The notes under the pieces were generated by a model. The model made no database searches, was not told where the DNA came from, and saw only the letters and a program-made list of their open reading frames with translations. Source: Psittacicella melopsittaci (GTDB lineage: Bacteria > Pseudomonadota > Gammaproteobacteria > Enterobacterales > Psittacicellaceae). Taken from it: 64,000 nt of DNA. Positions 1 through 64,000 of the stretch are shown here, in pieces. Numbering within the stretch: the stretch's first letter is position 1; the number at the start of each line of letters is the position of its first letter. The position numbers were made by a program, and so were the translations under genes. The stretch lies in assembly GCF_003585925.1 (NCBI RefSeq), contig NZ_NRJH01000012.1, positions 37,969-101,968 on the forward strand, given 5' to 3'.

Positions 1-3000
1 AAGTAATTAACCAAGGAACAATTAAAGCAAATGTTTCAGCTAATGGTAGTGTAGAACTTTACGCTTTAGGTGAAGGTTCGGGTACTTATGTGCCTAGCAC
101 TAACACTATTAGTGTAAGTGCTAAAGGCGAAGAACAAGGGGTTGTAATTAACAATGGTACTCTTGTTGGTCAGCAAGTTAAAGTAAATGGTGACAATATC
201 TATTTACTTGGCAACTCAAGCATTCAAGCTCAAGCTAATGGTGAGCAAGCAGGTAAAGTTGCTATTGGTGGCTTAAACCAAGTTGGTAATGTTGCTGCTT
301 TAGCTAAAGATGATAGCCAACTTAAAGCTCAAAAATTAGTAGTTAATAAAAACGCAACTACTCGTGCCCAAGGAACAAGCAAACAAGGTGGAGAAATCCT
401 TGCTTATGCTAATGTAGCTTACTTTGCGGGTAACTGGGAAACTACTGACAAGGCTGGCTTAGTAGAAACTTCTGCTAACCACGCTTACTTTAGTGATGAC
501 TTTAATGTAAGCACTAACGGTGGGACTTGGTTATTAGACCCATTAAACATTAATGTAGTTAATGGTACAGCTCTTAACTACAATGTAAGCGATAACACTA
601 ATGTAATTTACGATTATAATCTGCAAGCTGATGGCTCAGTTCTCATTCACTATATTAATAATGATTACAGCAATCTAGTTGCAGATACTTCAAGCACTAA
701 TTATAGCTTAAGTCTTACTGATAGCTTTATTAACAAGCGTTTAGAGCAAAATCACGTTTACCTCTATACTCCAGATGGTAACGTAAGCTTTACTGATGCG
801 GTAATTACTGGCTCTGATTTAAGCTTTGATTTCTATGTTTTTGCTCGTCAAGGTAATATTAGTCTTTACAATACTACTATTAACATTAGTAATAAAGATG
901 CCGCAGTTAACCTAGTTGCAGGTAACTCAATTTACCTTAATAACAGTAACGTTACCGCAGCTAACCAAACTTACGCAGCGGTAAGAAGAATTGTTGTAGA
1001 TAATACTACCCTTACTGGTAACTTAAGCTTCGCTACTGGTAGCAATGTATTTGAGAACTGGGAAGATACTATTTCTGGTTTAAATCCAGGTGGTACTTTT
1101 AACTATTCGCAAACTTCAACAACAAACGCTGGTGCAGATCAAGATACAAGCTCAACTGGAACTAAAGAAGCTATTCCTGATCCAAATGAACAAGTAGATA
1201 GCACAGCTAGCGAATATCGCTCAGGCTTTGCTTACTCAATTGCCGAAAGTGATCGTACCATTCAATTTACTAATTCGACTTTAAATATTACTAATGCAAA
1301 TGCAAGCATTAACACTAATGGAACCATTGGTTTTAGTAATGTAACAGTGCTTGGTAATGCTAATAGTGTGGTTGCTGATGGTACTACTGCAAGTCAAGAT
1401 TTAGTAAAAAGATTAAGTGCGTATAGAAGTAATTTAAACATTACTTCTGGTCGTGGTGTGCTCTTTGAAGGTAACTTTGCGGTTAACAGTGCTTTAGTTA
1501 ACCTAAACGCAACTTCAACTGATGAAACTGTAGTGGCTATTACCTTTACTGCAGGTACAGCTCTCAATGCAACTAACAATGGGGTTATTAACCTCTTTGC
1601 CACATCGAGCAACGGGTCAACTGCTATAAGTTACCTCAGTAAAAACCGCTATCAAGCAACTTATGATAACGGAACTTATATAGATCCAGATCTGCAAGAT
1701 ACCGTGAACTTAAGCGGACGCTTCTTTATTACCGCTAAAGTAACGAACGAAGACTATGCTCTTTCTTCAATTGCAGATCTTACAGATGCAACTCTTAATT
1801 TAGATAATGCTAACTTAACGCTAATGTATTACAACTCAGATACTATTAGTCGCTTAAGTAGTCTCTATTTTAAAGATATTAATCTAACAAATAAATCAAC
1901 GCTCTATACTTTTAACCTCAACAACAATGGTGAGTTTACTTCCCTAACTGAAAGAGGTAACCCAGTTATTATTTACGGTAACGTAAGCGTAACTAATAAC
2001 TCTTTATTACGTCTTAACTCTCGTGGTGGCGTGTATTTTTCAAGCATGAACTACGATGACGATGGGGAACTTGTTAAAAGTAAATTCTATATAGAGCAAG
2101 GGTCTTATTTTAATAGTTATTCGCCGACCATTATTTTTGAAGACTATGAAGTAGATATCCAAGGTGCTTCTAACATTGGTGAGTACCAACCGAACCAAAG
2201 TATTAATCTAATCTTCAAAAACGTAGATGCAAACCTTTCTGGGGTTAACCTCGTAAACTTAAATAATTTATCGGCAACTTTTGTAGATAGTAATGTTAGT
2301 GACTTTAACCTAAGTGCGACAGCTTTAAAAGCTTTCCAACTTTATAGTGAAAACTCTAAGTACATTAACTCTACGGTAAATATTAATAGCACAGGTGAGG
2401 CTAACTTATATTTTCTCAGCACTACTTTTAATAATACAAATGTAGATGTTAAAGGGGCTTCTGTTTTTGCTAACCGTATTTGTGCAAGTGAAGTAGCACA
2501 CATTAACCTAACTAATAACTCTACCCTGAACTTTACTACAGGTAATGCAACCTCTGATGGTTTTGTGGATGCTGGAGTTTTAACTTTAGGTAACCTAAAT
2601 ATTACTAGTGACAACACGAATAATAGCCTAAACTTTAGTGCTAAAGAGCTTAACTTTGCGGGAACTCTTGGTTATAGTGCGAATGTAGCTTTACAAAACT
2701 ACACGGCAAATAACATAACGGTTAACAATAAACTTAACCTAACGGCAAGAAATGAAGCAAGCAAGGCAATTGCTGAGCGTGTTTTAGGTACCGAGGATAA
2801 TGAACAAAAAACTTCAGGTATCTACTTTACGGGTTACAACATTAGCGTGAACAACAACCTCACGGCTAATGCAGATGTGCTTGATTTCCACGCAACGCAA
2901 AGCTTAAATATTGCTGGTAAAGTTAATGTTACAGGTCAAGTTTACCTCGGAGATTACCGTAGTAAAAACGACTTCCAAGGTACAGGTACAGGTCTAAACC

Positions 3001-6000
3001 AATACTCTACCTACAATGTTAACCTCACAGGGGAGTTAAATGTTGAAGGTGATATTACTGCTCGTAATAACATTACCCTAGATAACGGGGGTAGCCTCAA
3101 TGTTAGTAATAACCTAACTTCAGATAGTAACATTATTAACCAAAACGGCTCTGTTACGGCAAATAACATCACCGCTAACTTCTATGTACAAAGAAACGGT
3201 AGCACTAAAGTTAACCATACCCTAAAAGTGTCACGTAACTTTGTAGCTGCTGTAGGTACAGTTGATATTAATTCCTTAACGGCAACCAATATAACCCTAA
3301 GCAGTAGAAATGCTCTGCAAATTAAAAACCTAGACTATACCACCAACCTAAATATTATCGGTGGAGCAAGTCTAACTGCCAATAATGTAACTGCAGGTGC
3401 TCAAGCTACAACTAATATTGCAGGTAACTTAACTGTAACTGAATCTCTTAAAGTAAATGATATTACTCTTGACGGTGGTAGCCTCACTTCACAAGGGCAA
3501 ACAAGTATAACCGGTGACTTTAATGCTACAGATGCAAGCATTAATCTCGGTGACTTTACCTATAGCAAAGCATTTAACTTTACTAATACAAGCTTAAATG
3601 CAAGCAACCTCAACCTTGAACAATTCCAAGCAACGGCAGGTAATAGCTTTAATGTAACAGGCACTCTAACTGCCAAAGATGTAGAAATCGATGGAGCAAA
3701 TGTAAGTGCTGGTACTCTAGTAGCTGCTGAAGGTAATGTAGATGTTAAAAACAACTCTAACCTGACAGTAACGCAAAACTTAATTACCAAAGAGTTTAAC
3801 GCAGAAAATGCAAGCTTAGATCTTGCTAACGTTGCCGTAAATAAATTTAGCACTAAAGATGTAGAGCTAAATAGTACTGGTCTAATTAACGCTCCAGAAG
3901 TAGTTTTAGGAGAAAATACAACCGCTTCTTTAACTAACTTAAATGCAACTAACATTAATGTAACTGGTGCGAAAACAAACGTTAAAATTAGCCATAACTT
4001 AAGCAGTGAAAACCTAACCGTTACTCAGAACGCTAACCTTAGCACTGATAACGCTTCGGTAGGACAAAGCTTTAACGTAACTGAAGGTGGTCAAGTTGTT
4101 GTAACTGGTAAAACTGTAGCTCACAATATTACAGTTAAAGACTACAACTCTAATGCAGCATTTAGTGAGATTACGGCAACTACAATTGACATTAGCGAAA
4201 ATGGAAAAGCTTACCTCGGCGTAGCTGATATTAATACCCTAAATACTTCAGGGATTAGTACTGAAGTTTACGCAACAAATATTGCGGCAACTAATGTTAA
4301 CGTTGATGAAGACTCACGTCTGCAAGTAGATAACCAAATTAGAACCACAAATCTAAATGTTGGTGGTCGTGCAACTTTAGTGGCTATAAATGCTACAGCT
4401 AATGAAGTAAACATTAGTGGCAACAGTTGGGCAAGTATTGATAATATCCAAGCAACTAACATTAGCGTAAAAGATTATGCAGGTGCTTTACTCTTTAACA
4501 CTAGTGCAACTAATATAGTTGTTGAAGATAATTCTTATGCAGATTTTTGCCAAGCAAATACTTACAACCTTACGGTAACTGACTCAAACGTTAGTTTCTA
4601 TACGGCTAACATTACAAAAAATCTAACTCTAACTAACAGTAGCCTTAAAGCTGAAGAATATGTTAGATCTTTAGATGAGATTAACCTCAACGGTAGTAAT
4701 CTCACCACCAAAGACCTTGCGGTAGTTAATCTAACGGCAAGCAACTCAGCAAACATTACCGTAAACCAAAGCTTAAGAGGAACTAACATTTCTCTTAACA
4801 ATAGTAAGCTTGCGGTAGCCGAAGATGTAGTGGCACAAAACGCTCTGATTACTAACGAGAGTGCGATAAAAGCAGGTAATTTAACTGCTGCACATCAGCT
4901 TAATGTTGATAACGCACAAGTTGAAGTTAACCATAGTATTAATGCAGGTGAGACTCAGTTTAGCCAAGCTAAAGTACAGGCAACTAACTTAACCAGCGAC
5001 AAGTTAACTGTTCAAGGTTCAGATGTAGATTTAACTAACCTAACCGTAGCTGAGACTACAAGCATCGACAAAAATGCTAACCTAAATGCAACTAGTATCC
5101 GTACTGATGCTCTGGTAGTTGACCAAGCTAATGTAAGTGCAAACAACATTGCGGTTAATACAAGTGTAACTTTAACTAACCAAGCTAAAGTTAAAGCTAG
5201 CGATAGCCTTACTTCTATGGCTATTGACCTCAACAACGCAAGTATTGAAGCAGGTGACCTCACTACTTCAACGGCAAAAATTGCTAACGATAGCCAAGTT
5301 AATGCAACTAATACCTTTATTGCAAACGAACTAACTATCGACAACTCTAACCTCAAAGCAAATAATGCTGTGGTTAATAGTACAGCAACTCTTTCTAACA
5401 CCGCAAATGTTGAAGCAAATAATAACTTTACCGCTCGTGCTGTTAAAGTAGATAACGCTAGCCTCGCGGCAAATAATCTCAGCGTTGCTTTTGACATTGA
5501 AGCAAGCAATCACAGTGAAATTACCGCAAAAGATACTATCTCTGCGAATATCCTCAGAGGTAATAATGTAAGCATTAGTGCTAATGATATTGACGTAAAA
5601 TACGAAATATCTTTAACTAATAACTCTGCGGTAGAAGCTACAGGTAATGTAAGTGCAATTAACTTAGAAGTATTCAACTCAAGCTTAGATGCAGGTAACT
5701 TAAGTCTAAGTCAAAGTGCTAACTTTGCTGATAACGCTAAAGTAAAAGTAAGCGATACATTTGATACATATTATCTGGTTGCTAATAACTCTACTTTAGA
5801 AGCAGGGGATCTAAGTGTAGAAACAACTGCTTTACTAAATAACACTAATGTTACTCTTGATGGTGATCTTTCTGCACAAGCTCTCGTAGCTAACAACACT
5901 AATCTAAGTGCAGATAATGTTAGTGTTACAGGTGATCTAGTAGTAGATAATGGTAAAGTATCAGCGCGTGATACTATTGAAGCAGAAAACTTTAATGCTT

Positions 6001-9000
6001 CTAATACCACAGTAACGGCAGCTAACCTTGAGGTAGAAAACAACGCTAGCCTCTCTAATGGCACAAAAGTTACTGTAACTGATACTTTAAGTGCAGCTAA
6101 CCTTGAAGCTAATCAAGTTAAAGTTGAAACTGCAAACCTTAGTGTAACTAATAACCTTAGCCTCACTAGCGACACTACAGTTACTGCAAGTGATACTTTA
6201 AGTGCAGGTAACTTAACTGCCGATAATGTAACTGTAAACTCTAATAAAGTTGTTGTAGATAATGACGCAACTTTAACTAATGTTTCAGTTACTGCTAAAA
6301 ATGATCTAAGTGTAGGTGGTAACTTCAACTCTGCAGATACAGATGTAACTGCAAATAACGTTAATGTTGGCAAGGATGCTACTTTAACTAACGGTACAGT
6401 TACTGCTAAAAATGATCTAACTGTAGGTGGTAACCTTAAAGCTGAAAAAGTTAACCTAAACGCTAACAACCTTAAAGTAGAAAATGATACTACTTTAACT
6501 GATGGTACAGTTACTGTAGGTAACGATCTAACTGTAGGTGGAAACCTCAAAGCTGACAAAGTATCTGTAAACGCTAACAACCTAGAAGTAGGTGCAGACG
6601 CTACTTTAACTAACGGTTCAGTTACTACTGAAAATAACTTAAGTGTTGGTGGCAATCTTGAAGCAAACACTGTAGACTTAAAAGCTAATAACCTTACAGT
6701 TGCTCAAGATGTTACTCTAACTAATCTTACAGTTACTGCAAATAACGACCTAAATGTAGGTGGTAACCTTAACGCAGATAGAGTAGCTGTAAACGCTAAT
6801 AACCTTACAGTAGCCGAAGATGCTACTCTAACTAATGGTCCAGTTGCTTTAGGTAATGACCTAAGTGTAGGTGGTAACCTTAAAACAGAAAATGTAGTTG
6901 TAAACGCTAATGATGTTACTGTTGAAGGTGATGCTACTTTAAGTAAGGGTGCAGTTTATGCTCGTAATGATCTAAGTGTTGGTGGTAGCCTCAACGCAGA
7001 AAATGTAAACTTAAACGCTAACAACAACGTTAAAGTAAACGAAGATGCTACTTTAACTAATGGTACAGTTACTGCTGGTAATGACTTAAGTGTTGGTGGT
7101 AGCCTCAACTCAGAAAATGTTGACTTAAGTGCTAACAACCTTACTGTTAACAAGGACGCTACTTTAACTAACGGTACAGTTACTGCTGGTAATGACCTAA
7201 GTGTTGGTGGTAGCCTCAACGCAGAAGAAGTAGACTTAAGTGCTAACAACCTTACTGTTAACAAGGACGCTACTTTAACTAACGGTACAGTTACTGCAGG
7301 TAATGACCTAAGTGTTGGTGGTAACCTCAATACTGATAAAGTAGATGTAAGTGCAAATGACCTTACAGTTAACGGGGACGCTACTTTAACTAACGGTACA
7401 GTTACTGCAACTAACGACCTAAGTGTCGGCGGTAACCTCAATACTGATAAAGTAGATGTAAGTGCAAATGACCTTACAGTTAACGGGGACGCTACTTTAA
7501 CTAACGGTACAGTTACTGCAACTAACGACTTAAGTGTTGGTGGTAACCTTAAAGCAGATAATGTAGATGTAACTGCTAACTACGTTACTGTTGGTAAAGA
7601 AGCTACTTTAACTAATGTTACTGTTACAGCAAGCGGTGATGTTAACGCTAATAGCTTAACAGCTGACAATGTAACTGTTACAGCAACTAACCTTGAGGTA
7701 GAAAACAACGCTAGCCTAACTAACGATACATCAGTTACGGTTACCGATACCTTAAGTGCAGGTAACTTAACTGCTGATAACACAACACTTAACGCTAATG
7801 ACGTTAAAGTAGACAAAGATGCTAGTTTAACTGACGTTACCGTTAAAGCTGGTAATGACCTAAGTGTTGGTGGTAACCTTAAAGCAGATAATGTAGATGT
7901 AACTGCTAACGACGTTACTGTTGGTAAAGAAGCTACTTTAATTAATGTTACAGTTACAGCAGGTGGCGATGTTAAAGCTGGTAGCTTAACAGCTAACAAT
8001 GCAACTGTTACAGCAAATGACGTTAAAGTAGATAATGACGCAACTTTAACCGACGTTACAGTTAATGCTAACGGCGATCTGTCTGCTGGTAGCTTAACAG
8101 CTAACAATGCAACTGTTACAGCAAATGACGTTAAAGTAGATAATGACGCAACTTTAACTGACGTTACAGTTAATGCTAACGGCGATCTGTCTGCTGGTAG
8201 CTTAACAGCTAACAATGCAACTGTTACAGCAAATGACGTTACAGTTAAAAACAACGCTACTTTAACTGACACTACAGTTAATGCTAACGGTGATGTGTCT
8301 GCTGGTAACCTAACTGCAGATAATGTAACTGTTACAGCAAATGACGTTACAGTTGACAACAACGCTACTTTAACTGACTCTACAGTTAAAGCTGACGGTG
8401 ATGTATCTGCTGGTAACTTAACCGCTGACAATGTAACCTTATCTGCTAACAACGTTAACGTAGTAAACAACACTACTTTAACTAGTGGTACTACAGTTAC
8501 TGCTAATGGTGATATTACTACAGATAACCTCACTGCTGACAATTCAAGTCTAAGTGCAGATAATGTTGTAGTAGGATCTACCGCTACTTTAACTAACGGT
8601 ACAAGCGTAAGTGCTTCAGATACAATTAATGCGGGTGACCTAATTGCTGATAATGTAGCTCTATCTGCAACTAACGTTATCATTGAAAACACAGCGGTGT
8701 TAACCAATGGTACAACTGTAACAGCAAGTGATACTGTAAGTGCAACTAACCTTGAAGTAGATAACTCAAGTGTAGAAGCAACTAATGTTATAGCAGAAGA
8801 AGATGCTAATGTAACCAACAACTCTAACGTTTCAGCTAAAGAAAATCTTGAAGCTGGTAATCTAACCGTAGATAGTAGTAGTGTTAATGCTAACAACCTC
8901 AGTGGTAACAATGTAAATCTAGGTAATGAATCTAACCTCAACATTGTTGATAGTATTAACTTAAATGATACATTTACATCTGTAAACAGTAATGCAACTA

Positions 9001-10766
9001 CAGTTAACCTCAATGCCTCAAGCATTGACGTAAGCGAAGGTAGTGAGCTTAACGTTTATGGTAATGCAAATACAGATGAGCTTACAGTTAACTCTAACTC
9101 AAGTATCAATGTTACAGGTGCACTTACCTCAAATCGCACAGATTTAGATAACGCAACCGTTAACCTAAACTCAGCGTTCTTAGGTGCAGTAAATATTGAT
9201 AACTCAAATGTTACGGCAGTAAACCTCAGTACCGAAGATGCTAAGATCAATAACTCAGCTCTTTCAGCTTCAAATATTGATATTACAGGTAACACAAGCA
9301 TTAACGGTACTAGTGTAAATGCTGGACAGTTTGATATAAGTGGTACTAAAGTTGAGATTAGTGGCAGTACCGTTTCTACTAACGCAACAAATATTAATGC
9401 TACAGATACAGATATTTCGGGCAGTATTTTTGCAAGAGATAATTTAAACATTAACTCTGCAGATACTAATATCTCTGATAGTGATTTAAGTGCGGTAGAA
9501 AACTTTACTTCAAATGGTCGTAACCTTACTATAGATGCTTCTAGTGCTTCGGCTGGTAATGTAACCATTAACGCTAGCGATTCATTAACTGTTGGTAATG
9601 GAAGTCTTGTTAATGCAGTTAACCTCTCTATTAACACAAGTAACTTCAATGGTGATTCTAGCGCCTTCAACTTTACTAATGGTGATGTAACTTGTAGCGT
9701 ATCTAGTCCAGGCTGTGCAAATCTCTATAAATCCATTACAGGTAACGATCTTGTACCAGATAACGTAGGCAACGTTATTAAAGAAGTTGACTCATCTATG
9801 ATCGAAGATACTAAAAAAGCTACAGACGTTTACTCATCGTCTACAGCTTATGAAATCGGTAATAGTGCAGTTAACGCAAATGGTACAGTTGGTGTAAGCG
9901 GTGACGGTACTGACACTGATGATTTAGAGAACTCAACTAACCGTAGCTTAGCGGATACAGATACAGGTGATAGCATTAGCTCTGATCAACAATCTGTAAC
10001 TACTTCACCTGATGCAAATTCATCTAGCGATGAAGACACTAGCATCGATATTGTTGCTACTAAAGATCCTGTGGCTCCAAGCAAGGATATAGATCGTGCT
10101 AACGATAGCAATCAATTTAAAGATGTTGTAGATGCAGGTAATGGTTACAATGATCTAACTCCAAATGGACAAGAGCTCTTCCCTGAATCTAAAGTTCCTA
10201 GTCAAGAAACTTTAGATGAAGTTAAAGGATCTGGTATTGCGCAACAAGCTTTACCATATGGTGAATCTGATGTAAGCTTCCGTTCTATAAGTAAAGTTAA
10301 CATTAATGCTGTATTTGCGGCTGCTCGTCAAAAAGCAAGTGTTGACTTAAGTGCAAGCTTAGATGACTTTAACCAAGCAAACGAAGATGCTACAGGTGAA
10401 AGTCAAGTTAGCGAAAGCGACTTAGAAGCGACAGCAACAACAGGTCAAGGTATGGATCCTACTCGTCCTTACGGTATGTCAGTAGGTGAGTACACGCATA
10501 TGGTACGTAACCTTACTCCTGAAGCTACTGAAGTTCTCGTTAAAACTTCAAATGACTTTGGTTTAGGTGCACAAGGTATGACTTACAACAATCCTGGTAT
10601 CCAGTTAGTAGATCAAGCTCAAACTTGTTCTCCTCTCTCTTCAGCAAATGCTCTAAGCGTTTGTTATGCTCCAGGTAGTGTGCTTCCAGGAAGCCTCAAC
10701 CTCAATGTAAGCAACCCAGGAAATAATGTAGTTGTTCCTCTTGCTCCGACACAAAACAATAAATAA
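1..10766 (+). CDS. Giant HMW/filamentous-haemagglutinin-like two-partner secretion exoprotein, 5' end outside the window
   Basis: The reading frame is open from base 3, so the gene begins upstream; at least 3587 codons are present. Near residue 125-150 (counted from the GTG at 90) it has GLVETSANH followed by WLLDPLNI, matching the conserved GGFVETSGH...WLLDP segment of Haemophilus HMW1/HMW2-type TpsA adhesins. The rest is Asn/Thr/Ser/Val-rich and built of imperfect beta-helix-like repeats, strongest around 6.2-8.6 kb. N-x-S/T tripeptides are extremely dense. The last 400 residues are less repetitive and acidic, and the C-terminus carries a Cys pair (about residues 3513 and 3525) followed by a 33-residue tail, resembling the C-terminal cysteine pair that tethers HMW1. 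The TPS signal domain and TpsB partner would lie upstream. The role as a surface adhesin is inferred from the family. Long minus-strand frames opposite it are low-complexity shadows. Confidence 0.85.
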   Translation, partial: VINQGTIKANVSANGSVELYALGEGSGTYVPSTNTISVSAKGEEQGVVINNGTLVGQQVKVNGDNIYLLGNSSIQAQANGEQAGKVAIGGLNQVGNVAALAKDDSQLKAQKLVVNKNATTRAQGTSKQGGEILAYANVAYFAGNWETTDKAGLVETSANHAYFSDDFNVSTNGGTWLLDPLNINVVNGTALNYNVSDNTNVIYDYNLQADGSVLIHYINNDYSNLVADTSSTNYSLSLTDSFINKRLEQNHVYLYTPDGNVSFTDAVITGSDLSFDFYVFARQGNISLYNTTINISNKDAAVNLVAGNSIYLNNSNVTAANQTYAAVRRIVVDNTTLTGNLSFATGSNVFENWEDTISGLNPGGTFNYSQTSTTNAGADQDTSSTGTKEAIPDPNEQVDSTASEYRSGFAYSIAESDRTIQFTNSTLNITNANASINTNGTIGFSNVTVLGNANSVVADGTTASQDLVKRLSAYRSNLNITSGRGVLFEGNFAVNSALVNLNATSTDETVVAITFTAGTALNATNNGVINLFATSSNGSTAISYLSKNRYQATYDNGTYIDPDLQDTVNLSGRFFITAKVTNEDYALSSIADLTDATLNLDNANLTLMYYNSDTISRLSSLYFKDINLTNKSTLYTFNLNNNGEFTSLTERGNPVIIYGNVSVTNNSLLRLNSRGGVYFSSMNYDDDGELVKSKFYIEQGSYFNSYSPTIIFEDYEVDIQGASNIGEYQPNQSINLIFKNVDANLSGVNLVNLNNLSATFVDSNVSDFNLSATALKAFQLYSENSKYINSTVNINSTGEANLYFLSTTFNNTNVDVKGASVFANRICASEVAHINLTNNSTLNFTTGNATSDGFVDAGVLTLGNLNITSDNTNNSLNFSAKELNFAGTLGYSANVALQNYTANNITVNNKLNLTARNEASKAIAERVLGTEDNEQKTSGIYFTGYNISVNNNLTANADVLDFHATQSLNIAGKVNVTGQVYLGDYRSKNDFQGTGTGLNQYSTYNVNLTGELNVEGDITARNNITLDNGGSLNVSNNLTSDSNIINQNGSVTANNITANFYVQRNGSTKVNHTLKVSRNFVAAVGTVDINSLTATNITLSSRNALQIKNLDYTTNLNIIGGASLTANNVTAGAQATTNIAGNLTVTESLKVNDITLDGGSLTSQGQTSITGDFNATDASINLGDFTYSKAFNFTNTSLNASNLNLEQFQATAGNSFNVTGTLTAKDVEIDGANVSAGTLVAAEGNVDVKNNSNLTVTQNLITKEFNAENASLDLANVAVNKFSTKDVELNSTGLINAPEVVLGENTTASLTNLNATNINVTGAKTNVKISHNLSSENLTVTQNANLSTDNASVGQSFNVTEGGQVVVTGKTVAHNITVKDYNSNAAFSEITATTIDISENGKAYLGVADINTLNTSGISTEVYATNIAATNVNVDEDSRLQVDNQIRTTNLNVGGRATLVAINATANEVNISGNSWASIDNIQATNISVKDYAGALLFNTSATNIVVEDNSYADFCQANTYNLTVTDSNVSFYTANITKNLTLTNSSLKAEEYVRSLDEINLNGSNLTTKDLAVVNLTASNSANITVNQSLRGTNISLNNSKLAVAEDVVAQNALITNESAIKAGNLTAAHQLNVDNAQVEVNHSINAGETQFSQAKVQATNLTSDKLTVQGSDVDLTNLTVAETTSIDKNANLNATSIRTDALVVDQANVSANNIAVNTSVTLTNQAKVKASDSLTSMAIDLNNASIEAGDLTTSTAKIANDSQVNATNTFIANELTIDNSNLKANNAVVNSTATLSNTANVEANNNFTARAVKVDNASLAANNLSVAFDIEASNHSEITAKDTISANILRGNNVSISANDIDVKYEISLTNNSAVEATGNVSAINLEVFNSSLDAGNLSLSQSANFADNAKVKVSDTFDTYYLVANNSTLEAGDLSVETTALLNNTNVTLDGDLSAQALVANNTNLSADNVSVTGDLVVDNGKVSARDTIEAENFNASNTTVTAANLEVENNASLSNGTKVTVTDTLSAANLEANQVKVETANLSVTNNLSLTSDTTVTASDTLSAGNLTADNVTVNSNKVVVDNDATLTNVSVTAKNDLSVGGNFNSADTDVTANNVNVGKDATLTNGTVTAKNDLTVGGNLKAEKVNLNANNLKVENDTTLTDGTVTVGNDLTVGGNLKADKVSVNANNLEVGADATLTNGSVTTENNLSVGGNLEANTVDLKANNLTVAQDVTLTNLTVTANNDLNVGGNLNADRVAVNANNLTVAEDATLTNGPVALGNDLSVGGNLKTENVVVNANDVTVEGDATLSKGAVYARNDLSVGGSLNAENVNLNANNNVKVNEDATLTNGTVTAGNDLSVGGSLNSENVDLSANNLTVNKDATLTNGTVTAGNDLSVGGSLNAEEVDLSANNLTVNKDATLTNGTVTAGNDLSVGGNLNTDKVDVSANDLTVNGDATLTNGTVTATNDLSVGGNLNTDKVDVSANDLTVNGDATLTNGTVTATNDLSVGGNLKADNVDVTANYVTVGKEATLTNVTVTASGDVNANSLTADNVTVTATNLEVENNASLTNDTSVTVTDTLSAGNLTADNTTLNANDVKVDKDASLTDVTVKAGNDLSVGGNLKADNVDVTANDVTVGKEATLINVTVTAGGDVKAGSLTANNATVTANDVKVDNDATLTDVTVNANGDLSAGSLTANNATVTANDVKVDNDATLTDVTVNANGDLSAGSLTANNATVTANDVTVKNNATLTDTTVNANGDVSAGNLTADNVTVTANDVTVDNNATLTDSTVKADGDVSAGNLTADNVTLSANNVNVVNNTTLTSGTTVTANGDITTDNLTADNSSLSADNVVVGSTATLTNGTSVSASDTINAGDLIADNVALSATNVIIENTAVLTNGTTVTASDTVSATNLEVDNSSVEATNVIAEEDANVTNNSNVSAKENLEAGNLTVDSSSVNANNLSGNNVNLGNESNLNIVDSINLNDTFTSVNSNATTVNLNASSIDVSEGSELNVYGNANTDELTVNSNSSINVTGALTSNRTDLDNATVNLNSAFLGAVNIDNSNVTAVNLSTEDAKINNSALSASNIDITGNTSINGTSVNAGQFDISGTKVEISGSTVSTNATNINATDTDISGSIFARDNLNINSADTNISDSDLSAVENFTSNGRNLTIDASSASAGNVTINASDSLTVGNGSLVNAVNLSINTSNFNGDSSAFNFTNGDVTCSVSSPGCANLYKSITGNDLVPDNVGNVIKEVDSSMIEDTKKATDVYSSSTAYEIGNSAVNANGTVGVSGDGTDTDDLENSTNRSLADTDTGDSISSDQQSVTTSPDANSSSDEDTSIDIVATKDPVAPSKDIDRANDSNQFKDVVDAGNGYNDLTPNGQELFPESKVPSQETLDEVKGSGIAQQALPYGESDVSFRSISKVNINAVFAAARQKASVDLSASLDDFNQANEDATGESQVSESDLEATATTGQGMDPTRPYGMSVGEYTHMVRNLTPEATEVLVKTSNDFGLGAQGMTYNNPGIQLVDQAQTCSPLSSANALSVCYAPGSVLPGSLNLNVSNPGNNVVVPLAPTQNNK
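6240..8600 (+). repeat. Intragenic tandem repeats of about 108-111 bp
   Basis: The exoprotein here is a tandem array of 36-37-residue units of the form ANNLTV..DATLTNGTVTA. then NDLSVGGNL.A..VD. Two units around 7318-7540 are almost identical at 111-bp spacing (the string aacggggacg recurs at 7371 and 7482). Two 108-bp units are essentially identical at 7981, 8089 and 8197 (gtagcttaac recurs). Such near-identity within one gene suggests recent unit duplication and a length-variable region. Confidence 0.9.
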
Positions 10767-10772
10767 GTTGAA

Positions 10773-10808
10773 AGTCCAGTTAGAAAAATCTAACTGGACT
10801 TTTTTTTG
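10773..10808 (+). terminator. Rho-independent terminator of the exoprotein gene
   Basis: A perfect stem AGTCCAGTTAGA / TCTAACTGGACT with a short A loop is followed by eight T, starting 7 bases after the TAA stop at 10764-10766. Confidence 0.9.
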
Positions 10809-11400
10809 CTTCTAAAACAGAGGTATAGATTAGACTAGATATTACTTTAGCCTCAAGGGGATTGAGCGTAAGCACAAATGGCATGAAGTAGATAATGCTC
10901 ATTCTAAACTTAAATTAGGCTCTCTAATTAATGCTCAGGATTTCTTATTAATGCTCAGACTTTCTTATTAATGGTCATCTTAAGCTTTAATTCTAACCCA
11001 TTAATTAATTGTCTTACCAAGCTTAAATTCTAGTCATCCCAAGCTTAATTAAATTATAGTTCCATAATTAATTATCTTCCCTAAACTTAAATTGGTCTTT
11101 ATATATAATTAATGCTCATCCAAGCTTAATTAAATTGTAACTACCTAATGCTTAATTATCTCCCCTGAACTTAAATATCCCTAATTAATTCATTTCTCTA
11201 GATATTCTCGGCAATTTCTCTAGATTTTAGCGGCATTTTTTCTAGATTTTATCGGCATTTTTTCGATTAATTTCGGTTTTTCTTCTTGCTCAATTTTAGT
11301 CTGAGAGGAGTTTTCGGCTTTAATAACCTTAATTTTTTTAGGTATTTATAAAAAATAAAGTTGCTATAAATCAAAGGTTTAAAGAAAAAAACTAAAATTT
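10809..11400. other. AT-rich gene-free stretch with short degenerate repeats
   Basis: No credible coding frame. The stretch contains recurring short motifs: aagcttaattaaatt twice (about 11039 and 11125), ttaatgctca several times (10928-11120), cttaaat/cttaatta variants, and three copies of a tctagatttt..cggcattttt-type motif at 11210-11270. It may be an eroded repeat region between convergent genes. No function is visible. Confidence 0.5.
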
Positions 11401-11415
11401 TTTTTTATTCCAAAT

Positions 11416-11434
11416 GCAAATGATTATCATTTAG
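11416..11434 (+). promoter_or_regulatory. Candidate Fur box
   Basis: The 19 bases centred on AAATGATTATCATTT (11418-11432) match the E. coli Fur consensus GATAATGATAATCATTATC at 13 of 19 positions and form a near-perfect palindrome. They end just upstream of a TATAAT at 11437-11442, so an iron-loaded Fur would occlude this promoter. The match was made by eye; no scoring matrix was run. Confidence 0.7.
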
Positions 11435-11448
11435 ACTATAATGAATCT

Positions 11449-11553
11449 ATCTAACCAAGCGAAGGTTAGTCTCCTAAAAAGATAGTTAAAATATTTGAAT
11501 TTGTGTAGAGAAAGCATTTTAGCTAACTCAGATAAAGTGCTTTCTTTTTTTTT
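11449..11553 (+). ncRNA. Candidate Fur-repressed small RNA (RyhB/HrrF-like in arrangement)
   Basis: A TATAAT box (11437-11442) abutting a Fur box is followed by about 105 bases without a coding frame. These contain a 5' hairpin CTAACC/GGTTAG (11451-11469), a pyrimidine stretch with TCTCCT (complementary to a Shine-Dalgarno AGGAGA), an A-rich stretch, and a terminator AGAAAGCA (11509-11516) / TGCTTTCT (11538-11545) with a T run to 11553. The arrangement (Fur operator, short transcript, strong terminator) is that of iron-sparing sRNAs such as E. coli RyhB and H. influenzae HrrF. I did not recognise the RyhB core sequence, so any functional equivalence is inference. Confidence 0.55.
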
Positions 11554-11639
11554 ATTGGACTCTTCGCTTCGATGGTTTTCTCTCTCACTCTATTTTTCCA
11601 TCAGGGTTAGATTAGCGCAAAAGCTCATATAATATAGAT

Positions 11640-11815
11640 AATAAAACAAGCGGCGTAGTTTCTACGAATGCAGACGTAGAAACTACTTTTTCTCTTAGCT
11701 TTTACTGAAGTTTTAAGTAATTAAAACTTCACTAAACGCTAATTAGCCACTAATAAACAAAAACACAAAACCCTAAGTCTTGTTTCAGCTGGGGACAACC
11801 CAGCTGAAATTTTAT
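11640..11815 (+). ncRNA. Structured gene-free segment with three perfect hairpins
   Basis: Downstream of a TATAAT at 11628-11633 come three perfect inverted repeats: GTAGTTTCTACG/CGTAGAAACTAC (11655-11686) followed by TTTTT; GAAGTTTTAA/TTAAAACTTC (11707-11730); and TTTCAGCTGGG/CCCAGCTGAAA (11783-11809) followed by TTTTAT. The first and last look like terminators, so one or two short transcripts could be made. No coding frame is visible. Unrelated stacked terminators are an alternative reading. Confidence 0.35.
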
Positions 11816-11934
11816 ATCTAGCGTTTTTTCTCTTAATCTTTTTAATCTTATATCTCCTATGCAACTAGAGTTCCCCCTCTGGTTGCTTTTATATAACTCT
11901 TTATTCACTCTATATTAACTCTGTATTCACTCTC

Positions 11935-11972
11935 TAATCTAATCTATCTAATCTAATCTATCTAATCTAATC
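11935..11972. repeat. 14-bp tandem repeat (about 2.7 copies)
   Basis: The unit taatctaatctatc is repeated head to tail twice and then partially, just before the asd terminator. Confidence 0.85.
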
Positions 11973-11975
11973 AAA

Positions 11976-12015
11976 AAAAAATAGAGTAGGCACTAACCTA
12001 CTCTATTTTTTTTTA
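11976..12015 (-). terminator. Bidirectional terminator downstream of asd
   Basis: Stem AATAGAGTAGG / CCTACTCTATT with loop CACTAA, flanked by an A run on the left and a T run on the right, so it can work on either strand. It sits directly after the asd stop codon. Confidence 0.85.
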
Positions 12016-12016
12016 A

Positions 12017-13147
12017 TTAGTAATCTAAAGGAGCATTAAGAATTAAACGTAACATTCTACGTAATGGTTCTGCAGCACCCCAAAGAAGTTGATCTCCCAC
12101 GGTAAAAATACTTACGTATTCATCACCAAGAGATAATTTACGCACACGACCTACAGCTACATTTAAAGTACCTGAAACAGCCGTTGGCGTTAATTTGTGG
12201 ATAGTTTCTTCTTTATTGTTTGGTACAACATAAACCCATTTATTGTGCTCAGCAATAAGTTTTTCAATTTGTTCTACCGAAAGATTTTCTTTTAGTTTTA
12301 AGGTAATGCTTTGGCTGTGTGAACGTAAAACCCCTACACGCACACAAGTTGAATCAACTTTAATGCTGTGATCAGCTAAGCCAAGGATTTTATTAGTTTC
12401 AGCGTGACCTTTCCATTCTTCTTTGGTAAAGCCGTGCTCGTGTTGTGCATCTATCCAAGGCAGTAAGCTTGCTGCTAATGGTGCCCCAAAGTAAGGTGCA
12501 GCTAAATCAGTACTTAATTTTTCTTGTACTTTAGCAGCTACATCTAACATGGTTTTACTGCGATCCGCTAAGTCTTCTGCTACATGGTTGTAAACTGCAC
12601 CAAATTGCTCAACGAGTTCACGCATGTTTGCAGCTCCTGCTCCCGAAGCAGCTTGGTAAGAGCTTACAATTGCACTTTCTACTAAACCTTTAGTAAAGAG
12701 ACCACCTAAACCAATTAACATTAAAGAGACTGTACAGTTAGAACCTGCAAAGTCTTTTTGTCCATTAGCTATAGCAGCTTGCAGTTGTTCTTTGTTGATT
12801 GGATCAAGAATAAGACTTACATTATCTTTCATGCGTAATGCCGAAGCCGCATCTATCCAATAACCTTGCCAACCTGCTTCTCTTAATTTAGGGTGCATGG
12901 CATTAGTATAATCACCACCTTGACAGGTTATAACAAAATCATACTTGCTTAACTCTTCAACACTATTAGCATCACCAATTACGCCTAGGTCGTACTTACC
13001 TACTTTAGGAGCTGGAGTACCATGAGTTGAAGTTGAGAAAAATGTTGCGTCGATTAAGGCAAAATCATCTTCCTCGAGCATGCGATTTACTAATACCGAG
13101 CCTACCATACCACGGTAGCCTACAATAGCAACTTTTGGTTGTGTCAT
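12017..13147 (-). CDS. asd: Aspartate-semialdehyde dehydrogenase
   Basis: 376 residues, the usual length for the gammaproteobacterial enzyme. It catalyses the NADPH-dependent reduction of aspartyl phosphate to aspartate semialdehyde in the cytoplasm, feeding lysine/diaminopimelate, threonine and methionine synthesis. The N-terminal Rossmann motif VAIVGYRGMVGSVL is at residues 6-20. The catalytic cysteine is in GSNCTVSLM (Cys138), followed by SYQAASGAGAANMRELVEQ, a family signature. ATG start. The gene runs convergently towards the exoprotein gene with a shared terminator region. A 30-bp gap separates it from the small basic-protein gene upstream, so the two may be cotranscribed. Confidence 0.96.
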   Translation of the reverse strand: MTQPKVAIVGYRGMVGSVLVNRMLEEDDFALIDATFFSTSTHGTPAPKVGKYDLGVIGDANSVEELSKYDFVITCQGGDYTNAMHPKLREAGWQGYWIDAASALRMKDNVSLILDPINKEQLQAAIANGQKDFAGSNCTVSLMLIGLGGLFTKGLVESAIVSSYQAASGAGAANMRELVEQFGAVYNHVAEDLADRSKTMLDVAAKVQEKLSTDLAAPYFGAPLAASLLPWIDAQHEHGFTKEEWKGHAETNKILGLADHSIKVDSTCVRVGVLRSHSQSITLKLKENLSVEQIEKLIAEHNKWVYVVPNNKEETIHKLTPTAVSGTLNVAVGRVRKLSLGDEYVSIFTVGDQLLWGAAEPLRRMLRLILNAPLDY

Positions 13148-13177
13148 ATGTTTTGTTATCCTTTACAAAGTGCAGCT

Positions 13178-13555
13178 TTAATGTTTGCGACGTAAAATTT
13201 TACTTAAAGCCGTAAAAAATCTATTAGATGCCGAAGGCGGAGAGAGAGAAGAAGTTGCCTCTTGCTCGTTTTTAACCATACAAGTGCGACGATGATTTAA
13301 AGCACGAGCATCTTGGCGAATTTGACGAATTGAAGCAGTTACCCGTTTTGCCTTGCTTTGGCTTTCAGGAATCATCCCGAGTTTTACACTGCGACCTCGT
13401 CCCACCATTTTAGCTACTTGGGTTTTAGCAACTTTAGGTGCTTCTCCTATAATCTCTGGTTTAGCTATTTTATTACTAGCTTGGGGCGTGGCTTTAACTT
13501 TAGGTTTTGTATCCTGAGAAAGCACTTCTTTGTCTAATTCTTCAGAAGTTTCCAT
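13178..13555 (-). CDS. Small basic, probably disordered protein of unknown function
   Basis: 125 residues, rich in Lys, Arg, Ala, Ser and Pro, with no membrane segment or signal peptide. The N-terminal 60 residues are low-complexity (repeated K/P/A), the middle has an Arg/Lys-rich stretch (SKAKRVTASIRQIRQDARAL), and the protein ends in LSKILRRKH. The composition fits a nucleic-acid-binding or otherwise disordered protein, but I recognise no family. It lies 30 bp upstream of asd on the same strand. A purine-rich gaattaggggag-like sequence precedes the ATG at 13555 (GGGAGGGGAATT on the minus strand), which supports the start. Confidence 0.6.
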   Translation of the reverse strand: METSEELDKEVLSQDTKPKVKATPQASNKIAKPEIIGEAPKVAKTQVAKMVGRGRSVKLGMIPESQSKAKRVTASIRQIRQDARALNHRRTCMVKNEQEATSSLSPPSASNRFFTALSKILRRKH

Positions 13556-13606
13556 AATTCCCCTCCCATTAATATTTACAATTAATTATAGCATAAACAA
13601 CAAAGA

Positions 13607-13634
13607 AAAAAGATCCCCTAACGAGGATCTATTT
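13607..13634 (-). terminator. Terminator after the SNase-like gene
   Basis: Inverted repeat AGATCC (13611-13616) / GGATCT (13625-13630), with a T run on the minus strand (AAAAAA at 13605-13610 on the plus strand). It lies immediately 3' of the gene ending at 13635. Confidence 0.7.
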
Positions 13635-14522
13635 TTAATTATTCCAGAGGCCTATTTTTAATTCTTGGGCTTGGAGTTGGGCTAACTCAAAAGCACGATA
13701 AGTGTTGCTTGAATCAGCATATTTTGCATTAAGTTGGGCTGCCCCAAGTTCAACTAAACGATAGTTAACATTTAGTCCTTGCCAGTAGGCAACAGCAACT
13801 ATACTTGGTTCTTGGTAAGTAGATAAACTTTGAATTACTAGACGTTTATTGAGTAAAGTGTCGCGTAGTAAACAATAAGTTTGGAAAGCGTACGCTTTAT
13901 TTGCAGGACCTTGAATACCATAGAGTTTAACAATCCGCGTCTGGTCAAGGTGCGGGAAGTAACAACTAATAGTATCCGAAGAAAACACTTCCACTACTAA
14001 ACAGCTAGGTAATTGGTTTTGGGCAACAAAACTATTAAAGTTATCTTGCACTTGCACATTATTGGCAATGCTTGCATCTTCGAGCGAAGATACAGGTGTT
14101 CGCATGGTAATACTTGTTGGATTTGAAGTTTTAGCTACTGTGCGTAATGAGCCTGTAAAGCTAACTACCACACTAGCTACCGAGAACACAGTTGAATTAT
14201 TATAAAGAGCAAAATTATTGTAGCCTACGCCTCGATTGAAAGCTGCACTACGAGCATATACCGAAGAACGACGATCACTACGATCTAAACCTCGCGTTGC
14301 GGGATTACTGCTTGCAGGTCGACCTGGCATAGCTCCAGGATTGCTACCGCCTGGATTTTTATCTCCACCTCCTCCAGGACCACCGCGCTCTCCCCCGAAT
14401 GTTTGAATATCAAAATTATCAGGAGAAATAGCAGCTTGAGCTTCTGGGAAAGTCGTAAAATTACCTGCTAAGAATCCAACACTTGCAAGGGAGATTAATT
14501 TTTTAACTGATAGAAAACTCAT
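13635..14522 (-). CDS. Exported staphylococcal-nuclease-fold protein with degenerate active site
   Basis: 295 residues. A signal peptide is visible (basic start, hydrophobic core, likely cleavage after EAQA, about residue 30). A Gly/Pro/Arg-rich linker follows at about 40-80. The C-terminal half (about 170-295) aligns by eye with SNase domains: DTISCYF..., VKLYGIQGPANKAY, a Q..YCLLRDTLLNKRLV helix, NVNYRLVELGAAQLN and a final LKIGLWNN. In active nucleases the corresponding motif is (V)RLxGIDAPE followed by YGR; here Arg is replaced by Lys, Asp-Ala-Pro-Glu by Gln-Gly-Pro-Ala, and the second Arg is missing, so nuclease activity is doubtful. It begins 17 bp after the serB stop on the same strand and is probably cotranscribed with serB. 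Confidence 0.7.
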   Translation of the reverse strand: MSFLSVKKLISLASVGFLAGNFTTFPEAQAAISPDNFDIQTFGGERGGPGGGGDKNPGGSNPGAMPGRPASSNPATRGLDRSDRRSSVYARSAAFNRGVGYNNFALYNNSTVFSVASVVVSFTGSLRTVAKTSNPTSITMRTPVSSLEDASIANNVQVQDNFNSFVAQNQLPSCLVVEVFSSDTISCYFPHLDQTRIVKLYGIQGPANKAYAFQTYCLLRDTLLNKRLVIQSLSTYQEPSIVAVAYWQGLNVNYRLVELGAAQLNAKYADSSNTYRAFELAQLQAQELKIGLWNN

Positions 14523-14538
14523 ACTTGAAAAAACAATA

Positions 14539-15615
14539 CTATAATAACCAAGCTTTAATTTCTAATATCGCAAGTAAAGCATAGAGGTCATTATGCTGAA
14601 TAATAAAGTCTGCAACTTCATTCACTACTGGCTTAGCATGGTAGGCTACCGAAAAATCTGCAGCTTTTAACATAGCTATATCATTAGCTCCGTCACCTAT
14701 AGCAATAGTAGTTAAACCCTGTTGTTGGTATTTATCTACTATTTGTGCTTTATAATCGGCGTCAACAATAGCTCCTTCAACAACTCCTGTAAGCACGCCT
14801 TGGTCTTGGCCTAGAGTATTAGCGTGAAATTCACTAAACCCTAGCTCTTGGCTTACAGCTTGAGCAAAAGGAATAAAGCCACCGCTTACTAGAGCAGTTT
14901 GCCATTCTTTACTATTTAAAGCCTTAAGTAACTCACTTGCACCTACAGTGTAAGGTAAAGTTGCAATAATTGTATCAAAATCTTGGACGTTCACTCCTTT
15001 TAACAGAGCAACGCGTTGGCGTAAACTTGCGGCAAAATCTAACTTGCCTTGCATCGCCTCTTCGGTAATGGCTGCAACTTGCTCTTCTATCCCGCATAGA
15101 CTAGCTATACGATCTATACATTCACAAGTTACCATGGTCGAATCCATATCCGAAACAAAAGCGCCTTTTTCTTTTAGGTTCGGCACTAGTGCTAAATCCA
15201 CACAGTCAGCTCCGTGGCTGCGTAAAAATGCAAAAAGTTCTTGCACCTTGTCGCTACTAAGTACAACTACTATACTATGGGCGTAAAGTTTTACCACATG
15301 AATAGTTGCATTATAATCTGGTAGGTTCATTAATAATTTAGCTACCGGAAAATCAACAAAAGTAGCAGCTACCAAACGCATTTGCGGATTTTTTAATAGA
15401 GCTTTTTCCCTTTCAACTTTTAGGGCATTTTCTTTTTCTTGCTCTTTTAGTTTTTCTGGTTCCAGAAAAACTGGTAACTCTGCCAAAGCTTGTTCATACA
15501 CTTGGCTATCGCGAGTTAATAAAGCTTTATAAGTTAATGCCGTTAAATTATTTGCGGGAAAAGCTGACAAAGACGCGGCTGTTTGACGCAAAATTTTAGT
15601 CGCAAGTTCAGACAT
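14539..15615 (-). CDS. serB: Phosphoserine phosphatase
   Basis: 358 residues. It hydrolyses O-phosphoserine to serine, the last step of the phosphorylated serine pathway, in the cytoplasm. HAD-superfamily motif I is VSDMDST (nucleophile Asp156, then Asp158), motif II is LVSGGF, and motif III is the Lys of DYKAQIVDKY followed by AIGDGANDIAML. ECIDRIA after motif I and the cap domain with R..LLKG are typical of SerB. The N-terminal 150 residues form the extra domain found in enterobacterial-type SerB, with a Lys/Glu-rich stretch at 50-75. ATG start at 15615. The upstream region (15616-15700) is AT-rich and may hold the promoter. Confidence 0.95.
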   Translation of the reverse strand: MSELATKILRQTAASLSAFPANNLTALTYKALLTRDSQVYEQALAELPVFLEPEKLKEQEKENALKVEREKALLKNPQMRLVAATFVDFPVAKLLMNLPDYNATIHVVKLYAHSIVVVLSSDKVQELFAFLRSHGADCVDLALVPNLKEKGAFVSDMDSTMVTCECIDRIASLCGIEEQVAAITEEAMQGKLDFAASLRQRVALLKGVNVQDFDTIIATLPYTVGASELLKALNSKEWQTALVSGGFIPFAQAVSQELGFSEFHANTLGQDQGVLTGVVEGAIVDADYKAQIVDKYQQQGLTTIAIGDGANDIAMLKAADFSVAYHAKPVVNEVADFIIQHNDLYALLAILEIKAWLL

Positions 15616-16161
15616 AATATTTAGCTCTCGATTTAAGTGTCTAGGAATCGCACTTGCGCCAGAAATAAATATACGCCTTTACCTATGATTAATATAAGGG
15701 TTAAATTTCTAACTTCAATTAGAAAAAATAACTTTTTTACTCCCCTTATAAGAAACAGTTTAAGGTGTATTTTTTAAGCCTTTTACTCTAAGATTAGAGC
15801 GCAAGCAACTATACGTTAATTATTTTACCTAAAATCTCTAGCCTTTGCTGAAAAATTGTAGAGAATACCAGCTAAAACTAAGGTTAAAGTATAGAATAGA
15901 GCCTAATTTATATCAGCGATTTTAGAAAAAACGAGAGGAAGAAAAAAAGAAAACTTTCCAACACAAATACAAGGGCAAAAAAGAGATTTTTTTTGTTGAG
16001 GGAAAAGGAAAAGAGAAAAAGGGAAAATCTACTGGGAAAAAACCAAAGTAAAAAAGAGAAAATAACTTATAAGGAACACTAGGCAAGAAAGGGGGGGAAT
16101 TAGCAAGAACGGCAAAGAACAAAAAAGGTAAATTTTCTCAGCAAAAGCAAAGCTAAAAAAG
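15616..16161. other. Gene-free stretch with a strong purine-rich strand bias
   Basis: About 550 bases between serB and the UPF0126 gene. From 15928 to 16150 the plus strand is almost entirely A and G in runs such as gaggaagaaaaaaag and ggaaaaggaaaagag. An open frame on the minus strand here (15922-16122) translates to Phe/Ser/Pro low complexity and is not credible as a gene. No repeat unit or conserved motif is visible. Confidence 0.5.
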
Positions 16162-16187
16162 TAAGAGACAGGCGTACCTGTCTCTTA
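16162..16187 (-). terminator. Terminator for the UPF0126 gene
   Basis: A perfect 11-bp inverted repeat TAAGAGACAGG / CCTGTCTCTTA with a 4-base loop. On the minus strand it is followed by TTTTTT (AAAAAA at 16155-16160). It lies 173 bp after the stop of the gene ending at 16360. Confidence 0.75.
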
Positions 16188-16359
16188 AAAAATACCTAAA
16201 ACAAATTAAAAGTGCTTTAGAAATACCTCATAACCAAGCTAGGACAAAATAAAAATCTAACTAACTTATAGTCTAGCTTAGCTATTTAATCTAGCTAAGG
16301 CTTTTAGTTTAGCCTGTTTTTTTGCTTAACTAGCCTTGAGTCTAGCTTAGCAATTTTAT

Positions 16360-17313
16360 CTAGTCCTGCCCTTTATCTTTTGTTGAGGCAGAGCTAGTTG
16401 AAGTTGAGACTGAGCTAGCTTGCTCTGAGGTCTTTTCTTGTTCTTCGCCCTCAGTTTCACTTGGCTCTTCTTTTTGTTCTTTGGCACTTACATCTATAGC
16501 AATTACTTCTTGCTCATTACTTACAGTAACGGCAATGGTAATATCTTCTTTATCTTCTACTGCTGTTTGAATTGCTTCACTTACAGCTGTAGCTACTTGA
16601 TTGCTTGGATGCTCTTTAAAGTTTTCTTGTTCGTTATAAGCAATTCTTGCTTTACGAGAAAACTTGCGTAAGCCTCTTTCTAACCAAGTAATATGCTTAA
16701 AGCGAGCGTCATCATAATCAAATACAGGCAGAGATAAATTAAATCTAATTGCCAGAAGTCTAAAACCTATACCAAATACTACAGCAATTATTACTGCCAG
16801 ATTAGTTGCCACTCCTACTTGTAACATAAACCAGTAGAAAATGGTAGTTAAAAAGGCAATACTTGCATAGAGTTCGGCTTTAAAGGCTAGAGGAATACGA
16901 TTACAAAGCAAGTCTCTTAATACCCCACCAAAGGATCCTGTACATACACCTGCTACACAAGCAAGAATTATGCCATAACCCATTTGTAAGGCAGCTTGGG
17001 CACCTAAAAGCGTAAAGGCTACTAAACCTATGGCATCTAAAACTAAGAATATAGTTTTTAGATAGAACATAAACTGAGCTATTAAAATAGTTAAAAATGA
17101 GCATACTGCCGTTACAATCAGCAAGTAAGGGTCTTGTACCCAAGGAAGAGGATAGTTATTGAGAAGAATATCTCGCACCGATCCCCCGCCAAGAGCAGTT
17201 ACATTGGAAATAATTAGTACCCCAAACCAGTCCATTTTAACTCGCCCTGCAGCCAAGGCTCCGGTTACTGCACAAGCGATCACGCCAATTAAATTCAAAA
17301 TATCTAGTAACAT
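16360..17313 (-). CDS. UPF0126 (YadS/YicG) inner-membrane protein with charged C-terminal tail
   Basis: 317 residues. The first 200 residues form two repeats of three hydrophobic helices each, with the family signatures GGGSVRDILL (about 43-52) and GGVLRDLLCNRIP (about 129-141). These duplicate motifs define the UPF0126/TRIC-like family; YicG of E. coli has been described as a glycine transporter, but the substrate here cannot be read from sequence. The last 110 residues are an unusual hydrophilic extension rich in Glu, Ser and Thr, ending in a Ser/Thr-rich tail; it is probably cytoplasmic and disordered. ATG start at 17313. It lies downstream of and codirectional with the DeoR-family regulator gene, separated by a hairpin at 17383-17407. 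Confidence 0.88.
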   Translation of the reverse strand: MLLDILNLIGVIACAVTGALAAGRVKMDWFGVLIISNVTALGGGSVRDILLNNYPLPWVQDPYLLIVTAVCSFLTILIAQFMFYLKTIFLVLDAIGLVAFTLLGAQAALQMGYGIILACVAGVCTGSFGGVLRDLLCNRIPLAFKAELYASIAFLTTIFYWFMLQVGVATNLAVIIAVVFGIGFRLLAIRFNLSLPVFDYDDARFKHITWLERGLRKFSRKARIAYNEQENFKEHPSNQVATAVSEAIQTAVEDKEDITIAVTVSNEQEVIAIDVSAKEQKEEPSETEGEEQEKTSEQASSVSTSTSSASTKDKGQD

Positions 17314-17382
17314 TAAGCCAGCCTATGATCTTTTGTTTGCTAAAGTTTTATTATACTCTTTTTTCTTGCCGACAAAAGGAAA

Positions 17383-17407
17383 GCTTCTAGATTTAAAATC
17401 TAGAAGC
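17383..17407 (-). terminator. Hairpin after the DeoR-family gene
   Basis: Palindrome GCTTCTAGATTT / AAATCTAGAAGC lying 7 bases after the regulator's stop codon. The T run on the minus strand is short (TTTCCTTTTG), so termination may be partial. Confidence 0.55.
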
Positions 17408-17413
17408 CATTTC

Positions 17414-18211
17414 CTAGTGAACCAGTTTTAGTGCTATCGAATGTTGGGCAAAATATTTTGGGTAGTCTGGATGTAAACCATCATCGGTAATAACTAAATC
17501 TGGCACACTAAAATCAACAATCTTGTGTTTAGCGTGACGGGCAAACTTGGTGTGATCGGCAACAACGATTACCTTGTCAGCTTGCTGAATCATTTGTCGG
17601 TTTAACACTGCCTCATCTGGATAATGGGTAGTTAAACCATAGTCTATATGATAACCGTCTACGGCAAAGAAAAGTTGTTCATAGTGCAAATCGGTTAGCA
17701 TAGTTTGGGTTTGTTCACCAATAAAGCACTTGCCTTTGGCATTGAGTCTGCCTCCAAGCAGAACTATAGTAATTCCAGGAACGGCACTTAAAAGCTCACA
17801 TACAGGTAACGAGGGAGTAATTACCGTGAGATTTTGCCATTTAACTTTACTAATTTGTACAGCTAGTTCGTAAATGGTGGTGCCTGCATCTAATAATATA
17901 GTTGTTCCATCTTTAATTAGTTCAAGTGCTGCTAAGGCAAGACGGGTTTTTATTGAATGTTCAAAGTTTTGTTTTTGCAAAAAAGAAAACTCTTGATCAA
18001 ATTGCAAGGTGTCGCGGTCTTCGTTTAAATTAAGGGATTTAATACAACCATGCGCTTTAATGAGTTTTTTCTCTTTTTCTAAAATTTCTACGTCAGTGCG
18101 AATTGTTACTTTAGAAACCTTGAAATAGTAGGCCAAATGACTAATCGCAACTATACCTATGCTATTAACAAGGTTTAGTATATCTTGTCGGCGTTTTTCT
18201 CCGGCCTTCAT
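17414..18211 (-). CDS. DeoR-family (GlpR/AgaR-like) transcriptional regulator
   Basis: 265 residues. The N-terminal winged helix-turn-helix (residues 5-60) has the DeoR-family pattern KRRQDILNLVNSIG...VSKVTIRTDVEILEKE...AHG. The C-terminal sensor domain, of the isomerase-like DeoRC fold, has ILLDAGTTIYELA (about 104-117), LTVITPSLPVCELL, IVLLGGRL and FFAVDGYHIDYGLTT, then VIVVADHTKF. Such proteins repress sugar or polyol catabolic operons and respond to a phosphorylated sugar; the target here is unknown because no catabolic operon adjoins it. ATG start at 18211. A perfect CRP-type palindrome lies about 90 bp upstream (18300-18315), which suggests cAMP-CRP control of its transcription. Confidence 0.88.
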   Translation of the reverse strand: MKAGEKRRQDILNLVNSIGIVAISHLAYYFKVSKVTIRTDVEILEKEKKLIKAHGCIKSLNLNEDRDTLQFDQEFSFLQKQNFEHSIKTRLALAALELIKDGTTILLDAGTTIYELAVQISKVKWQNLTVITPSLPVCELLSAVPGITIVLLGGRLNAKGKCFIGEQTQTMLTDLHYEQLFFAVDGYHIDYGLTTHYPDEAVLNRQMIQQADKVIVVADHTKFARHAKHKIVDFSVPDLVITDDGLHPDYPKYFAQHSIALKLVH

Positions 18212-18299
18212 AATATAAACCTCAAAGGTAAAATAAATTCCTGTTTATGTTTATATATTAATAAAAATTTTTCTCCTTCCCAAAAGTTTTTTCTCGTTT

Positions 18300-18315
18300 T
18301 GTGATATACGTCACA
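18300..18315. promoter_or_regulatory. Candidate CRP-binding site
   Basis: TGTGA-TATACG-TCACA has both consensus half-sites intact with the correct 6-bp spacer. It is located 89 bp before the ATG of the DeoR-family gene. Confidence 0.75.
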
Positions 18316-18890
18316 CTTTTTTGTTTATAAACCTATATTTTTTGACAAAAAACCTCATTTTTTCTCAAAATTCTCCCTAGGATAAATAAAGAATAAAAAA
18401 TAAATAAACCAATTACTTTTCCTATAGGAAAAAGATAACTAGTTGCTATTGCGTAAAATAAGTAATAACTAAAAGCTTAATTTTTTTCTTTATAACATTT
18501 TCCCAAAAATGGCTAAATCCCTTACTTTTGTTGGGTTTATTTTACTTTTTCTGCCTCTTATTTTGAGTAAGTTTGTGAGTTTAGTTTGCTCTAAGTTCTT
18601 TATAATTTCTCCTTAGTCTGCCTCTAACTTACCTAGGTTTTTCCTTTGCTTTTGTTTAGTTAAAGGTAGTATTTTCTTTCCATAGGCAAGCTAGCTTAAA
18701 CAGGTTTTTACTTTAATTGCCTTGGTCATTTACTTTAAGTTGTACCTACTTTTTGGGGCTCGGCAGTTGTCTTTGGCTCAATTGTTGAGTAGACAACTCA
18801 AGTTTATTCTCTTGCACCCTATCTTATTTACGTATAAATAAGCATTTTTATAAACTCATCAGAAAAGATCTCTCTGCAATATTCGCAAAT
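18316..18890. other. AT-rich intergenic region without recognisable genes
   Basis: About 575 bases between the divergent regulator and the small-RNA-like units. The sequence is T-rich, with a short direct pair ggcagttgtctttggctcaa.tgttgagtagacaactcaag near 18758-18802 that can form a TTGTC.../GACAA hairpin. I found no coding frame or recognised motif. Confidence 0.4.
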
Positions 18891-18906
18891 CATATATAAT
18901 AGAGAT

Positions 18907-19042
18907 ACAGAAAAGAAGAAAATATTCAATACTTTTTATTCCTCTTGTCCCAGTACGCTGGGGCAATTTTATCCAGATTTCTGAGAACCTTGAAGGTTCA
19001 TGCAATAACTCTTGCTATGTTTATAGGGCAAGAGTTTTTTTT
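18907..19042 (+). ncRNA. Candidate small RNA unit 1
   Basis: A TATAAT (18895-18900) is followed by about 135 non-coding bases. They hold hairpins TTGTCCCAG/CTGGGGCAA (18945-18970, then TTTTAT), GAACCT/AGGTTC (18985-18999) and a strong terminator AACTCTTGC/GCAAGAGTT (19007-19036) with a T run. There is no good -35 box. A short transcript ending at 18975 is equally possible. Confidence 0.35.
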
Positions 19043-19071
19043 ATTTTTGTAAAACGTAGTATAATGTAATC

Positions 19072-19146
19072 TACAAAAGGTTACCTTTTTGTAATTTGTT
19101 TAATAAAATCGTAATTTGAAGACGGCGTAACTGCCGTCTTTTTTTA
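19072..19146 (+). ncRNA. Candidate small RNA unit 2 or leader of the aldo-keto reductase
   Basis: A second TATAAT (19060-19065) is followed by a short hairpin AAAAGGT/ACCTTTT (19075-19088) and a terminator AAGACGGC/GCCGTCTT (19119-19140) with seven T. A third TATAAT (19157-19162) then serves the reductase gene. The unit could be a tiny independent transcript or an attenuated leader. Confidence 0.3.
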
Positions 19147-19194
19147 TAAAATCGACTATAATAAAGGTATTACAATCTAACCTTGGAGTTACCC

Positions 19195-20052
19195 ATGCCT
19201 AAAATTAAACTTAACAATGGCGTTGACATGCCATTAGTTGGACTAGGAGTATATAAAATGGATACTCCCGCTGAATGTGAAAAAGCCATTATTACGGCAA
19301 TTGAAGCGGGTTACCGTCATATAGATACTGCTACTTTATATGGTAATGAAAAAGCGGTAGGACGAGCTATTAAAAACTGTGGTATCCCACGTGAAGAACT
19401 CTTTATTACCACAAAACTTTGGGTACATGATGCAACTGAAAGTAAAGCTCCGCAAGCTTTTGCGAGATCTCTTGAAGATCTGGGCTTAGACTATTTAGAT
19501 CTTTACTTATTACACACTCCATTTAATGATATCTATGGAGCATGGCGTGCCTTAGAAAAACTCTATGCTAATGGCGATGTACGAGCAATTGGTGTAAGTA
19601 ACTTTGATCCAGCAACATTACAGAATTTAATTCTGGGCAATCAAGTTACCCCTGCGGTTAACCAAATTGAACTGCATCCATTTTATCAGCAAAACCAGGC
19701 TGTAGCTTTTAACCGCTCACAAGGAGTAGTAACTGAATCTTGGTCATCTTTTGCTCGTGGTAAAAATGATCTCTTTACTAATGAAATCTTAGTAAAAATT
19801 GCTCAAACTCACAATGTAAGCGTAGCTCAAGTGGTATTACGTTGGTTAGTGCAACAAGATATAGTAGTTATCCCTAAATCAGTTACCCCAGAGCGCATTT
19901 ACAGTAACCTTGATGTCTTTAGCTTTAATTTAAGTGCCGAGGAAATGCAACTAATTGCTTCCCTTGACCAAAACCACACTTTATTTAACGATCGCACTGA
20001 TCCGCAGGTAGTAGTTAATACTTTCAATCGTTATCCTGATGAGTGTAAATAA
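19195..20052 (+). CDS. Aldo/keto reductase (2,5-diketogluconate-reductase-like)
   Basis: 285 residues from the ATG at 19195. TTGGAG at 19183-19188 serves as Shine-Dalgarno, so the in-frame TTG there is not the start. It is an NADPH-dependent cytoplasmic reductase of aldehydes or ketones with an (alpha/beta)8 barrel. The catalytic tetrad is visible as Asp44 (GYRHIDTA), Tyr49 (TLYGNE), Lys74 (ITTKLW) and His107 (YLLHTP). Cofactor-site sequences AIGVSNFDP, PAVNQIELHP and VVIPKSVTPERI follow in order. The motif set matches the AKR5 group (DkgA/DkgB, YvgN), but the substrate cannot be determined. The gene has its own TATAAT at 19157-19162 and stands alone, with a terminator at 20110-20139. Confidence 0.9.
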   Translation: MPKIKLNNGVDMPLVGLGVYKMDTPAECEKAIITAIEAGYRHIDTATLYGNEKAVGRAIKNCGIPREELFITTKLWVHDATESKAPQAFARSLEDLGLDYLDLYLLHTPFNDIYGAWRALEKLYANGDVRAIGVSNFDPATLQNLILGNQVTPAVNQIELHPFYQQNQAVAFNRSQGVVTESWSSFARGKNDLFTNEILVKIAQTHNVSVAQVVLRWLVQQDIVVIPKSVTPERIYSNLDVFSFNLSAEEMQLIASLDQNHTLFNDRTDPQVVVNTFNRYPDECK

Positions 20053-20109
20053 AACGCAAATTCTTGCTTTAAGTAAGAGTAAAAAAGCTAAATAAAAAAT
20101 TATTTTGTA

Positions 20110-20139
20110 AAAAAAGAGAGGCCTCGGCTTCTCTTTTTT
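20110..20139 (+). terminator. Terminator of the aldo-keto reductase gene
   Basis: Stem AAAAAGAGA / TCTCTTTTT around a GC-rich loop, ending in a T run, 57 bp after the stop. The following 300 bases (20140-20437) are AT-rich spacer with no recognisable element beyond a possible promoter. Confidence 0.75.
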
Positions 20140-20437
20140 CTTTTTCTATCCGAATCTCTCCCCTCGAGAAAATAGTTGAATTATACTCAACATCCTTTTG
20201 AGTTAGACCTACTTTTTTTCCCTTTTTCTAAGTTCCTATAATAGAGTTAACAACTACTTGTTTTAACAACAAAAATCATTGGCTTAAGCAACAAAATAAT
20301 ATATCTCCAAATAGAATTGCTTATTGCTAATTGCTTAATCTCTTAATCGGTTAATTATTAATTATTTAAATTAGTAAGCAACTAAGATCTTTTTTGCTTT
20401 CATAAAATCACAACTCTATACAGAAACTTAAAAAACT

Positions 20438-20815
20438 ATGAACTTAGATCTCTTCTTACAAATGTATCAACAACTAATTACTGCAATGCTAGAAAAGGAT
20501 ACCTCTACTCTAGCAAGATTACTCACCGCAGATTTTGAGTTAATTCATATGACAGGCTATGTCCAAAGTCGCCAAGAATGGTTTAGTCAAATTCTCAATG
20601 GACAAATGCAATACTTTAGTTTTACTCCAGTAAGCCAAGAATTTAAAATCATTAGCCCTAGCCAAGTTGAGTTCCACAACTTTAGTAAAGTTGATGCACG
20701 CATCTATGGCATGCACAACATCTGGGATTTAAAAACCATCTGGACTTTTACTTTACAAGACTCAGGACAATGGCTAATTAGTCATATGGACGCTACCCCT
20801 TCTTTACGCCGATAG
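20438..20815 (+). CDS. SnoaL/DUF4440-like NTF2-fold protein
   Basis: 125 residues, cytoplasmic, with no signal or membrane segment. The pattern is that of the NTF2-like superfamily: an N-terminal helix pair (LDLFLQMYQQLITAMLEKD, then LARLLTADFELIHMTGYVQSRQEWFSQILNG), followed by beta strands ending WDLKTIWTFTLQDSGQWLISHMDAT. The LLT.DF.LIHM.G...S+.E motif is typical of the lumazine-binding/DUF4440 group, whose members are mostly uncharacterised or polyketide-cyclase-like. ATG start at 20438. A reductase-like gene follows 165 bp downstream on the same strand; a shared role is possible but unsupported. Confidence 0.75.
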   Translation: MNLDLFLQMYQQLITAMLEKDTSTLARLLTADFELIHMTGYVQSRQEWFSQILNGQMQYFSFTPVSQEFKIISPSQVEFHNFSKVDARIYGMHNIWDLKTIWTFTLQDSGQWLISHMDATPSLRR

Positions 20816-20832
20816 TTTTTCTTGGTAGCTAC

Positions 20833-20968
20833 CCAAGCAAAAGTACAAACAACACAAAAAACACAAACACAAAAAAGCAAACAACCCTAGCAAAAGTAAA
20901 AACAACACAAAAAAGCCAAACACCCCAAGAAAAAGTAAAAACAGCACAAAAAACCTAAACACCCCAAG
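20833..20968. repeat. Degenerate C/A-rich tandem repeat (three units)
   Basis: Three imperfect units beginning caaaagtaaaaacaacacaaaa and ending aaacacccca or aaacaaccct, about 38-52 bases each, with almost no G on the plus strand outside the unit starts. They fill the gap between the NTF2-like and NAD(P)-binding genes. Confidence 0.75.
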
Positions 20969-20980
20969 GAATAAACTAAA

Positions 20981-21559
20981 ATGACCAATGTATTACTCCT
21001 CGGAGCTACAGGCTCTTTAGCTCAAGTAGCTATTCCAGAATTTTTACAAATACCTCAAGTTAAATTAACTCTTTTTGCTCGTTCGGCACAGAGACTACCT
21101 GACTATCCACGAAGTAAAAAAATTGCGGGCAATATTTTTGCGGAGGAAACTTTAGTTGAGGCTATGCAAGGACAAGATCTAGTAATCGCTACTTTAAGTG
21201 GCGATCTGCCTGCCATGGCACAAAGTATAGTTAAGGCTATGCACCAAACAGGGGTAAAACGCCTCATCTTTGTTAGCTCTTATGGTATCTATGGCGAAAT
21301 AGCAGGACGCCCTGGGATACCACAAATTCTCCAGCCTTATCGTCAGGCTGCCGATATTATCGAGGCTTCGGGACTTGACTATACCATAGTGCGTCCAGGT
21401 TGGTTTGATAATAGTGCCAATACAAGTTATCAAGTCTTTCTCAAGGGGCAAACTGTGACAGGAAATGATATCTCTCGTAAAGCTCTAGCTCACTTTTTTA
21501 AACAAATAATTCTAACTCCGAACTTATACTCACAAGCTAACTGTGCTTTAGTGAGATAA
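20981..21559 (+). CDS. NAD(P)H-binding atypical short-chain dehydrogenase/NmrA-like protein
   Basis: 192 residues. The N-terminal dinucleotide-binding motif LLLGATGSLAQ (5-15) fits the GxxGxxA/G pattern of atypical SDRs. LTLFARSAQRL supplies an Arg after strand beta-2, which favours NADP(H). VKRLIFVSSYGIYG (about 87-100) and SGLDYTIVRPGWF (about 125-137) are conserved NAD(P)H-binding-family motifs. There is no complete Tyr-x3-Lys catalytic pair, as is common in this group, so it may be a redox-sensing or regulatory protein rather than an enzyme. ATG start with AAGGAA at 20967-20972 as ribosome site. A strong terminator follows at 21568-21597. Confidence 0.82.
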   Translation: MTNVLLLGATGSLAQVAIPEFLQIPQVKLTLFARSAQRLPDYPRSKKIAGNIFAEETLVEAMQGQDLVIATLSGDLPAMAQSIVKAMHQTGVKRLIFVSSYGIYGEIAGRPGIPQILQPYRQAADIIEASGLDYTIVRPGWFDNSANTSYQVFLKGQTVTGNDISRKALAHFFKQIILTPNLYSQANCALVR

Positions 21560-21567
21560 TGTACTTA

Positions 21568-21597
21568 GCTCCCAAATGTTTTTTGGGAGCAATTTTT
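21568..21597 (+). terminator. Terminator of the NAD(P)-binding gene
   Basis: Stem GCTCCCAAA / TTTGGGAGC followed by AATTTTTT, 9 bp after the stop codon. Confidence 0.85.
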
Positions 21598-21729
21598 TAT
21601 AAATTTTTTCTAATTGTTCGCTTTTTTTGGTAAAATTATAAAGAGAAGAGACAACTTGTCTTTTTTCCTGGTTTTACAAAAAATCTCTCTTAATTTAGAG
21701 GTTTTCTATCTTATTTGACCTTAGAAAAT

Positions 21730-23340
21730 ATGATTCCGCAAAATAACGCAAAATTCCCAACAGATCCTGAAAGTGGCAAAAAACGCCCTTTAGAAGAACA
21801 GCAAGAAGAGCAGCAAGAGCAAGCTCAACAAGGGCAAGAGCAACAACGTACTCCGCCACACAATGATACTATTATTATTGAACCACCAAAGTACCGCTTT
21901 CTTGGTTTAATGGTGGTATTAGCATTAGGTCTTTCTGGCTTTGCTGTTTATAAAATGTATGAGCCATCAATTTTTAATACGCAAGATTTAGAAGCTACTA
22001 GCTCTAAATATGTGTCTTTAACTGACTTTAATGCCTTCAAAAACTCTACTCAACAAGATATTGAAATTCTAAAAATTAAATACAATATCTTACAACAACA
22101 GTTTGATTCGCGTTTTAACCAAACGACAACAACTTTTGATCGTACCTTTGGCGGAGCATCAACTAACAACAATAATGCCACCAACACAGGTACTACTAAC
22201 TTTAATAGTAACAATTTAAATCGTGTTCTTGATAACTATGTAACCATCGAGAACCTCAATACCACGATTAACAATTTAAATACTAATCTGCAAACGCAGA
22301 TTACTAATCTTGCTAATCGTGTAAATACGCTCGAACAAAATAACTCTAGCAATAGTGCTGCTCCAGCACCTGCTCCGGCACCAGCTCCTGCTCCTGCCCA
22401 CCCAAGTTTAACTAGCGAGCAAGTACAAAACTTAATTAGCCAGGCTATTAACACCGAGGGCTTTAAAACCTATATTGGGACTTTAATTGCTCAATATGTG
22501 TTACAAAACCCAAGCTTTACGCAAGCTGATCGTGAGCAGTTAACTAGCGATATTGCTAAAAATGTTTCTGAGCAAGTATTAGCTCAAGTTAATAATCGTA
22601 TTACGCAAACGTCACAAAACCTAACACGCCAAATTAATGAACAGTTACCAACTGCCATTAACAATAGCGTGCAACAAGCACAAGAGTCGGCTTTAACGCA
22701 ACTCTATACGCAAGTTAACAGTGTTTTAGTGCACCAAAGCTTATTACAAATCCAAGGGCAAATTAACGCTAATGCTAGCCTAGATACCATTATCACGAAT
22801 TTACGTATTGCCGCAAGCCTAGCTCCAAATGAGCAAGTGCGCAATGCAATTCAAACTGATATTTCGAATCTAGCTAATGGTCGTGCTGATAATGAAACTA
22901 CCCAAGTAGTAAACAACATTATTGGTCAAATTAACCAAGTTGCGAATCTTCCTAACTTAAGTCAAGAACAAATCCAGCAAGTAGCTTCTAACTCAGAAAA
23001 CGAGTCTTCATTTAGTAAAGCAACTAAAGACTTTTTCGCTAAATTTGTTCAAGTACAAAAAGTTGGTCAAGGTTTAGATTTATCGAGCGCTAACCTCAAT
23101 CTCTACTTACAAGAGAACATTAAACTCAACTTACAAAATGCTCTTATAGCTATTGGAGCTAACAACTCTGAAGCTTATCAGCAGAGCCTAGACAATGCTC
23201 TTAATGTTCTAACGCAAGTATATCCGCAAGATAATGAAGCCGTAAAAGCATTAGTAGCGACCCTAACTGAATTAAATAAACATAGAATTTCTTACAATTC
23301 TAGTTATCAACTTGGGGCTTTAACTCTCTTTAATAAATAA
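21730..23340 (+). CDS. hemX: HemX-like inner-membrane protein
   Basis: About 536 residues from the ATG at 21730. An in-frame TTG at 21715 would add five; neither start has a good ribosome site. A Gln/Glu-rich cytoplasmic N-terminus (to about 55) precedes one membrane segment (YRFLGLMVVLALGLSGFAVY). A long periplasmic Asn/Gln-rich, coiled-coil-prone region follows, with an Ala-Pro repeat linker (seven AP pairs, about residue 215), and then a C-terminal domain with LYLQENIKLNLQNALIAIG and YQQSLDNALNVL, matching the C-terminus of enterobacterial HemX. HemX was annotated as a uroporphyrinogen methyltransferase, but its role is unsettled. hemY follows within 30 bp, the usual partner. Much longer than E. 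coli HemX (about 390 residues), mostly through the linker. Confidence 0.82.
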   Translation: MIPQNNAKFPTDPESGKKRPLEEQQEEQQEQAQQGQEQQRTPPHNDTIIIEPPKYRFLGLMVVLALGLSGFAVYKMYEPSIFNTQDLEATSSKYVSLTDFNAFKNSTQQDIEILKIKYNILQQQFDSRFNQTTTTFDRTFGGASTNNNNATNTGTTNFNSNNLNRVLDNYVTIENLNTTINNLNTNLQTQITNLANRVNTLEQNNSSNSAAPAPAPAPAPAPAHPSLTSEQVQNLISQAINTEGFKTYIGTLIAQYVLQNPSFTQADREQLTSDIAKNVSEQVLAQVNNRITQTSQNLTRQINEQLPTAINNSVQQAQESALTQLYTQVNSVLVHQSLLQIQGQINANASLDTIITNLRIAASLAPNEQVRNAIQTDISNLANGRADNETTQVVNNIIGQINQVANLPNLSQEQIQQVASNSENESSFSKATKDFFAKFVQVQKVGQGLDLSSANLNLYLQENIKLNLQNALIAIGANNSEAYQQSLDNALNVLTQVYPQDNEAVKALVATLTELNKHRISYNSSYQLGALTLFNK

Positions 23341-23369
23341 CATTTTTGATTTTTAAGGTTATCCAACGC

Positions 23370-24647
23370 ATGTTTCGTATCTTAATCTGGTGTTTTCTGT
23401 TTGTGGTGATCTTAGCGGCAGCTCCTTTCTTGCTAAGTCACAATGGGCAGGTAATTATATATTTTGGCGAGTATAGCTATACACTCTCGCTCTTGACCTT
23501 TTTAGTAATTTTTCTTGTTGCTTTAGGTGTGCTTGAAGTTCTAGCATGCCTTGCACGTTGGTTATATCATCTGTTCTTTGATTGGTATCTCCAACGTCGT
23601 CAAAGACGTCAAGCTAAAGCCGACCGCTTAGTAGAAAAAGGTCTACGCCAAGCTCTAGTTGGTGATTATCGTCAAGCCCAAAAAACTTTGGCTAAATCAG
23701 CAACTAAAGCAAATTTACCTTTTTACAACCTCAGTCAAACTTTTGATTTGGCAATTCGTAATCGTAATACACGTCTGGCTAAAGACTTACTTATTCGTAT
23801 GCTCGAAAATAGCCAAGGCACAGCCCAAGATCAAAAAATTATTGACCTGAGTAAATTAAAATACTTTGTTGCCACTAAACAATGGCAAAAAGCAAGTAAC
23901 TTTTTGTCACGCATTCGTCTCAATAACTCTACCGAGGAAGTATTATTGCTAGCACGTAATGTTTACTTACATACTAACCAGTATGCTTTACTCGAAGACT
24001 TATTACCGCAATTAGTGCGACAAGAATATTTAGCTCCTGAGCAAGCCCAACAAGATCTGCAATGGGCTTACCATGGCTTTATTCAACGTCAATTAAAAGA
24101 ACAAAATAATAATCCGCAAGCTTTAGTAACCTGGTTCGAAGCGCAAAACCGCGAGCATCGTTCGGATCTTCTTTTCCGCAACCAAATGCTGCAAACGCTT
24201 ATTAAGCTCGAAGCTTATTTACCAGCTATCGACCTAGCTACACAAACCTTGCGTCGTTGTCCTTTAGAGCAAGTTGAAGCTTCTAACTTCTTTGAGCTTG
24301 TAGGACAAATTCCTCATGACAGTCCAGATGACAAACTTTGTCGTGCTTTAGAAAAAGTATTAGGCAAAACGCAACCTGCAACCCAATTTGCTTTAATGTC
24401 GTTGCTTGCTCGCCTTTACTATCGCCAAAATCAATATGAACAAGCTCAAACTTGGATTGATAAGCTCATTAGCGATGACAAAGAACTTTCTCCAGATACT
24501 ATACTTTTAGCTCAAGTGGTGTATCGTAAAAACAACGCCCGAGAAAAACTTCTTGGCCTGACTAACCTTATTGATACGCAATATAATTTATCTGAAACTA
24601 CGGCAAATACTCCTGCCACTGCCTCTGATGAGAATACAGATAAATAA
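23370..24647 (+). CDS. hemY: HemY, haem-biosynthesis-associated TPR membrane protein
   Basis: 425 residues from the ATG at 23370, preceded by AAGG at 23355-23358. A TTG-initiated form from 23346 would lack this spacing. Two N-terminal membrane segments (ILIWCFLFVVILAAAPFLL and LLTFLVIFLVALGVLEVLACL) are followed by the basic loop YLQRRQRRQAKADRLVEKGLRQALVGDYRQAQKTLAKSA, characteristic of HemY, and then TPR-like helical repeats to the end. The family is found in the hemCDXY operon of gammaproteobacteria; its biochemical role is undefined. hemX ends 29 bp upstream, so the two are cotranscribed. hemC and hemD are not adjacent here, unlike in E. coli. A strong terminator follows. Confidence 0.88.
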   Translation: MFRILIWCFLFVVILAAAPFLLSHNGQVIIYFGEYSYTLSLLTFLVIFLVALGVLEVLACLARWLYHLFFDWYLQRRQRRQAKADRLVEKGLRQALVGDYRQAQKTLAKSATKANLPFYNLSQTFDLAIRNRNTRLAKDLLIRMLENSQGTAQDQKIIDLSKLKYFVATKQWQKASNFLSRIRLNNSTEEVLLLARNVYLHTNQYALLEDLLPQLVRQEYLAPEQAQQDLQWAYHGFIQRQLKEQNNNPQALVTWFEAQNREHRSDLLFRNQMLQTLIKLEAYLPAIDLATQTLRRCPLEQVEASNFFELVGQIPHDSPDDKLCRALEKVLGKTQPATQFALMSLLARLYYRQNQYEQAQTWIDKLISDDKELSPDTILLAQVVYRKNNAREKLLGLTNLIDTQYNLSETTANTPATASDENTDK

Positions 24648-24664
24648 TTGGTTAACCTCTTTAC

Positions 24665-24695
24665 GACTCTAAGATTTTTCTTAGAGTCTTTTTTT
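24665..24695 (+). terminator. Terminator of hemX-hemY
   Basis: Perfect stem GACTCTAAG / CTTAGAGTC with seven T, 18 bp after the hemY stop. Confidence 0.9.
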
Positions 24696-24739
24696 GTACT
24701 ATAATATAAAAACCTGTAATTTTTTTTGGCTTGTTTTAT

Positions 24740-26026
24740 ATGTCTAACTTAACTAAAGGAATAATCCTAACTTTATTATCGGTGCTTATGTCGGCACTTA
24801 TGGGATTAATCTTTAAAAGTATTGGCGAACATATTTCCGTTTATGAAAAGGTTTTTGCTCGTGGTTTAGCCTCTTTGCTGATTACTTTGGTAGTGATTTA
24901 CTTTTTACGCCGTAGTGTACGCATCTACAATCGTAAAAACAAGCTCACCATGGAGCAAGCGCAATTGGCACATGTGGCTATGACCACAGCAACTGGGGCA
25001 CCTTCTACTTCCTTAAGTACGGCCGCAACCATAGTTAAAGCCCACAAAGTGATTAAACCAGATCCCGATGGACCAGTTAAGCTTATGGCTACGGGCCTTA
25101 AAGTACCGCATTATTTTGGGGCACTAAGCAACTGGAAAATGCTCTTGGTTCGTGGGCTGACGGGGACTACGGCTATGTTTACCTATATTTACACCTGTAA
25201 TACCCTTAGTCTTGCCGATGCCGATATGATGGTTAAACTTTGTTCGGTGTTTTTAATAATTATTAGTGCTTTTTTCTTACATGAAAAAACCTCTATTACG
25301 CAATTTACGGTAGTAATAGTGTCACTCTTAGGAGCAATTTTTATTATTAAACCTAATTTTAATAATCCAAATTTGCTCTCGTATTTAATTGGCTTAGGGG
25401 GAACTCTAGCTCTAGCCTTAACCTATATTTCCGTACGTAAACTCACCACTACTAATAATGGGGAGCATCCGCTAACTATTGAATGCTGTTTAGCTCTTAC
25501 TATAGTGATAACTACTATTTTGCCAACCTTGTACTATTTCCAAGGCTTTAGCGGGCAAGGGAAGTATTATTTTCTCTTAGTGCTGGCAGCTCTACTCTCG
25601 GTAATTGGGCAGTATACTTTTACTTTTGCATTTAAGTATGCTCCCTCAGTAGAAATTAGTGTCTATGGCTATTCCTCGCTTCTTTGGAATTGCTTATTTG
25701 GTTTTGTCTTCTTTGCTACTATTCCCGATGTTTATTCGGTAATAGGCTATCTGGCCATAGTTGCCTCAGGTATCTATCTGTTCTTCTATAACAAGCGTCG
25801 CTTAAAAGTATTAAGCAGTATCCGCAAAATGTTAAAAGCAGAGGCTCAGGCTCGCAAACGTAAAGAGCAAGAGCAAAAGCAAAAGCAAAAATCTCAAGCT
25901 CAGCAAGAGCCAAAGCACAGTGAGCAAGCTCAACAACAAGAGCATGATACGGCAAAGCTAAACTCTCAAGCTAAAGAGCAAGATACGACACAGCCAAACT
26001 CCCAAGCTCAAGAACAAACTACCTGA
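24740..26026 (+). CDS. EamA/DMT-superfamily transporter
   Basis: 428 residues from the ATG at 24740. About ten membrane helices in two EamA halves, beginning GIILTLLSVLMSALMGLIFK and including ADMMVKLCSVFLIIISAFFLHEKTS and VVIVSLLGAIFIIKPNF, the usual end of the first EamA domain. Unusually, the loop between helices 2 and 3 holds about 65 extra hydrophilic residues (MEQAQLAHVAMTTATGAPST... region), and the C-terminal 70 residues are a Gln/Lys/Glu-rich hydrophilic tail. The family exports small metabolites; substrate unknown. It stands alone between two terminators. An in-frame TTG at 24731 is a less likely start. Confidence 0.85.
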   Translation: MSNLTKGIILTLLSVLMSALMGLIFKSIGEHISVYEKVFARGLASLLITLVVIYFLRRSVRIYNRKNKLTMEQAQLAHVAMTTATGAPSTSLSTAATIVKAHKVIKPDPDGPVKLMATGLKVPHYFGALSNWKMLLVRGLTGTTAMFTYIYTCNTLSLADADMMVKLCSVFLIIISAFFLHEKTSITQFTVVIVSLLGAIFIIKPNFNNPNLLSYLIGLGGTLALALTYISVRKLTTTNNGEHPLTIECCLALTIVITTILPTLYYFQGFSGQGKYYFLLVLAALLSVIGQYTFTFAFKYAPSVEISVYGYSSLLWNCLFGFVFFATIPDVYSVIGYLAIVASGIYLFFYNKRRLKVLSSIRKMLKAEAQARKRKEQEQKQKQKSQAQQEPKHSEQAQQQEHDTAKLNSQAKEQDTTQPNSQAQEQTT

Positions 26027-26070
26027 GCCCAGAGCTCATCTTAATAGCTATCGCCATTTAGGCAAAAATA

Positions 26071-26102
26071 AAAGAGCAACTCGTTTTTGAGTTGCTCTTT
26101 TT
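26071..26102. terminator. Bidirectional terminator between convergent genes
   Basis: Stem AAAGAGCAACTC / GAGTTGCTCTTT with A run on the left and T run on the right. It serves the transporter (plus) and the S24-like gene (minus). Confidence 0.88.
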
Positions 26103-26496
26103 ATTTTCCTTTAATTACGCCAATTGCCTTGCCTAAAAATTTAATTTGCTGAGGCATTAACCTACGCACTGGAGCCTCTACCCCTGGCTTTTGCAGTAAA
26201 AACTCATAGCCTTGACGTTGCACATAAGCTAAAACCTGCTCTTCACGTACTTGCTCAGTAATTTTAAGGTCAAGAGCATAAATCCCCTCACCTTTAAATT
26301 GTCCAATAGTGTCAAGTAAAAGCACGTCGCCAGTTTGGGCTTGTGGAGCTAAATCATTGTCCATTACTTCTAGTAGCAAAGTACTTGTTTTACGATAGTT
26401 CTTTAAATCAACTAGTGCCTCAAAACTCGCATAGTTGTTTAAATCTATTACTTGGCCTGCATCATCTACAAGCAAATTCTCTTTCTTTTCAGTCAT
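26101..26496 (-). CDS. LexA/S24-peptidase-fold protein lacking catalytic serine and DNA-binding domain
   Basis: 131 residues. The stretch LLLEVMDNDLAPQAQTGDVLLLDT (about 40-64) followed by GEGIYALDL, AYVQRQGYEFLL and IKFLGKAIGVIKG fits the C-terminal domain of LexA/phage-repressor S24 proteins (SMEPTI...GDLVLVD...GIYVL...VIGRVVG). In true S24 peptidases a Ser precedes Met of the SMEP motif; here it is Val, so self-cleavage is not expected. No helix-turn-helix region is present. It is a monocistronic minus-strand gene between two plus-strand genes. It may be a remnant of a phage-type repressor or a regulatory binding partner; function unknown. ATG start at 26496. Confidence 0.62.
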   Translation of the reverse strand: MTEKKENLLVDDAGQVIDLNNYASFEALVDLKNYRKTSTLLLEVMDNDLAPQAQTGDVLLLDTIGQFKGEGIYALDLKITEQVREEQVLAYVQRQGYEFLLQKPGVEAPVRRLMPQQIKFLGKAIGVIKGK

Positions 26497-26700
26497 CTAA
26501 TTTCTTGAGTTAGTAATAAGTTGTAAATGCATTTTAACATAAATAAACCCCAGTGCCAATTAAATTACTTAAAGCATGATTTTTGGGGAGTTTTTTGCTA
26601 GGTTTACTAATAAAAATACGCTTTTTTTCTCCTAAACCTAGTATAATAAACTATATCTAACGAACGAATATTATTTTAACGAAAACTGCATTTTTACTCT

Positions 26701-29700
26701 ATGAGTCTAAAGAACTACGTCCAATCTTTTTTCATTCTTCTGGCACGCCTCGAAGAAGACAAATTCAAATATCGCCCCGAGCAAGTAGAACTTGCTTGTG
26801 CTATAGCTAATTTGCTCGAAGGCACTAATAGCCAAAAGCAAGAACAAATTCATCTGAGTAAAATTCTTGCTCAGCACTTTAATTCACCCCAACCCGATCT
26901 TGATCAGGGTATAGCTCTTGTTGCTTTAATGCAGCAGGGGCAAAAAGCCGTGCTCCATATTTTAGATTCGCTCCTCAAAGTCTACCAAAAAAGCCTCGAA
27001 AAGGCTAATTTCAATCAAAGTCTACAACAAGGTTTAACTTTAAGTGAGCTAGATCCAACTCCGATAAAAATTCAATTTTTACAGCAACTAGCGCAAGCTA
27101 ATTATCAAGAACTCAGTCAACAAGTTCCAGAAAAACAGGTTGAAGAACTCAACCTCCTTGCCTATGCCACCGTTTTAGCGTTTTTTCAAGAAGACGAGCA
27201 AAGTTCGGCACAATTAAAAAAGAGCCTGAGTAAACTCAATCAAGTTTATAGCGAAGATTTTAAAGCTTCGAGCCAGCAAATTGAACTAGGCAAAAAACTA
27301 GCCGACTACCTTGAGTCTAATGCTAGCCCTGAAGTGGAAACACCTGACGTTGGCGATGAGTACTTTAAAGCTGCGAGCAATGCTTTTCTTAGTCCCGAAC
27401 TTGAGCAATTACAGCAAGACGAAAAAACTCTTGTCCGTGAAGCACCAACAGGAACGGGTAAATCCTTTGCTTATTTAGTGCCAATTCTCTTTGCCAATCA
27501 ACGTGTAATCGTTTCTACTTTTATGAAGGCTCTGCAAGAGCAACTAAGCAAAGAACTACCTGAGTTAATCCAAACGATTATTCAGCTGAGTCAAAAAGCA
27601 CAAAAGCTGCAATTACATATTCAACAAAAATTCAAGTCTCTAAGTCAGTCTGAGTACCAAAAAGTAAAAGAGCAGGTTGAGGCAACTAAAATCCAACTAC
27701 AAAAAGACCTTGAGTTCGGCAAGGTGGTGCAAGATCCCTATGCTGTAGACCTCCGGGCTCTCGAGTTTGACTGGCCAACCGAGCATCTTACGGGCATGCG
27801 CCATATAGTTTTTAAAGGACAAAGTAACTACTTTTGTCCTCGTGCTTTAGCTTTTTTACGTAATGACTACCAAGACGAAGACTCTTTTTTATCCTCGCTT
27901 TACCATGTAAAACGAGGTAAAACCAAACAAGACCTGGTAATCCAAGCAACTACTAACAAATCCATTATCAATGAAGGGCACGAAGTTGCTTTTAGTGGCT
28001 ATTTAATTGAGCAATTAAACCGCTGGCTCATAACCCAGGAAGACGCAGTTCACAAACTTGATTTTGATAACTTGCCTGGTAAATTACGCGTAAACGAAGA
28101 ACAACGCAGTTTTCTTTTTCTTAACCGCAAAGAGTGTAGTATGAACAATTGTAAATATGCGCAAAAATGCCCATATTTACAAGTAAGAGAAAAAGTAAAA
28201 GAAGCAAAACTAGTTATTCTCAATCATAATACGCTGTACTATCAAGCTAATAGCGAAGGATTAAATAAAGACTGCCAAGCAATTATTGTCGATGAGGCAC
28301 ATAACCTGCCTCATGTTCTCACCAATAGTGAGGCTATTCGCATTACCCCTGAAGAAATGCTCAATGTTCTTACCGACATAAGTAATGAACTCAAAGAATT
28401 ACCTATGTCCAATAATATGTACACGGCACCTTTTAGTGATCTGCAAGACAATGCTTGGGCATATTTCCCTGACTATGTTGATAGTGAAAGCCTTGCCCAA
28501 ACTGAAGAGTTTATTGCTCAGGCACGTTGTCATTTACCTGGTATAGATTATTTACCTGTAGCTTGGTTTTTAAGTCAAGAAGCTAACCTTGCCTATAGTA
28601 AAAACAAACAAGGGCAAGTGAATCATTTTCTTAGCTCGCTCCAGCAAAGTCTGGCTGGCTTAGCTGCCAAGGACTATCAGCTCTTTAGTAAGAATTTGTC
28701 AATTTGGTGTAAGCCTGAGTATGCTAGCTTGCCTCTAAGTTGGCAAAGAGAGCTTCTACTCTATGAACAAAATCGCCAACTTAGCACACCAGACGGCAAT
28801 ATTCTTGCCAACTTAAATGTGCTTAATGTCCCAGTGGAGTCAAGACTGGTAAAACAAATACAAGATTGGCGCCAACAGCACGAGAACAGTCCAAGAGCTT
28901 GGGTTAACCCTTTACAAGTAGTTGTTGACTTTAAGCAACGCTATGGGCAAGCTTGGCAAATGACCCAAGCTTTATTGCGTGGGCATAATCAGTTAAATCT
29001 GGGCACCAGCAGTAAAGTACACAAAGAAAGCCTGCTTGATTTAGAGTTTTATGGTGAACAAACAAGCGTTAGTGCCAGTGACCTAGTGCTAGTTGCCGAT
29101 CAAGAAAACAAACGCCCTAACTATAGTTTTTCTCTCTTAACTTATCCTGCCGAGCATCTAGTAGAGGCAGGACGAACTTTAGGACGCGATCTTTTAGCTC
29201 CTCTCGATCAAGCTCAAGAAGAAAAACGTTATCTTGCTCAAACTAAAGCTCTGAGCTATCGCCAAGACAAATGGCAAGAGCTTTTTGCTCCCCAACTCGA
29301 GAGCTTAAAAGCTCAAGTTAAAAGCGAGAAAAAACGCTTGCAAGCCTTACAAGGTTACATAGAGCAACTCAATGCTTGCGAAGAAAACTTCAATCAAGAG
29401 CATAAAAAAGAACTGAGCAACACTCGAGCTCGTGATCTGCTTAGCTACCTTGAGCAAGCTCGTAATATCTTTACGGGCGAACAAAGAATTAACTACAAAG
29501 GCAAGGTACTCTATTTGCTCGAGCAACCTCAAAATGCTCAGTTCGTACAAAACTGGTTAGGCAAGGATGCTAGCCAACGCATGAGTGCTTTTGTAAATCA
29601 GTATCCGCACTTAAAAGCTCTGGGTAAGTTCTTTACGAGCCAAGAGGCAGAGTTACAAGCCTTAACTGGAGTAAGTGATTATCGCCAACTTAAATTAAGC

Positions 29701-31611
29701 CTTGCTCAACTGCAAAACTGGCAGGATAAGCAAGTGACAGATAATTTACGTCTGGCTCTTACTATAGTTGCCTTATTGCAAGAGCAAGCTCTTAGCGAGC
29801 ATCAACTAGGCTGTAAATTTGCAGAACAACTCGAGCAAATCCCTTGTCCGCCTGAGTTTGAAGCCAAAGAGATAACTCTGTTTAATAAAGCGCATCAGCA
29901 ACTTGAGCTCGAGCATCATATCGAACAATTACAAGCTCAAGTTAAAGAGTTAAATGCCATTCGCCCTCTTGACTTGCCTCAACCTGAGAAAAATCTCACT
30001 CAGGGGCAACTGGGCTTAATTAAGAGCCTTGCCCAACAAGGACTCAATCGTGCTTATACAGGGATTAGGCAAGAAATTGAAATGCTCAAGCATACCATTG
30101 TTAACTTGCAAAATACTTTGTTTTATATTGCCGAAAATGTCCACGAGCAAGAAGTCAAGAAAAACAACCTCAACTATGTCAACTACACCAGCAAAGAATA
30201 CTGCTGGGCTGAGTTAGCTTTACATCCAGGACATGCGGTAGCACCTACGCCTGGGCAATTATTACAACGTGGTCTTGAAAGTCCAATGGATCTGGCAATT
30301 GCTCGCACTTGGCATAGTAGCTTTATTACCAAGCAAGTAAACTTTTGGCAACAAGATGAACCTCAAGCTACCCCTTGGGAATTAGTAATGCAGGCCTTTA
30401 CTCGCATGCGTCGCCTCTACCAAAAAATCAAGCCGATGCTCCGAGAGCAAATTAGTCGCTTGGAAAAAGATCTTGAAACTCCTGGCGAACTCACAGCCCA
30501 AGAGGTCGAGCAAAGCAATGCCTTGATTCAAAAGGAAATTCGTGATGCCGAGTTTAAACTTGAAACACTCAATCAAATGTATGAGGTTTTATCTTACTTT
30601 AGTCGCTATACAGGTTACACTGACAGCCAAAGACAAAAGTATGCTTATGTAATGCTTGATGTAGATGAGCAACGCAAGCAAATTGTCTTTAATTTAAAAC
30701 CGCTCGAGTCAATTCAAGCCTTTAGTAATTTACGCTCGGCTTTTGCTAAAGCCAAATGGGTACTTACTTCGGCAACTCTTAGTATTGCTCAAGATTGTTC
30801 GCGTTTTACCCAAACTCTGGGAATAAAATACGCCAATGTTGATATAGTAGCTTCACCGTTTCGTCATCACCAAAGAGCATATTTTTATATGCAAAACAAC
30901 AAAGGCGAAAACGACGCGGCTGCTTTAATTTATCGCAATAAAGGACGTTGCCTCTGGTTATGTACTTCAAATCAACGCGTAAAATATGTGAGTAAAAAAT
31001 TACAGGAAATGCTTGATACTATGGTAGAAAAGCAAGTTATGGCAGATTTTGAGAAAAATCGTCAAGTGCCAACTCTTGCTGAAAAAGAAGATGCCGTAGA
31101 TAAGGCAAGGTTCAAGGTGTTATGGCAAGACCGTGAAGTTACCAATAACTTTCTTATTGAAAGCCTCAAAAGCGATCCACGTACAGTGGTGGTAGCGACA
31201 CGTTCGTTTTGGGAAGGGGTAGATATTAAAGGGGATAAGCTCTCATTAATTATTATGGATAAATATCCAAATCCACAACTCAATGCTTATTACAATACTT
31301 TAAGTAAGCTCTATGCGCAAAACTCTAACTACTATTACTCACAGTACTATAATGCCGATGGCTATATTATCTTTAAGCAGGGCTTAGGACGCTTAATTCG
31401 AACCGAAGATGACTTTGGTTTAATTATGCTTCTTGACCATGGCAAAAAAGCTTATCTGCAACAGAATATGCCAATTGATTATCCAAACTATGTTCTTGAT
31501 TTCCAAGGCAACCTTGGACAGGCGTTAAACTTTTTAGATCAACAAGAAGAGCTCTATCATCAACGCAAAACTCAAGTTAGAAAGAACGATGAGGAACTTA
31601 TAGAAGAATAA
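26701..31611 (+). CDS. Very large DinG/XPD-family iron-sulfur DNA helicase
   Basis: 1636 residues, more than twice the length of E. coli DinG (716) or YoaA (636). Superfamily 2 motifs in order: Walker A APTGTGKS (about 244-251), an XPD-type 4Fe-4S cysteine set Cys379, Cys479, Cys484 and Cys490, DEAH box VDEAHNL (531), then a roughly 700-residue insertion rich in Gln, Leu and Glu with predicted helices and coiled coil. Domain 2 follows with TSATLS, SPF, WLCTSNQR, SFWEGVDIKGDKL (Trp at 1504) and GLGRLIRTEDDFG (motif VI). The first 230 residues are an additional N-terminal helical region. By family it is a 5'-3' ATP-dependent helicase acting on damaged or structured DNA. The gene is single, with its own terminator. 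An LHR-like or phage-derived role is less likely given the FeS motif. Confidence 0.85.
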   Translation: MSLKNYVQSFFILLARLEEDKFKYRPEQVELACAIANLLEGTNSQKQEQIHLSKILAQHFNSPQPDLDQGIALVALMQQGQKAVLHILDSLLKVYQKSLEKANFNQSLQQGLTLSELDPTPIKIQFLQQLAQANYQELSQQVPEKQVEELNLLAYATVLAFFQEDEQSSAQLKKSLSKLNQVYSEDFKASSQQIELGKKLADYLESNASPEVETPDVGDEYFKAASNAFLSPELEQLQQDEKTLVREAPTGTGKSFAYLVPILFANQRVIVSTFMKALQEQLSKELPELIQTIIQLSQKAQKLQLHIQQKFKSLSQSEYQKVKEQVEATKIQLQKDLEFGKVVQDPYAVDLRALEFDWPTEHLTGMRHIVFKGQSNYFCPRALAFLRNDYQDEDSFLSSLYHVKRGKTKQDLVIQATTNKSIINEGHEVAFSGYLIEQLNRWLITQEDAVHKLDFDNLPGKLRVNEEQRSFLFLNRKECSMNNCKYAQKCPYLQVREKVKEAKLVILNHNTLYYQANSEGLNKDCQAIIVDEAHNLPHVLTNSEAIRITPEEMLNVLTDISNELKELPMSNNMYTAPFSDLQDNAWAYFPDYVDSESLAQTEEFIAQARCHLPGIDYLPVAWFLSQEANLAYSKNKQGQVNHFLSSLQQSLAGLAAKDYQLFSKNLSIWCKPEYASLPLSWQRELLLYEQNRQLSTPDGNILANLNVLNVPVESRLVKQIQDWRQQHENSPRAWVNPLQVVVDFKQRYGQAWQMTQALLRGHNQLNLGTSSKVHKESLLDLEFYGEQTSVSASDLVLVADQENKRPNYSFSLLTYPAEHLVEAGRTLGRDLLAPLDQAQEEKRYLAQTKALSYRQDKWQELFAPQLESLKAQVKSEKKRLQALQGYIEQLNACEENFNQEHKKELSNTRARDLLSYLEQARNIFTGEQRINYKGKVLYLLEQPQNAQFVQNWLGKDASQRMSAFVNQYPHLKALGKFFTSQEAELQALTGVSDYRQLKLSLAQLQNWQDKQVTDNLRLALTIVALLQEQALSEHQLGCKFAEQLEQIPCPPEFEAKEITLFNKAHQQLELEHHIEQLQAQVKELNAIRPLDLPQPEKNLTQGQLGLIKSLAQQGLNRAYTGIRQEIEMLKHTIVNLQNTLFYIAENVHEQEVKKNNLNYVNYTSKEYCWAELALHPGHAVAPTPGQLLQRGLESPMDLAIARTWHSSFITKQVNFWQQDEPQATPWELVMQAFTRMRRLYQKIKPMLREQISRLEKDLETPGELTAQEVEQSNALIQKEIRDAEFKLETLNQMYEVLSYFSRYTGYTDSQRQKYAYVMLDVDEQRKQIVFNLKPLESIQAFSNLRSAFAKAKWVLTSATLSIAQDCSRFTQTLGIKYANVDIVASPFRHHQRAYFYMQNNKGENDAAALIYRNKGRCLWLCTSNQRVKYVSKKLQEMLDTMVEKQVMADFEKNRQVPTLAEKEDAVDKARFKVLWQDREVTNNFLIESLKSDPRTVVVATRSFWEGVDIKGDKLSLIIMDKYPNPQLNAYYNTLSKLYAQNSNYYYSQYYNADGYIIFKQGLGRLIRTEDDFGLIMLLDHGKKAYLQQNMPIDYPNYVLDFQGNLGQALNFLDQQEELYHQRKTQVRKNDEELIEE

Positions 31612-31692
31612 GAAATATCTAAAAAGGAAATCTAGAAATTTATAACATTTATATGTTATTATATTTGCATTCTGTAAACTTAAATACATGCG

Positions 31693-31730
31693 AATAGGAC
31701 ACAGCGTTATGTTGCGTCCTATTTTTTTTT
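31693..31730 (+). terminator. Terminator of the helicase gene
   Basis: AATAGGAC / GTCCTATT stem, with a partial inner stem, and nine T. It lies about 80 bp after the stop codon. Confidence 0.85.
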
Positions 31731-31767
31731 GCATAAAAAATCCGAAAAAGGAAAAACCTTTTTCGGA
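31731..31767 (-). terminator. Minus-strand terminator at the 3' end of the hsdS array
   Basis: TCCGAAAAAGG / CCTTTTTCGGA hairpin preceded by AAAAAA on the plus strand, so it ends transcripts running leftward out of the hsdS array. The same layout (cataaaaaatccgaa, hairpin, ttcgga) recurs at 40783-40815. Confidence 0.75.
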
Positions 31768-31930
31768 CATACCCTTTTAAATTTTTCAAGGACTCGTAAG
31801 CTTGAAGCAAAAAAAAGCTTAGGGACCCTCAAAAGATTATTCACTAGTTCCAATTTAGTGAATACTCATATATTTTACTCCATTTTTTAGAAAATGGGAA
31901 ATTTTTTTCAGTTTTTAGGATTTTTTTTAC
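31768..31930. other. Short spacer with inverted repeats
   Basis: It contains AAGCTT pairs (31799-31830) and the inverted repeat TTCACTA/TAGTGAA (about 31841-31863). No gene. Confidence 0.4.
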
Positions 31931-33085
31931 TTAAACAAACATTCTTTGGAGAAGGGCTTGTTTTAGGGTTTTGTGGTGTTCAATAGTTAGTTCTAATTGA
32001 GAGAATAAATTATCAAGATCTTTAAAGAGGTTGCTTAGCTTTTGTTGCTCAGCAAGATCTTGAGGATATTTTATTACAATCTGCTTAAAAGTTGTCTTAC
32101 TAACTTTTGGAATTCCAGCTCTGGTAGCATGTTTGTATGCTTCATTATTTAAGATAGCAGCCATAGCAAAATTGCCATACCCTTTATCTGAAATAGCCAT
32201 TGAACAAAGTTCACTTGCAAGGAACTTTCCTTCCCTATAAAATACAGCTCCAGCATTAGCACCATGAGTAGCCCAGGTTATGCAGTCGCTATATAAATAA
32301 GTGTCACTATATCCACAAATACCGTTATTTGTTGTTTGAGAAGTAATAACAGGATATTTATAAGTTTCAGTTTGTTTATCCTTAACAAGGTCTGTTACAT
32401 TTTTAATCTCACCACTGATAAAACGATCAAAAATATTTTCTACTTTATTTTCAGACCATGGATAGGTAAACTCAGGAAATCTTAGTTCAGGTTGAGTTCC
32501 GTTTTTAACAACTAGAAGTTTATAGATTAAAGACTGTTTTAGTTCTTTTATTTTAGATAATGCATTTTGTAGACTAGTTATCTTATTGTCAACATCTTTA
32601 AAGAAGTTACCGATTTTTTGCTGTTCTGCAAGATCAGGAGGATAAGTAAACACTATCTGCTCCATCACATTATTCATTAACTTAGGAATAACAGCTTTAG
32701 CCACATACCTAAAAGCAACCCTATTGAGAGCTTCTGCCATAGCTTTGTTACTATATCCACGATGAGAAATAAGAACTCCATTTACGTTAGTACTATAGAA
32801 CTTTCCTGAACGAAATGTTACACGTCCTGCATAACCATCGGTAGTCCAAGTTATAGCGTCCTCAAAAAGGTATTCGTTGTAGTAACCGATAATTCCATTA
32901 TTCACTGTCTGTGATGAATAAACAGGATATATATATATAGGGGTAGGAACAGGACTCATTTTGGATACTGCAAGTACTTGTCCACGAGTTATTTCATCGA
33001 AGATATTCTTAACTTGATCTCTTACCCAAGGAGTACTAAACTCAGGAAATCTGAGTGTTGGTCCCTGTATAATCTGTTTTGTCAT
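31931..33085 (-). CDS. hsdS: Type I restriction-modification specificity subunit HsdS, copy 1 (SSR in the in-frame state)
   Basis: 384 residues. Standard HsdS layout: target-recognition domain 1 (about 14-145), a conserved helical spacer (EQQKIGNFFKDVDNKITSLQNAL...LKQSLIYKLL, about 147-190), TRD2 (about 200-330) and a second spacer ending LKQALLQRMFV. HsdS pairs with HsdM (methylation) and HsdR (cleavage) and sets the bipartite DNA target. The gene begins MTKQIIQG, shared with copies 2-5, and carries a (TA)6 tract encoding IYIY at 32927-32939. This is the only copy of the five in which the tract keeps the frame open. TRD1 resembles TRD2 of copies 3 and 6. Candidate -10 on the minus strand at 33151-33156. 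Confidence 0.9.
   Translation of the reverse strand: MTKQIIQGPTLRFPEFSTPWVRDQVKNIFDEITRGQVLAVSKMSPVPTPIYIYPVYSSQTVNNGIIGYYNEYLFEDAITWTTDGYAGRVTFRSGKFYSTNVNGVLISHRGYSNKAMAEALNRVAFRYVAKAVIPKLMNNVMEQIVFTYPPDLAEQQKIGNFFKDVDNKITSLQNALSKIKELKQSLIYKLLVVKNGTQPELRFPEFTYPWSENKVENIFDRFISGEIKNVTDLVKDKQTETYKYPVITSQTTNNGICGYSDTYLYSDCITWATHGANAGAVFYREGKFLASELCSMAISDKGYGNFAMAAILNNEAYKHATRAGIPKVSKTTFKQIVIKYPQDLAEQQKLSNLFKDLDNLFSQLELTIEHHKTLKQALLQRMFV
32927..32939 (-). repeat. TA-dinucleotide tract, copy 1: 6 repeats (in frame)
   Basis: (AT)6A on the plus strand between GG and GGGG. Read on the minus strand as CCT ATA TAT ATA TAT CCT. Gene length is a multiple of three with six repeats. Confidence 0.9.
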
Positions 33086-33112
33086 GATTTTTTCTTAATT
33101 TTTGGTAATTTT

Positions 33113-33124
33113 GCTCTTTAGAGC
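33113..33124 (-). promoter_or_regulatory. 5'-UTR inverted repeat of hsdS copy 1
   Basis: GCTCTTTAGAGC (GCTCT/AGAGC). It lies between the start codon (33085) and the TATAAT on the minus strand (33151-33156). Copies 2-5 have different inverted repeats at the corresponding place. Confidence 0.45.
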
Positions 33125-33150
33125 GTATTTTATATGTAACAATAGTAAAT

Positions 33151-33156
33151 ATTATA
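33151..33156 (-). promoter_or_regulatory. Candidate -10 element of hsdS copy 1
   Basis: Minus-strand TATAAT inside GGTTATAATATTTACT, a sequence conserved upstream of all five array genes at 55-70 bases before the ATG. The -35 region is weak. Confidence 0.5.
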
Positions 33157-33215
33157 ACCTAAAGAAGGATCATCATTGATATGAAAACGCCTCTTTAATA
33201 CTTTCTGCAATATAA

Positions 33216-33248
33216 ATAAGTCCCCAACACAAAGTGTTAAGGACTTAT
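33216..33248 (-). terminator. Terminator between hsdS copies 2 and 1
   Basis: ATAAGTCC...CAACAC / GTT.AGGACTTAT hairpin following the stop of copy 2. Near-identical hairpins follow copies 3, 4 and 5, so each copy appears to be a separate transcription unit. Confidence 0.65.
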
Positions 33249-33262
33249 ATGTAATTTAAAGC

Positions 33263-34877
33263 TTAAACAAACATTCTTTGTAAAAGAGCTTGCTTAAACC
33301 TTTCAAGAGAAGATATTTTAGAAGATAGCTCTTTAATATGATTTTCCACGTCTGTAATTAAATTAGAAACTTTTATCTGTTCTTCTTTACTAGGGAGAAC
33401 CGTAAGCATATTTAATATATCTTTACTACTAATCTTACGAAGAGTACTACCTTCAGCACCCCAATTTACTATACTTAATAAAATTTGTAAAAATTTACTA
33501 TCAATACCTTTATCATTTGTTAACCAAATAATATTAGAATCCTTATAGTACGCTTCTTCGCCATTATAAACTATACTTTTTCCTATAGTCCCAATTGCAG
33601 ACATCATCACATCGCCTTTTTTAGGATATGGATATTTACTCTTATAAGTTTCAAATAACTCACGAGTAATGTAAGCATCAGCCTGTCCACCAAAAGTTCC
33701 TATTTTATAAAAAGGTATATCACCTTCTGGTGTAGTCTGCTCTATAAGCACCCTCTTACAAGATTTTACCGAGCCTATTTTCTCAAAAGTAATCACATCC
33801 CATGGACTATCAAAAGAAGCAAATCTTAATCTTGGAATTGGATTTCTTGTTGAAGGAATCAACTGACGAAGTAGATATTCTTTCAATATGGAGTAATTCT
33901 CTTTCAAAACTTTAGACATCTGAATTAGTTTATCAAGATCTTTAAAAAAGTTACCTATTTTTTGTTGTTCTATTTCTTCAGGTAAATGAAAGTGCAGATC
34001 AGTGAGCATATCAAGAACTATATATGGTATAACACCACCTCTAGATTCCATTTTAATTTTCTTATCCAGAGGCTTCTTTATTACATTAAATATAAAACTA
34101 CGATCTGCTTTAAAATTCTGCAATACATATGTTCGTTGATAAGCATTAAACTTTCCATCAACTAACTGCATAAAGCCAATGGATCCATTACCTGCTATAG
34201 TTATCGCAGGTCCTTCAAATGCATATGAATTTGTTTTTAAAACTTTGATACCACAGGTATAAAAGTTATACTTACCATTTTCATCAGCTTCATCTAAGTT
34301 AACCTTACCAGTCGTAATGCTTACAAGATCTCCTAGTTTAGTCTTATTCCAGTCTTTACTAAATCCAGCAAACCTTAATTTAGGTTGGTTACTTGTCTTC
34401 TTAGCCGAGCTTTTTTTAATGGAGTCTGTAAAGGTGTTTTGTTCCTTTACTTGTTCAGCAGGATTTGTTGAAGTGTATAATCTTAATTCATCCAACTTCA
34501 GATAAATATTTCCTGCTGCAGCTATATGCTTAAACTTACTTAAAGTTTTAGCTATAGCTTTATCTGCAAACGTATTCTTAAAGCCAAGAACACTATTTAC
34601 ATGGCTGCTATAAAGTTTACCTCCATGGAAAGATAAAGTACTAGTTGTAACATTCCTAGATAAGTATTCTTTAGAGTATCCTGAGACCCCATTATCTATA
34701 TCTTCTAATGATTGGAACGGATATATATATAGGGGCTAAAATAGTGTTGGCTTTAGGCACTGTCAGCACCTGTCCTTGGGTAGATTTTACGAAGATTTTC
34801 TTCATTTCTTCTATTACCCAAGGTCCACTATACCCAGTAAAACTAGGTAAAGTACCCTGTATAATCTGTTTTGTCAT
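33263..34877 (-). CDS. hsdS: HsdS copy 2, phase-OFF by a (TA)5 tract
   Basis: Translation from the ATG at 34877 (MTKQIIQG...) reads into (TA)5 at 34721-34731 and stops at 34692 after 61 residues. With six or three repeats the frame would stay open to 33263: 1615 bases plus 2 gives 539 codons. I read the intervening frame and found no stop. The downstream ORF (33263-34495, from a TTG) is an intact HsdS body: TRD1 (LGDLVSITTGK...), spacer EQQKIGNFFKDLDKLIQ, TRD2 (FEKIGSVKSCKR...), C-terminus FKQALLQRMFV. The predicted ON product (538 residues) carries an extra N-terminal truncated TRD of about 125 residues. Low-level translation from the TTG at 34495 cannot be excluded. Confidence 0.85.
34721..34731 (-). 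repeat. TA-dinucleotide tract, copy 2: 5 repeats (out of frame)
   Basis: (AT)5A between GG and GGGG, at the position homologous to the copy 1 tract. It gives ...APIYISVPIIRRYR-stop. Confidence 0.9.
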
Positions 34878-34900
34878 GATATTTTCTTAATTTTTGAAAT

Positions 34901-34922
34901 AGTTATCTTAATCAGGATAACT
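34901..34922 (-). promoter_or_regulatory. 5'-UTR inverted repeat of hsdS copy 2
   Basis: AGTTATC..TTAATCAG..GATAACT: 7-bp arms, 24 bases upstream of the ATG. The -10 (minus-strand TATAAT) is at 34947-34952. Confidence 0.5.
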
Positions 34923-35011
34923 TTATTGTATTTGGCGATAGTAAATATTATAACCGAAAGAAAGATCATTAATATAGAAAACGCCTCTTTAATACTTTCT
35001 ACAATATAAAT

Positions 35012-35040
35012 AAGTCCTCAACACTAAGTGTCGAGGACTT
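35012..35040 (-). terminator. Terminator between hsdS copies 3 and 2
   Basis: AAGTCCTCAACACT / AGTGTCGAGGACTT hairpin with one mismatch, just after the copy 3 stop. Confidence 0.65.
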
Positions 35041-35051
35041 TAATCACTGGG

Positions 35052-36718
35052 TTAAACAAACATACGTTGTAATAGAGCTTGTTTTAGAGTCTTGTGATTT
35101 TCTATAGCTCTTTCGTAAGTAAAAACTAAATTATCAATCTCTGTTAAAAAACTTGAAATTTGATGTTGTTCTGAAATTTCACTAGGATAAAAGATTAAAA
35201 TTTCAGCCATCGTTGTGTTCATTAGCTTAAGATTATCTGCTCTAGACACATGTTTATAAGTAACTAGATTTAAAATTTCAGCCATTGCTGTATTGGAGTA
35301 ACCTTTGTTAGAAAGCAATACTCCATTAATATTGGTACTGAAGAACTTACCCTTTCTAAAAGCTACCGTACCAGCATAAGCTCCATCTGTAGCCCAAGTG
35401 ATAGAGTTTTCAAATAAATATTGATTATAATATCCAGCAATACCATAATTTGTGATTTTAGAGGAATATACAGGATATTTATACTCTGTCGTTGGTAATT
35501 CCTTAATTTTATTCATTGGAAGAACTTCGCCACGAGTGATCTCATCAAAAATATGATTTACTTTATTTTTTACCCATGGCACATAGAATTCAGGAAATCT
35601 TAATTCAGGTTGTTCTCCGTTTTTCACAACAAGAAGCTTCGAAATTAAGGTTCGTTTTAGTTCTTTTGTTATCGATAATGTATTTTGTAGACTAGTAATT
35701 TTATTGTCAACGTCTTTAAAGAAGTTACCTATTTTCTGTTGTTCTTCTAATGAAGGAAATATAATTTCAAAAGTTAATATAGCTTTTTCAGTTACAAGTT
35801 TTGATCCTGTCCCATTCGCATGCATTTCTTTAGATTTGAGAAACGCATCTCTGGTAATGTTGTAATATAAAAAATTTGGATCACCATATTTAATATTAAA
35901 GGAAGGAACCATTTTTGAACTACATTTTCCATTAAACTCTTTAGGTATTATTGCTATCGCTTTATTTAAAAAGTTTTGCTTACCATAGATTAATTGACCT
36001 GCTGTTCTTTTATAATACTCGGTTGCTCCTAGTTTTAGATTAACATCTTTACAATGAGCCAATCCTTTTAAATGCAATCTTAGAGTAAGCAATTGATCTA
36101 CAGAAGTAACATCAACTTTTTCTTGTATAGGAAGCTCTAAAAACTTAGATAATGTAGAGGTGCTCCATTTGTCTGTAAATTCAGGAAACCTTATTCTAGG
36201 TTGATCTCGATTCTTCTTAGCTACAGATTTTACAGAGGCAACCTTATTGCTTGATTTAGTGGTATTTAAGGTACTTTCCTTAAATACATTATTGTTAATA
36301 GGGATTGTAAAGGTATTCCATACCTTTACTTGTATAGCTGGATTAGTTGGAATACTAGATTTTAATAATTCTTCTAACTTGCTATTATTTCCTGCTATAA
36401 CTTTATCTGCAAACGAGTTCTTAAAGCCAAGAACACTATTTACATGGCTACTATAAAGTTTACTTCTAAGGAAGGAAAAAGTACTAGTTGTAACATTCCT
36501 AGATAAGTATTCTTTAGAGTATCCTGAGCCCCCATTATCTATATCTTCTAATGATTGGAACGGATATATATAGGGGCTAAAATAGTGTTGGCTTTAGGCA
36601 CTGTCAGCACCTGTTCTTGGGTAGGTTTTATGAAGAAATTCTTCATTTTCTCTATTACCCAAGGTCCACTATACCCAGTAAAACTAGGTAAAGTACCCTG
36701 TATAATCTGTTTTGTCAT
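35052..36718 (-). CDS. hsdS: HsdS copy 3, phase-OFF by a (TA)4 tract
   Basis: From the ATG at 36718 the frame runs through (TA)4 at 36564-36572 and stops eight bases after the tract (...APIYIRSNH-stop). Adding two repeats (or removing one) restores an open frame to 35052: 1667 plus 4 bases is 557 codons, and no stop was found by reading the frame. The body has TRD1 (LSKFLELPIQEKVDV...LTLRLHLKGL), nearly identical to TRD1 of copy 4, the spacer EEQQKIGNFFKDVDNKITSL, and TRD2 (IFDEITRGEVLPMNK...), of the family found as TRD1 in copy 1. It ends LKQALLQRMFV. There is a small in-frame deletion in the N-terminal leader domain relative to copies 2, 4 and 5. Confidence 0.83.
36564..36572 (-). repeat. 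TA-dinucleotide tract, copy 3: 4 repeats (out of frame)
   Basis: (AT)4A between GG and GGGG at the conserved position. Confidence 0.9.
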
Positions 36719-36741
36719 GATATTTTCTTAATTTTTGAAAG

Positions 36742-36763
36742 AGTTATCTTAATTGAGATAACT
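36742..36763 (-). promoter_or_regulatory. 5'-UTR inverted repeat of hsdS copy 3
   Basis: AGTTATC..TTAATTGA..GATAACT. The arms are identical to copy 2, the loop differs. The -10 (minus-strand TATAAT) is at 36787-36792. Confidence 0.5.
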
Positions 36764-36855
36764 TTATTGTATTGGCGATAATAAATATTATAACCGAAAC
36801 AAAGATCATTAATACAGAAAACGCCTCTTTAGATCGATATTAGATAAGCATAATA

Positions 36856-36890
36856 AATAAGTCCTCAACACAAAGTGTCGAGGACTTATT
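36856..36890 (-). terminator. Terminator between hsdS copies 4 and 3
   Basis: AATAAGTCCTC.ACAC / GTGT.GAGGACTTATT hairpin, 4 bp from the copy 4 stop. Confidence 0.65.
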
Positions 36891-36894
36891 TAGT

Positions 36895-38641
36895 TTATAC
36901 AAACATACGTTGTAATAAAGCTTGTTTAAAAACTTCGTAATTAGTTTTTTGCTTGATAAGCTTTCTCTCTAAAGCCTCTAACTCTTTAAAGAGACTACTT
37001 ACTTTAAGTTGCTCTTCTAAAGAAGGAATAAGCACTTTAATTGCTTCTAAACCTTTAGGATTAATATGTCTAACAGTTGTACCAGTAATAAAAGGATAGA
37101 ATTTTTCTTTGTTGCAAACTAACTGTTCAGCAATAAAACTTGAAGCAACATTAGCATCTTTTATCGCCCCTATTATTACTCCACCTGAAGCTCTAACATT
37201 AGGTGTGTCTATTGCACTTGCTGTTGCTAAGCCTAAAGGAGTTACATCTGAATCTGGAAATAAAAGAGAGTTCGTTGGGATGTATGCTCCTTCGTCATAC
37301 TCAGTGTAAGTTAAAAGACTTTCTCTAGTGATATAACCTTTTAAAGCAAATAGATCACCATAATGGAGAGCTAAATCACCTTTCCCTTCAAAGTTTAATT
37401 TATCTTTCTTTAGGTCAGATCCTTTACTCCAAGTACAGAACTCCTTTAACTTAGTACTTTTCCAGTCTGAACTAAATCCAGCAAATCTCAGCTCAGGTTT
37501 TTTGTTATCGTTTATAGGGAAAACTTTTTGTCCTAGAGAAGACTTTAATTTCACTAAAACATTAATGGCGTTGTTTAAGGAAGATATCTTTTCTTCAATA
37601 TCTTTAAAGAAGTTACCTATTTTTTGTTGCTCTTCTAGTGAAGGAAATATAATTTCAAAAGTTAAAATAGATTTTTCAGATATCCTTTTTGATCCAGTTC
37701 CTTTAGCATACATCTCTTTGGATTTAATATATGAATCTCTTGTTATGCAGTAATATATAAAGTCTGGATCACCATATTTTATATTGAAAGAAGGAACATC
37801 TTTTGAACTACATTTTCCATCAAACTCTTTAGGGATTATTGCTATCGCTTTATTTAAAAAGTTTTGCTTACCATAGATTAATTGACCTGCTGTTCTTTTA
37901 TAATAATCGGTTGCACCTAGTTGTAGGTTAATATCTTTACACAGAGCCAATCCTTTTAAATGCAATCTTAAAGTAAGCAATTGATCTATAGAAGTAACCT
38001 CAACTTTTTCTTGTATAGGAAGCTCTAAAAACTTAGATAATGTAGAGGTGCTCCATTTTCTAGTAAATTCAGGAAACCTTAATCTAGGTTGATCTCGCTT
38101 CTTCCTAGCTACAGGTTTTACAGAGGCAACCTTATTGCTTGATTTAGGAGTATTTAAGGTACTTTCCTTAAATACATTATTTATCGGGGTTGTAAAGGTA
38201 TTCCATACCTTTACTTGTATAGCAGAATTAGTTGGAATACTAGATTTTAATTCTTCCAACTTGCGATTAGCATTTCCTGCTGAATCTATATGCTTAAACT
38301 TACTTAAAGTCTTAGCTATGGCTTTATCTGCAAACGTGTTCTTAAAGCCAAGAACACTATTTACATGGCTACTATAAAGTCTACCTCCAAGGAAAGATAA
38401 AGTACTAGTTGTAACCTTCCTAAATAAGTATTCTTTAGAGTATCCTGAGACCCCATTATCTATATCTGCTAATAATTGGAAGGGATATATATATAGGGGC
38501 TAAAATAGTGTTGGCTTTAGGCACTGTCAGTACCTGCTCTTGGGTCAATTTTACGAAGATCTTTTTACTTTTTTCTATCACCCAAGGACCACTATACCCA
38601 GTAAAACTAGGTAAATTACCCTGTATAATCTGTTTTGTCAT
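36895..38641 (-). CDS. hsdS: HsdS copy 4, phase-OFF by a (TA)5 tract
   Basis: The ATG at 38641 leads into (TA)5 (38485-38495) and a stop at 38456. With six repeats the frame continues to 36895: 1747 plus 2 bases is 583 codons, and no stop was found. The body ORF (36895-38259, TTG start) has TRD1 (LSKFLELPIQEKVEV...), shared with copy 3, the spacer EEQQKIGNFFKDIEEKISSL, and TRD2 (LKEFCTWSKGSDLKKDKLNFEGKGDLAL...), of the family that is TRD1 in copy 5. It ends FKQALLQRMFV. The predicted ON product is 582 residues. Confidence 0.85.
38485..38495 (-). repeat. TA-dinucleotide tract, copy 4: 5 repeats (out of frame)
   Basis: (AT)5A between GGG and GGGG at the conserved position. Confidence 0.9.
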
Positions 38642-38664
38642 GATATTTTCTTAATTTTTGAAAG

Positions 38665-38686
38665 AGTTATCTTAATTTGGATAACT
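38665..38686 (-). promoter_or_regulatory. 5'-UTR inverted repeat of hsdS copy 4
   Basis: AGTTATC..TTAATTTG..GATAACT. The -10 (minus-strand TATAAT) is at 38711-38716. Confidence 0.5.
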
Positions 38687-38783
38687 TTATTGTATTTGGC
38701 GATAGTAAATATTATAACCGAAAGAAAAATCATTAATACAGAAAACGCCTCTTTAGATCGATATGAGATAAGCATAATAAATA

Positions 38784-38810
38784 AGTCCTCAACACAATGT
38801 GTCGAGGACT
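38784..38810 (-). terminator. Terminator between hsdS copies 5 and 4
   Basis: AGTCCTC.ACAC / GTGT.GAGGACT hairpin following copy 5. Confidence 0.65.
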
Positions 38811-38823
38811 ATTTGCATGCTTT

Positions 38824-40571
38824 TTAAATAAACATTCTTTGTAATAATGCTTGTTTTAGTAATTCAATGTTTTTTATATAACTACTTCTTGTTTCATATA
38901 ACTTATCTAAATCAGCAAAAAGTTTAGCTATCTTTTCTTGCTCTTCTAAACTAGGAATTCTTACTAACATACTTTTTAATGTTGAAGATGACACCTCTAA
39001 AAAAGTAGTTCCTGTTGCATTTTTTAATGCAAAATCTTTAACCCTAGCTGTTAGCAGATAAATAAAGTAAGTTAGAGATTTACCTTCTTTAGGAATAAAG
39101 GATTGAAATCCTTGGTTTGTTGAGGCTTCTGCAGACAAAATAGCAGCTTTACCTATACTCGCTCTAGAAGTAAACAGTACTGAGTTTATAGGTAATATTT
39201 TTGCTGAACTGGATTTTAAACCAGCTTCAGTTATTTTTCTCTCGCTATCGGATATATAAACTTTATTGTTTTCAATCTCTGCAGGAGTAAACCAATTAAC
39301 CGTTCCACCTTCCCAAAACTCTGGATTTGTTGTTAAAGGAGTTCCTCCCCCCATGATTTCGACTATATCACTTAAGAGAACTCTTTTCCATTTTTCTTTA
39401 TAAGAAGAGAACCTTAAGTTAGGAGCTTCTTCTAAAGAATTTGCTGTCATTTGATAGGCTAAGCTATTGCGTATCTCTAAAAAAACCTTATTAACTTTTT
39501 TAGATTCTGATATTATTTCATCTATATCTTTAAAGAAGTTACCGATTTTTTGTTGTTCCTCTAATGAAGTTACATTAACTTTAATACAGCTTAACCCCTT
39601 AGCACTAATATGACCTACACCAGTTCCTGTAATGTAAGGTGTGAAAAGATGCTTTTTCCAATTTAGTTGAAAAGATATAAAAGAGGCGTCAGTCCTTTTA
39701 TTCATACTTCCGATTATTGTACCACTAGAAGCTCTGACGTTAGGAGTATCAATCGCACTTGTGATTGCTAATGCTGAAGGGGTTTTACATGAATCAGCAA
39801 ATAGCAAAGAGTTTAATGGAATATATACCCCCTCATTAGATTCTGTATAAGTAACTATATCTTTTGGAAATATAAAATTACCAAAAGAAAAAAGTTGAGC
39901 ATAATGAAGAGCTAGTTCTCCTTTTCCTTCATAATTTAATTTATCTTTTTGTAAATCAGAACCTTTACTCCATTCACATAACTGCTTTAAAGTTTTAGTG
40001 TGCCAAGGATCCTTAAAACCTGGAAATCTTAATTCAGGCTGAATTACATTTTTACTAACTGTAGTTTTAGAAGGTCTAAATGAATTTAAGGAGTTTTCTT
40101 GAGAAACTACCTTACTATTAACATCTAGATAGAAGTCTCTTACTCTTTGCTCAGCAGGATCCGTTAGAATAATAAATTTTACTTCTTCTAACTTGCTATT
40201 AGCATTTCCTGCTGTAGCTACATGCTTAAACTTGCTTAAAGTTTTAGCTATAGCTTTATCTGCAAACGTGTTCTTAAAGCCAAGAACACTATTTACATGG
40301 CTACTATAAAGTTTACCTCCAAGGAAAGATAAAGTACTAGTTGTAACATTCCTAGATAAGTATTCTTTAGAGTATCCTGAGACCCCATTATCTATATCTT
40401 CTAATGATTGGAACGGATATATATAGGGGCTAAAATAGTGTTGGCTTTAGGCACTGCCAGCACCTGTCCTTGAGTAGATTTTACGAAGAATTTCTTCATT
40501 TTTTCTATTACCCAAGGTCCACTATACCCAGTAAAACTAGGTAAAGTACCCTGTATAATCTGTTTTGTCAT
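38824..40571 (-). CDS. hsdS: HsdS copy 5, phase-OFF by a (TA)4 tract
   Basis: The ATG at 40571 leads into (TA)4 (40417-40425) and an early stop (...IRSNH). With six repeats: 1748 plus 4 bases is 584 codons, and I read the whole intervening frame (39808-40416) as open. The body has TRD1 (LKQLCEWSKGSDLQKDKLNYEGKGELAL...), related to TRD2 of copy 4, the spacer LEEQQKIGNFFKDIDEIISES, and TRD2 (LSDIVEIMGGGTPLTTNPEFWEGG...), a family not seen in the other copies but common in HsdS proteins generally. It ends LKQALLQRMFI. A simple start search sees only the part from the TTG at 39807. Confidence 0.83.
40417..40425 (-). repeat. TA-dinucleotide tract, copy 5: 4 repeats (out of frame)
   Basis: (AT)4A between GG and GGGG at the conserved position. 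Confidence 0.9.
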
Positions 40572-40600
40572 GATATTTTCTTAATTTTTGAAAAAAATTA

Positions 40601-40612
40601 CTTGTTTACAAG
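40601..40612 (-). promoter_or_regulatory. 5'-UTR inverted repeat of hsdS copy 5
   Basis: CTTGTTTACAAG (CTTGT/ACAAG), unlike the AGTTATC repeat of copies 2-4 but at the same place. The -10 (minus-strand TATAAT) is at 40626-40631. Confidence 0.45.
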
Positions 40613-40695
40613 CATAATAAAACTTATTATAACCGAAACTTAAAGTATTTCTTGCCAAATACCAGTATTTATTTAAAGCTTATTATGTAAATTAA

Positions 40696-40721
40696 CCCTC
40701 GATACATAAAAAAATCGAGGG
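40696..40721 (-). terminator. Hairpin upstream of hsdS copy 5
   Basis: CCCTCGAT / ATCGAGGG around an A-rich loop, in the position of the inter-copy terminators but with a different sequence. Confidence 0.5.
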
Positions 40722-40744
40722 CTCTTTACTGAGGACTTTTTACT

Positions 40745-40782
40745 AAAAAGATTCACAAACATTCTTAGTAAAAATTTTGCTC
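40745..40782 (-). pseudogene. Remnant of a lost hsdS 3' end
   Basis: On the minus strand GCAAAATTTTTACTAAGAATG followed by TTTGTGAA matches the last codons of the intact copies (Q-ALLQRMFV region, AAGAATGTTTGT identical) without an open frame. It suggests a further copy was deleted here. Confidence 0.5.
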
Positions 40783-40815
40783 ATAAAAAAATCCGAAGAG
40801 AGGTGCTCTTCGGAT
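40783..40815 (-). terminator. Terminator of hsdS copy 6
   Basis: ATCCGAAGAG / CTCTTCGGAT with AAAAAAA on its left (a T run on the minus strand). It lies 320 bp after the stop of copy 6. The intervening 40816-41135 is T-rich spacer with repeated ttgctttgtt/cttgctttt motifs and no gene. Confidence 0.7.
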
Positions 40816-41135
40816 CCATAATTTATAACGTTTTAAATAAGGACTCTTAAATTAATATAGTTGGAAACTATAATTAATTGTCAAGTTTAATAGAATCTCT
40901 GTCCTTTTATTATACAAAAGTTTTATTTAAAAGTGTAAAAAATTTTATGTATTTTTTTACTTTTTTTACTCTTTTTTAACTTCAACCTAAAACCTATTTA
41001 AGCAACTTGAGACCAGAAAAAAAGCTTACTTGTTTTTTGCTTTGTTTTCTTTGCTTGCTTTTTTACTTGCTTTGTTCTTCTTGTTTTGTTCTTTTCTTTG
41101 CTTATTGGAGATAAAGATAGGTAAAGGTGTTTTTT

Positions 41136-42320
41136 TTAAGGTACTATAACTTTTTGTACTAGAGCAGCCTTGAGCTTTTTATAGAGTTCTAGTTGTCTAT
41201 GATAAGAATCTATTAACTGATCTAGCTCAGTAAAGAAAGTACTTAGTTTAGCTTGCTCTTCTCCCTCTACAGGATACTCAAACTCTACTATTGCCATAAC
41301 ATTGTTCATGAGCTTAGGAATGCCTCCTTTAGCTACATATTTATGAGCTACGCGGTTTAAAGCTTCAGCAATAACCTTGTTAGCTAAGCCTCGATGTGAA
41401 ATTAGCACACCATTTACATTTGTACTGTAGAATTTACCAGGACGATAAGTAACGCGTCCTGCATAGCCATCGGTAGTCCAAGTAATAGCATTCTCAAATA
41501 AATACTGCTTGTAATAGCCTATTACCCCATTATTTAAAGTTTGCGAAGAGTAAACAGGATATTGATACTCGGGAGTTGCTACACTACTCATCTTAGATAC
41601 AGCTAGCACTTGTCCGCGGGTAATTTCATCAAAGACATTTTTTACTTGCTCTTTTACCCAAGGTTGACTAAAACCTGTAAATCTTAACTGAGGTTGACCA
41701 TTTGCTTGTACGGCAAGAAGCTTGTAAATAAGCGAACTTTTTAATTCTTGCCCCGTTTGCCAAGCTTGCTCTAATAATGCAATTTTTGTATCTACTTCTC
41801 TAAATAAGTTACCAATTTTTCTTTGTTCAGCAAAGTCAGGATAGCTCACAGGAAAGTTTAATACCGCATCTTTACCTAGATTTAACTGTGAAGTACCTGC
41901 CCCCATGCTTTTGAAATACTTTTGTTTGGCATTAATGTACGTAAAGAGGTAGTAAGGATCTATATTCTCGTTTATCACTCGTAACAGAGCTACCCTTTGA
42001 TTGAGAACATATTTATTGTCCTCAGGGATTATTGCTACTTTACCTAAAAAATTACCATAGGCAAGGTCACTTAAAACCATTACGAGGTCGTTTTTAAGGA
42101 GAGTTTGCTCGGAATTATTAATAAACTTGCCCGAAGACTTTAAGCCTCCGTCTATAGACACCGAGTTTAAGTTAATCAATTCATATTTTCCTGAACTTCT
42201 TTGCTCATGCTCATACCCCTTACCATTAGCAAAATAAGTGATCTTGCCTAGGGTAGTGGTAGAGTAAGCTGTGCCTAAGAAATGCAATTCAGGAAGAAGT
42301 AAATCTTTTGTGGTTTCCAT
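41136..42320 (-). CDS. hsdS: HsdS copy 6, intact, without a dinucleotide tract
   Basis: 394 residues. TRD1 (LGKITYFANGKGYEHEQRSSG...) is unique in the window. The spacer AEQRKIGNLFREVDTKIALLEQA is followed by TRD2 (VFDEITRGQVLAVSKMSSV...YQYPVYSSQ), closely related to TRD1 of copy 1. The C-terminal spacer ends KAALVQKVIVP, diverged from the KQALLQRMF ending of the five array genes. At the homologous position the codons are GAG TAT CAA TAT, so there is no TA tract. The N-terminus (METTKDLLLPELHFLG) is that of an ordinary HsdS. No hsdM or hsdR adjoins it, so it must work with subunits encoded elsewhere or be inactive. It may be the ancestral expressed gene. Confidence 0.9.
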   Translation of the reverse strand: METTKDLLLPELHFLGTAYSTTTLGKITYFANGKGYEHEQRSSGKYELINLNSVSIDGGLKSSGKFINNSEQTLLKNDLVMVLSDLAYGNFLGKVAIIPEDNKYVLNQRVALLRVINENIDPYYLFTYINAKQKYFKSMGAGTSQLNLGKDAVLNFPVSYPDFAEQRKIGNLFREVDTKIALLEQAWQTGQELKSSLIYKLLAVQANGQPQLRFTGFSQPWVKEQVKNVFDEITRGQVLAVSKMSSVATPEYQYPVYSSQTLNNGVIGYYKQYLFENAITWTTDGYAGRVTYRPGKFYSTNVNGVLISHRGLANKVIAEALNRVAHKYVAKGGIPKLMNNVMAIVEFEYPVEGEEQAKLSTFFTELDQLIDSYHRQLELYKKLKAALVQKVIVP

Positions 42321-42812
42321 AAAATCTATTTGTGCAAAAATTTTTCAACTTCTTGGATTGAAACAATCTTAAGTTGAGCTAGGAAATTAGTTTTGTTTTG
42401 CTTGCTTCTTGCTTAAGCAAAGGAAGTGCTTTGTCTATTATACCCCAAAGCCCTCGCTCGCCAAGCAAAATACTCAGATCCCAAGCAAATTACTCTTCTT
42501 TCTTAGCCAACAAAAATACTCATCTACCTTTACTCCCCTCACACAACAAAACAACTTTTACCCTCATATTACAAAACTACTTACACTCATCTTGCAAAAC
42601 TACTTATCCCCTATCCTACAAACTACTCACCCTATCCTACAAACTACTCACCCTATCCCAACAAAACTACTACCCCTCACTAGGATCTTCTCGCAATATC
42701 TCTCCTTCCTCGCAAAAAAATCACCCCATAAAAAAACCTCTGAGCCTTAGCAACTCAGAGGAGTATAAATTAGAACTTTGTTGTTCGTTTTTTGTTGAAA
42801 TAAAAAAGTTAA
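42321..42812. other. Gene-free C/A-rich spacer with tandem repeats
   Basis: The plus strand from 42470 to 42720 is rich in caaaactact-type motifs. At 42611-42652 the 21-mer ctatcctacaaactactcacc occurs twice in tandem. Short open frames here translate to Ser/Thr/Leu low complexity and are not convincing. No hsdM is present. Confidence 0.55.
42730..42761 (-). terminator. Terminator of the AI-2E-family permease gene
   Basis: CCTCTGAG / CTCAGAGG hairpin with A6 on its left on the plus strand, 52 bp after the gene's stop. Confidence 0.8.
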
Positions 42813-43964
42813 CTACTTTTTGTTTTTCTTTTTCTTGCTTTTATTGTTTTGGCGTTCTGCTAAAGCTTGTTCTCGAGCTAAGAGATGCACATTAACCTTT
42901 TCTTGACTATCATCGTATCTTGAGGTCTCTCCTTCCATCATCGAAGCAAGTTTTGCGTAATGTGGACTCATAGAAAGCAAAATACGAATAGTTGTAGTTA
43001 AAGGTATAGCTAAAAGCATCCCAACCGGACCGAGGATTATTCCCCAGAAAATAACACTCACCCAAACAACAGTATTCGAAAGATTTAAATGTTTAGACAT
43101 GTAACGCGGTTCTATTACATTTCCCGTAAAAAAGTGCACTACGGTAATTGCAGTAGTAAAACCTACGGCTGTGCCCATAGAATTGAGCATAAAAGCTTGG
43201 GCAATCATTGGTGCCGAAACTATAAACACCCCAACGTTTGGAATAAAGTTAAACGCAAAAGTTAAAACTGCCCACATTACCCCAAACTGCACATTGAAAA
43301 GAACACAAAGCACTAGTACAGTTACTGCCGTTAAGCAAGAGATTAAGAATTTTTTCTTAATGTAAGTCGCTACGGCACTAAACATTAAATAAACATGTTG
43401 TAACCCTTGTGGTTTGTCTTTAAGAACTTGCCCCAGACGGTGTTGCCAGAAATCTATATCTATAAGAATAAAGATCAAGGTTAAAATAATTATCACCATA
43501 CTGGACATAAAACTTGTCAGGCTAAACCAGACACGTTTCATAAGTTCGGTAACCATGGTCGGGTTAATATTGTCAGTTATAATCGAAGTTAAACTTTGTT
43601 GTGGATCAAGCTCTAAACCTAAACGTTGTAACCACGGAAATAACCAGTCGTGGAGAGTATTGATGCGCACTAATAAACGTTGCGTAATAACTTGGAAGTT
43701 GTTAATAAACTGGTTTACGGTGTTATTAACAATAAGCCCTATAATTACCCAGCAGATAATAAAACCAATAAAAATGGTTAAAAGCGAAAGTAAAAAGGGA
43801 AATTTTAAACGATGGGCTAAAAAGTTAATCATCGGGCGTAAGATAATGGCAAACACTACCGAGATGAGTAACATATTCGCAAAATCCGCAAAAAAGTACT
43901 TCACTAAACAGCAAAGTAAAATAAATGCGGTGACATTAATCAAGTGATTGGGTTGTTGTGTCAT
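42813..43964 (-). CDS. AI-2E transporter family (TqsA/YdiK/PerM-like) membrane protein
   Basis: 383 residues with about seven to eight membrane segments. Family features include an N-terminal helix pair (VTAFILLCCLVKYFF, LLISVVFAIILRPMINFLAHRL), a periplasmic helical region, and the C-terminal set WAVLTFAFNFIPNVGVFIVSAPMI, FFTGNVIEPRYMSKHLNLS and VSVIFWGIILGPVGMLLAIPLT, which is the diagnostic AI-2E motif block. Members include the autoinducer-2 exporter TqsA and Na+/H+ antiporters; substrate here unknown. The C-terminus is a Lys/Asn tail (NNKSKKKKNKK). It begins 9 bp after the stop of the upstream small exported-protein gene, so the two form an operon driven from 44550. Confidence 0.88.
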   Translation of the reverse strand: MTQQPNHLINVTAFILLCCLVKYFFADFANMLLISVVFAIILRPMINFLAHRLKFPFLLSLLTIFIGFIICWVIIGLIVNNTVNQFINNFQVITQRLLVRINTLHDWLFPWLQRLGLELDPQQSLTSIITDNINPTMVTELMKRVWFSLTSFMSSMVIIILTLIFILIDIDFWQHRLGQVLKDKPQGLQHVYLMFSAVATYIKKKFLISCLTAVTVLVLCVLFNVQFGVMWAVLTFAFNFIPNVGVFIVSAPMIAQAFMLNSMGTAVGFTTAITVVHFFTGNVIEPRYMSKHLNLSNTVVWVSVIFWGIILGPVGMLLAIPLTTTIRILLSMSPHYAKLASMMEGETSRYDDSQEKVNVHLLAREQALAERQNNKSKKKKNKK

Positions 43965-43973
43965 AAAATCCTA

Positions 43974-44516
43974 TTACCAACGCCGACGCCAAAAGCTGTC
44001 TTGGTAGTTAGGAGAAACTACACTTGCTTCGAGGCTAATTTTACTTCCCCCCACAAAAGGAAGAGTAATTCCCGTACCTAACACCGAAGCACTATAGTTC
44101 TCATGGCCATAGATATTACTACGTCCTGTAGCAACAAAAGTCCCCATATAAACATAAGGTTTGTAAGTTACTTGCTGGCTATTGTAGTTTAAAGCTAGCT
44201 GATTTGCCAGATTGTAACGTGTGTATAAACCATAGTCAATATGATCAAGATAAGAGTAATTAGTTTTGTAGTAAGCATTGTTACTACGAATAAAGTTTAA
44301 GGGATAGGAAAATTGTTTTGGCGCAAAGGTTGTAACCTTCTCGCCGTTTTTACCATTGGTATAAACTATAGTTGTGCCCTGAGCACCTGAGGTAATAAAC
44401 GTACTACTTCCTGGACTGGTAAAGCCATTCCCTTTTACTGAAACTTGTGTATTAGCTTGGCTACTTAGGACGAGCAGACAACTAAGTAGACTAAGTGATA
44501 ATCCTTTACCGAGCAT
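43974..44516 (-). CDS. Small exported protein of unknown function
   Basis: 180 residues. A clear signal peptide (MLGKGLSLSLLSCLLVLSSQA, likely cleaved near residue 21) is followed by a Gly/Ser/Thr/Asn-rich region and a C-terminal half with alternating hydrophobic residues and many Tyr (LYTRYNLANQLALNYN, PYVYMGTFVATG, GTGITLPFVGG, KISLEASVV), suggesting beta strands as in outer-membrane or YfaZ-like barrels. It ends in FWRRRW. No family recognised. The start is well supported: AGGAGGGA lies 4 bases before the ATG and a minus-strand TATAAT is at 44544-44549. Cotranscribed with the downstream permease. Confidence 0.7.
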   Translation of the reverse strand: MLGKGLSLSLLSCLLVLSSQANTQVSVKGNGFTSPGSSTFITSGAQGTTIVYTNGKNGEKVTTFAPKQFSYPLNFIRSNNAYYKTNYSYLDHIDYGLYTRYNLANQLALNYNSQQVTYKPYVYMGTFVATGRSNIYGHENYSASVLGTGITLPFVGGSKISLEASVVSPNYQDSFWRRRW

Positions 44517-44560
44517 ATTCCCTCCTGAGATTCACTCTTTTATATTATACCCCAAGTTAT

Positions 44561-44583
44561 AAAAAAAGCCTCACATGGAGGCC
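44561..44583 (-). terminator. Terminator at the end of the capsule operon
   Basis: GCCTC / GAGGC hairpin with a T run on the minus strand (A7 at 44561-44567). It lies downstream of the export lipoprotein gene and just before the promoter of the next gene. Confidence 0.65.
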
Positions 44584-44606
44584 AAAAAAAATCTTATTTA
44601 TGCCAG

Positions 44607-44634
44607 CACAAGGGCAGGCAAACCTGCCCTTGTG
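44607..44634. terminator. Perfect 12-bp hairpin in the capsule 3' region
   Basis: CACAAGGGCAGG / CCTGCCCTTGTG with a 4-base loop, followed on the plus strand by AGCTAATTTTTTT. It would be a canonical plus-strand terminator, though no plus-strand gene ends here. Confidence 0.6.
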
Positions 44635-44760
44635 AGCTAATTTTTTTATTTGTTTGCTTTAAGGATTTTCTTAAAGCAAAAAAGCGAGTAAAGGTTAAGA
44701 CTAGAAGGAATTTAATCCTTGCACATTAATTTAAGTACTCTAAACTTACTTAAGTTGTTT

Positions 44761-44870
44761 GTCAGCCCAAGAGGTGACTGATTTTGTCAGCAAAAAATGG
44801 TGAGTTAGTTTTCTCAGCACAAGTAGTGACTGCTTGTGTCAGTCCACAGCTGACTCGGGCTAGTTGTCTC
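44761..44870. repeat. Degenerate 25-28-bp tandem repeats
   Basis: Four to five imperfect units, each starting gtcag or ctcag and containing gtgact/gtgagt followed by tttt or tgt: starts at 44761, 44786, 44813, 44838 and about 44866. They fill the 3' region of the capsule operon. Function unknown. Confidence 0.55.
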
Positions 44871-44961
44871 GAGGTGAACTAGCTTCACTTAAAGCAAGCT
44901 AAAGAACTTAAAGTGGTTTTCTCATTTAAGTATTTGCTATTTTTTTTAAATAACCTTTACT

Positions 44962-46146
44962 CTACTCTTCATTAATCGAGTTAACTAAATTAATAGTTGG
45001 GTTAATTAAGTAATAAATTGACCGTACAAATTTAGAGAACTCTGCAAATGGAGCATTAGATACGTAAACTACGTCTTTGTCCTGAATTGGGAATTTTTGT
45101 AACCAGAACATAGCTTGCGGATCTTTTAAATTGAGGCGATAAATAGTAGGAACACTATTATCAGCCGTATAGCCTTGGCTTAACCATTTTTGCCGTTGCT
45201 CAACTGGGAGGCTGCCAACATTAACATAACGGAAAACAAAGAGTCCTTTTGGATCGGCAAGGTTATCATTTAAGCCTTCAACTCGAGCTAGAGCTTGAGC
45301 TAAAGATAAACCTTGGGCAGAGAAATTAACTTCTTGACTTTTACCCACTGCTCCCATTGCCGTAAAGCTTAGAGGGTTAGTAAGCAGATAAACTATATCG
45401 CCTGGCTCAAGACGAACGTTTTGTTGCGGGTTGGTAACAAGACTAGCTAAAGAAATAGTTTTAACTTGTCCTTGGCGCGTAAGTTGCACAGAAATATCTT
45501 GAATTCCTGCATCCACGCCCCCAACTACAGCCACAGCATCAAGAACTCGCTCGCCATGTGCCGTTAGAGGCATGCGTACACTGTTCCCTTGACGTAATAC
45601 CGTTACATTTTCTGAATTGTTAGTTGTAACTTGAACTAGCACTTGCGGTTGGTTAGCTAATTTATTTAAACGAGCCACAAGGTTAGCTTGTACTTGTTGT
45701 GGGGTTTTGCCGGCTACAGAAACACGTCCCACAAAAGGTACGCTAATGTAACCATTATAATCTACCATTTGCCCAGGTAAAGTAACTGCTTGCGAACCTG
45801 TAGCGGCATCGCTAGCTAGGTTACTGTTAGTAGCAAATAAAATTGCTGGAGAAGCTTCCCAGAGAATTACCTGCACTACATCGCCTGGACCTATGCTGCC
45901 ATTAGCTTGCTTGCTTGGTGCAAAGGTAGAAAAGTTTTGTTGCTGTTGCCCTTGAAAAAGTTGGTTGGCAATAGAGTTAGTTACATCAATTACGGCTAGA
46001 GGTAAACTATCTGGCACTTGCTCGCCGTCGGCACTTACTACTGCACTCGTAGTTGGTCCTGACTTAGGCACTATGGCACAAGAAGCCAAAGTTAAAGCTA
46101 GAGTGCCCACCAGAAGGGTGCGCCAGCAAAAAGTTATTTTTCTCAT
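44962..46146 (-). CDS. Capsular polysaccharide export outer-membrane lipoprotein (BexD/CtrA/KpsD-Wza family)
   Basis: 394 residues. Signal peptide with lipobox LASC (lipidated Cys23). Then a polysaccharide-export domain (GPGDVVQVILWEASP, about 86-100; GYISVPFVGRVSVAGKTPQQVQ, about 131-153), SLBB-type domains (VRMPLTAHGERVLDAVAVVGG; VRLEPGDIVYLL; FSAQGLSLAQALARVEGL), and a C-terminal region that in Wza-type proteins forms the outer-membrane helix. It forms the outer-membrane channel for capsule export together with an inner-membrane ABC exporter, which is not in the window. The start overlaps the kpsS stop by 4 bp, so translation is coupled. Last gene of the capsule operon. It corresponds to P. 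multocida HexD and H. influenzae BexD. Confidence 0.9.
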   Translation of the reverse strand: MRKITFCWRTLLVGTLALTLASCAIVPKSGPTTSAVVSADGEQVPDSLPLAVIDVTNSIANQLFQGQQQQNFSTFAPSKQANGSIGPGDVVQVILWEASPAILFATNSNLASDAATGSQAVTLPGQMVDYNGYISVPFVGRVSVAGKTPQQVQANLVARLNKLANQPQVLVQVTTNNSENVTVLRQGNSVRMPLTAHGERVLDAVAVVGGVDAGIQDISVQLTRQGQVKTISLASLVTNPQQNVRLEPGDIVYLLTNPLSFTAMGAVGKSQEVNFSAQGLSLAQALARVEGLNDNLADPKGLFVFRYVNVGSLPVEQRQKWLSQGYTADNSVPTIYRLNLKDPQAMFWLQKFPIQDKDVVYVSNAPFAEFSKFVRSIYYLINPTINLVNSINEE

Positions 46147-47402
46147 AATCTATTGTGATAATAGTTCGTTAAATCGATAAGGTCTTCTACTTGATCACTC
46201 AAGGGTAAATATATGCGCGTGTAGAAGTTGCCATTAATTTGCGTATGATACAAGTGGTAAAGATTATAAGCTCGCTCTACAACCTGCTCTGGAGCTTGCG
46301 GAGTTTTCCAGAAGCTCTCTAAACTCCCTTGATGAGTTAAGCGAGCAAAATTATAAGCACAGTAGCCTAAAGTATAAGTAGGTAAACCGTGAATAAGCGA
46401 AGATAACCCTGAAGTAGAGTTAACTACCACTACCCCTTTGGCTTTACGCATTAAAATGGGTAAAGGGATATTTTTTATATATTTTATTCGTCCTTTTAAT
46501 TGCGGATACTCTTTAGTGTATTTGGCAATTAAGGACTTGTAGTTGCTAAAACCGCGATCAAGAGGATGCAGTTTAACAATTAATTTGGTATGACGCGGAG
46601 CATTTTGGGCAAAGCTAGTTAAAACCTGCCCGAGGTAGGTTGCCATGCTTTTTGCCTGACTATGGACTTTAATTTGGCTATCTATAGCTAACTGAAGCGG
46701 AAAAATAAAAAAGTCAGTAAACGCTTTGTTTTCTACTTTATGCATTAGATGTTTTTCTGGTAAATAGCTTAACCAGTAAACTAAACAAGCCTTAATCAGG
46801 TGATAGGTATAAAACCATAAATTGGTCGAACGGTGATGTTGATAGTATTTAAACTCATTACGCATCCACCAGATAAAAAAGTAATAAATAAAAGCAACCT
46901 TAGCTAAGGGTCTTAAACCTGCAGGCGGTTCACGCACTTCAGGTTTGCCTTCGAGATTTTGCGTTGCTTGTAAAAAGAATTCAGCGTCGCGCGGTAACTC
47001 AGAATAAGCATTAACACCATGCTCTTCGAGAGTTACATAATAAGGACGATAGTATCCCTCTTCAAACACCCAGAACTTAAGACCAAGTTCTTGAGCTAGT
47101 TCTTTAGCTTGACGGTGATAAATACGACAGTCTCCAAAACAGACTAAAGTATCTATTTTTTCTTTTTTAATAATATAGGCAAGATAATCTTTAAAAGCTT
47201 GTGGCTTATCATGAAAGCTATAGGTAGATTTAAATTTTTTGCTCGGATAAAAATGTTCATCCCCACCATTAAAATTTATTTTGCTCACATGCTTGTCTTG
47301 AGCTTGTAACCATTGACTTAGTTTAGCAAAAAAATTGCCAATAGGTCCTTGTAATAAAAGAAATCTTTGCCCTTGTTGCGTCATTTTTTGCAGATTACGC
47401 AT
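46143..47402 (-). CDS. kpsS: Capsule polysaccharide beta-Kdo transferase KpsS (PhyB/LipB/HcsB family)
   Basis: 419 residues. The KpsS pattern begins RFLLLQGPIGNFFAKLSQWLQ (a nucleotide-sugar-binding start), then KINFNGGDEHFYP, DTLVCFGDCRIYHRQA, FEEGYYRPYYVTLEEHGVNAYS, the HPLD motif of VKLHPLDRG, and VVVNSTSGLSSLIHGLPTYTLG. KpsS adds the first Kdo to lyso-phosphatidylglycerol, and KpsC then builds the poly-Kdo linker that anchors group 2 capsules. It overlaps the downstream export gene by 4 bp and starts 21 bp after the kpsC stop. The ATG at 47402 gives MRNLQKMTQQG; an internal Met7 is possible. Confidence 0.9.
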   Translation of the reverse strand: MRNLQKMTQQGQRFLLLQGPIGNFFAKLSQWLQAQDKHVSKINFNGGDEHFYPSKKFKSTYSFHDKPQAFKDYLAYIIKKEKIDTLVCFGDCRIYHRQAKELAQELGLKFWVFEEGYYRPYYVTLEEHGVNAYSELPRDAEFFLQATQNLEGKPEVREPPAGLRPLAKVAFIYYFFIWWMRNEFKYYQHHRSTNLWFYTYHLIKACLVYWLSYLPEKHLMHKVENKAFTDFFIFPLQLAIDSQIKVHSQAKSMATYLGQVLTSFAQNAPRHTKLIVKLHPLDRGFSNYKSLIAKYTKEYPQLKGRIKYIKNIPLPILMRKAKGVVVVNSTSGLSSLIHGLPTYTLGYCAYNFARLTHQGSLESFWKTPQAPEQVVERAYNLYHLYHTQINGNFYTRIYLPLSDQVEDLIDLTNYYHNRL

Positions 47403-47423
47403 ATAAATCCTTGCAAGGGCTAC

Positions 47424-49553
47424 CTAGCGTTTGCTACGGCGCCAAGTGAGATAAAGATGAGTTAACTTATTTTGTTGTTTTTGCCACCAACTACTGCTTA
47501 TTGCCACTTGTTTGAGGTGTTGACGTTGGGCAGCTAAGTATTTAACCGCTGCTAGGGCATTAGTAAAGCCTGGCTCGGTTGGTAGTTTATACAACGGGTA
47601 TACCAGAAGGGTAGCTGCAATTAACTCGGCAAGGCTGAGCTTACGTTGTCGACGCGGTAAGGCTATTTGATCTTGGGTCAAGCCCCAACCTGCGTAAAAC
47701 GGCAAGCCATAACAATGCACTTGTTTGCCTCTTAATAAAGCCTCAAAGCCGGCTAAAGAGGTCATAGTATGCACTTGATCTACGCGCTCGATTAAAGCAA
47801 GAATATTTGCCTCTACTATTTGTTGGTCGGCATATTGTAATACTTGCTCGAGCTCGTGTACCCCTTGACGGTTTTTACTAACTACATCTGGATGTGGTTT
47901 ATAGATAATATATGCCTCAGGATTTAAGGCTCTGACACGTTTTAATAATTCGAGGTTAGACTTTACTTCAGGCGAACCATAGGCAAGCGAAGCATCATCT
48001 TCTACTTGTCCTGGTACCAGAATTATTGTTTTATCCTCTGGAAGCTCTAAATTTACTTGGAGCTCCCCTACATTATACTTGCCAATTTGCTCTTGCCTCA
48101 ACCTTTGTTGCAGCTCTTGAGCTTGCGCCAGTTCATAGGGAGCAAAAGCATAGTTTTGGCAAATGCTTTCTAAGGCACTTGGGGTTTGGCTATTAAAGTA
48201 AATTCCTTGTCCATCCAGCACCAGAGATACAGGGGCAACTAGGTTCGAGCCCAGACCTACCGAACGAATAAAACCATCTTCCATGCGAATGATTGGCAGG
48301 TGATATTTTTCCCCTAACTCGAGTCCGCGCTTGCCTTGCCCCCAAACTAAGAGCTTGGTATTAGCTATAGCTTGTCCTTGTTTAGCTAAGAGCTTGGCAA
48401 GTTTTTTACTGCTAGTGAATTTAACTTCACGTGGTAAAAATGGTTTTACTACTGCTCGTTTCCAAAAGCTCATATCTAAAGCATAAATTTGCCCTTGTAA
48501 ACTCGGCTGTAAAATTTTTTGTTGGGCAAGGTAGGTTAACACTTGCCAAATATGCCCAGGTTTACCTGTAGCAGGATCGAGATAACGCGGATAGCGTAAA
48601 TAAGCCCCTAATACCAAATGGGCAAGAGTTAGTTTTTTGCGTCTTGGCGTTGAGGCTAAAGCCTGCATAAAAGGATGACGATCGTCAGTTAACCCCCAGG
48701 CACCATACCAACTTGCCCCAAAGGTAACTACTTGCTTACCCGCAAGTAAAGCTTCAAAACCTAGTTGCGAAGTCACGGCATAGACCTTATCCACATAAGC
48801 TAAAAGACTTTGCGGATTACAATCGCCAATAAAAGTTACTCCCTCTAAATCAAGAGGATAATAACCTTGCTTTTTGCCACAGAGCACATCTGGATGAGTT
48901 TTTATCCAAATTTGGGCTTCCGGGTTTTCTGCTTGGGCTTGGGCGAGCATTTGTTTAAAAGTTTGCTCATCAGCTTGCCCATACACTATTGCCATATCCT
49001 GGAAAGTTTGATCAACAACCAGCACTACAGGTTTACTTGCCTCATAGTTGTCTGGCACCTGAAAACCTTGAGCATGGTTGTATTTAGATATGGCATGCTT
49101 AACAATAAACTGCGCTACTTGCTCGGCTTGGGCTAATTCTGCTGGGCTCGCAGGACTTAAAAGCAGTTCTTCTAAGCGCGAAGGTGCAGATAAATCATAG
49201 TAAATGCCTAGATGATCATATACCAGAGATAAGGGTGCCGAACCCGTAACCCCCAGCCCCAAGGAACGAATAAAACCGTCTTCGAGAGCCAGATAACTAA
49301 TACCTTGCTCTTGGGCTAAGGCCCGAGCTTTAACCGTAGTTTGGCGATAGCCCCAACCTACAACTAGAGGCGAACTTAAGTTAATTTCCTCTTGAGCTGG
49401 AGTAAACTGACCAGCCTCTTGAGCAAAGAAACTTTGTATCTCTCCAGCCCTTACTTGCGGACTACGCCAGGCATATTTAAACTCAAGCTCAGGAAAAAAG
49501 TGGGCTGAGGTAGTGATTAATTTACGCGAAAAGCTATAAGCTATTGCTGTCAT
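47424..49553 (-). CDS. kpsC: Capsule polysaccharide beta-Kdo transferase KpsC (PhyA/LipA/HcsA family)
   Basis: 709 residues made of two homologous GT modules, as in KpsC. Each has an EDGFIRS..LG motif (LALEDGFIRSLGLG near 91; RMEDGFIRSVGLG near 428), a following LVxD..GIY(Y/F) strand, an HPDV motif (KTHPDVL near 222; KPHPDVV near 555) and a VTSQLGFEALL or TSLAGFEALL sequence before GK. KpsC polymerises the beta-Kdo linker. Its ATG overlaps the upstream glycosyltransferase stop (ATGA), showing translational coupling. In P. multocida the phyA-phyB pair has the same order relative to transcription. Confidence 0.93.
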   Translation of the reverse strand: MTAIAYSFSRKLITTSAHFFPELEFKYAWRSPQVRAGEIQSFFAQEAGQFTPAQEEINLSSPLVVGWGYRQTTVKARALAQEQGISYLALEDGFIRSLGLGVTGSAPLSLVYDHLGIYYDLSAPSRLEELLLSPASPAELAQAEQVAQFIVKHAISKYNHAQGFQVPDNYEASKPVVLVVDQTFQDMAIVYGQADEQTFKQMLAQAQAENPEAQIWIKTHPDVLCGKKQGYYPLDLEGVTFIGDCNPQSLLAYVDKVYAVTSQLGFEALLAGKQVVTFGASWYGAWGLTDDRHPFMQALASTPRRKKLTLAHLVLGAYLRYPRYLDPATGKPGHIWQVLTYLAQQKILQPSLQGQIYALDMSFWKRAVVKPFLPREVKFTSSKKLAKLLAKQGQAIANTKLLVWGQGKRGLELGEKYHLPIIRMEDGFIRSVGLGSNLVAPVSLVLDGQGIYFNSQTPSALESICQNYAFAPYELAQAQELQQRLRQEQIGKYNVGELQVNLELPEDKTIILVPGQVEDDASLAYGSPEVKSNLELLKRVRALNPEAYIIYKPHPDVVSKNRQGVHELEQVLQYADQQIVEANILALIERVDQVHTMTSLAGFEALLRGKQVHCYGLPFYAGWGLTQDQIALPRRQRKLSLAELIAATLLVYPLYKLPTEPGFTNALAAVKYLAAQRQHLKQVAISSSWWQKQQNKLTHLYLTWRRSKR

Positions 49554-51022
49554 AATTGAGTAATAAATTCTTGATCTTGAGCTAAATTAGCAGTATTAAT
49601 CTCCAGAGCTTGAGGCACGGCAAAAGCTCGGTAATTAGGCTCATAATATAATTGCTCAGGACGGGCAGTAGTTAAAAAACTCTGCCATGCGTATAAATAA
49701 GTTAAACGTTGAGCACTGCCCATTAAACTCGAATAGCCAGTTTTAGGGTCATGCATGAGCGAAGTTGCTAATTCATTGCCCAGGACTAGAACTTGTTGGA
49801 GATTTAAAACTGCCTTTTCCCCAAAGGCACGTTTGAGACGAGCTAAAAACTCACTATCAGCTCCCGTTCTTACCCAATCCCAACCTCCGAGCTTGCTAAG
49901 TACTAGCTCTTTACGCCAAAGAGGTGAGGCTGGATTTAAGCGAATAAGCGGATATACCAAGCGGGCAGTAAAGATCCCTTCTTGGTCAAGTTTTAACCAA
50001 CGTGAGGTAGTAGCTATAAGCTCAGGGTGCTCGAGTAAAGGTTGTACCTGCCGAGCAATTTTTTCTGGATGTGCCCAGTCATCGGCATCATGGGTAGTAA
50101 CGAATTGACCGTTGGTTAACTTGAGAGCCAGATTTTTTGCCCCAAAAGTGCCTATATTAGCTGGTAAACGCACATAACGCACCCTAGCGTCTGCTTGGCA
50201 AACAGGGTTAATAAGGCTCTTAATGTCCTGAGTGCTAGCATCGTCGATAACAATTATTTCCAGATTTTGGTAAGTTTGCTCTCGTAAAGAGTTAACCGCA
50301 AGCAATAAGGTCTGCTCGGCATTATAACAGGTTACGATAATACTTACTAAAGGACCGCTAACTTGACTCGGCGTATAGCTCTCTAATTGACTGAGATTAA
50401 AAGTTAAATCTGGGCACGAACGCGGAATACTTGCTAAACCTTGACTTTGCCAAAGGTGGCACAAGGCTTGATAAGCATAAGAAACCTTGCGTGGTTTTTT
50501 TACTTCGGGTTCTTCCTGCTTAAGAATATGCTCGACTTTACGTGGGACATAATCTTCAACCGCCTCGGCTAACCAAGTACGATAGTTAGCTTCAAGAAAA
50601 TAGAGGTTTTCTTGTTGCTTGCGCGTAAAGCGTATGTCTCTTTGCTCTAAGCAAACGAGCAAGTGTTTTAACATTGACAAGTTGCCCACGGCACTAGCTG
50701 CTCCTGCTAGAGGTAATAACCAATTCGAGTTATAGTGTTTTTTAACTAGAGCATAATGCAGGTTATACCAACTTAAAGCACTTGCAGGTAAATGCACGGC
50801 AAGTAGAGGTAAGGCTTCGAGAATAAACTTGCGCGAGCTCACCCTTTTACCAAGCCAATGGGCATAATGCAGGGCAGCTTGCTTGTAACCGCTCGCCGCT
50901 AAACAGAGAATATAATATAGTTGTTCTTTTTTGCCCCAACGCGGAAACTTTTCTTGGCGTACGGCAAGATAGTTATTTGCTTTATAGAGATGGGCAAACT
51001 TAGTTGACCATGGCCACTGCAT
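49550..51022 (-). CDS. Capsular glycosyltransferase, GT2 family with N-terminal helical domain
   Basis: 490 residues. Residues 1-200 are helical and unassigned. The GT-A domain begins PLVSIIVTCYNAEQTLLLAVNSL (about 222) and has the nucleotide-sugar motifs VIDDAST (about 255) and the DxD-type THDADDWAHPEKI (about 311-323), with an acceptor-region WDWVRTGADSEFLARLKRAFG further on. It resembles the HyaE/DcbE-type auxiliary glycosyltransferases next to P. multocida capsule synthases in position and length; the sugar transferred is unknown. It lies between ugd (12 bp upstream) and kpsC (4-bp overlap). ATG start at 51022. Confidence 0.82.
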   Translation of the reverse strand: MQWPWSTKFAHLYKANNYLAVRQEKFPRWGKKEQLYYILCLAASGYKQAALHYAHWLGKRVSSRKFILEALPLLAVHLPASALSWYNLHYALVKKHYNSNWLLPLAGAASAVGNLSMLKHLLVCLEQRDIRFTRKQQENLYFLEANYRTWLAEAVEDYVPRKVEHILKQEEPEVKKPRKVSYAYQALCHLWQSQGLASIPRSCPDLTFNLSQLESYTPSQVSGPLVSIIVTCYNAEQTLLLAVNSLREQTYQNLEIIVIDDASTQDIKSLINPVCQADARVRYVRLPANIGTFGAKNLALKLTNGQFVTTHDADDWAHPEKIARQVQPLLEHPELIATTSRWLKLDQEGIFTARLVYPLIRLNPASPLWRKELVLSKLGGWDWVRTGADSEFLARLKRAFGEKAVLNLQQVLVLGNELATSLMHDPKTGYSSLMGSAQRLTYLYAWQSFLTTARPEQLYYEPNYRAFAVPQALEINTANLAQDQEFITQL

Positions 51023-51034
51023 CTTGTCCTCTTT

Positions 51035-52213
51035 TTAATCATCTGTTCCAGATAAATCACGACTGTATACTTTAGAGGCATAAGGACTGAGCTTGCTATC
51101 ACTGCGATTAGCAATAATTAGGTCACTCAATTGAGCAAAAGTAGCAAAGTCATTAACTACTGTTACTTGCTCGAGAATTTGGCTTTTTTCGAGCATAGGC
51201 TCATAGACTATTACTTTAACTCCTTGGGCTTGTAAACGTTCAATTACGCCTAATACAGCTGCATCACGAAAGTTATCTGAACCGGCTTTCATAATTAAAC
51301 GATAAACGCCAACTACCTTAGCTCCGGTCGCTAAGATGCTTTTGGCAATAAAATCCTTACGATGGTCATTAGCTTCCACTATTGCCCCAATTAAACTCTG
51401 CTCTTCAATATTTTTATAGTTGGCAAGTAGTTGTTTAGTGTCCTTAGGCAGACAATAGCCGCCATAACCAAAACTTGGATTATTATAATGCAGACCTATA
51501 CGCGGATCTAAACCCACGCCGCGAATAATTTGATTTATATCTAAATTATACACTGAAGCATAAGTATCTATTTCATTAAAATAGGCAACTCGCATTGCCA
51601 GATAGGTATTGGCAAAAAGTTTTATCGCCTCAGCTTCGGTATTGCCTGTGAGAATTATTTCTACTTCTTCTTTAGCACTAGCCTCTTTTAGCAGCTGGGC
51701 AAAAGTAGCTGCTTGCTCGCTGGTCCCGCCGACAATAATGCGGCTCGGATAGAGGTTGTCATATAAAGAATGCCCTTCGCGTAAAAACTCTGGGGAAAAG
51801 TAAATGCTCTCGGTTGCAAAGCGCTCACGCATACTATTACTAAAGCCAATCGGAATCGTTGATTTAATAATAATGGTAGCCTGCGGGCTATAACGTAAAG
51901 TTTGGGCAATGCTTTGCTCTACAGACTCGGTATCAAAGTAGTTTTCTACCGGATCATAATTAGTTGGCGTGGCAATTACCACATAATCTACGCCCGTAAG
52001 AGCTTGCTCTGCCTCGGTGGTTGCCGAAAGTTGGAGCTCTGTTTCTCCTAAGAATTCGGCAATAGCGTGTTCTTGAATCGGTGCTTGTTTAGCTTCGATT
52101 TTGGCAACTTTTTCCGGATTAATTTCCAGTAAAGTCACCTGATTTTTTTGGGCGAGGATGCAAGCGTTAGATAAGCCTACATAACCAGCCCCGATTACAG
52201 CTATCTTTTTCAT
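51035..52213 (-). CDS. ugd: UDP-glucose 6-dehydrogenase
   Basis: 392 residues. It oxidises UDP-glucose to UDP-glucuronate with two NAD+. NAD-binding motif IAVIGAGYVGLSNA (4-17), VVIATPTNYD, then the YFSPEFLREG segment and the catalytic cysteine in GGYCLPKDTKQL (Cys254). Length and the short C-terminal UDP-binding domain match E. coli Ugd and P. multocida HyaC/DcbC rather than the longer UDP-ManNAc dehydrogenases. Its presence inside the operon predicts a glucuronic-acid-containing capsule. The stop is 12 bp before the next gene. Confidence 0.94.
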   Translation of the reverse strand: MKKIAVIGAGYVGLSNACILAQKNQVTLLEINPEKVAKIEAKQAPIQEHAIAEFLGETELQLSATTEAEQALTGVDYVVIATPTNYDPVENYFDTESVEQSIAQTLRYSPQATIIIKSTIPIGFSNSMRERFATESIYFSPEFLREGHSLYDNLYPSRIIVGGTSEQAATFAQLLKEASAKEEVEIILTGNTEAEAIKLFANTYLAMRVAYFNEIDTYASVYNLDINQIIRGVGLDPRIGLHYNNPSFGYGGYCLPKDTKQLLANYKNIEEQSLIGAIVEANDHRKDFIAKSILATGAKVVGVYRLIMKAGSDNFRDAAVLGVIERLQAQGVKVIVYEPMLEKSQILEQVTVVNDFATFAQLSDLIIANRSDSKLSPYASKVYSRDLSGTDD

Positions 52214-52266
52214 AATCTATAACCCAAGTAAGAGAGAGACAAGACCAGGAGTCTTGTCTTCTCTTG

Positions 52267-54231
52267 TTAATGCAAATAAAAGTTTAAGGTTGGTAATAAA
52301 GTTTGTAAGACTTCTTTATCACCTATGAGTTGCTTAATAGCAGTAAACCCCCAAGGAGCATGATTTTGTACTAGCGAGGTCTGTACCTTGTCATTATTTT
52401 TGTACTCGGTAAATAATGTAGCACTATTGCCATTATCTTCGCTTAGCCATTCAGGAAATCTTTGTATTGCTACTTGGAGAAGATTATTTTCTTTACAGTA
52501 GATAGCAAAGTAAAGATCCACCATTCCTGGTTGACTAAAGTTACTTAGTTTAAACTCTTTAAACTGACTTACTCTAAAGGCTACTGTACCCGTACCAAGA
52601 ATATTCACCGCCCTGTCTTCTTCGAGTCCTTTATTAAAGTTGTATACCAGACGTTGCGGAGAAAAGTACTTGCTAATACTGCTCGGAATTATAACCCCGT
52701 GCACACCAACAACCGCTTGCTCTTGGTATTGTGCAAGCTTAGCTAGGAGGCAGTTAACATAATCTACAGGGTAAACTAAGTCATCATCACAAGTTAAGTA
52801 ATAGGCATCTATATTATTTTTTAGCAGTTTTTCGAGGAGAATAAACTTGCCATTATCACGTATTGAAGTTGCCTTATCTTTACTTACAACTACCGTTGCC
52901 CTGTCGCCTAGTTCTTCAATAAACTTAGGTACTTTAGCATAGCCGTCTAAGTAAAAATGAAAATAATCTACTTGCGGACTCAAAGCCTTAACTACATTAG
53001 CAAGTTGTTTTTCTCGACTTGGGATCGAGCAAATACTAACATAAACTGGTAGTTTAGGGTTAGCGAGTTTACTCATGCCCGTCTCAAGCGGATAAACATC
53101 CCGAGTGCGTGGAAAAGTAAAATAATCTTTGTACTTTTGGGGTGGGGTTTGCTCGAGAAACTTTTTAAAAGTGCTACTATAGTTAGCTCGCATTGGCGAA
53201 AGCTCTTGGTTAATGCTAAAGCGATTAGTCCACTCTACCATATCCACAAAAAGCGAATCTGCTCGCATGGTATTAAAGTATAAAGGGAGCATTAAGCCAA
53301 CTATTTGTTGACGCCCATATTTGGCTACGAGGCGATGATAAAACTCATCATCGGAAGCACACGTGGTGTTATTAAAATAACCCACTTGGGCAAAAGCTTC
53401 TTTACGAACACCTAGGGTAATTAAGCCCAGCTTATAGGCATTGTTGTTTAAACGTATAACATTATTATACTCAGTTTCTACGCGAGCATAGGCACAGCGT
53501 ACGGCAATAGCTTTCGGGTGGGCGAGTAAATGCGCTACACAACGAGCAATACGCTCATGATGACAAACATCATCGGAGTCGTGGAAGAAAATGATTTCTC
53601 CTTTAGCTTTAGTTATCCCGAGGTTTTTTGCATAATAAGTGCCTAGATTAACATTTAAGCGATGAGCTTTAATGCGACCATAAGCTTTTGCCATGCGTTC
53701 AACTATGGCAAAGGTATTGTCTCTACTATTATCGTCAATTACTAAAATTTCTAAATTCGGGTAGGTTTGTAAAAGTAACGAATTTAAAGCCTCTTCAATA
53801 TACTCTTCTGTATTATGACAAGTCATAATCACGCTTACTAGAGGGCAATGGGCAGGAGGTAACTCAGGACTTGGGGTATGAGCTACCTGTTGATATAAGT
53901 CAGCAACATTAAGCAGTTGATTGGGAGTATATAAACGTTGCGGATCAGTTACGCCTTGTGCAATTAAATCGAGCGTATAAGGACTGATATTGCCTTGATA
54001 GTAGTTCTTTAATTCAGGACTGGCTTCAAGCTCGTGCCAAAGGCGTTCAATCTGTGCAAGGGTTAAACTCTGCGGTGAACCATGGTAGTTTAAATGCTTC
54101 CAACATTGGCTAATATTGTACTCTACCAAATCTAAATCTTTATATTGCAAAGCTATTTGGTAGTAAAGGCTCAGAGCTTGCTGGTAAGAGCCTTGACGAA
54201 ATAGCTGATTAGCTTGAGAGAATAAGGTCAT
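52267..54231 (-). CDS. Two-domain capsule glycosyltransferase, resembling bifunctional heparosan-type synthases
   Basis: 654 residues from the ATG at 54231, 10 bases after the upstream stop. An upstream in-frame ATG at 54270 would overlap the previous gene by 29 bp. The first 130 residues are helical. GT2 domain: PLVSVIMTCHNTEEYIEEALNSL (about 129), LEILVIDDNSRD, and the DxD motif FFHDSDDVCHHERI (about 216). Second domain (about 400-640): VYVSICSIPSREKQLANVVKAL, YYLTCDDDLVYPVDYV, NILGTGTVAFRVSQF and LSEDNGNSATLFTEYKNND. This two-transferase architecture, next to ugd, is that of Pasteurella heparosan synthases (PmHS/DcbF), which add GlcA and GlcNAc alternately. The polymer here is inferred, not proven. 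Confidence 0.72.
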   Translation of the reverse strand: MTLFSQANQLFRQGSYQQALSLYYQIALQYKDLDLVEYNISQCWKHLNYHGSPQSLTLAQIERLWHELEASPELKNYYQGNISPYTLDLIAQGVTDPQRLYTPNQLLNVADLYQQVAHTPSPELPPAHCPLVSVIMTCHNTEEYIEEALNSLLLQTYPNLEILVIDDNSRDNTFAIVERMAKAYGRIKAHRLNVNLGTYYAKNLGITKAKGEIIFFHDSDDVCHHERIARCVAHLLAHPKAIAVRCAYARVETEYNNVIRLNNNAYKLGLITLGVRKEAFAQVGYFNNTTCASDDEFYHRLVAKYGRQQIVGLMLPLYFNTMRADSLFVDMVEWTNRFSINQELSPMRANYSSTFKKFLEQTPPQKYKDYFTFPRTRDVYPLETGMSKLANPKLPVYVSICSIPSREKQLANVVKALSPQVDYFHFYLDGYAKVPKFIEELGDRATVVVSKDKATSIRDNGKFILLEKLLKNNIDAYYLTCDDDLVYPVDYVNCLLAKLAQYQEQAVVGVHGVIIPSSISKYFSPQRLVYNFNKGLEEDRAVNILGTGTVAFRVSQFKEFKLSNFSQPGMVDLYFAIYCKENNLLQVAIQRFPEWLSEDNGNSATLFTEYKNNDKVQTSLVQNHAPWGFTAIKQLIGDKEVLQTLLPTLNFYLH

Positions 54232-54241
54232 AAACTCAACT

Positions 54242-55531
54242 CTAGTCTTTTTTCTGTTGACGAAACTCAAGTACTTGTTGACGCAGGTGCTTAGGTAAAG
54301 CCAACCATCTAAACTTGTATGGTTGTCTAAAATCTTGAATTAGCACCTTGCCTAAACGGTAAGATAAATTCTCCATAACTTGCTCGCCTTGGGCATAATC
54401 TTGATAGTCTTTAAGTCTTGGTTGCACTATCCCCTTAATGCTCTTACGATATTTACGATAAGAGCGATAGGTTGCGGCAAGATTATAAGGGAGTAAGAGC
54501 ATTTGCGGAAAAGATTTACCCGCTTTAATTATTTGCGTGCCTAAACGATAGCTCAGATGATTTTTTACTCTATCAGGAGCACCATATAAAAGCTTTACTT
54601 TTTGCTTAGCTTGAGGTTTTTGCTCGCGAGGGACAAATTGTCCTTCTATCTTGGCAGCAAAACGCTCTTGGAGCTGGAGATATTTTTCTTCGAGAACTGC
54701 TAATTGTGCTTGATCCTGCTCAAGTTGGGCTTGCGTAGTAGCTAATTGAGCTTGAGCCTGATCGAGTTGGGCTTGCGTAGTAGCTAATTGGGATTGAGCC
54801 TGATCGAGTTGGGCTTGCGTAGTAGCTAATTGGGATTGAGCCTGATCGAGTTGAGCTTGCGTAGTAGCTAATTGGGCTTGAGTCTGATCGAGTTGGGCTT
54901 GCGTAGTGGCTAATTGCTCTTGAGTTGGATCTATTTGATCTTGCTCTGCTTGAGCTTGCTCAAATTGAGCTAATTGATCTAGTTCTGCAACTCTAACTGC
55001 GGTTCCTTGCTCAACAAGCTGAGGTTCTTTCTCTGTTACAAACTTTCTAAAGGTTACAAGAGAAACTTCTTCATAAGAGGAATTTGGATAGGTTACTTGC
55101 ATTTGCAGAGCTTGATAAAGCTCTTGTATCTGACTATCGCGATTTAATAAAAGCTGAGCGAGGTTATAGTATACTGCTTTTAAACTTATTTTCTCTTGAA
55201 CACTAGACAAGTGAGAAGTTGCCTTATCACCTAAGGCAAGGAGATCCTGTGCAACTAAAGTAACTTGCGTGGCAAAGTTTAGTTTAAGAGCAAGTACTTT
55301 GGTAAAAGTTTTCTTCCATAGAGTTAAATAAGCTTGAGCATCTAAACTTGGCTCGCTTAGTAAACGGACATAAGGCTGGGAATAAAAAATTAGCCCTTGC
55401 AACTCAGGATTTTTCCTAAGTTGCTGACTACAAGCGTCGAGGTCACGTAGAATAAATCTTTCCCCAGCTTCGGTAGTTAAATATATCTCTAACAAGTCCG
55501 AAGGATCATTAAAATTATTATAAGATTGCAT
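54242..55531 (-). CDS. Capsule-operon protein with a repetitive coiled coil
   Basis: 429 residues. The N-terminal part (1-175) is globular-looking without recognised motifs. Residues 200-285 form a coiled coil built of a 14-residue unit (QAQLATTQAQLDQA) repeated six or seven times. The C-terminal 150 residues contain two copies of an HLSYRLGTQIIKAGKS / NLSYRLGKVLIQDF motif followed by a basic Y/R-rich stretch (AATYRSYRKYRKS). Similar SYRLG motifs occur at the ends of several capsule-locus proteins, but I know no function. First gene of the operon (ATG at 55531). It may organise the synthase at the membrane, which is inference only. Confidence 0.65.
   Translation of the reverse strand: MQSYNNFNDPSDLLEIYLTTEAGERFILRDLDACSQQLRKNPELQGLIFYSQPYVRLLSEPSLDAQAYLTLWKKTFTKVLALKLNFATQVTLVAQDLLALGDKATSHLSSVQEKISLKAVYYNLAQLLLNRDSQIQELYQALQMQVTYPNSSYEEVSLVTFRKFVTEKEPQLVEQGTAVRVAELDQLAQFEQAQAEQDQIDPTQEQLATTQAQLDQTQAQLATTQAQLDQAQSQLATTQAQLDQAQSQLATTQAQLDQAQAQLATTQAQLEQDQAQLAVLEEKYLQLQERFAAKIEGQFVPREQKPQAKQKVKLLYGAPDRVKNHLSYRLGTQIIKAGKSFPQMLLLPYNLAATYRSYRKYRKSIKGIVQPRLKDYQDYAQGEQVMENLSYRLGKVLIQDFRQPYKFRWLALPKHLRQQVLEFRQQKKD
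54724..54933 (-). repeat. Five 42-bp direct repeats encoding the coiled coil
   Basis: gttgggcttgcgtagtagct recurs with a strict 42-bp period from 54724. Copies differ at one to three bases. Being a multiple of 3, copy-number change keeps the frame but alters coiled-coil length. Confidence 0.9.
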
Positions 55532-55945
55532 AGGGTAAGGTTATTTAAGAGGTAAATTTAGCTAAGTCTTTTTATTTTACTAAATCATTTTCTATTGCTT
55601 TAGTCTACGGGCAAAAAGCTCGTTTTTCAAGCAGTTAGCCTCGACAAAACAGAAAAAAGGTTGCAACAATATAAGTTTAGGGGCTTTTGCCTAGGTTATT
55701 GCAGTGTAAAGTAGTTTGTTTTGAATGTTAGAAAAATAGGTTTAATTTTAAAAAAGAACTGTTATTTGTTACTTAGCTTGTTCCTAAATCACCTAGAGTT
55801 TACTCCCCGGATTTGATTGTATTCTGTTGCCTTATAATCTGGGTTCAAGCAAACTATAAAGGGGGAATAAATCTAGTTGACCTAGATAAAATTAAACCTA
55901 AAAACTACAATTAACAAGGTAAAGCACCTTTATTATACATTGTTA
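55532..55945. other. Capsule operon upstream region / ihfA 3' region
   Basis: About 410 bases between two minus-strand genes. A short hairpin AAGGT/ACCTT (55916-55930) follows ihfA on the minus strand. The rest is AT-rich and should hold the capsule operon promoter. I found no RfaH ops/JUMPstart sequence. Confidence 0.4.
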
Positions 55946-56338
55946 TTAAGATTTAAGTTCTCTTGCTTTGCTTTCGCTTGCGTCTAAACTGTTTTCTTCT
56001 GAGTTTACACGCAGTTTACGAGAAGGAACAAAACGCACTACTTTACGTGCACTAATTTCCACTTCTTCCCCAGTACGTAGGTTACGTCCTGGACGTGCAG
56101 ATTTTTGCACAATAGAGAAAGTACCAAAAGAAGATAATTTAACTGTCTCTGATTTTTGCAGTTTATCTCTAATAGTATCAAAGAAAACTTGAACAAAAAG
56201 TTTACTTAAAGATAAATCGTAACCGTAGTTAGATTGTAACTTATAAGCTAAGTCTTTACGCGTCACGCAAGGTAATTTGTCTACTACTGTTTTTTTTCTC
56301 TTGCTAGACTTTTTCTCTAGATTTTCGTTATTTTTCAT
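55946..56338 (-). CDS. ihfA: Integration host factor alpha subunit
   Basis: 130 residues, DNA-bending HU/IHF fold. The core (about 22-115) reads LPCVTRKDLAYKLQ..., VQVFFDTIRDKLQKSETVKLSSFGTFSI and the DNA-binding arm RPGRNLRTGEEVEISARKVVRFVPSRKLR, which fits IhfA. It is about 30 residues longer than E. coli IhfA (99), with a Lys-rich N-terminal extension (MKNNENLEKKSSKRKKT) and a polar C-terminal tail. It lies 10 bp after pheT on the same strand, the conserved pheST-ihfA arrangement of gammaproteobacteria. Confidence 0.92.
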   Translation of the reverse strand: MKNNENLEKKSSKRKKTVVDKLPCVTRKDLAYKLQSNYGYDLSLSKLFVQVFFDTIRDKLQKSETVKLSSFGTFSIVQKSARPGRNLRTGEEVEISARKVVRFVPSRKLRVNSEENSLDASESKARELKS

Positions 56339-56348
56339 GATTACTTAA

Positions 56349-58748
56349 TTAAATCTCGCGCAGTACTGCCCCAAACTCTTGTGCCAATGCTGACACTACA
56401 CGTGTCATCTCTGCATTAGTTTCAGCATCATCTAGAGTACGGTCATCTGCACTAATTGTTAAAGTTAAAGCCACTGATTTGGTGCCTTGTGCTAAAGGTT
56501 CACCTCTAAATAAGTCAAAGAGATGTACATCAGTGAGTAATTCACTACCAGCTTTGCGGGCAGTTGCAATTAGGTCACCAACTAAAACATTTTCATTGAC
56601 AATTAAAGCAATATCACGTTTATTACTTGGGAATTTAGATACAGGTTTTGCTTCTGGCACATGGGTTAAAGCTATAGCTTGCGCATCTAAAGCAAACATA
56701 TAAGCATCACCGCTTACACCATAAGGTTTAGCTAAAGCTGGGTGTACTTTACCAATTAAACCAATTCTTTGCCCTTGGTGGAGGATCTCAGCAGTTTGTC
56801 CTGGGTGGAAACCTGCTATTTGCGCTGGAGCAAATCTTACTTCAGTAGCTGTAATAGCTAATAAATCTTCAACTATACCTTTTACATGGTAAAAGTCTAC
56901 AGGTTGGCTAGTGTGATTCCAGCCTTGTGGCACAGTTTCACCTGCCACTAAACCTGCTAAAACTAATTCTTGGCTTACGCCGAGTTCAGCATCAGCGTTA
57001 GGCACAAAGGTTAAACCTGCTTCAAAAATGCGTACACGTTTTTGTTGACGTTTTTGGTTGTAAGCTAAAGTTGAATATAAATTCGTAAATAAGCTTAAAC
57101 GCATTTGACTCATTTCTACCGAAATTGGATTAGGTAGATCTAAAGTAGCTTCACCTGGGTGGAATAAAGCTTGCAGTTTTGGTTCCACAAATGAGTAGGT
57201 AACTACTTCTTGGAAGTCACGGTTTACTAATACATCTTTTACGCGATTTAGAGGTAAATCTGCTTCGCGGAATTGACGCATTGAAAGTTTTGCTTCTGGA
57301 GCAGCTGTAGGAATGTTTTCGTAGCCATGCACACGAATAACTTCTTCTACTAAATCTTCTGGAATTTCTAAATCAAAACGCCAGCTTGGAGTAGTTACAG
57401 TGTAAGTTTGATTATCGTGCGCTTGCACTTGGCAACCTAAAGCACTAAGAATATCAACTACTTGCGCTTGACTATAACCAATACCCGCAATTTGTTCGAG
57501 TAAGTTATGTGCTAAAGTAATAGTGTGGCTATTGTCTGGTAATTGCCCTACTAGGTTAACTGGACCTGCACTACCACCACAGATTTCTAATACTAACTCA
57601 GTTGCACGTTCCATTGCCACTAACAGCATTTGTGGGTCTACGCCACGCTCATAGCGGTGTGAAGCGTCGGTGTGTAAACCATATTGACGAGCACGGTTAA
57701 CTATAGCTAAAGGAGCAAAATGAGCTGCTTCTAATACTATATCTGTTGTATTCTCGTTAACCCCTGAGTGTTCACCACCAAAAATACCTGCTAAAGCAAT
57801 AGGTCCTTTAGTATCAGCAATTACTAATGTATTGCTTTGTAATTTTGCTGTTTCCCCAGAAAGAAGAACAATTTCTTCGTCTTGTTGGGCTGGACGCACA
57901 ACAATTTTTTCTTGTAGGTTCGCTTTATCAAAAGCGTGCATAGGGTGACCTAAATCATGTAACACATAGTTAGTAATGTCTACAATAGGGTCAATTGAAC
58001 GTACGCCTACACGAGCTAAGTATTGTACCATCCACTCTGGAGTACGAGCTTTTACGTCTACGCCTTTAATAATACGTGAAGCATACGCAGGACAAGCTTT
58101 GTCGTCTACTAATTCTACTGGGAATACTTCATTGTGCGTAACACGTTGTGCTGCTTGAGCAAAAAGTTTTGCTTTGAAATCAGCAAATTTAGTTGGCACT
58201 AAATATTTAGCTCCTAAATCACGTGCTACCCCTAATTGTGATAAGCAGTCTGCACGGTTAGCTGTTAAGCCAATTTCAACTACAACATCGTCAAGTTGTA
58301 AGTAAGAACGTACATCTGTACCTACAGGAGCGTCAGCTGGTAATTCAACAATTCCATCTGCTTCAATGTTAATACCTAGTTCGCTGTACGAACAAAGCAT
58401 CCCATTTGAAGGCTCGCCTCTTAGTTCAGCAGCTTTAATTTTAAAGTCACCCGGTAGTACCGCACCAACTTTAGCTACACAAACTTTTAAGCCTTGACGG
58501 CAGTTAGGTGCACCACAAACTATATCTAGAAGTTGCTCTTCACCTACATTTACTTTAGTAACGCGGAGTTTATCTGCATTAGGGTGTTGTTTACACTCTA
58601 CTACCTCTCCCACTACTACATTATTAAATTCACCCGCAACTGGTTCTACGCCGTCTACTTCCAGACCTAGCATAGTTAAATCGGAAATTATTTGAGCTCT
58701 TGGCGGGAGTTTAGCCCAGTTACGTAATGCTAATTCACTAACAATCAT
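56349..58748 (-). CDS. pheT: Phenylalanyl-tRNA synthetase beta subunit
   Basis: 799 residues, the normal length. N-terminal B1 motif (LALRNWAKLPPRA), tRNA-binding EMAP-like domain (NVVVGEVVECKQHPNADKLRVTKVNVGEE...LDIVCGAPNCRQGLKV, about 43-92), B3/B4 editing domain (DITNYVLHDLGHPMHAFD), B5 domain, catalytic-like core (NPISVEMSQMRLSLFTNLYSTLAYNQKR) and the C-terminal anticodon-binding FDX-ACB domain (KFPSNKRDIALIVNENV...). It forms the (alpha beta)2 enzyme with PheS. Starts 26 bp after the pheS stop. Confidence 0.97.
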   Translation of the reverse strand: MIVSELALRNWAKLPPRAQIISDLTMLGLEVDGVEPVAGEFNNVVVGEVVECKQHPNADKLRVTKVNVGEEQLLDIVCGAPNCRQGLKVCVAKVGAVLPGDFKIKAAELRGEPSNGMLCSYSELGINIEADGIVELPADAPVGTDVRSYLQLDDVVVEIGLTANRADCLSQLGVARDLGAKYLVPTKFADFKAKLFAQAAQRVTHNEVFPVELVDDKACPAYASRIIKGVDVKARTPEWMVQYLARVGVRSIDPIVDITNYVLHDLGHPMHAFDKANLQEKIVVRPAQQDEEIVLLSGETAKLQSNTLVIADTKGPIALAGIFGGEHSGVNENTTDIVLEAAHFAPLAIVNRARQYGLHTDASHRYERGVDPQMLLVAMERATELVLEICGGSAGPVNLVGQLPDNSHTITLAHNLLEQIAGIGYSQAQVVDILSALGCQVQAHDNQTYTVTTPSWRFDLEIPEDLVEEVIRVHGYENIPTAAPEAKLSMRQFREADLPLNRVKDVLVNRDFQEVVTYSFVEPKLQALFHPGEATLDLPNPISVEMSQMRLSLFTNLYSTLAYNQKRQQKRVRIFEAGLTFVPNADAELGVSQELVLAGLVAGETVPQGWNHTSQPVDFYHVKGIVEDLLAITATEVRFAPAQIAGFHPGQTAEILHQGQRIGLIGKVHPALAKPYGVSGDAYMFALDAQAIALTHVPEAKPVSKFPSNKRDIALIVNENVLVGDLIATARKAGSELLTDVHLFDLFRGEPLAQGTKSVALTLTISADDRTLDDAETNAEMTRVVSALAQEFGAVLREI

Positions 58749-58774
58749 CTTGCTTCCAAATTTTTCTTAAGTCA

Positions 58775-59776
58775 CTAGTTATTAAATTGTTTTAAGAATC
58801 TTAAATCATTCTCAAAGAACGCACGTAAGTCATTTACGCCGTAACGTAACATGGTTAGACGTTCTACCCCCATACCTACAGCAAAGCCACGGTATTTAGT
58901 TGGGTCGATACCTACAGACTCAAGTACTTTTGGATGCACCATCCCACAACCTAGTACTTCTAGCCATTTACCATTTTTCCCCATAACATCAACTTCAGCC
59001 GAAGGTTCTGTAAATGGGAAGTAAGAAGGACGGAAACGAATTTGAAGTTCTTCTTCAAATACGTTAGTTAACATGTCTTTAATAACCCCTTTAAGGTTTT
59101 TAAAGCTCACTTTGTCCGCATAATCCACAAAGAGAAGTTCAATTTGGTGGAACATAGGCGTGTGAGTTTGGTCATAGTCATTACGATATACACGACCTGG
59201 AGCAATAATTCTTAATGGAGCTTCCATTTTTTCCATAGAACGAATTTGCACCCCTGAAGTTTGCGTACGCAGTAATCTTTGCGCATCAAACCAGAAAGTA
59301 TCGTGATCAGCACGAGCTGGGTGATGATCTGGAATATTTAAAGCATCAAAGTTATAGTATGCTGATTCAATTTCTGGACCACCAACTACCGTAAAGCCAA
59401 TTTCACTGAAAAATGACACTACACGGTTAATTGTTTTACTTACTGGGTGTAAACCACCCATGCCTTGAGCATTACCTGGTAAAGTAACATCAATACGCTC
59501 AGCTTCTAATTTAGCATTTAACTCAGCTGCTACAATTTCTTCACGGCGAGCATTTAAAGCCGTTTGCGCAGTAGTTTTTGCTTCATTAATTTTTGCACCT
59601 ACGGCAGCTTTTTGCTCGTTAGGAACATCACGTAATTGTTGCATTAATAAAGAGAAATGACCTTTTTTCCCGAAGTAGTTTAAACGCACTTCTTCTAATG
59701 CAGGTACGCTATCAGCTTGAGCGATTTGGGCTAGAGCTTCTTGTACTAGCTGTTCAAGTTGTGAATTATCAATCAT
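58775..59776 (-). CDS. pheS: Phenylalanyl-tRNA synthetase alpha subunit
   Basis: 333 residues. N-terminal coiled-coil tRNA-binding arm (about 1-90), then class II synthetase motifs: motif 1 around [22 protein letters not shown], the [25 protein letters not shown] segment, motif 2 [23 protein letters not shown], and motif 3 [21 protein letters not shown]. It charges tRNA-Phe with phenylalanine. ATG start at 59776. The 5' region contains mutually exclusive hairpins and a run of Phe codons, suggesting attenuation as in enterobacterial pheMST. Confidence 0.97.
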
Positions 59777-59806
59777 TGACTAACTCTTGTTGTATTTGTT
59801 ATTGCA

Positions 59807-59925
59807 CCAAAAAATTAATATAGATGTGTATTACCAAGAATACGCATATGTATTAATTTCTTGGTATAAGGCTTCAGGCAAAAAAATATCTTTGCCTTAT
59901 AGAAAAAAACACTGCTCTATTATAC
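59807..59925 (-). promoter_or_regulatory. Attenuator-like leader of pheST with possible Phe-rich leader peptide
   Basis: Minus-strand TATAAT at 59920-59925. A GTG at 59913 opens a 32-codon frame starting with Phe-Phe-Ser and containing Tyr-Phe-Phe after eight codons. The segment CCAAGAAATTAATA (59851-59864 complement) can pair either with TTCTTGGT (complement of 59832-59839) or with TATTAATTTTTTGG (complement of 59807-59820), the latter forming a stem that ends in a T run. A small hairpin AGGCAAA/TTTGCCT overlaps the Phe codons. Weak points: the GTG lies almost at the predicted transcription start with no ribosome site, and the terminator stem is AT-rich. Confidence 0.35.
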
Positions 59926-60179
59926 CAAAAATCCCTTAATAATTACATATTATTATCTTTTTAGCAAGGAAAAATACTCTTTTTTAGTTCTTGCTTGCTT
60001 TTTTTAACTTTAATAAGAACTATTAACACTTAACCCTATAAAAAACAGTCAATTTTATTTTGCCTAAATTTAAAAGTGTACGCTTAATTATACTTAAAAC
60101 TTTATCTAAGTACAAAAGTTTTTTCACTATTTTGCCACAAAAATCAAAGACTCAAGTATAAAACCTGAGCCTCAAATTT
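59926..60179. other. AT-rich spacer upstream of the pheS leader
   Basis: No gene or strong hairpin. AT-rich sequence between the pheS leader and the 3' end of the next minus-strand gene. Confidence 0.35.
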
Positions 60180-60914
60180 TTATTTATGAGCAAAATACTG
60201 GTTACTTGTCTCTAGAGCCTCTTCAAGGTCTTGCTCCCAAAGTCTGCTTCCCGCCCTTAAATCTTCGGGATTATCTTGAGCAAAGTCTACCTCAAAACTT
60301 TCATTGGCTTGTACCCAAAGATAAGCTTGGTTCCAATCATTGTGTCTTACTTGCTCGAGTTGTTGGTAAACTTGGCTACAAGTTAATTCAACAAAGGCAT
60401 AGCCTTGGGTAAGCAATTGACTGTAATCATTCGGATCTAAATCAGCTAGTGCCAAAGCAAACTCAGGATGCACATGGGCTAAAATAGGTTTGCCATCGGC
60501 AGGACGATGTTTTTTCTGTTCGGCAGTAAGCTTTGCCCAAAAGTCTAAGTTGGTTTCTTTTTTTAGTTTGGCAGCTAAAGCTAGTAAATAGTCATAGCTT
60601 TTACTGAGCTCGTAATAAACGCCACGGTCGTCTACCCCCCAAACCATGAATTCAACCCTATCTTCTTGAGCTGCTTTTAAAGTGCCTTTAATAGCTCCTG
60701 TAGAGGAAACGAATGATTGCGCCTGTTGGGCAGGAATGATTGCCACTCCCAAATGAATGGCTTGTAAACCTGGAAGCCAAAGTTTATGGAAGTCAGTAAC
60801 TATATCCGAATATAATTGCGGATCTATGAGATCTCTGGGGCAAGTTTGGGATCTCCGTCCTTTTGCTTTGCTCCAAAAATCTTTAAAAAAGTGATGCATA
60901 GCAGCTAAATACAT
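60180..60914 (-). CDS. Uncharacterised cytoplasmic protein
   Basis: 244 residues from the ATG at 60914, which has a perfect AAGGAGGAG 6 bases upstream. A longer frame from 60938 would place that ribosome site inside the gene. No signal peptide, membrane segment or recognisable catalytic motif. Mildly acidic, with the C-terminal part especially so (DNPEDLRAGSRLWEQDLEEALETSNQYF). Aromatic-rich segments such as LWLPGLQAIHLGVAIIPAQQAQSF and RVEFMVWGVDDRGVYYELSKSYDYLLALAAKL suggest a folded alpha/beta protein. Monocistronic. Function unknown. Confidence 0.68.
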   Translation of the reverse strand: MYLAAMHHFFKDFWSKAKGRRSQTCPRDLIDPQLYSDIVTDFHKLWLPGLQAIHLGVAIIPAQQAQSFVSSTGAIKGTLKAAQEDRVEFMVWGVDDRGVYYELSKSYDYLLALAAKLKKETNLDFWAKLTAEQKKHRPADGKPILAHVHPEFALALADLDPNDYSQLLTQGYAFVELTCSQVYQQLEQVRHNDWNQAYLWVQANESFEVDFAQDNPEDLRAGSRLWEQDLEEALETSNQYFAHK

Positions 60915-61133
60915 AGGCGTCTCCTCCTTAAGCCTCATATTTTTTGATTATGCCACAGCTGTTACTTATTTGCAGAGAAAAAACGATAGATCACATAATT
61001 AGGAACGCTTGAGGCTATTTTTTTTTGGGGCAAAGTTTGGCAAAAAAAGAAAAAGAAAAAAGTAGAAGTGAGATATACCAAGTAAAGAGGTAAATGAAAG
61101 AGAGCAATATTTTCTGAGTTCTAAGATGCAAGA

Positions 61134-61157
61134 AAGCAGCTCCAAAGAGCTGCTTTA
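61134..61157. terminator. Perfect hairpin between two hypothetical genes
   Basis: AAAGCAGCTC / GAGCTGCTTT with a 4-base loop, 58 bp after the stop of the 222-residue protein gene. The T run is weak on both strands. Confidence 0.5.
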
Positions 61158-61214
61158 ATCTATCTTAAAAAAATCTAATTGTCTGCAAGCCTCGCGCTTG
61201 GTAGCTAGACGTTT

Positions 61215-61883
61215 TTAAGGTTGTAAATGCGGTTTATATTGTAAATCAAGATACGATGTATTAGAGTTTGCCATTAAGAAATCAGCAGGAACTGCTCGAT
61301 TTTCTTGGGCTAGTTTTTCTTTAAGTTGGACAATATCTTGATAGTAGCTACTTGCTCGTGCAGGTAGGTATTGACAGTTTTTACTGATAAAAGCAAATCT
61401 TTGTAAAGGAAGAGCATGACTGCTTTTACTTTGCACGGCAGTGGTAAAAATTTCCACGTTCTGCTCAAAATCTTTGATGTCACTTCGGGAAATATTTTTA
61501 CAGATAAATTTGTCACCCTCAATCGAGGTTATTACAATTTGAAAGAATGGACTATTACGTTCTTGTAAATAGTAAATACGCGAAATCTCTGTCCAAGCTA
61601 AACGATAGCGCCTACCACTGTTTAAACAAATTAGTAAACGTTCGGCATTAGGATGAAAGTATTTTACATCTGTAGCATCACGATAAACTGGGAGTTCACA
61701 CGTAATATAAGCATCAGGTACTTTACCCTTACCTTCTAAACATGCTCTTAGATGATCATATTCCCCTTTTGCCTCAGGGTCAGGTCTTTCAACCTCTTGA
61801 GCATTAACTCCGCCATTATAAGTGTAGAGTTTATAACAAATTGCAACAAACACGATCAGAAAAACTATATATAGATAAGCCAT
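61215..61883 (-). CDS. Membrane-anchored protein of unknown function
   Basis: 222 residues. One N-terminal membrane segment (YLYIVFLIVFVAICYKLYTY, residues 3-22) is followed by a soluble domain with strands such as RLLICLNSGRRYRLAWTEISRIYYLQ and FFQIVITSIEGDKFICKNISRSDIKDF. That pattern (a strand-turn-helix around a 'tEI..I' segment) recalls PH-like bacterial domains, but I would not assign it. A coiled stretch YYQDIVQLKEKLAQENRA is near the C-terminus. A perfect CRP-type palindrome lies 120 bp upstream of its ATG, so carbon-source control is possible. Confidence 0.62.
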   Translation of the reverse strand: MAYLYIVFLIVFVAICYKLYTYNGGVNAQEVERPDPEAKGEYDHLRACLEGKGKVPDAYITCELPVYRDATDVKYFHPNAERLLICLNSGRRYRLAWTEISRIYYLQERNSPFFQIVITSIEGDKFICKNISRSDIKDFEQNVEIFTTAVQSKSSHALPLQRFAFISKNCQYLPARASSYYQDIVQLKEKLAQENRAVPADFLMANSNTSYLDLQYKPHLQP

Positions 61884-62002
61884 AGTTTCCTCACTTGTTA
61901 TTAAGCCTGTATATTATATAAGAAAAATTGCTTTTACTCCAATTGTTCTTAATTTCTATTCTAGTTCTCTTACAGTAAAAGTACTGAGGTTTTTTCTGGT
62001 TT

Positions 62003-62018
62003 TGTGACCTAGGTCACA
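62003..62018. promoter_or_regulatory. Candidate CRP-binding site
   Basis: TGTGA-CCTAGG-TCACA, a fully symmetric match to the CRP consensus, between the methyltransferase stop and the 222-residue membrane protein gene. Confidence 0.75.
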
Positions 62019-62074
62019 CTTTTTACGAGAACAAGGCTGTTTAAGTAAGAAAATTAGTCAAGTTTTTTAGCTTA

Positions 62075-63052
62075 TTACCCTTGCAGAGCTTGCCCTATTT
62101 GCCCGCCAATAAGTTGCAATACTTCTATAACCACCGAGTTACCAAACTGCTTGTAAGCTTGATTTGCCTTGTCACAAATTTGGTAAGAATCAGGATAGCC
62201 CATAATACGAGCACATTCTCTTGGATGAAGTCTTCTGGTGCGCCCGTTAATTAAATAGCCTCCTGTTTTAGCAAATACTCCCCCACCATAAGCCGAAAGA
62301 GTAATCGCTATCCCTTTGGTGCTATAAATTCTTTCCCCTTGCCCCCCTTTGTTGACTATGCCAAGGCGAATAGATTTATTGCTATAAGTGTCATCGGCAA
62401 CTCCATTGAAGTAGGTATCTGATCGCTCAACATATAAATGCTCTACCAGACTTGGATCATCTAAAAGAAAATCTTCTACATGTCGCGTCAAAGGAAAAGG
62501 CAGAGGAAAAGTAAAAGGAGCTACAGCAAGATCCTTTCTAAAGCAAACCATGTAAATACGTTCGCGCTTTTGTGGTACCCCATAATCAACGGCATTGAGT
62601 ACTTTGTGGTAAAAAGTATAGCCTAGCTCTTCCATAGTTGCTTTAACTACTGCTAGAGTACGTCCTTGATCATGGCTGGCAAAGTTTTTTACATTCTCCA
62701 TGAATACTACTTTAGGCTTTTTAGCTTTAACAATGCGAGCTACATCAAAAAACAAGGTGCCACGACTATCTTCAAAGCCTCTTTGCTTGCCACTGATTGA
62801 AAAAGCCTGACAAGGAAAACCTGCACACAAAATATCATGCTCAGGAATAGACTGTTCATCAACTTTAGTAATATCTCCTTCTGGTGTTTCCCCAAAGTTT
62901 GTCGCATAAACCTTGCGTACAGGTTCATCCCACTCACTAGAGTAAACACATTTGGCACCTAAAGACTCAAGGGCAATTCTAAAGCCACCTAGTCCCGCAA
63001 ACAAGTCAATGAAGGTCATTCCTTCGAGCGATTTTTCTTTAATTTCTAGCAT
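62075..63052 (-). CDS. DNA (cytosine-5-)-methyltransferase, stand-alone
   Basis: 325 residues with the ordered motifs of C5 methyltransferases: I FIDLFAGLGGFRIALESLG (14-32), IV with the catalytic PCQ (GFPCQAFSISGKQRGF, Cys81), VI ENV (119-121), VIII VPQKRERIYMV, then a short target-recognition region (about 185-265) with LSAYGGGVFAKTGGYL, IX RRLHPRECARIMGYPDSY, and X QFGNSVVIEVLQLIG. It methylates cytosine in an unknown short site using S-adenosylmethionine. No restriction endonuclease gene adjoins it, so it is either an orphan regulator-type methylase or part of a split system. ATG start at 63052. Confidence 0.93.
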   Translation of the reverse strand: MLEIKEKSLEGMTFIDLFAGLGGFRIALESLGAKCVYSSEWDEPVRKVYATNFGETPEGDITKVDEQSIPEHDILCAGFPCQAFSISGKQRGFEDSRGTLFFDVARIVKAKKPKVVFMENVKNFASHDQGRTLAVVKATMEELGYTFYHKVLNAVDYGVPQKRERIYMVCFRKDLAVAPFTFPLPFPLTRHVEDFLLDDPSLVEHLYVERSDTYFNGVADDTYSNKSIRLGIVNKGGQGERIYSTKGIAITLSAYGGGVFAKTGGYLINGRTRRLHPRECARIMGYPDSYQICDKANQAYKQFGNSVVIEVLQLIGGQIGQALQG

Positions 63053-63224
63053 GCATAGTTCTCCGCAGTTTTTAGCTTTATCATTATAGCGCAGTGGGCT
63101 GAACTCTGGAGCTTTTGTCCCTAAAAGAGGCTATAATCTCTCCAACTAAGGGCAATAGGGATCCACGAGTTGCACCTAGCTAACCTCATCAAGCTAATAA
63201 CACCAGTCTAGTTTACCTTGTTAA

Positions 63225-63278
63225 CCTAGCTCCACCAACTCGCCTACCTTGTCCTAGCTCCACCAACTCGCCTACCTA
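63225..63278. repeat. 28-bp direct repeat (two copies)
   Basis: cctagctccaccaactcgcc followed by tacct occurs at 63225 and 63253, in the 320-bp C-rich spacer between the divergent methyltransferase and small membrane protein genes. Nothing else was recognised in that spacer. Confidence 0.8.
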
Positions 63279-63374
63279 GCTTGAGTTTTTTCCTTTATTT
63301 TTACCTAGAGATAAAGGCACTTGGCATATAATAAAAGTAACCGTCTTCTATAACTTCGAGAGGAAATAACTCGC

Positions 63375-63770
63375 ATGACCAACTTACCTCAATCTCAAAC
63401 TCCGCGTCAGGAATTTTCTCCCCCACCAAACACTTGGCTTAACTACAAGCTAAAATGTCAAATTGGCGTAGGGGGAATTATTTTACATCTGCTCCTTTGG
63501 TTTTTACTCCTGATAGTTACTTTAGGGATAGCTACTCCGATTTACACTTATCACCTTTTTAAAACGGTAATCAACTCAACCATTGTTGTTGATCGTGATA
63601 CTAACACTAAAGTAGGCTCTCTCGTTTGTCAGTTAAACTGGTCTGACTATATTCTGCAATGGATTCTTTGTGTTCTCTTAACCTTCTTAACTTTTGGTTT
63701 ATATCTCATTTTCTTTACGTATATTGCTTTAAAACAAGCACTGAACACAACTGTAATTATCAAAGATTAG
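63375..63770 (+). CDS. Small two-helix-pair membrane protein (DUF898-like by pattern)
   Basis: 131 residues. A Pro/Gln-rich N-terminus (to about 20) is followed by hydrophobic segments IGVGGIILHLLLWFLLLIVTLGIATPIYTYHLFK (about 33-66) and YILQWILCVLLTFLTFGLYLIFFTYIALK (about 92-120), which look like an internal duplication: 'LLLxxxTLGI.xPIYTYhLFKtvINSTIV' against 'LLTFLTFGLYLIFFTYIALKQALNTTVI'. That repeated layout resembles DUF898/YjgN-type proteins but is much shorter. Function unknown. TATAAT at 63327-63332 and GAGAGGA at 63358-63364 support the start. Confidence 0.72.
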   Translation: MTNLPQSQTPRQEFSPPPNTWLNYKLKCQIGVGGIILHLLLWFLLLIVTLGIATPIYTYHLFKTVINSTIVVDRDTNTKVGSLVCQLNWSDYILQWILCVLLTFLTFGLYLIFFTYIALKQALNTTVIIKD

Positions 63771-63807
63771 AAGTCGCTTGAGCATAGAGGCACCCTACCT
63801 CTTACGC

Positions 63808-63836
63808 AAAAAGATCCCTAGGTCGGGGATCTTTTT
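63808..63836 (+). terminator. Terminator of the small membrane protein gene
   Basis: AAAAAGATCCC / GGGATCTTTTT hairpin (one base of asymmetry) ending in a T run. Confidence 0.85.
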
Positions 63837-63838
63837 AC

Positions 63839-63967
63839 TTTGGGTTTTGTTTTTGCTTTTGCAATTTGCTTTGGGTTTTACTTTGTGCTTTTGCAATTTG
63901 CTTTGGGTTTTACTTTTTGCTTTTGCTATTTGCTTTGGGTTTTACTTTTTGCTTTTGCATTTTGCTT
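63839..63967. repeat. About 32-bp T/G-rich tandem repeat (four units)
   Basis: The unit tttgggttttactttttgct followed by tttgcaatttgc is repeated four times with one to three substitutions per copy, running to the end of the window with a degenerating fifth unit. Confidence 0.85.
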
Positions 63968-64000
63968 TAGTTTTTGCCGTTAGCTTTTTTCTTTGCCTTT

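Follow-up and report, generated by a model that had tools for sequence, protein, structure and literature searches.

Phase-variable control of hsdS by simple sequence repeats (SSRs) has been described for the NgoAV system of Neisseria gonorrhoeae, where, at a single locus, a poly-G tract far into hsdS1 (at residue 208 of about 410) toggles between a functional half-S and a fused S subunit (PMC9577141). In Candidatus Mycoplasma girerdii UC-B3, HsdS and type III methyltransferase genes were reported to contain dinucleotide repeats of 5 or more units; each of two HsdS loci has two tracts, the repeats comprise eight motifs, eight BspA-like surface genes are affected as well, and length variants were observed in the population (PMC5476646). 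SSR-bearing genes make up 7.9% of the hsdS entries in REBASE (Atack 2020 as cited in PMC7394358). Other loci invert or shuffle, as in S. suis (PMC6265453) and S. pneumoniae (PMC4948785), through recombination into one expressed hsdS. Finally, in the DOMO process of H. pylori and M. agalactiae, target recognition domains (TRDs) move between positions and genes, and S genes with three TRDs take the form TRD1-TRD2-TRD2 (PMC3077401). The locus studied here resembles each of these. Like NgoAV, it has an SSR in hsdS coding sequence that shifts the frame and hence sets the S subunit made (PMC9577141); like Ca. Mycoplasma girerdii, it belongs to a genome with dinucleotide tracts in both HsdS and type III methyltransferase genes (PMC5476646); as for the type I hsdS of REBASE, an SSR in hsdS is the predicted switch (PMC7394358). 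It shares with the S. suis and S. pneumoniae loci several hsdS, one HsdM and a switchable specificity (PMC6265453, PMC4948785), and with DOMO the mobility of TRDs and the presence of S genes with three of them (PMC3077401). Among the literature matches listed, taken by their titles and abstract openings, none described a tandem array of gated hsdS.

The window, a stretch of 64,000 nucleotides from Psittacicella melopsittaci, contains six tandem genes for the type I subunit predicted to select the target sequence (hsdS), of which five are gated by a TA tract and one is ungated; they all lie on the minus strand, as do all the features located below. The ungated gene 6 (41136-42320), which heads the array, is intact, encodes 394 residues and presents in its second TRD the residues EYQYP at the place of the tract in the gated copies. 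Genes 1 to 5 start with MTKQIIQG, from ATGs at 33085, 34877, 36718, 38641 and 40571, and their tracts, counted in AT units (n), agree in coordinates and repeat numbers with those listed in the first-pass annotation: 32927-32938 in gene 1 (31931-33085, n = 6), 34721-34730 in gene 2 (33263-34877, n = 5), 36564-36571 in gene 3 (35052-36718, n = 4), 38485-38494 in gene 4 (36895-38641, n = 5) and 40417-40424 in gene 5 (38824-40571, n = 4). Each of the six proteins presents two stretches of PF01420 (Methylase_S). Gene 1 is of a form with two TRDs (type A), in which the tract covers codons 50 to 53 (IYIY) and directly precedes the invariant P-V-Y-S-S-Q-T motif of TRD1; its AlphaFold2 model has a pLDDT of 91 and finds the HsdS 1ydx as best PDB match. 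Genes 2 to 5, all OFF, have three modules (type B), the tract being inside a degenerate extra TRD which is fused ahead of a complete HsdS. The claim that independently gated tandem genes carry different target domains stands for the gating and for the difference between domains, with the correction that some domains are common to several genes of the array.

The distance from the ATG to the tract is exactly 49 codons in all five window genes and in 13 of 13 genome copies that retain an ATG (a 14th tract, at an end of contig C13, has no ATG and stands outside this count). By reading the frames, only AT-unit numbers divisible by three place the HsdS body in frame: one of these 13 copies, with n = 6, is in frame and the other twelve, with n = 4, 5 or 7, are out of frame. 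The current products are 384 residues long for n = 6, 61 for n = 5 and 56 for n = 4. It had been proposed that only n = 6 is open and that the distance from ATG to final stop of the other four genes becomes a multiple of three when n is brought to 6 (1615+2, 1667+4, 1747+2, 1748+4); the four genes do stop after 56 or 61 codons, and the sums, redone by hand, agree with the gene coordinates. The post-tract frames of genes 1 to 5 are open over 331, 485, 503, 529 and 530 residues, and those of the OFF genes (485 to 530 codons) run into two TRDs, which bears out the full HsdS bodies read earlier. Four (TA)5 matches occur in the window, two of them overlapping within the n = 6 tract, against 0.18 expected, and none of 100 dinucleotide shuffles of the window reached four. 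Between paralogs with conserved flanks the repeat number varies from 4 to 5, 6 and 7, these numbers being consensus values from a draft assembly of 99 contigs and 91% completeness. Tracts of 4 to 7 units are short, and slippage rates may be low.

Based on these frames, we consider it very likely that the five hsdS genes are gated by a TA tract placed 49 codons past the ATG, with slippage likely switching each of them independently and a large switching repertoire of methylation and defence as a probable outcome. Slipped-strand changes in tract length would toggle each of the five genes on or off independently. Four of the five gates sit outside any working TRD, in a degenerate extra TRD devoid of the invariant motifs, ahead of a complete two-TRD HsdS. 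Were the TA repeats to slip, sister cells would likely differ in their DNA methylation pattern. Two described modes of switching were considered for the window and excluded. A switch of the NgoAV type, in which the truncated product keeps a whole TRD as a half-S, is rejected because the OFF product, of 56 to 61 residues, is too short. An inverting locus is rejected because all the genes are on one strand, the six window hsdS out of six being on the minus strand, with no copies of opposite orientation.

The partners of these S subunits are encoded elsewhere in the genome. One type I HsdM was found on contig C6 (372 bits on TIGR00497, for a cut-off of 243) and two HsdR on contig C4, both with HSDR_N, SWI2_SNF2 and T1R_D3 domains and with scores of 271 and 261 bits on TIGR00348, below its cut-off of 284.55. 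The first-pass annotation had named the lack of any HsdM in the genome as fatal to its proposal, an objection that falls because HsdM and HsdR are both present. We infer that they pair with the HsdS of the array, the genes not being adjacent. Each HsdS made would then compete for the one common HsdM and the two HsdR, and the cell would take the methylation and restriction motifs of the genes that are ON, in addition to that of gene 6.

The surroundings of the gated genes suggest that they could be expressed one by one. A conserved TT(C/A)GGTTATAAT box is present upstream of gene 1 (33151-33162) and begins at 34958, 36798, 38722 and 40637 for genes 2 to 5; it is missing or altered in two of 13 copies. 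Because a sigma-70 promoter scan found 31 sites against 43.7 in shuffles, fewer than chance, it is the conservation of the box, and not the scan, that points to a role as promoter. Terminator-like hairpins follow gene 2 (33216-33248), gene 3 (35012-35040), gene 4 (36854-36892) and gene 5 (38784-38810), and 9 such sites were found against 5.1 in shuffles. Each gated gene may thus be provided with its own promoter and terminator.

The part of the degenerate-TRD leader which follows the tract in the type B genes extends over 34385-34720 in gene 2, 36201-36563 in gene 3, 38089-38484 in gene 4 and 40039-40416 in gene 5; in genes 3 and 5 no in-frame ATG, GTG or TTG occurs there (in gene 3, before the HsdS body). 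The leader of gene 5 is 33% identical to the TRD1 of gene 1 and misses most of the WTTDGxAG and PKLM motifs. The leaders drift, with pN/pS values after the tract of 0.84 to 1.25 and intervals spanning 1. AlphaFold modelled the post-tract frame of a type B gene poorly (mean pLDDT of 45.9, 9 sequences). At least 155 substitutions across 10 type B leaders have left one stop instead of the 7.4 expected (nominal P(<=1) of 0.005, in tests that take related, recombining copies as independent and with the stop of C13 copy 1 included), while in 14 frames preselected as open the absence of stops is no evidence. The indels among these leaders are all of 3 or 39 nt, none of them breaking the frame. The stop belongs to a type B copy at a contig end, C13 copy 1, and because this in-frame TGA follows the tract by 13 codons, one gate at least must be either non-functional or an assembly error.

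Are the type B genes pseudogenes, frozen by their frameshift? No type B gene with known n is in frame in the present assembly, the leader pN/pS is near 1 and one copy has an in-frame stop, which speaks for such decay; the bodies tell otherwise. In the seven complete type B copies, the post-tract frames are all open through both TRDs to the C-terminus and, the one stop aside, the frame-breaking differences between copies are confined to the tract. Between bodies of related copies, dN/dS is 0.16 to 0.58 for the 7 pairs whose dS is not saturated; two further pairs, in which dS exceeds 2, give 0.08 and 0.10. The comparison required at least 60% identity and at least 120 aligned residues, and it left out C85 copy 1, C70 copy 1 and C2, which are cut by contig ends. 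These values show purifying selection on the bodies. Pseudogene decay is rejected on the selection tests, C13 copy 1 excepted, and for the type B genes taken together we judge it very improbable.

Another possibility is that translation of the body begins at an internal start irrespective of the tract, which would influence transcription or have no effect. Of the seven complete type B leaders, four retain a single in-frame ATG, GTG or TTG, so that leaky initiation is possible, and the database entry P0001 places the start of one body where the DNA reads ATT. However, the three other leaders have no start before the body, such codons are depleted in the seven leaders (4 in 843 codons, compared with 69 in 2738 for the bodies, P of 6e-5) and initiation inside a type A gene would remove part of TRD1; as a general account of these genes we therefore find it improbable. 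The leader seems rather to be kept as an open, start-poor translational gate than as a DNA-reading domain.

The OFF genes could also form a silent library, whose TRDs are expressed only via recombination into an expressed hsdS, the out-of-frame tracts being incidental. TRD families do recur across different genes and in both TRD positions (cluster sizes are minima, as the segmentation missed some TRDs). In most pairs, conservation of the gate cassette extends from about -210 to +330-490 while the bodies diverge, and these repeated cassettes, together with the C-terminal ends, supply homology available for exchange; purifying selection on the bodies could work via donated copies, and there is a stop in one leader. 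Yet every OFF gene of the window keeps its ATG, the conserved box, a terminator-like hairpin and a 49-codon in-frame leader, nine leaders of ten stayed open, all their indels preserving the frame, even though none is a functional TRD donor, and mod genes contain this tract under an identical frame rule. On balance, a library of silent genes appears rather unlikely, and individual switching by the tract remains our preferred reading.

Such switching would not be restricted to the window. The 2.29 Mb draft genome contains (AT)>=5 at 16 places, 16 of 16 in restriction-modification (R-M) genes or their fragments: twelve in hsdS (four cut by contig ends), three in type III mod genes and one in a BcgI-like gene; (AT)>=6 occurs five times in the assembly, always in R-M genes. 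TA tracts of the gate cassette or of the two-TRD form are present in at least 14 hsdS genes. The mod genes have the same ON length, n = 6 being open and n = 5 and 7 shifted (the tract on C71 has n = 6 as AT units; counted in TA units, there are 7 on C71 and on C7). With tracts in at least 14 hsdS, in three mod and in the BcgI-like gene, the whole therefore probably amounts to an extensive methylome and defence repertoire that switches at random, and the 32 expression states proposed at first are too few, because these other tracts add to the five of the window.

We searched relatives for the same arrangement. Among the congeners, G001 has no (AT)>=5 anywhere, G002 has two, both at contig ends, and G003 has four, three of them in hsdS at another position, before the second TRD, and the fourth outside any long open frame of the stretch examined. 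The leader DNA was found in 0 of 20 other genomes and in no viral contig in two scans, and a contig scan returned one Crocinitomicaceae hsdS (L060), 52% identical in its best segment. Three protein searches (one listing the best 120 of 1782, with the 7997 candidates sharing most words with the query scored, and one the best 120 of 3257) listed no high-identity protein of another strain; the high-identity matches, whose source is unlabelled, are read as the present genome's own entries. In an order-wide count, G000 and G001 have at least 17 hsdS each, the next highest among the matches listed having 12.

If the tracts switch, a clone would hold thousands of methylation and restriction states, which matters for bet-hedging against phages and for the epigenetic control of genes; at least 14 specificity genes would here draw on one methyltransferase. 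More tentatively, and with somewhat less than even confidence, we suggest that a retired TRD, which has lost its DNA-reading motifs and carries a TA switch and an upstream box, is a reusable gate copied before many different complete HsdS. Together with the type III and BcgI-like genes this would give a combinatorial library in which most members are OFF and roughly one hsdS gate is ON at any time. Any captured specificity gene would then become a random switch, and methylation and restriction states would be run much like antigen families. The degenerate-TRD leader would also offer a clear example of a protein domain retained on account of its reading frame rather than of what it does.

Set against the systems described above, as far as the accounts consulted go, the differences concern the position, the number and the nature of the gates. 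Whereas NgoAV has its tract late in the gene, here it is at codon 50, the OFF product has 56 to 61 residues and at least 14 hsdS carry tracts. Unlike in Ca. Mycoplasma girerdii, all (AT)>=5 are in R-M genes, most of them with one gate cassette, AT repeats being those surveyed genome-wide. In contrast to inverting loci, the array of the window is one-stranded, and every gated gene comes with a start and an upstream box of its own. As for DOMO, the extra TRD is here degenerate, N-terminal and gate-bearing (PMC3077401). The SSR-switched type I systems compared involve one or few genes; the present count concerns one repeat type, in R-M genes only, in a draft genome. SSR-gated hsdS genes are a known kind of switch; the scale reached here and the gate made of a degenerate TRD look new.

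The first-pass annotation described five tandem minus-strand genes that start with MTKQIIQG and carry TA tracts at 32927, 34721, 36564, 38485 and 40417, with n = 6, 5, 4, 5 and 4 (n being the number of AT units), and these tracts, starts and the accompanying frame arithmetic were all found as described. The ATG and the tract are separated by 49 codons in every gated gene; with n = 6 reading continues into a 384-aa HsdS, and with n = 4 or 5 it stops at 56 or 61 aa. In the four OFF (out-of-frame) genes, the frame that a tract with a multiple of three units would set stays open for 485-530 aa. The window holds four occurrences of (TA)5, against 0.18 expected from shuffles. Translating the OFF genes from the tract onward, with the DNA as it stands, we found two Methylase_S stretches in each of the six HsdS proteins of the window, the five gated ones and an ungated one (41136-42320, minus strand). 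The structure model of gene 1 has a mean pLDDT of 91, and in the PDB it fits best to two HsdS structures, 1ydx and 1yf2. Elsewhere in the window, positions 90-10766 form an open frame of 3558 aa that contains tandem repeats of 108-111 bp; judged from its sequence alone, it looks adhesin-like.

The gated genes are of two types. Gene 1 belongs to type A, with two target-recognition domains (TRDs), and its tract codes for IYIY (residues 50-53), immediately N-terminal to a P-V-Y-S-S-Q-T motif that does not vary when gene 1 is aligned with 49 relatives. At the equivalent place in TRD2, the ungated gene reads E-Y-Q-Y, which equals n = 6 in length; ordinary TRD codons were thus the probable source of the tract. 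Genes 2-5 are of type B, in which the tract lies inside an N-terminal module (the leader). This module has 33% identity to TRD1 of gene 1, but the invariant stretches WTTDGxAG and PKLM are mostly missing from it; a variable linker connects it to a complete two-TRD HsdS.

The draft genome contains at least 14 hsdS tracts, 10 in type B and 4 in type A genes, and the leader is present on contigs C2, C9, C13, C70 and C85 in addition to that of the window, C4. Among the leader copies, n is 4 (2 copies), 5 (9), 6 (1) or 7 (1), one further tract being cut by a contig end; only 1 of 13 is in frame, whereas chance alone would put a third of them in frame (binomial P 0.039, for copies that are not independent). 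In most copies the similar region begins at the terminator hairpin of the gene upstream, takes in a conserved box, TT(C/A)GGTTATAAT, and the start codon, and ends at about +330 to +490; this box precedes 11 of the 13 copies that have an ATG. Past this cassette the bodies diverge except where they have a TRD in common, and TRD families recur across different genes and in both TRD positions. Since several contigs (ends of C2, C9, C13, C67, C70 and C85) terminate within hsdS copies of the gated kind, the number of gated genes is a minimum and the arrays on different contigs may be linked to one another.

The selection tests assume an independence that recombining paralogs violate, and their P values are therefore nominal. 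In the post-tract frame of the ten type B leaders, the alignment columns imply at least 155 substitutions, and a single stop was observed versus 7.4 expected (nominal P(<=1) = 0.005). This stop, an in-frame TGA 13 codons past the tract of C13 copy 1, at a contig end (L031:1-52), means either that this gate is dead or that the assembly is wrong there. Every leader indel is of 3 or 39 nt. Uncorrected pN/pS is 0.84 (0.63-1.17) over 105 post-tract leader codons in 7 copies, 1.25 (0.78-2.20) over the first 72 of them in 8 copies, and 0.39 (0.17-0.91) before the tract in 9 copies. In-frame ATG, GTG or TTG codons are rarer in the 7 complete leaders than in the bodies (4/843 versus 69/2738). For the bodies of related copies, seven pairs have dN/dS values of 0.16-0.58; two further pairs, in which dS is saturated, have 0.08 and 0.10. 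On these values, OFF genes appear to be maintained, with a leader kept mostly open yet free to drift.

Across the assembly we counted 16 tracts of (AT)>=5. Of these, 12 belong to hsdS genes, and contig ends truncate four of those genes (C2 and the first copies on C13, C70 and C85); 3 belong to type III mod genes, and the last to a C7 gene that we take to be BcgI-like. Repeat motifs other than TA were surveyed in the fetched stretches. The C7 tract (L033:7349-7362) is in frame within a 682-aa methyltransferase-nuclease gene with an ungated paralog upstream; N6_Mtase scores above and VRR_NUC slightly below cut-off. The BcgI-like genes are flanked on both sides by proteins of repeated W-D/N-V-S-x-V-T-x-M-x-x-M-F units, presumably BspA-like (L033:3-3152 and 10867-12486). 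The mod tracts, on C71 and C78, occupy the same place near the gene start (L091:813, L135:3534 and L111:4266, with n = 6, 5 and 7); as in hsdS, the copy with n = 6 is in frame, and those with n = 5 and n = 7 are shifted. Two of the three genes stand in tandem on C78, together with res genes and another mod, which is ungated. All three tract-bearing mod genes contain N6_N4_Mtase, the two that were scanned at their start also contain TypeIII_RM_meth, and a neighbouring gene matches ResIII. A genome devoid of HsdM and of type I-like methylation would have counted against the first-pass annotation; one of the proteins tested, encoded on C6, does score above the curated TIGR00497 cut-off for HsdM. 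Two full-length HsdR lie on the contig of the window, 39-43 kb away from the array, with the expected Pfam domains and TIGR00348 scores slightly below cut-off; two additional HSDR_N matches are on C38 and C23.

A locus of the congener G001 matches a protein of Psittacicella hinzii (P0176) with 100% identity over 412 aa, so that the window very probably comes from the genus Psittacicella. Two papers whose abstracts give this name concern pigeons and lorikeets. Domains of hsdS are present in 118 of 197 genomes of the order, with 44 matches in this genome and 24, 11 and 18 in its congeners G001, G002 and G003. In the order-wide count this genome and G001 have at least 17 hsdS each, the next highest among the matches listed being 12. 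In G003, TA tracts of 8, 6 and 6 units on C173 and C181 (L112:6530; L113:6682 and 8341) precede the second TRD of hsdS; one of these genes is full-length and open, another is out of frame, and the third has no in-frame first TRD. When OFF, such genes could still yield a half-S, in the manner of NgoAV. An HsdM of G003 that is fused to a single Methylase_S domain carries a tract of another kind, (AG)10, which is in frame (C213, L116:4126-4145). A genome scan found zero (AT)>=5 tracts in G001, and G002 has two, both at contig ends; TA gating of hsdS thus occurs in two of the four genomes, at two positions.

Phase-variable hsdS as such is of a known kind: two reports describe switching of hsdS and hsdM by SSR (PMC7394358, PMC9577141), and a third describes, for Ca. 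M. girerdii, dinucleotide tracts in HsdS and type III genes that vary within one population (PMC5476646). The recurrence of TRDs across genes and positions resembles DOMO (PMC3077401). Among the matches listed from the open-access literature, there was neither a tandem array of gated hsdS nor a gate built from a degenerate TRD. Tract switching and the activity of the three-module HsdS proteins are predicted from sequence; compared with the known systems, the scale, the confinement of TA tracts to restriction-modification genes and the degenerate-TRD gate look new.
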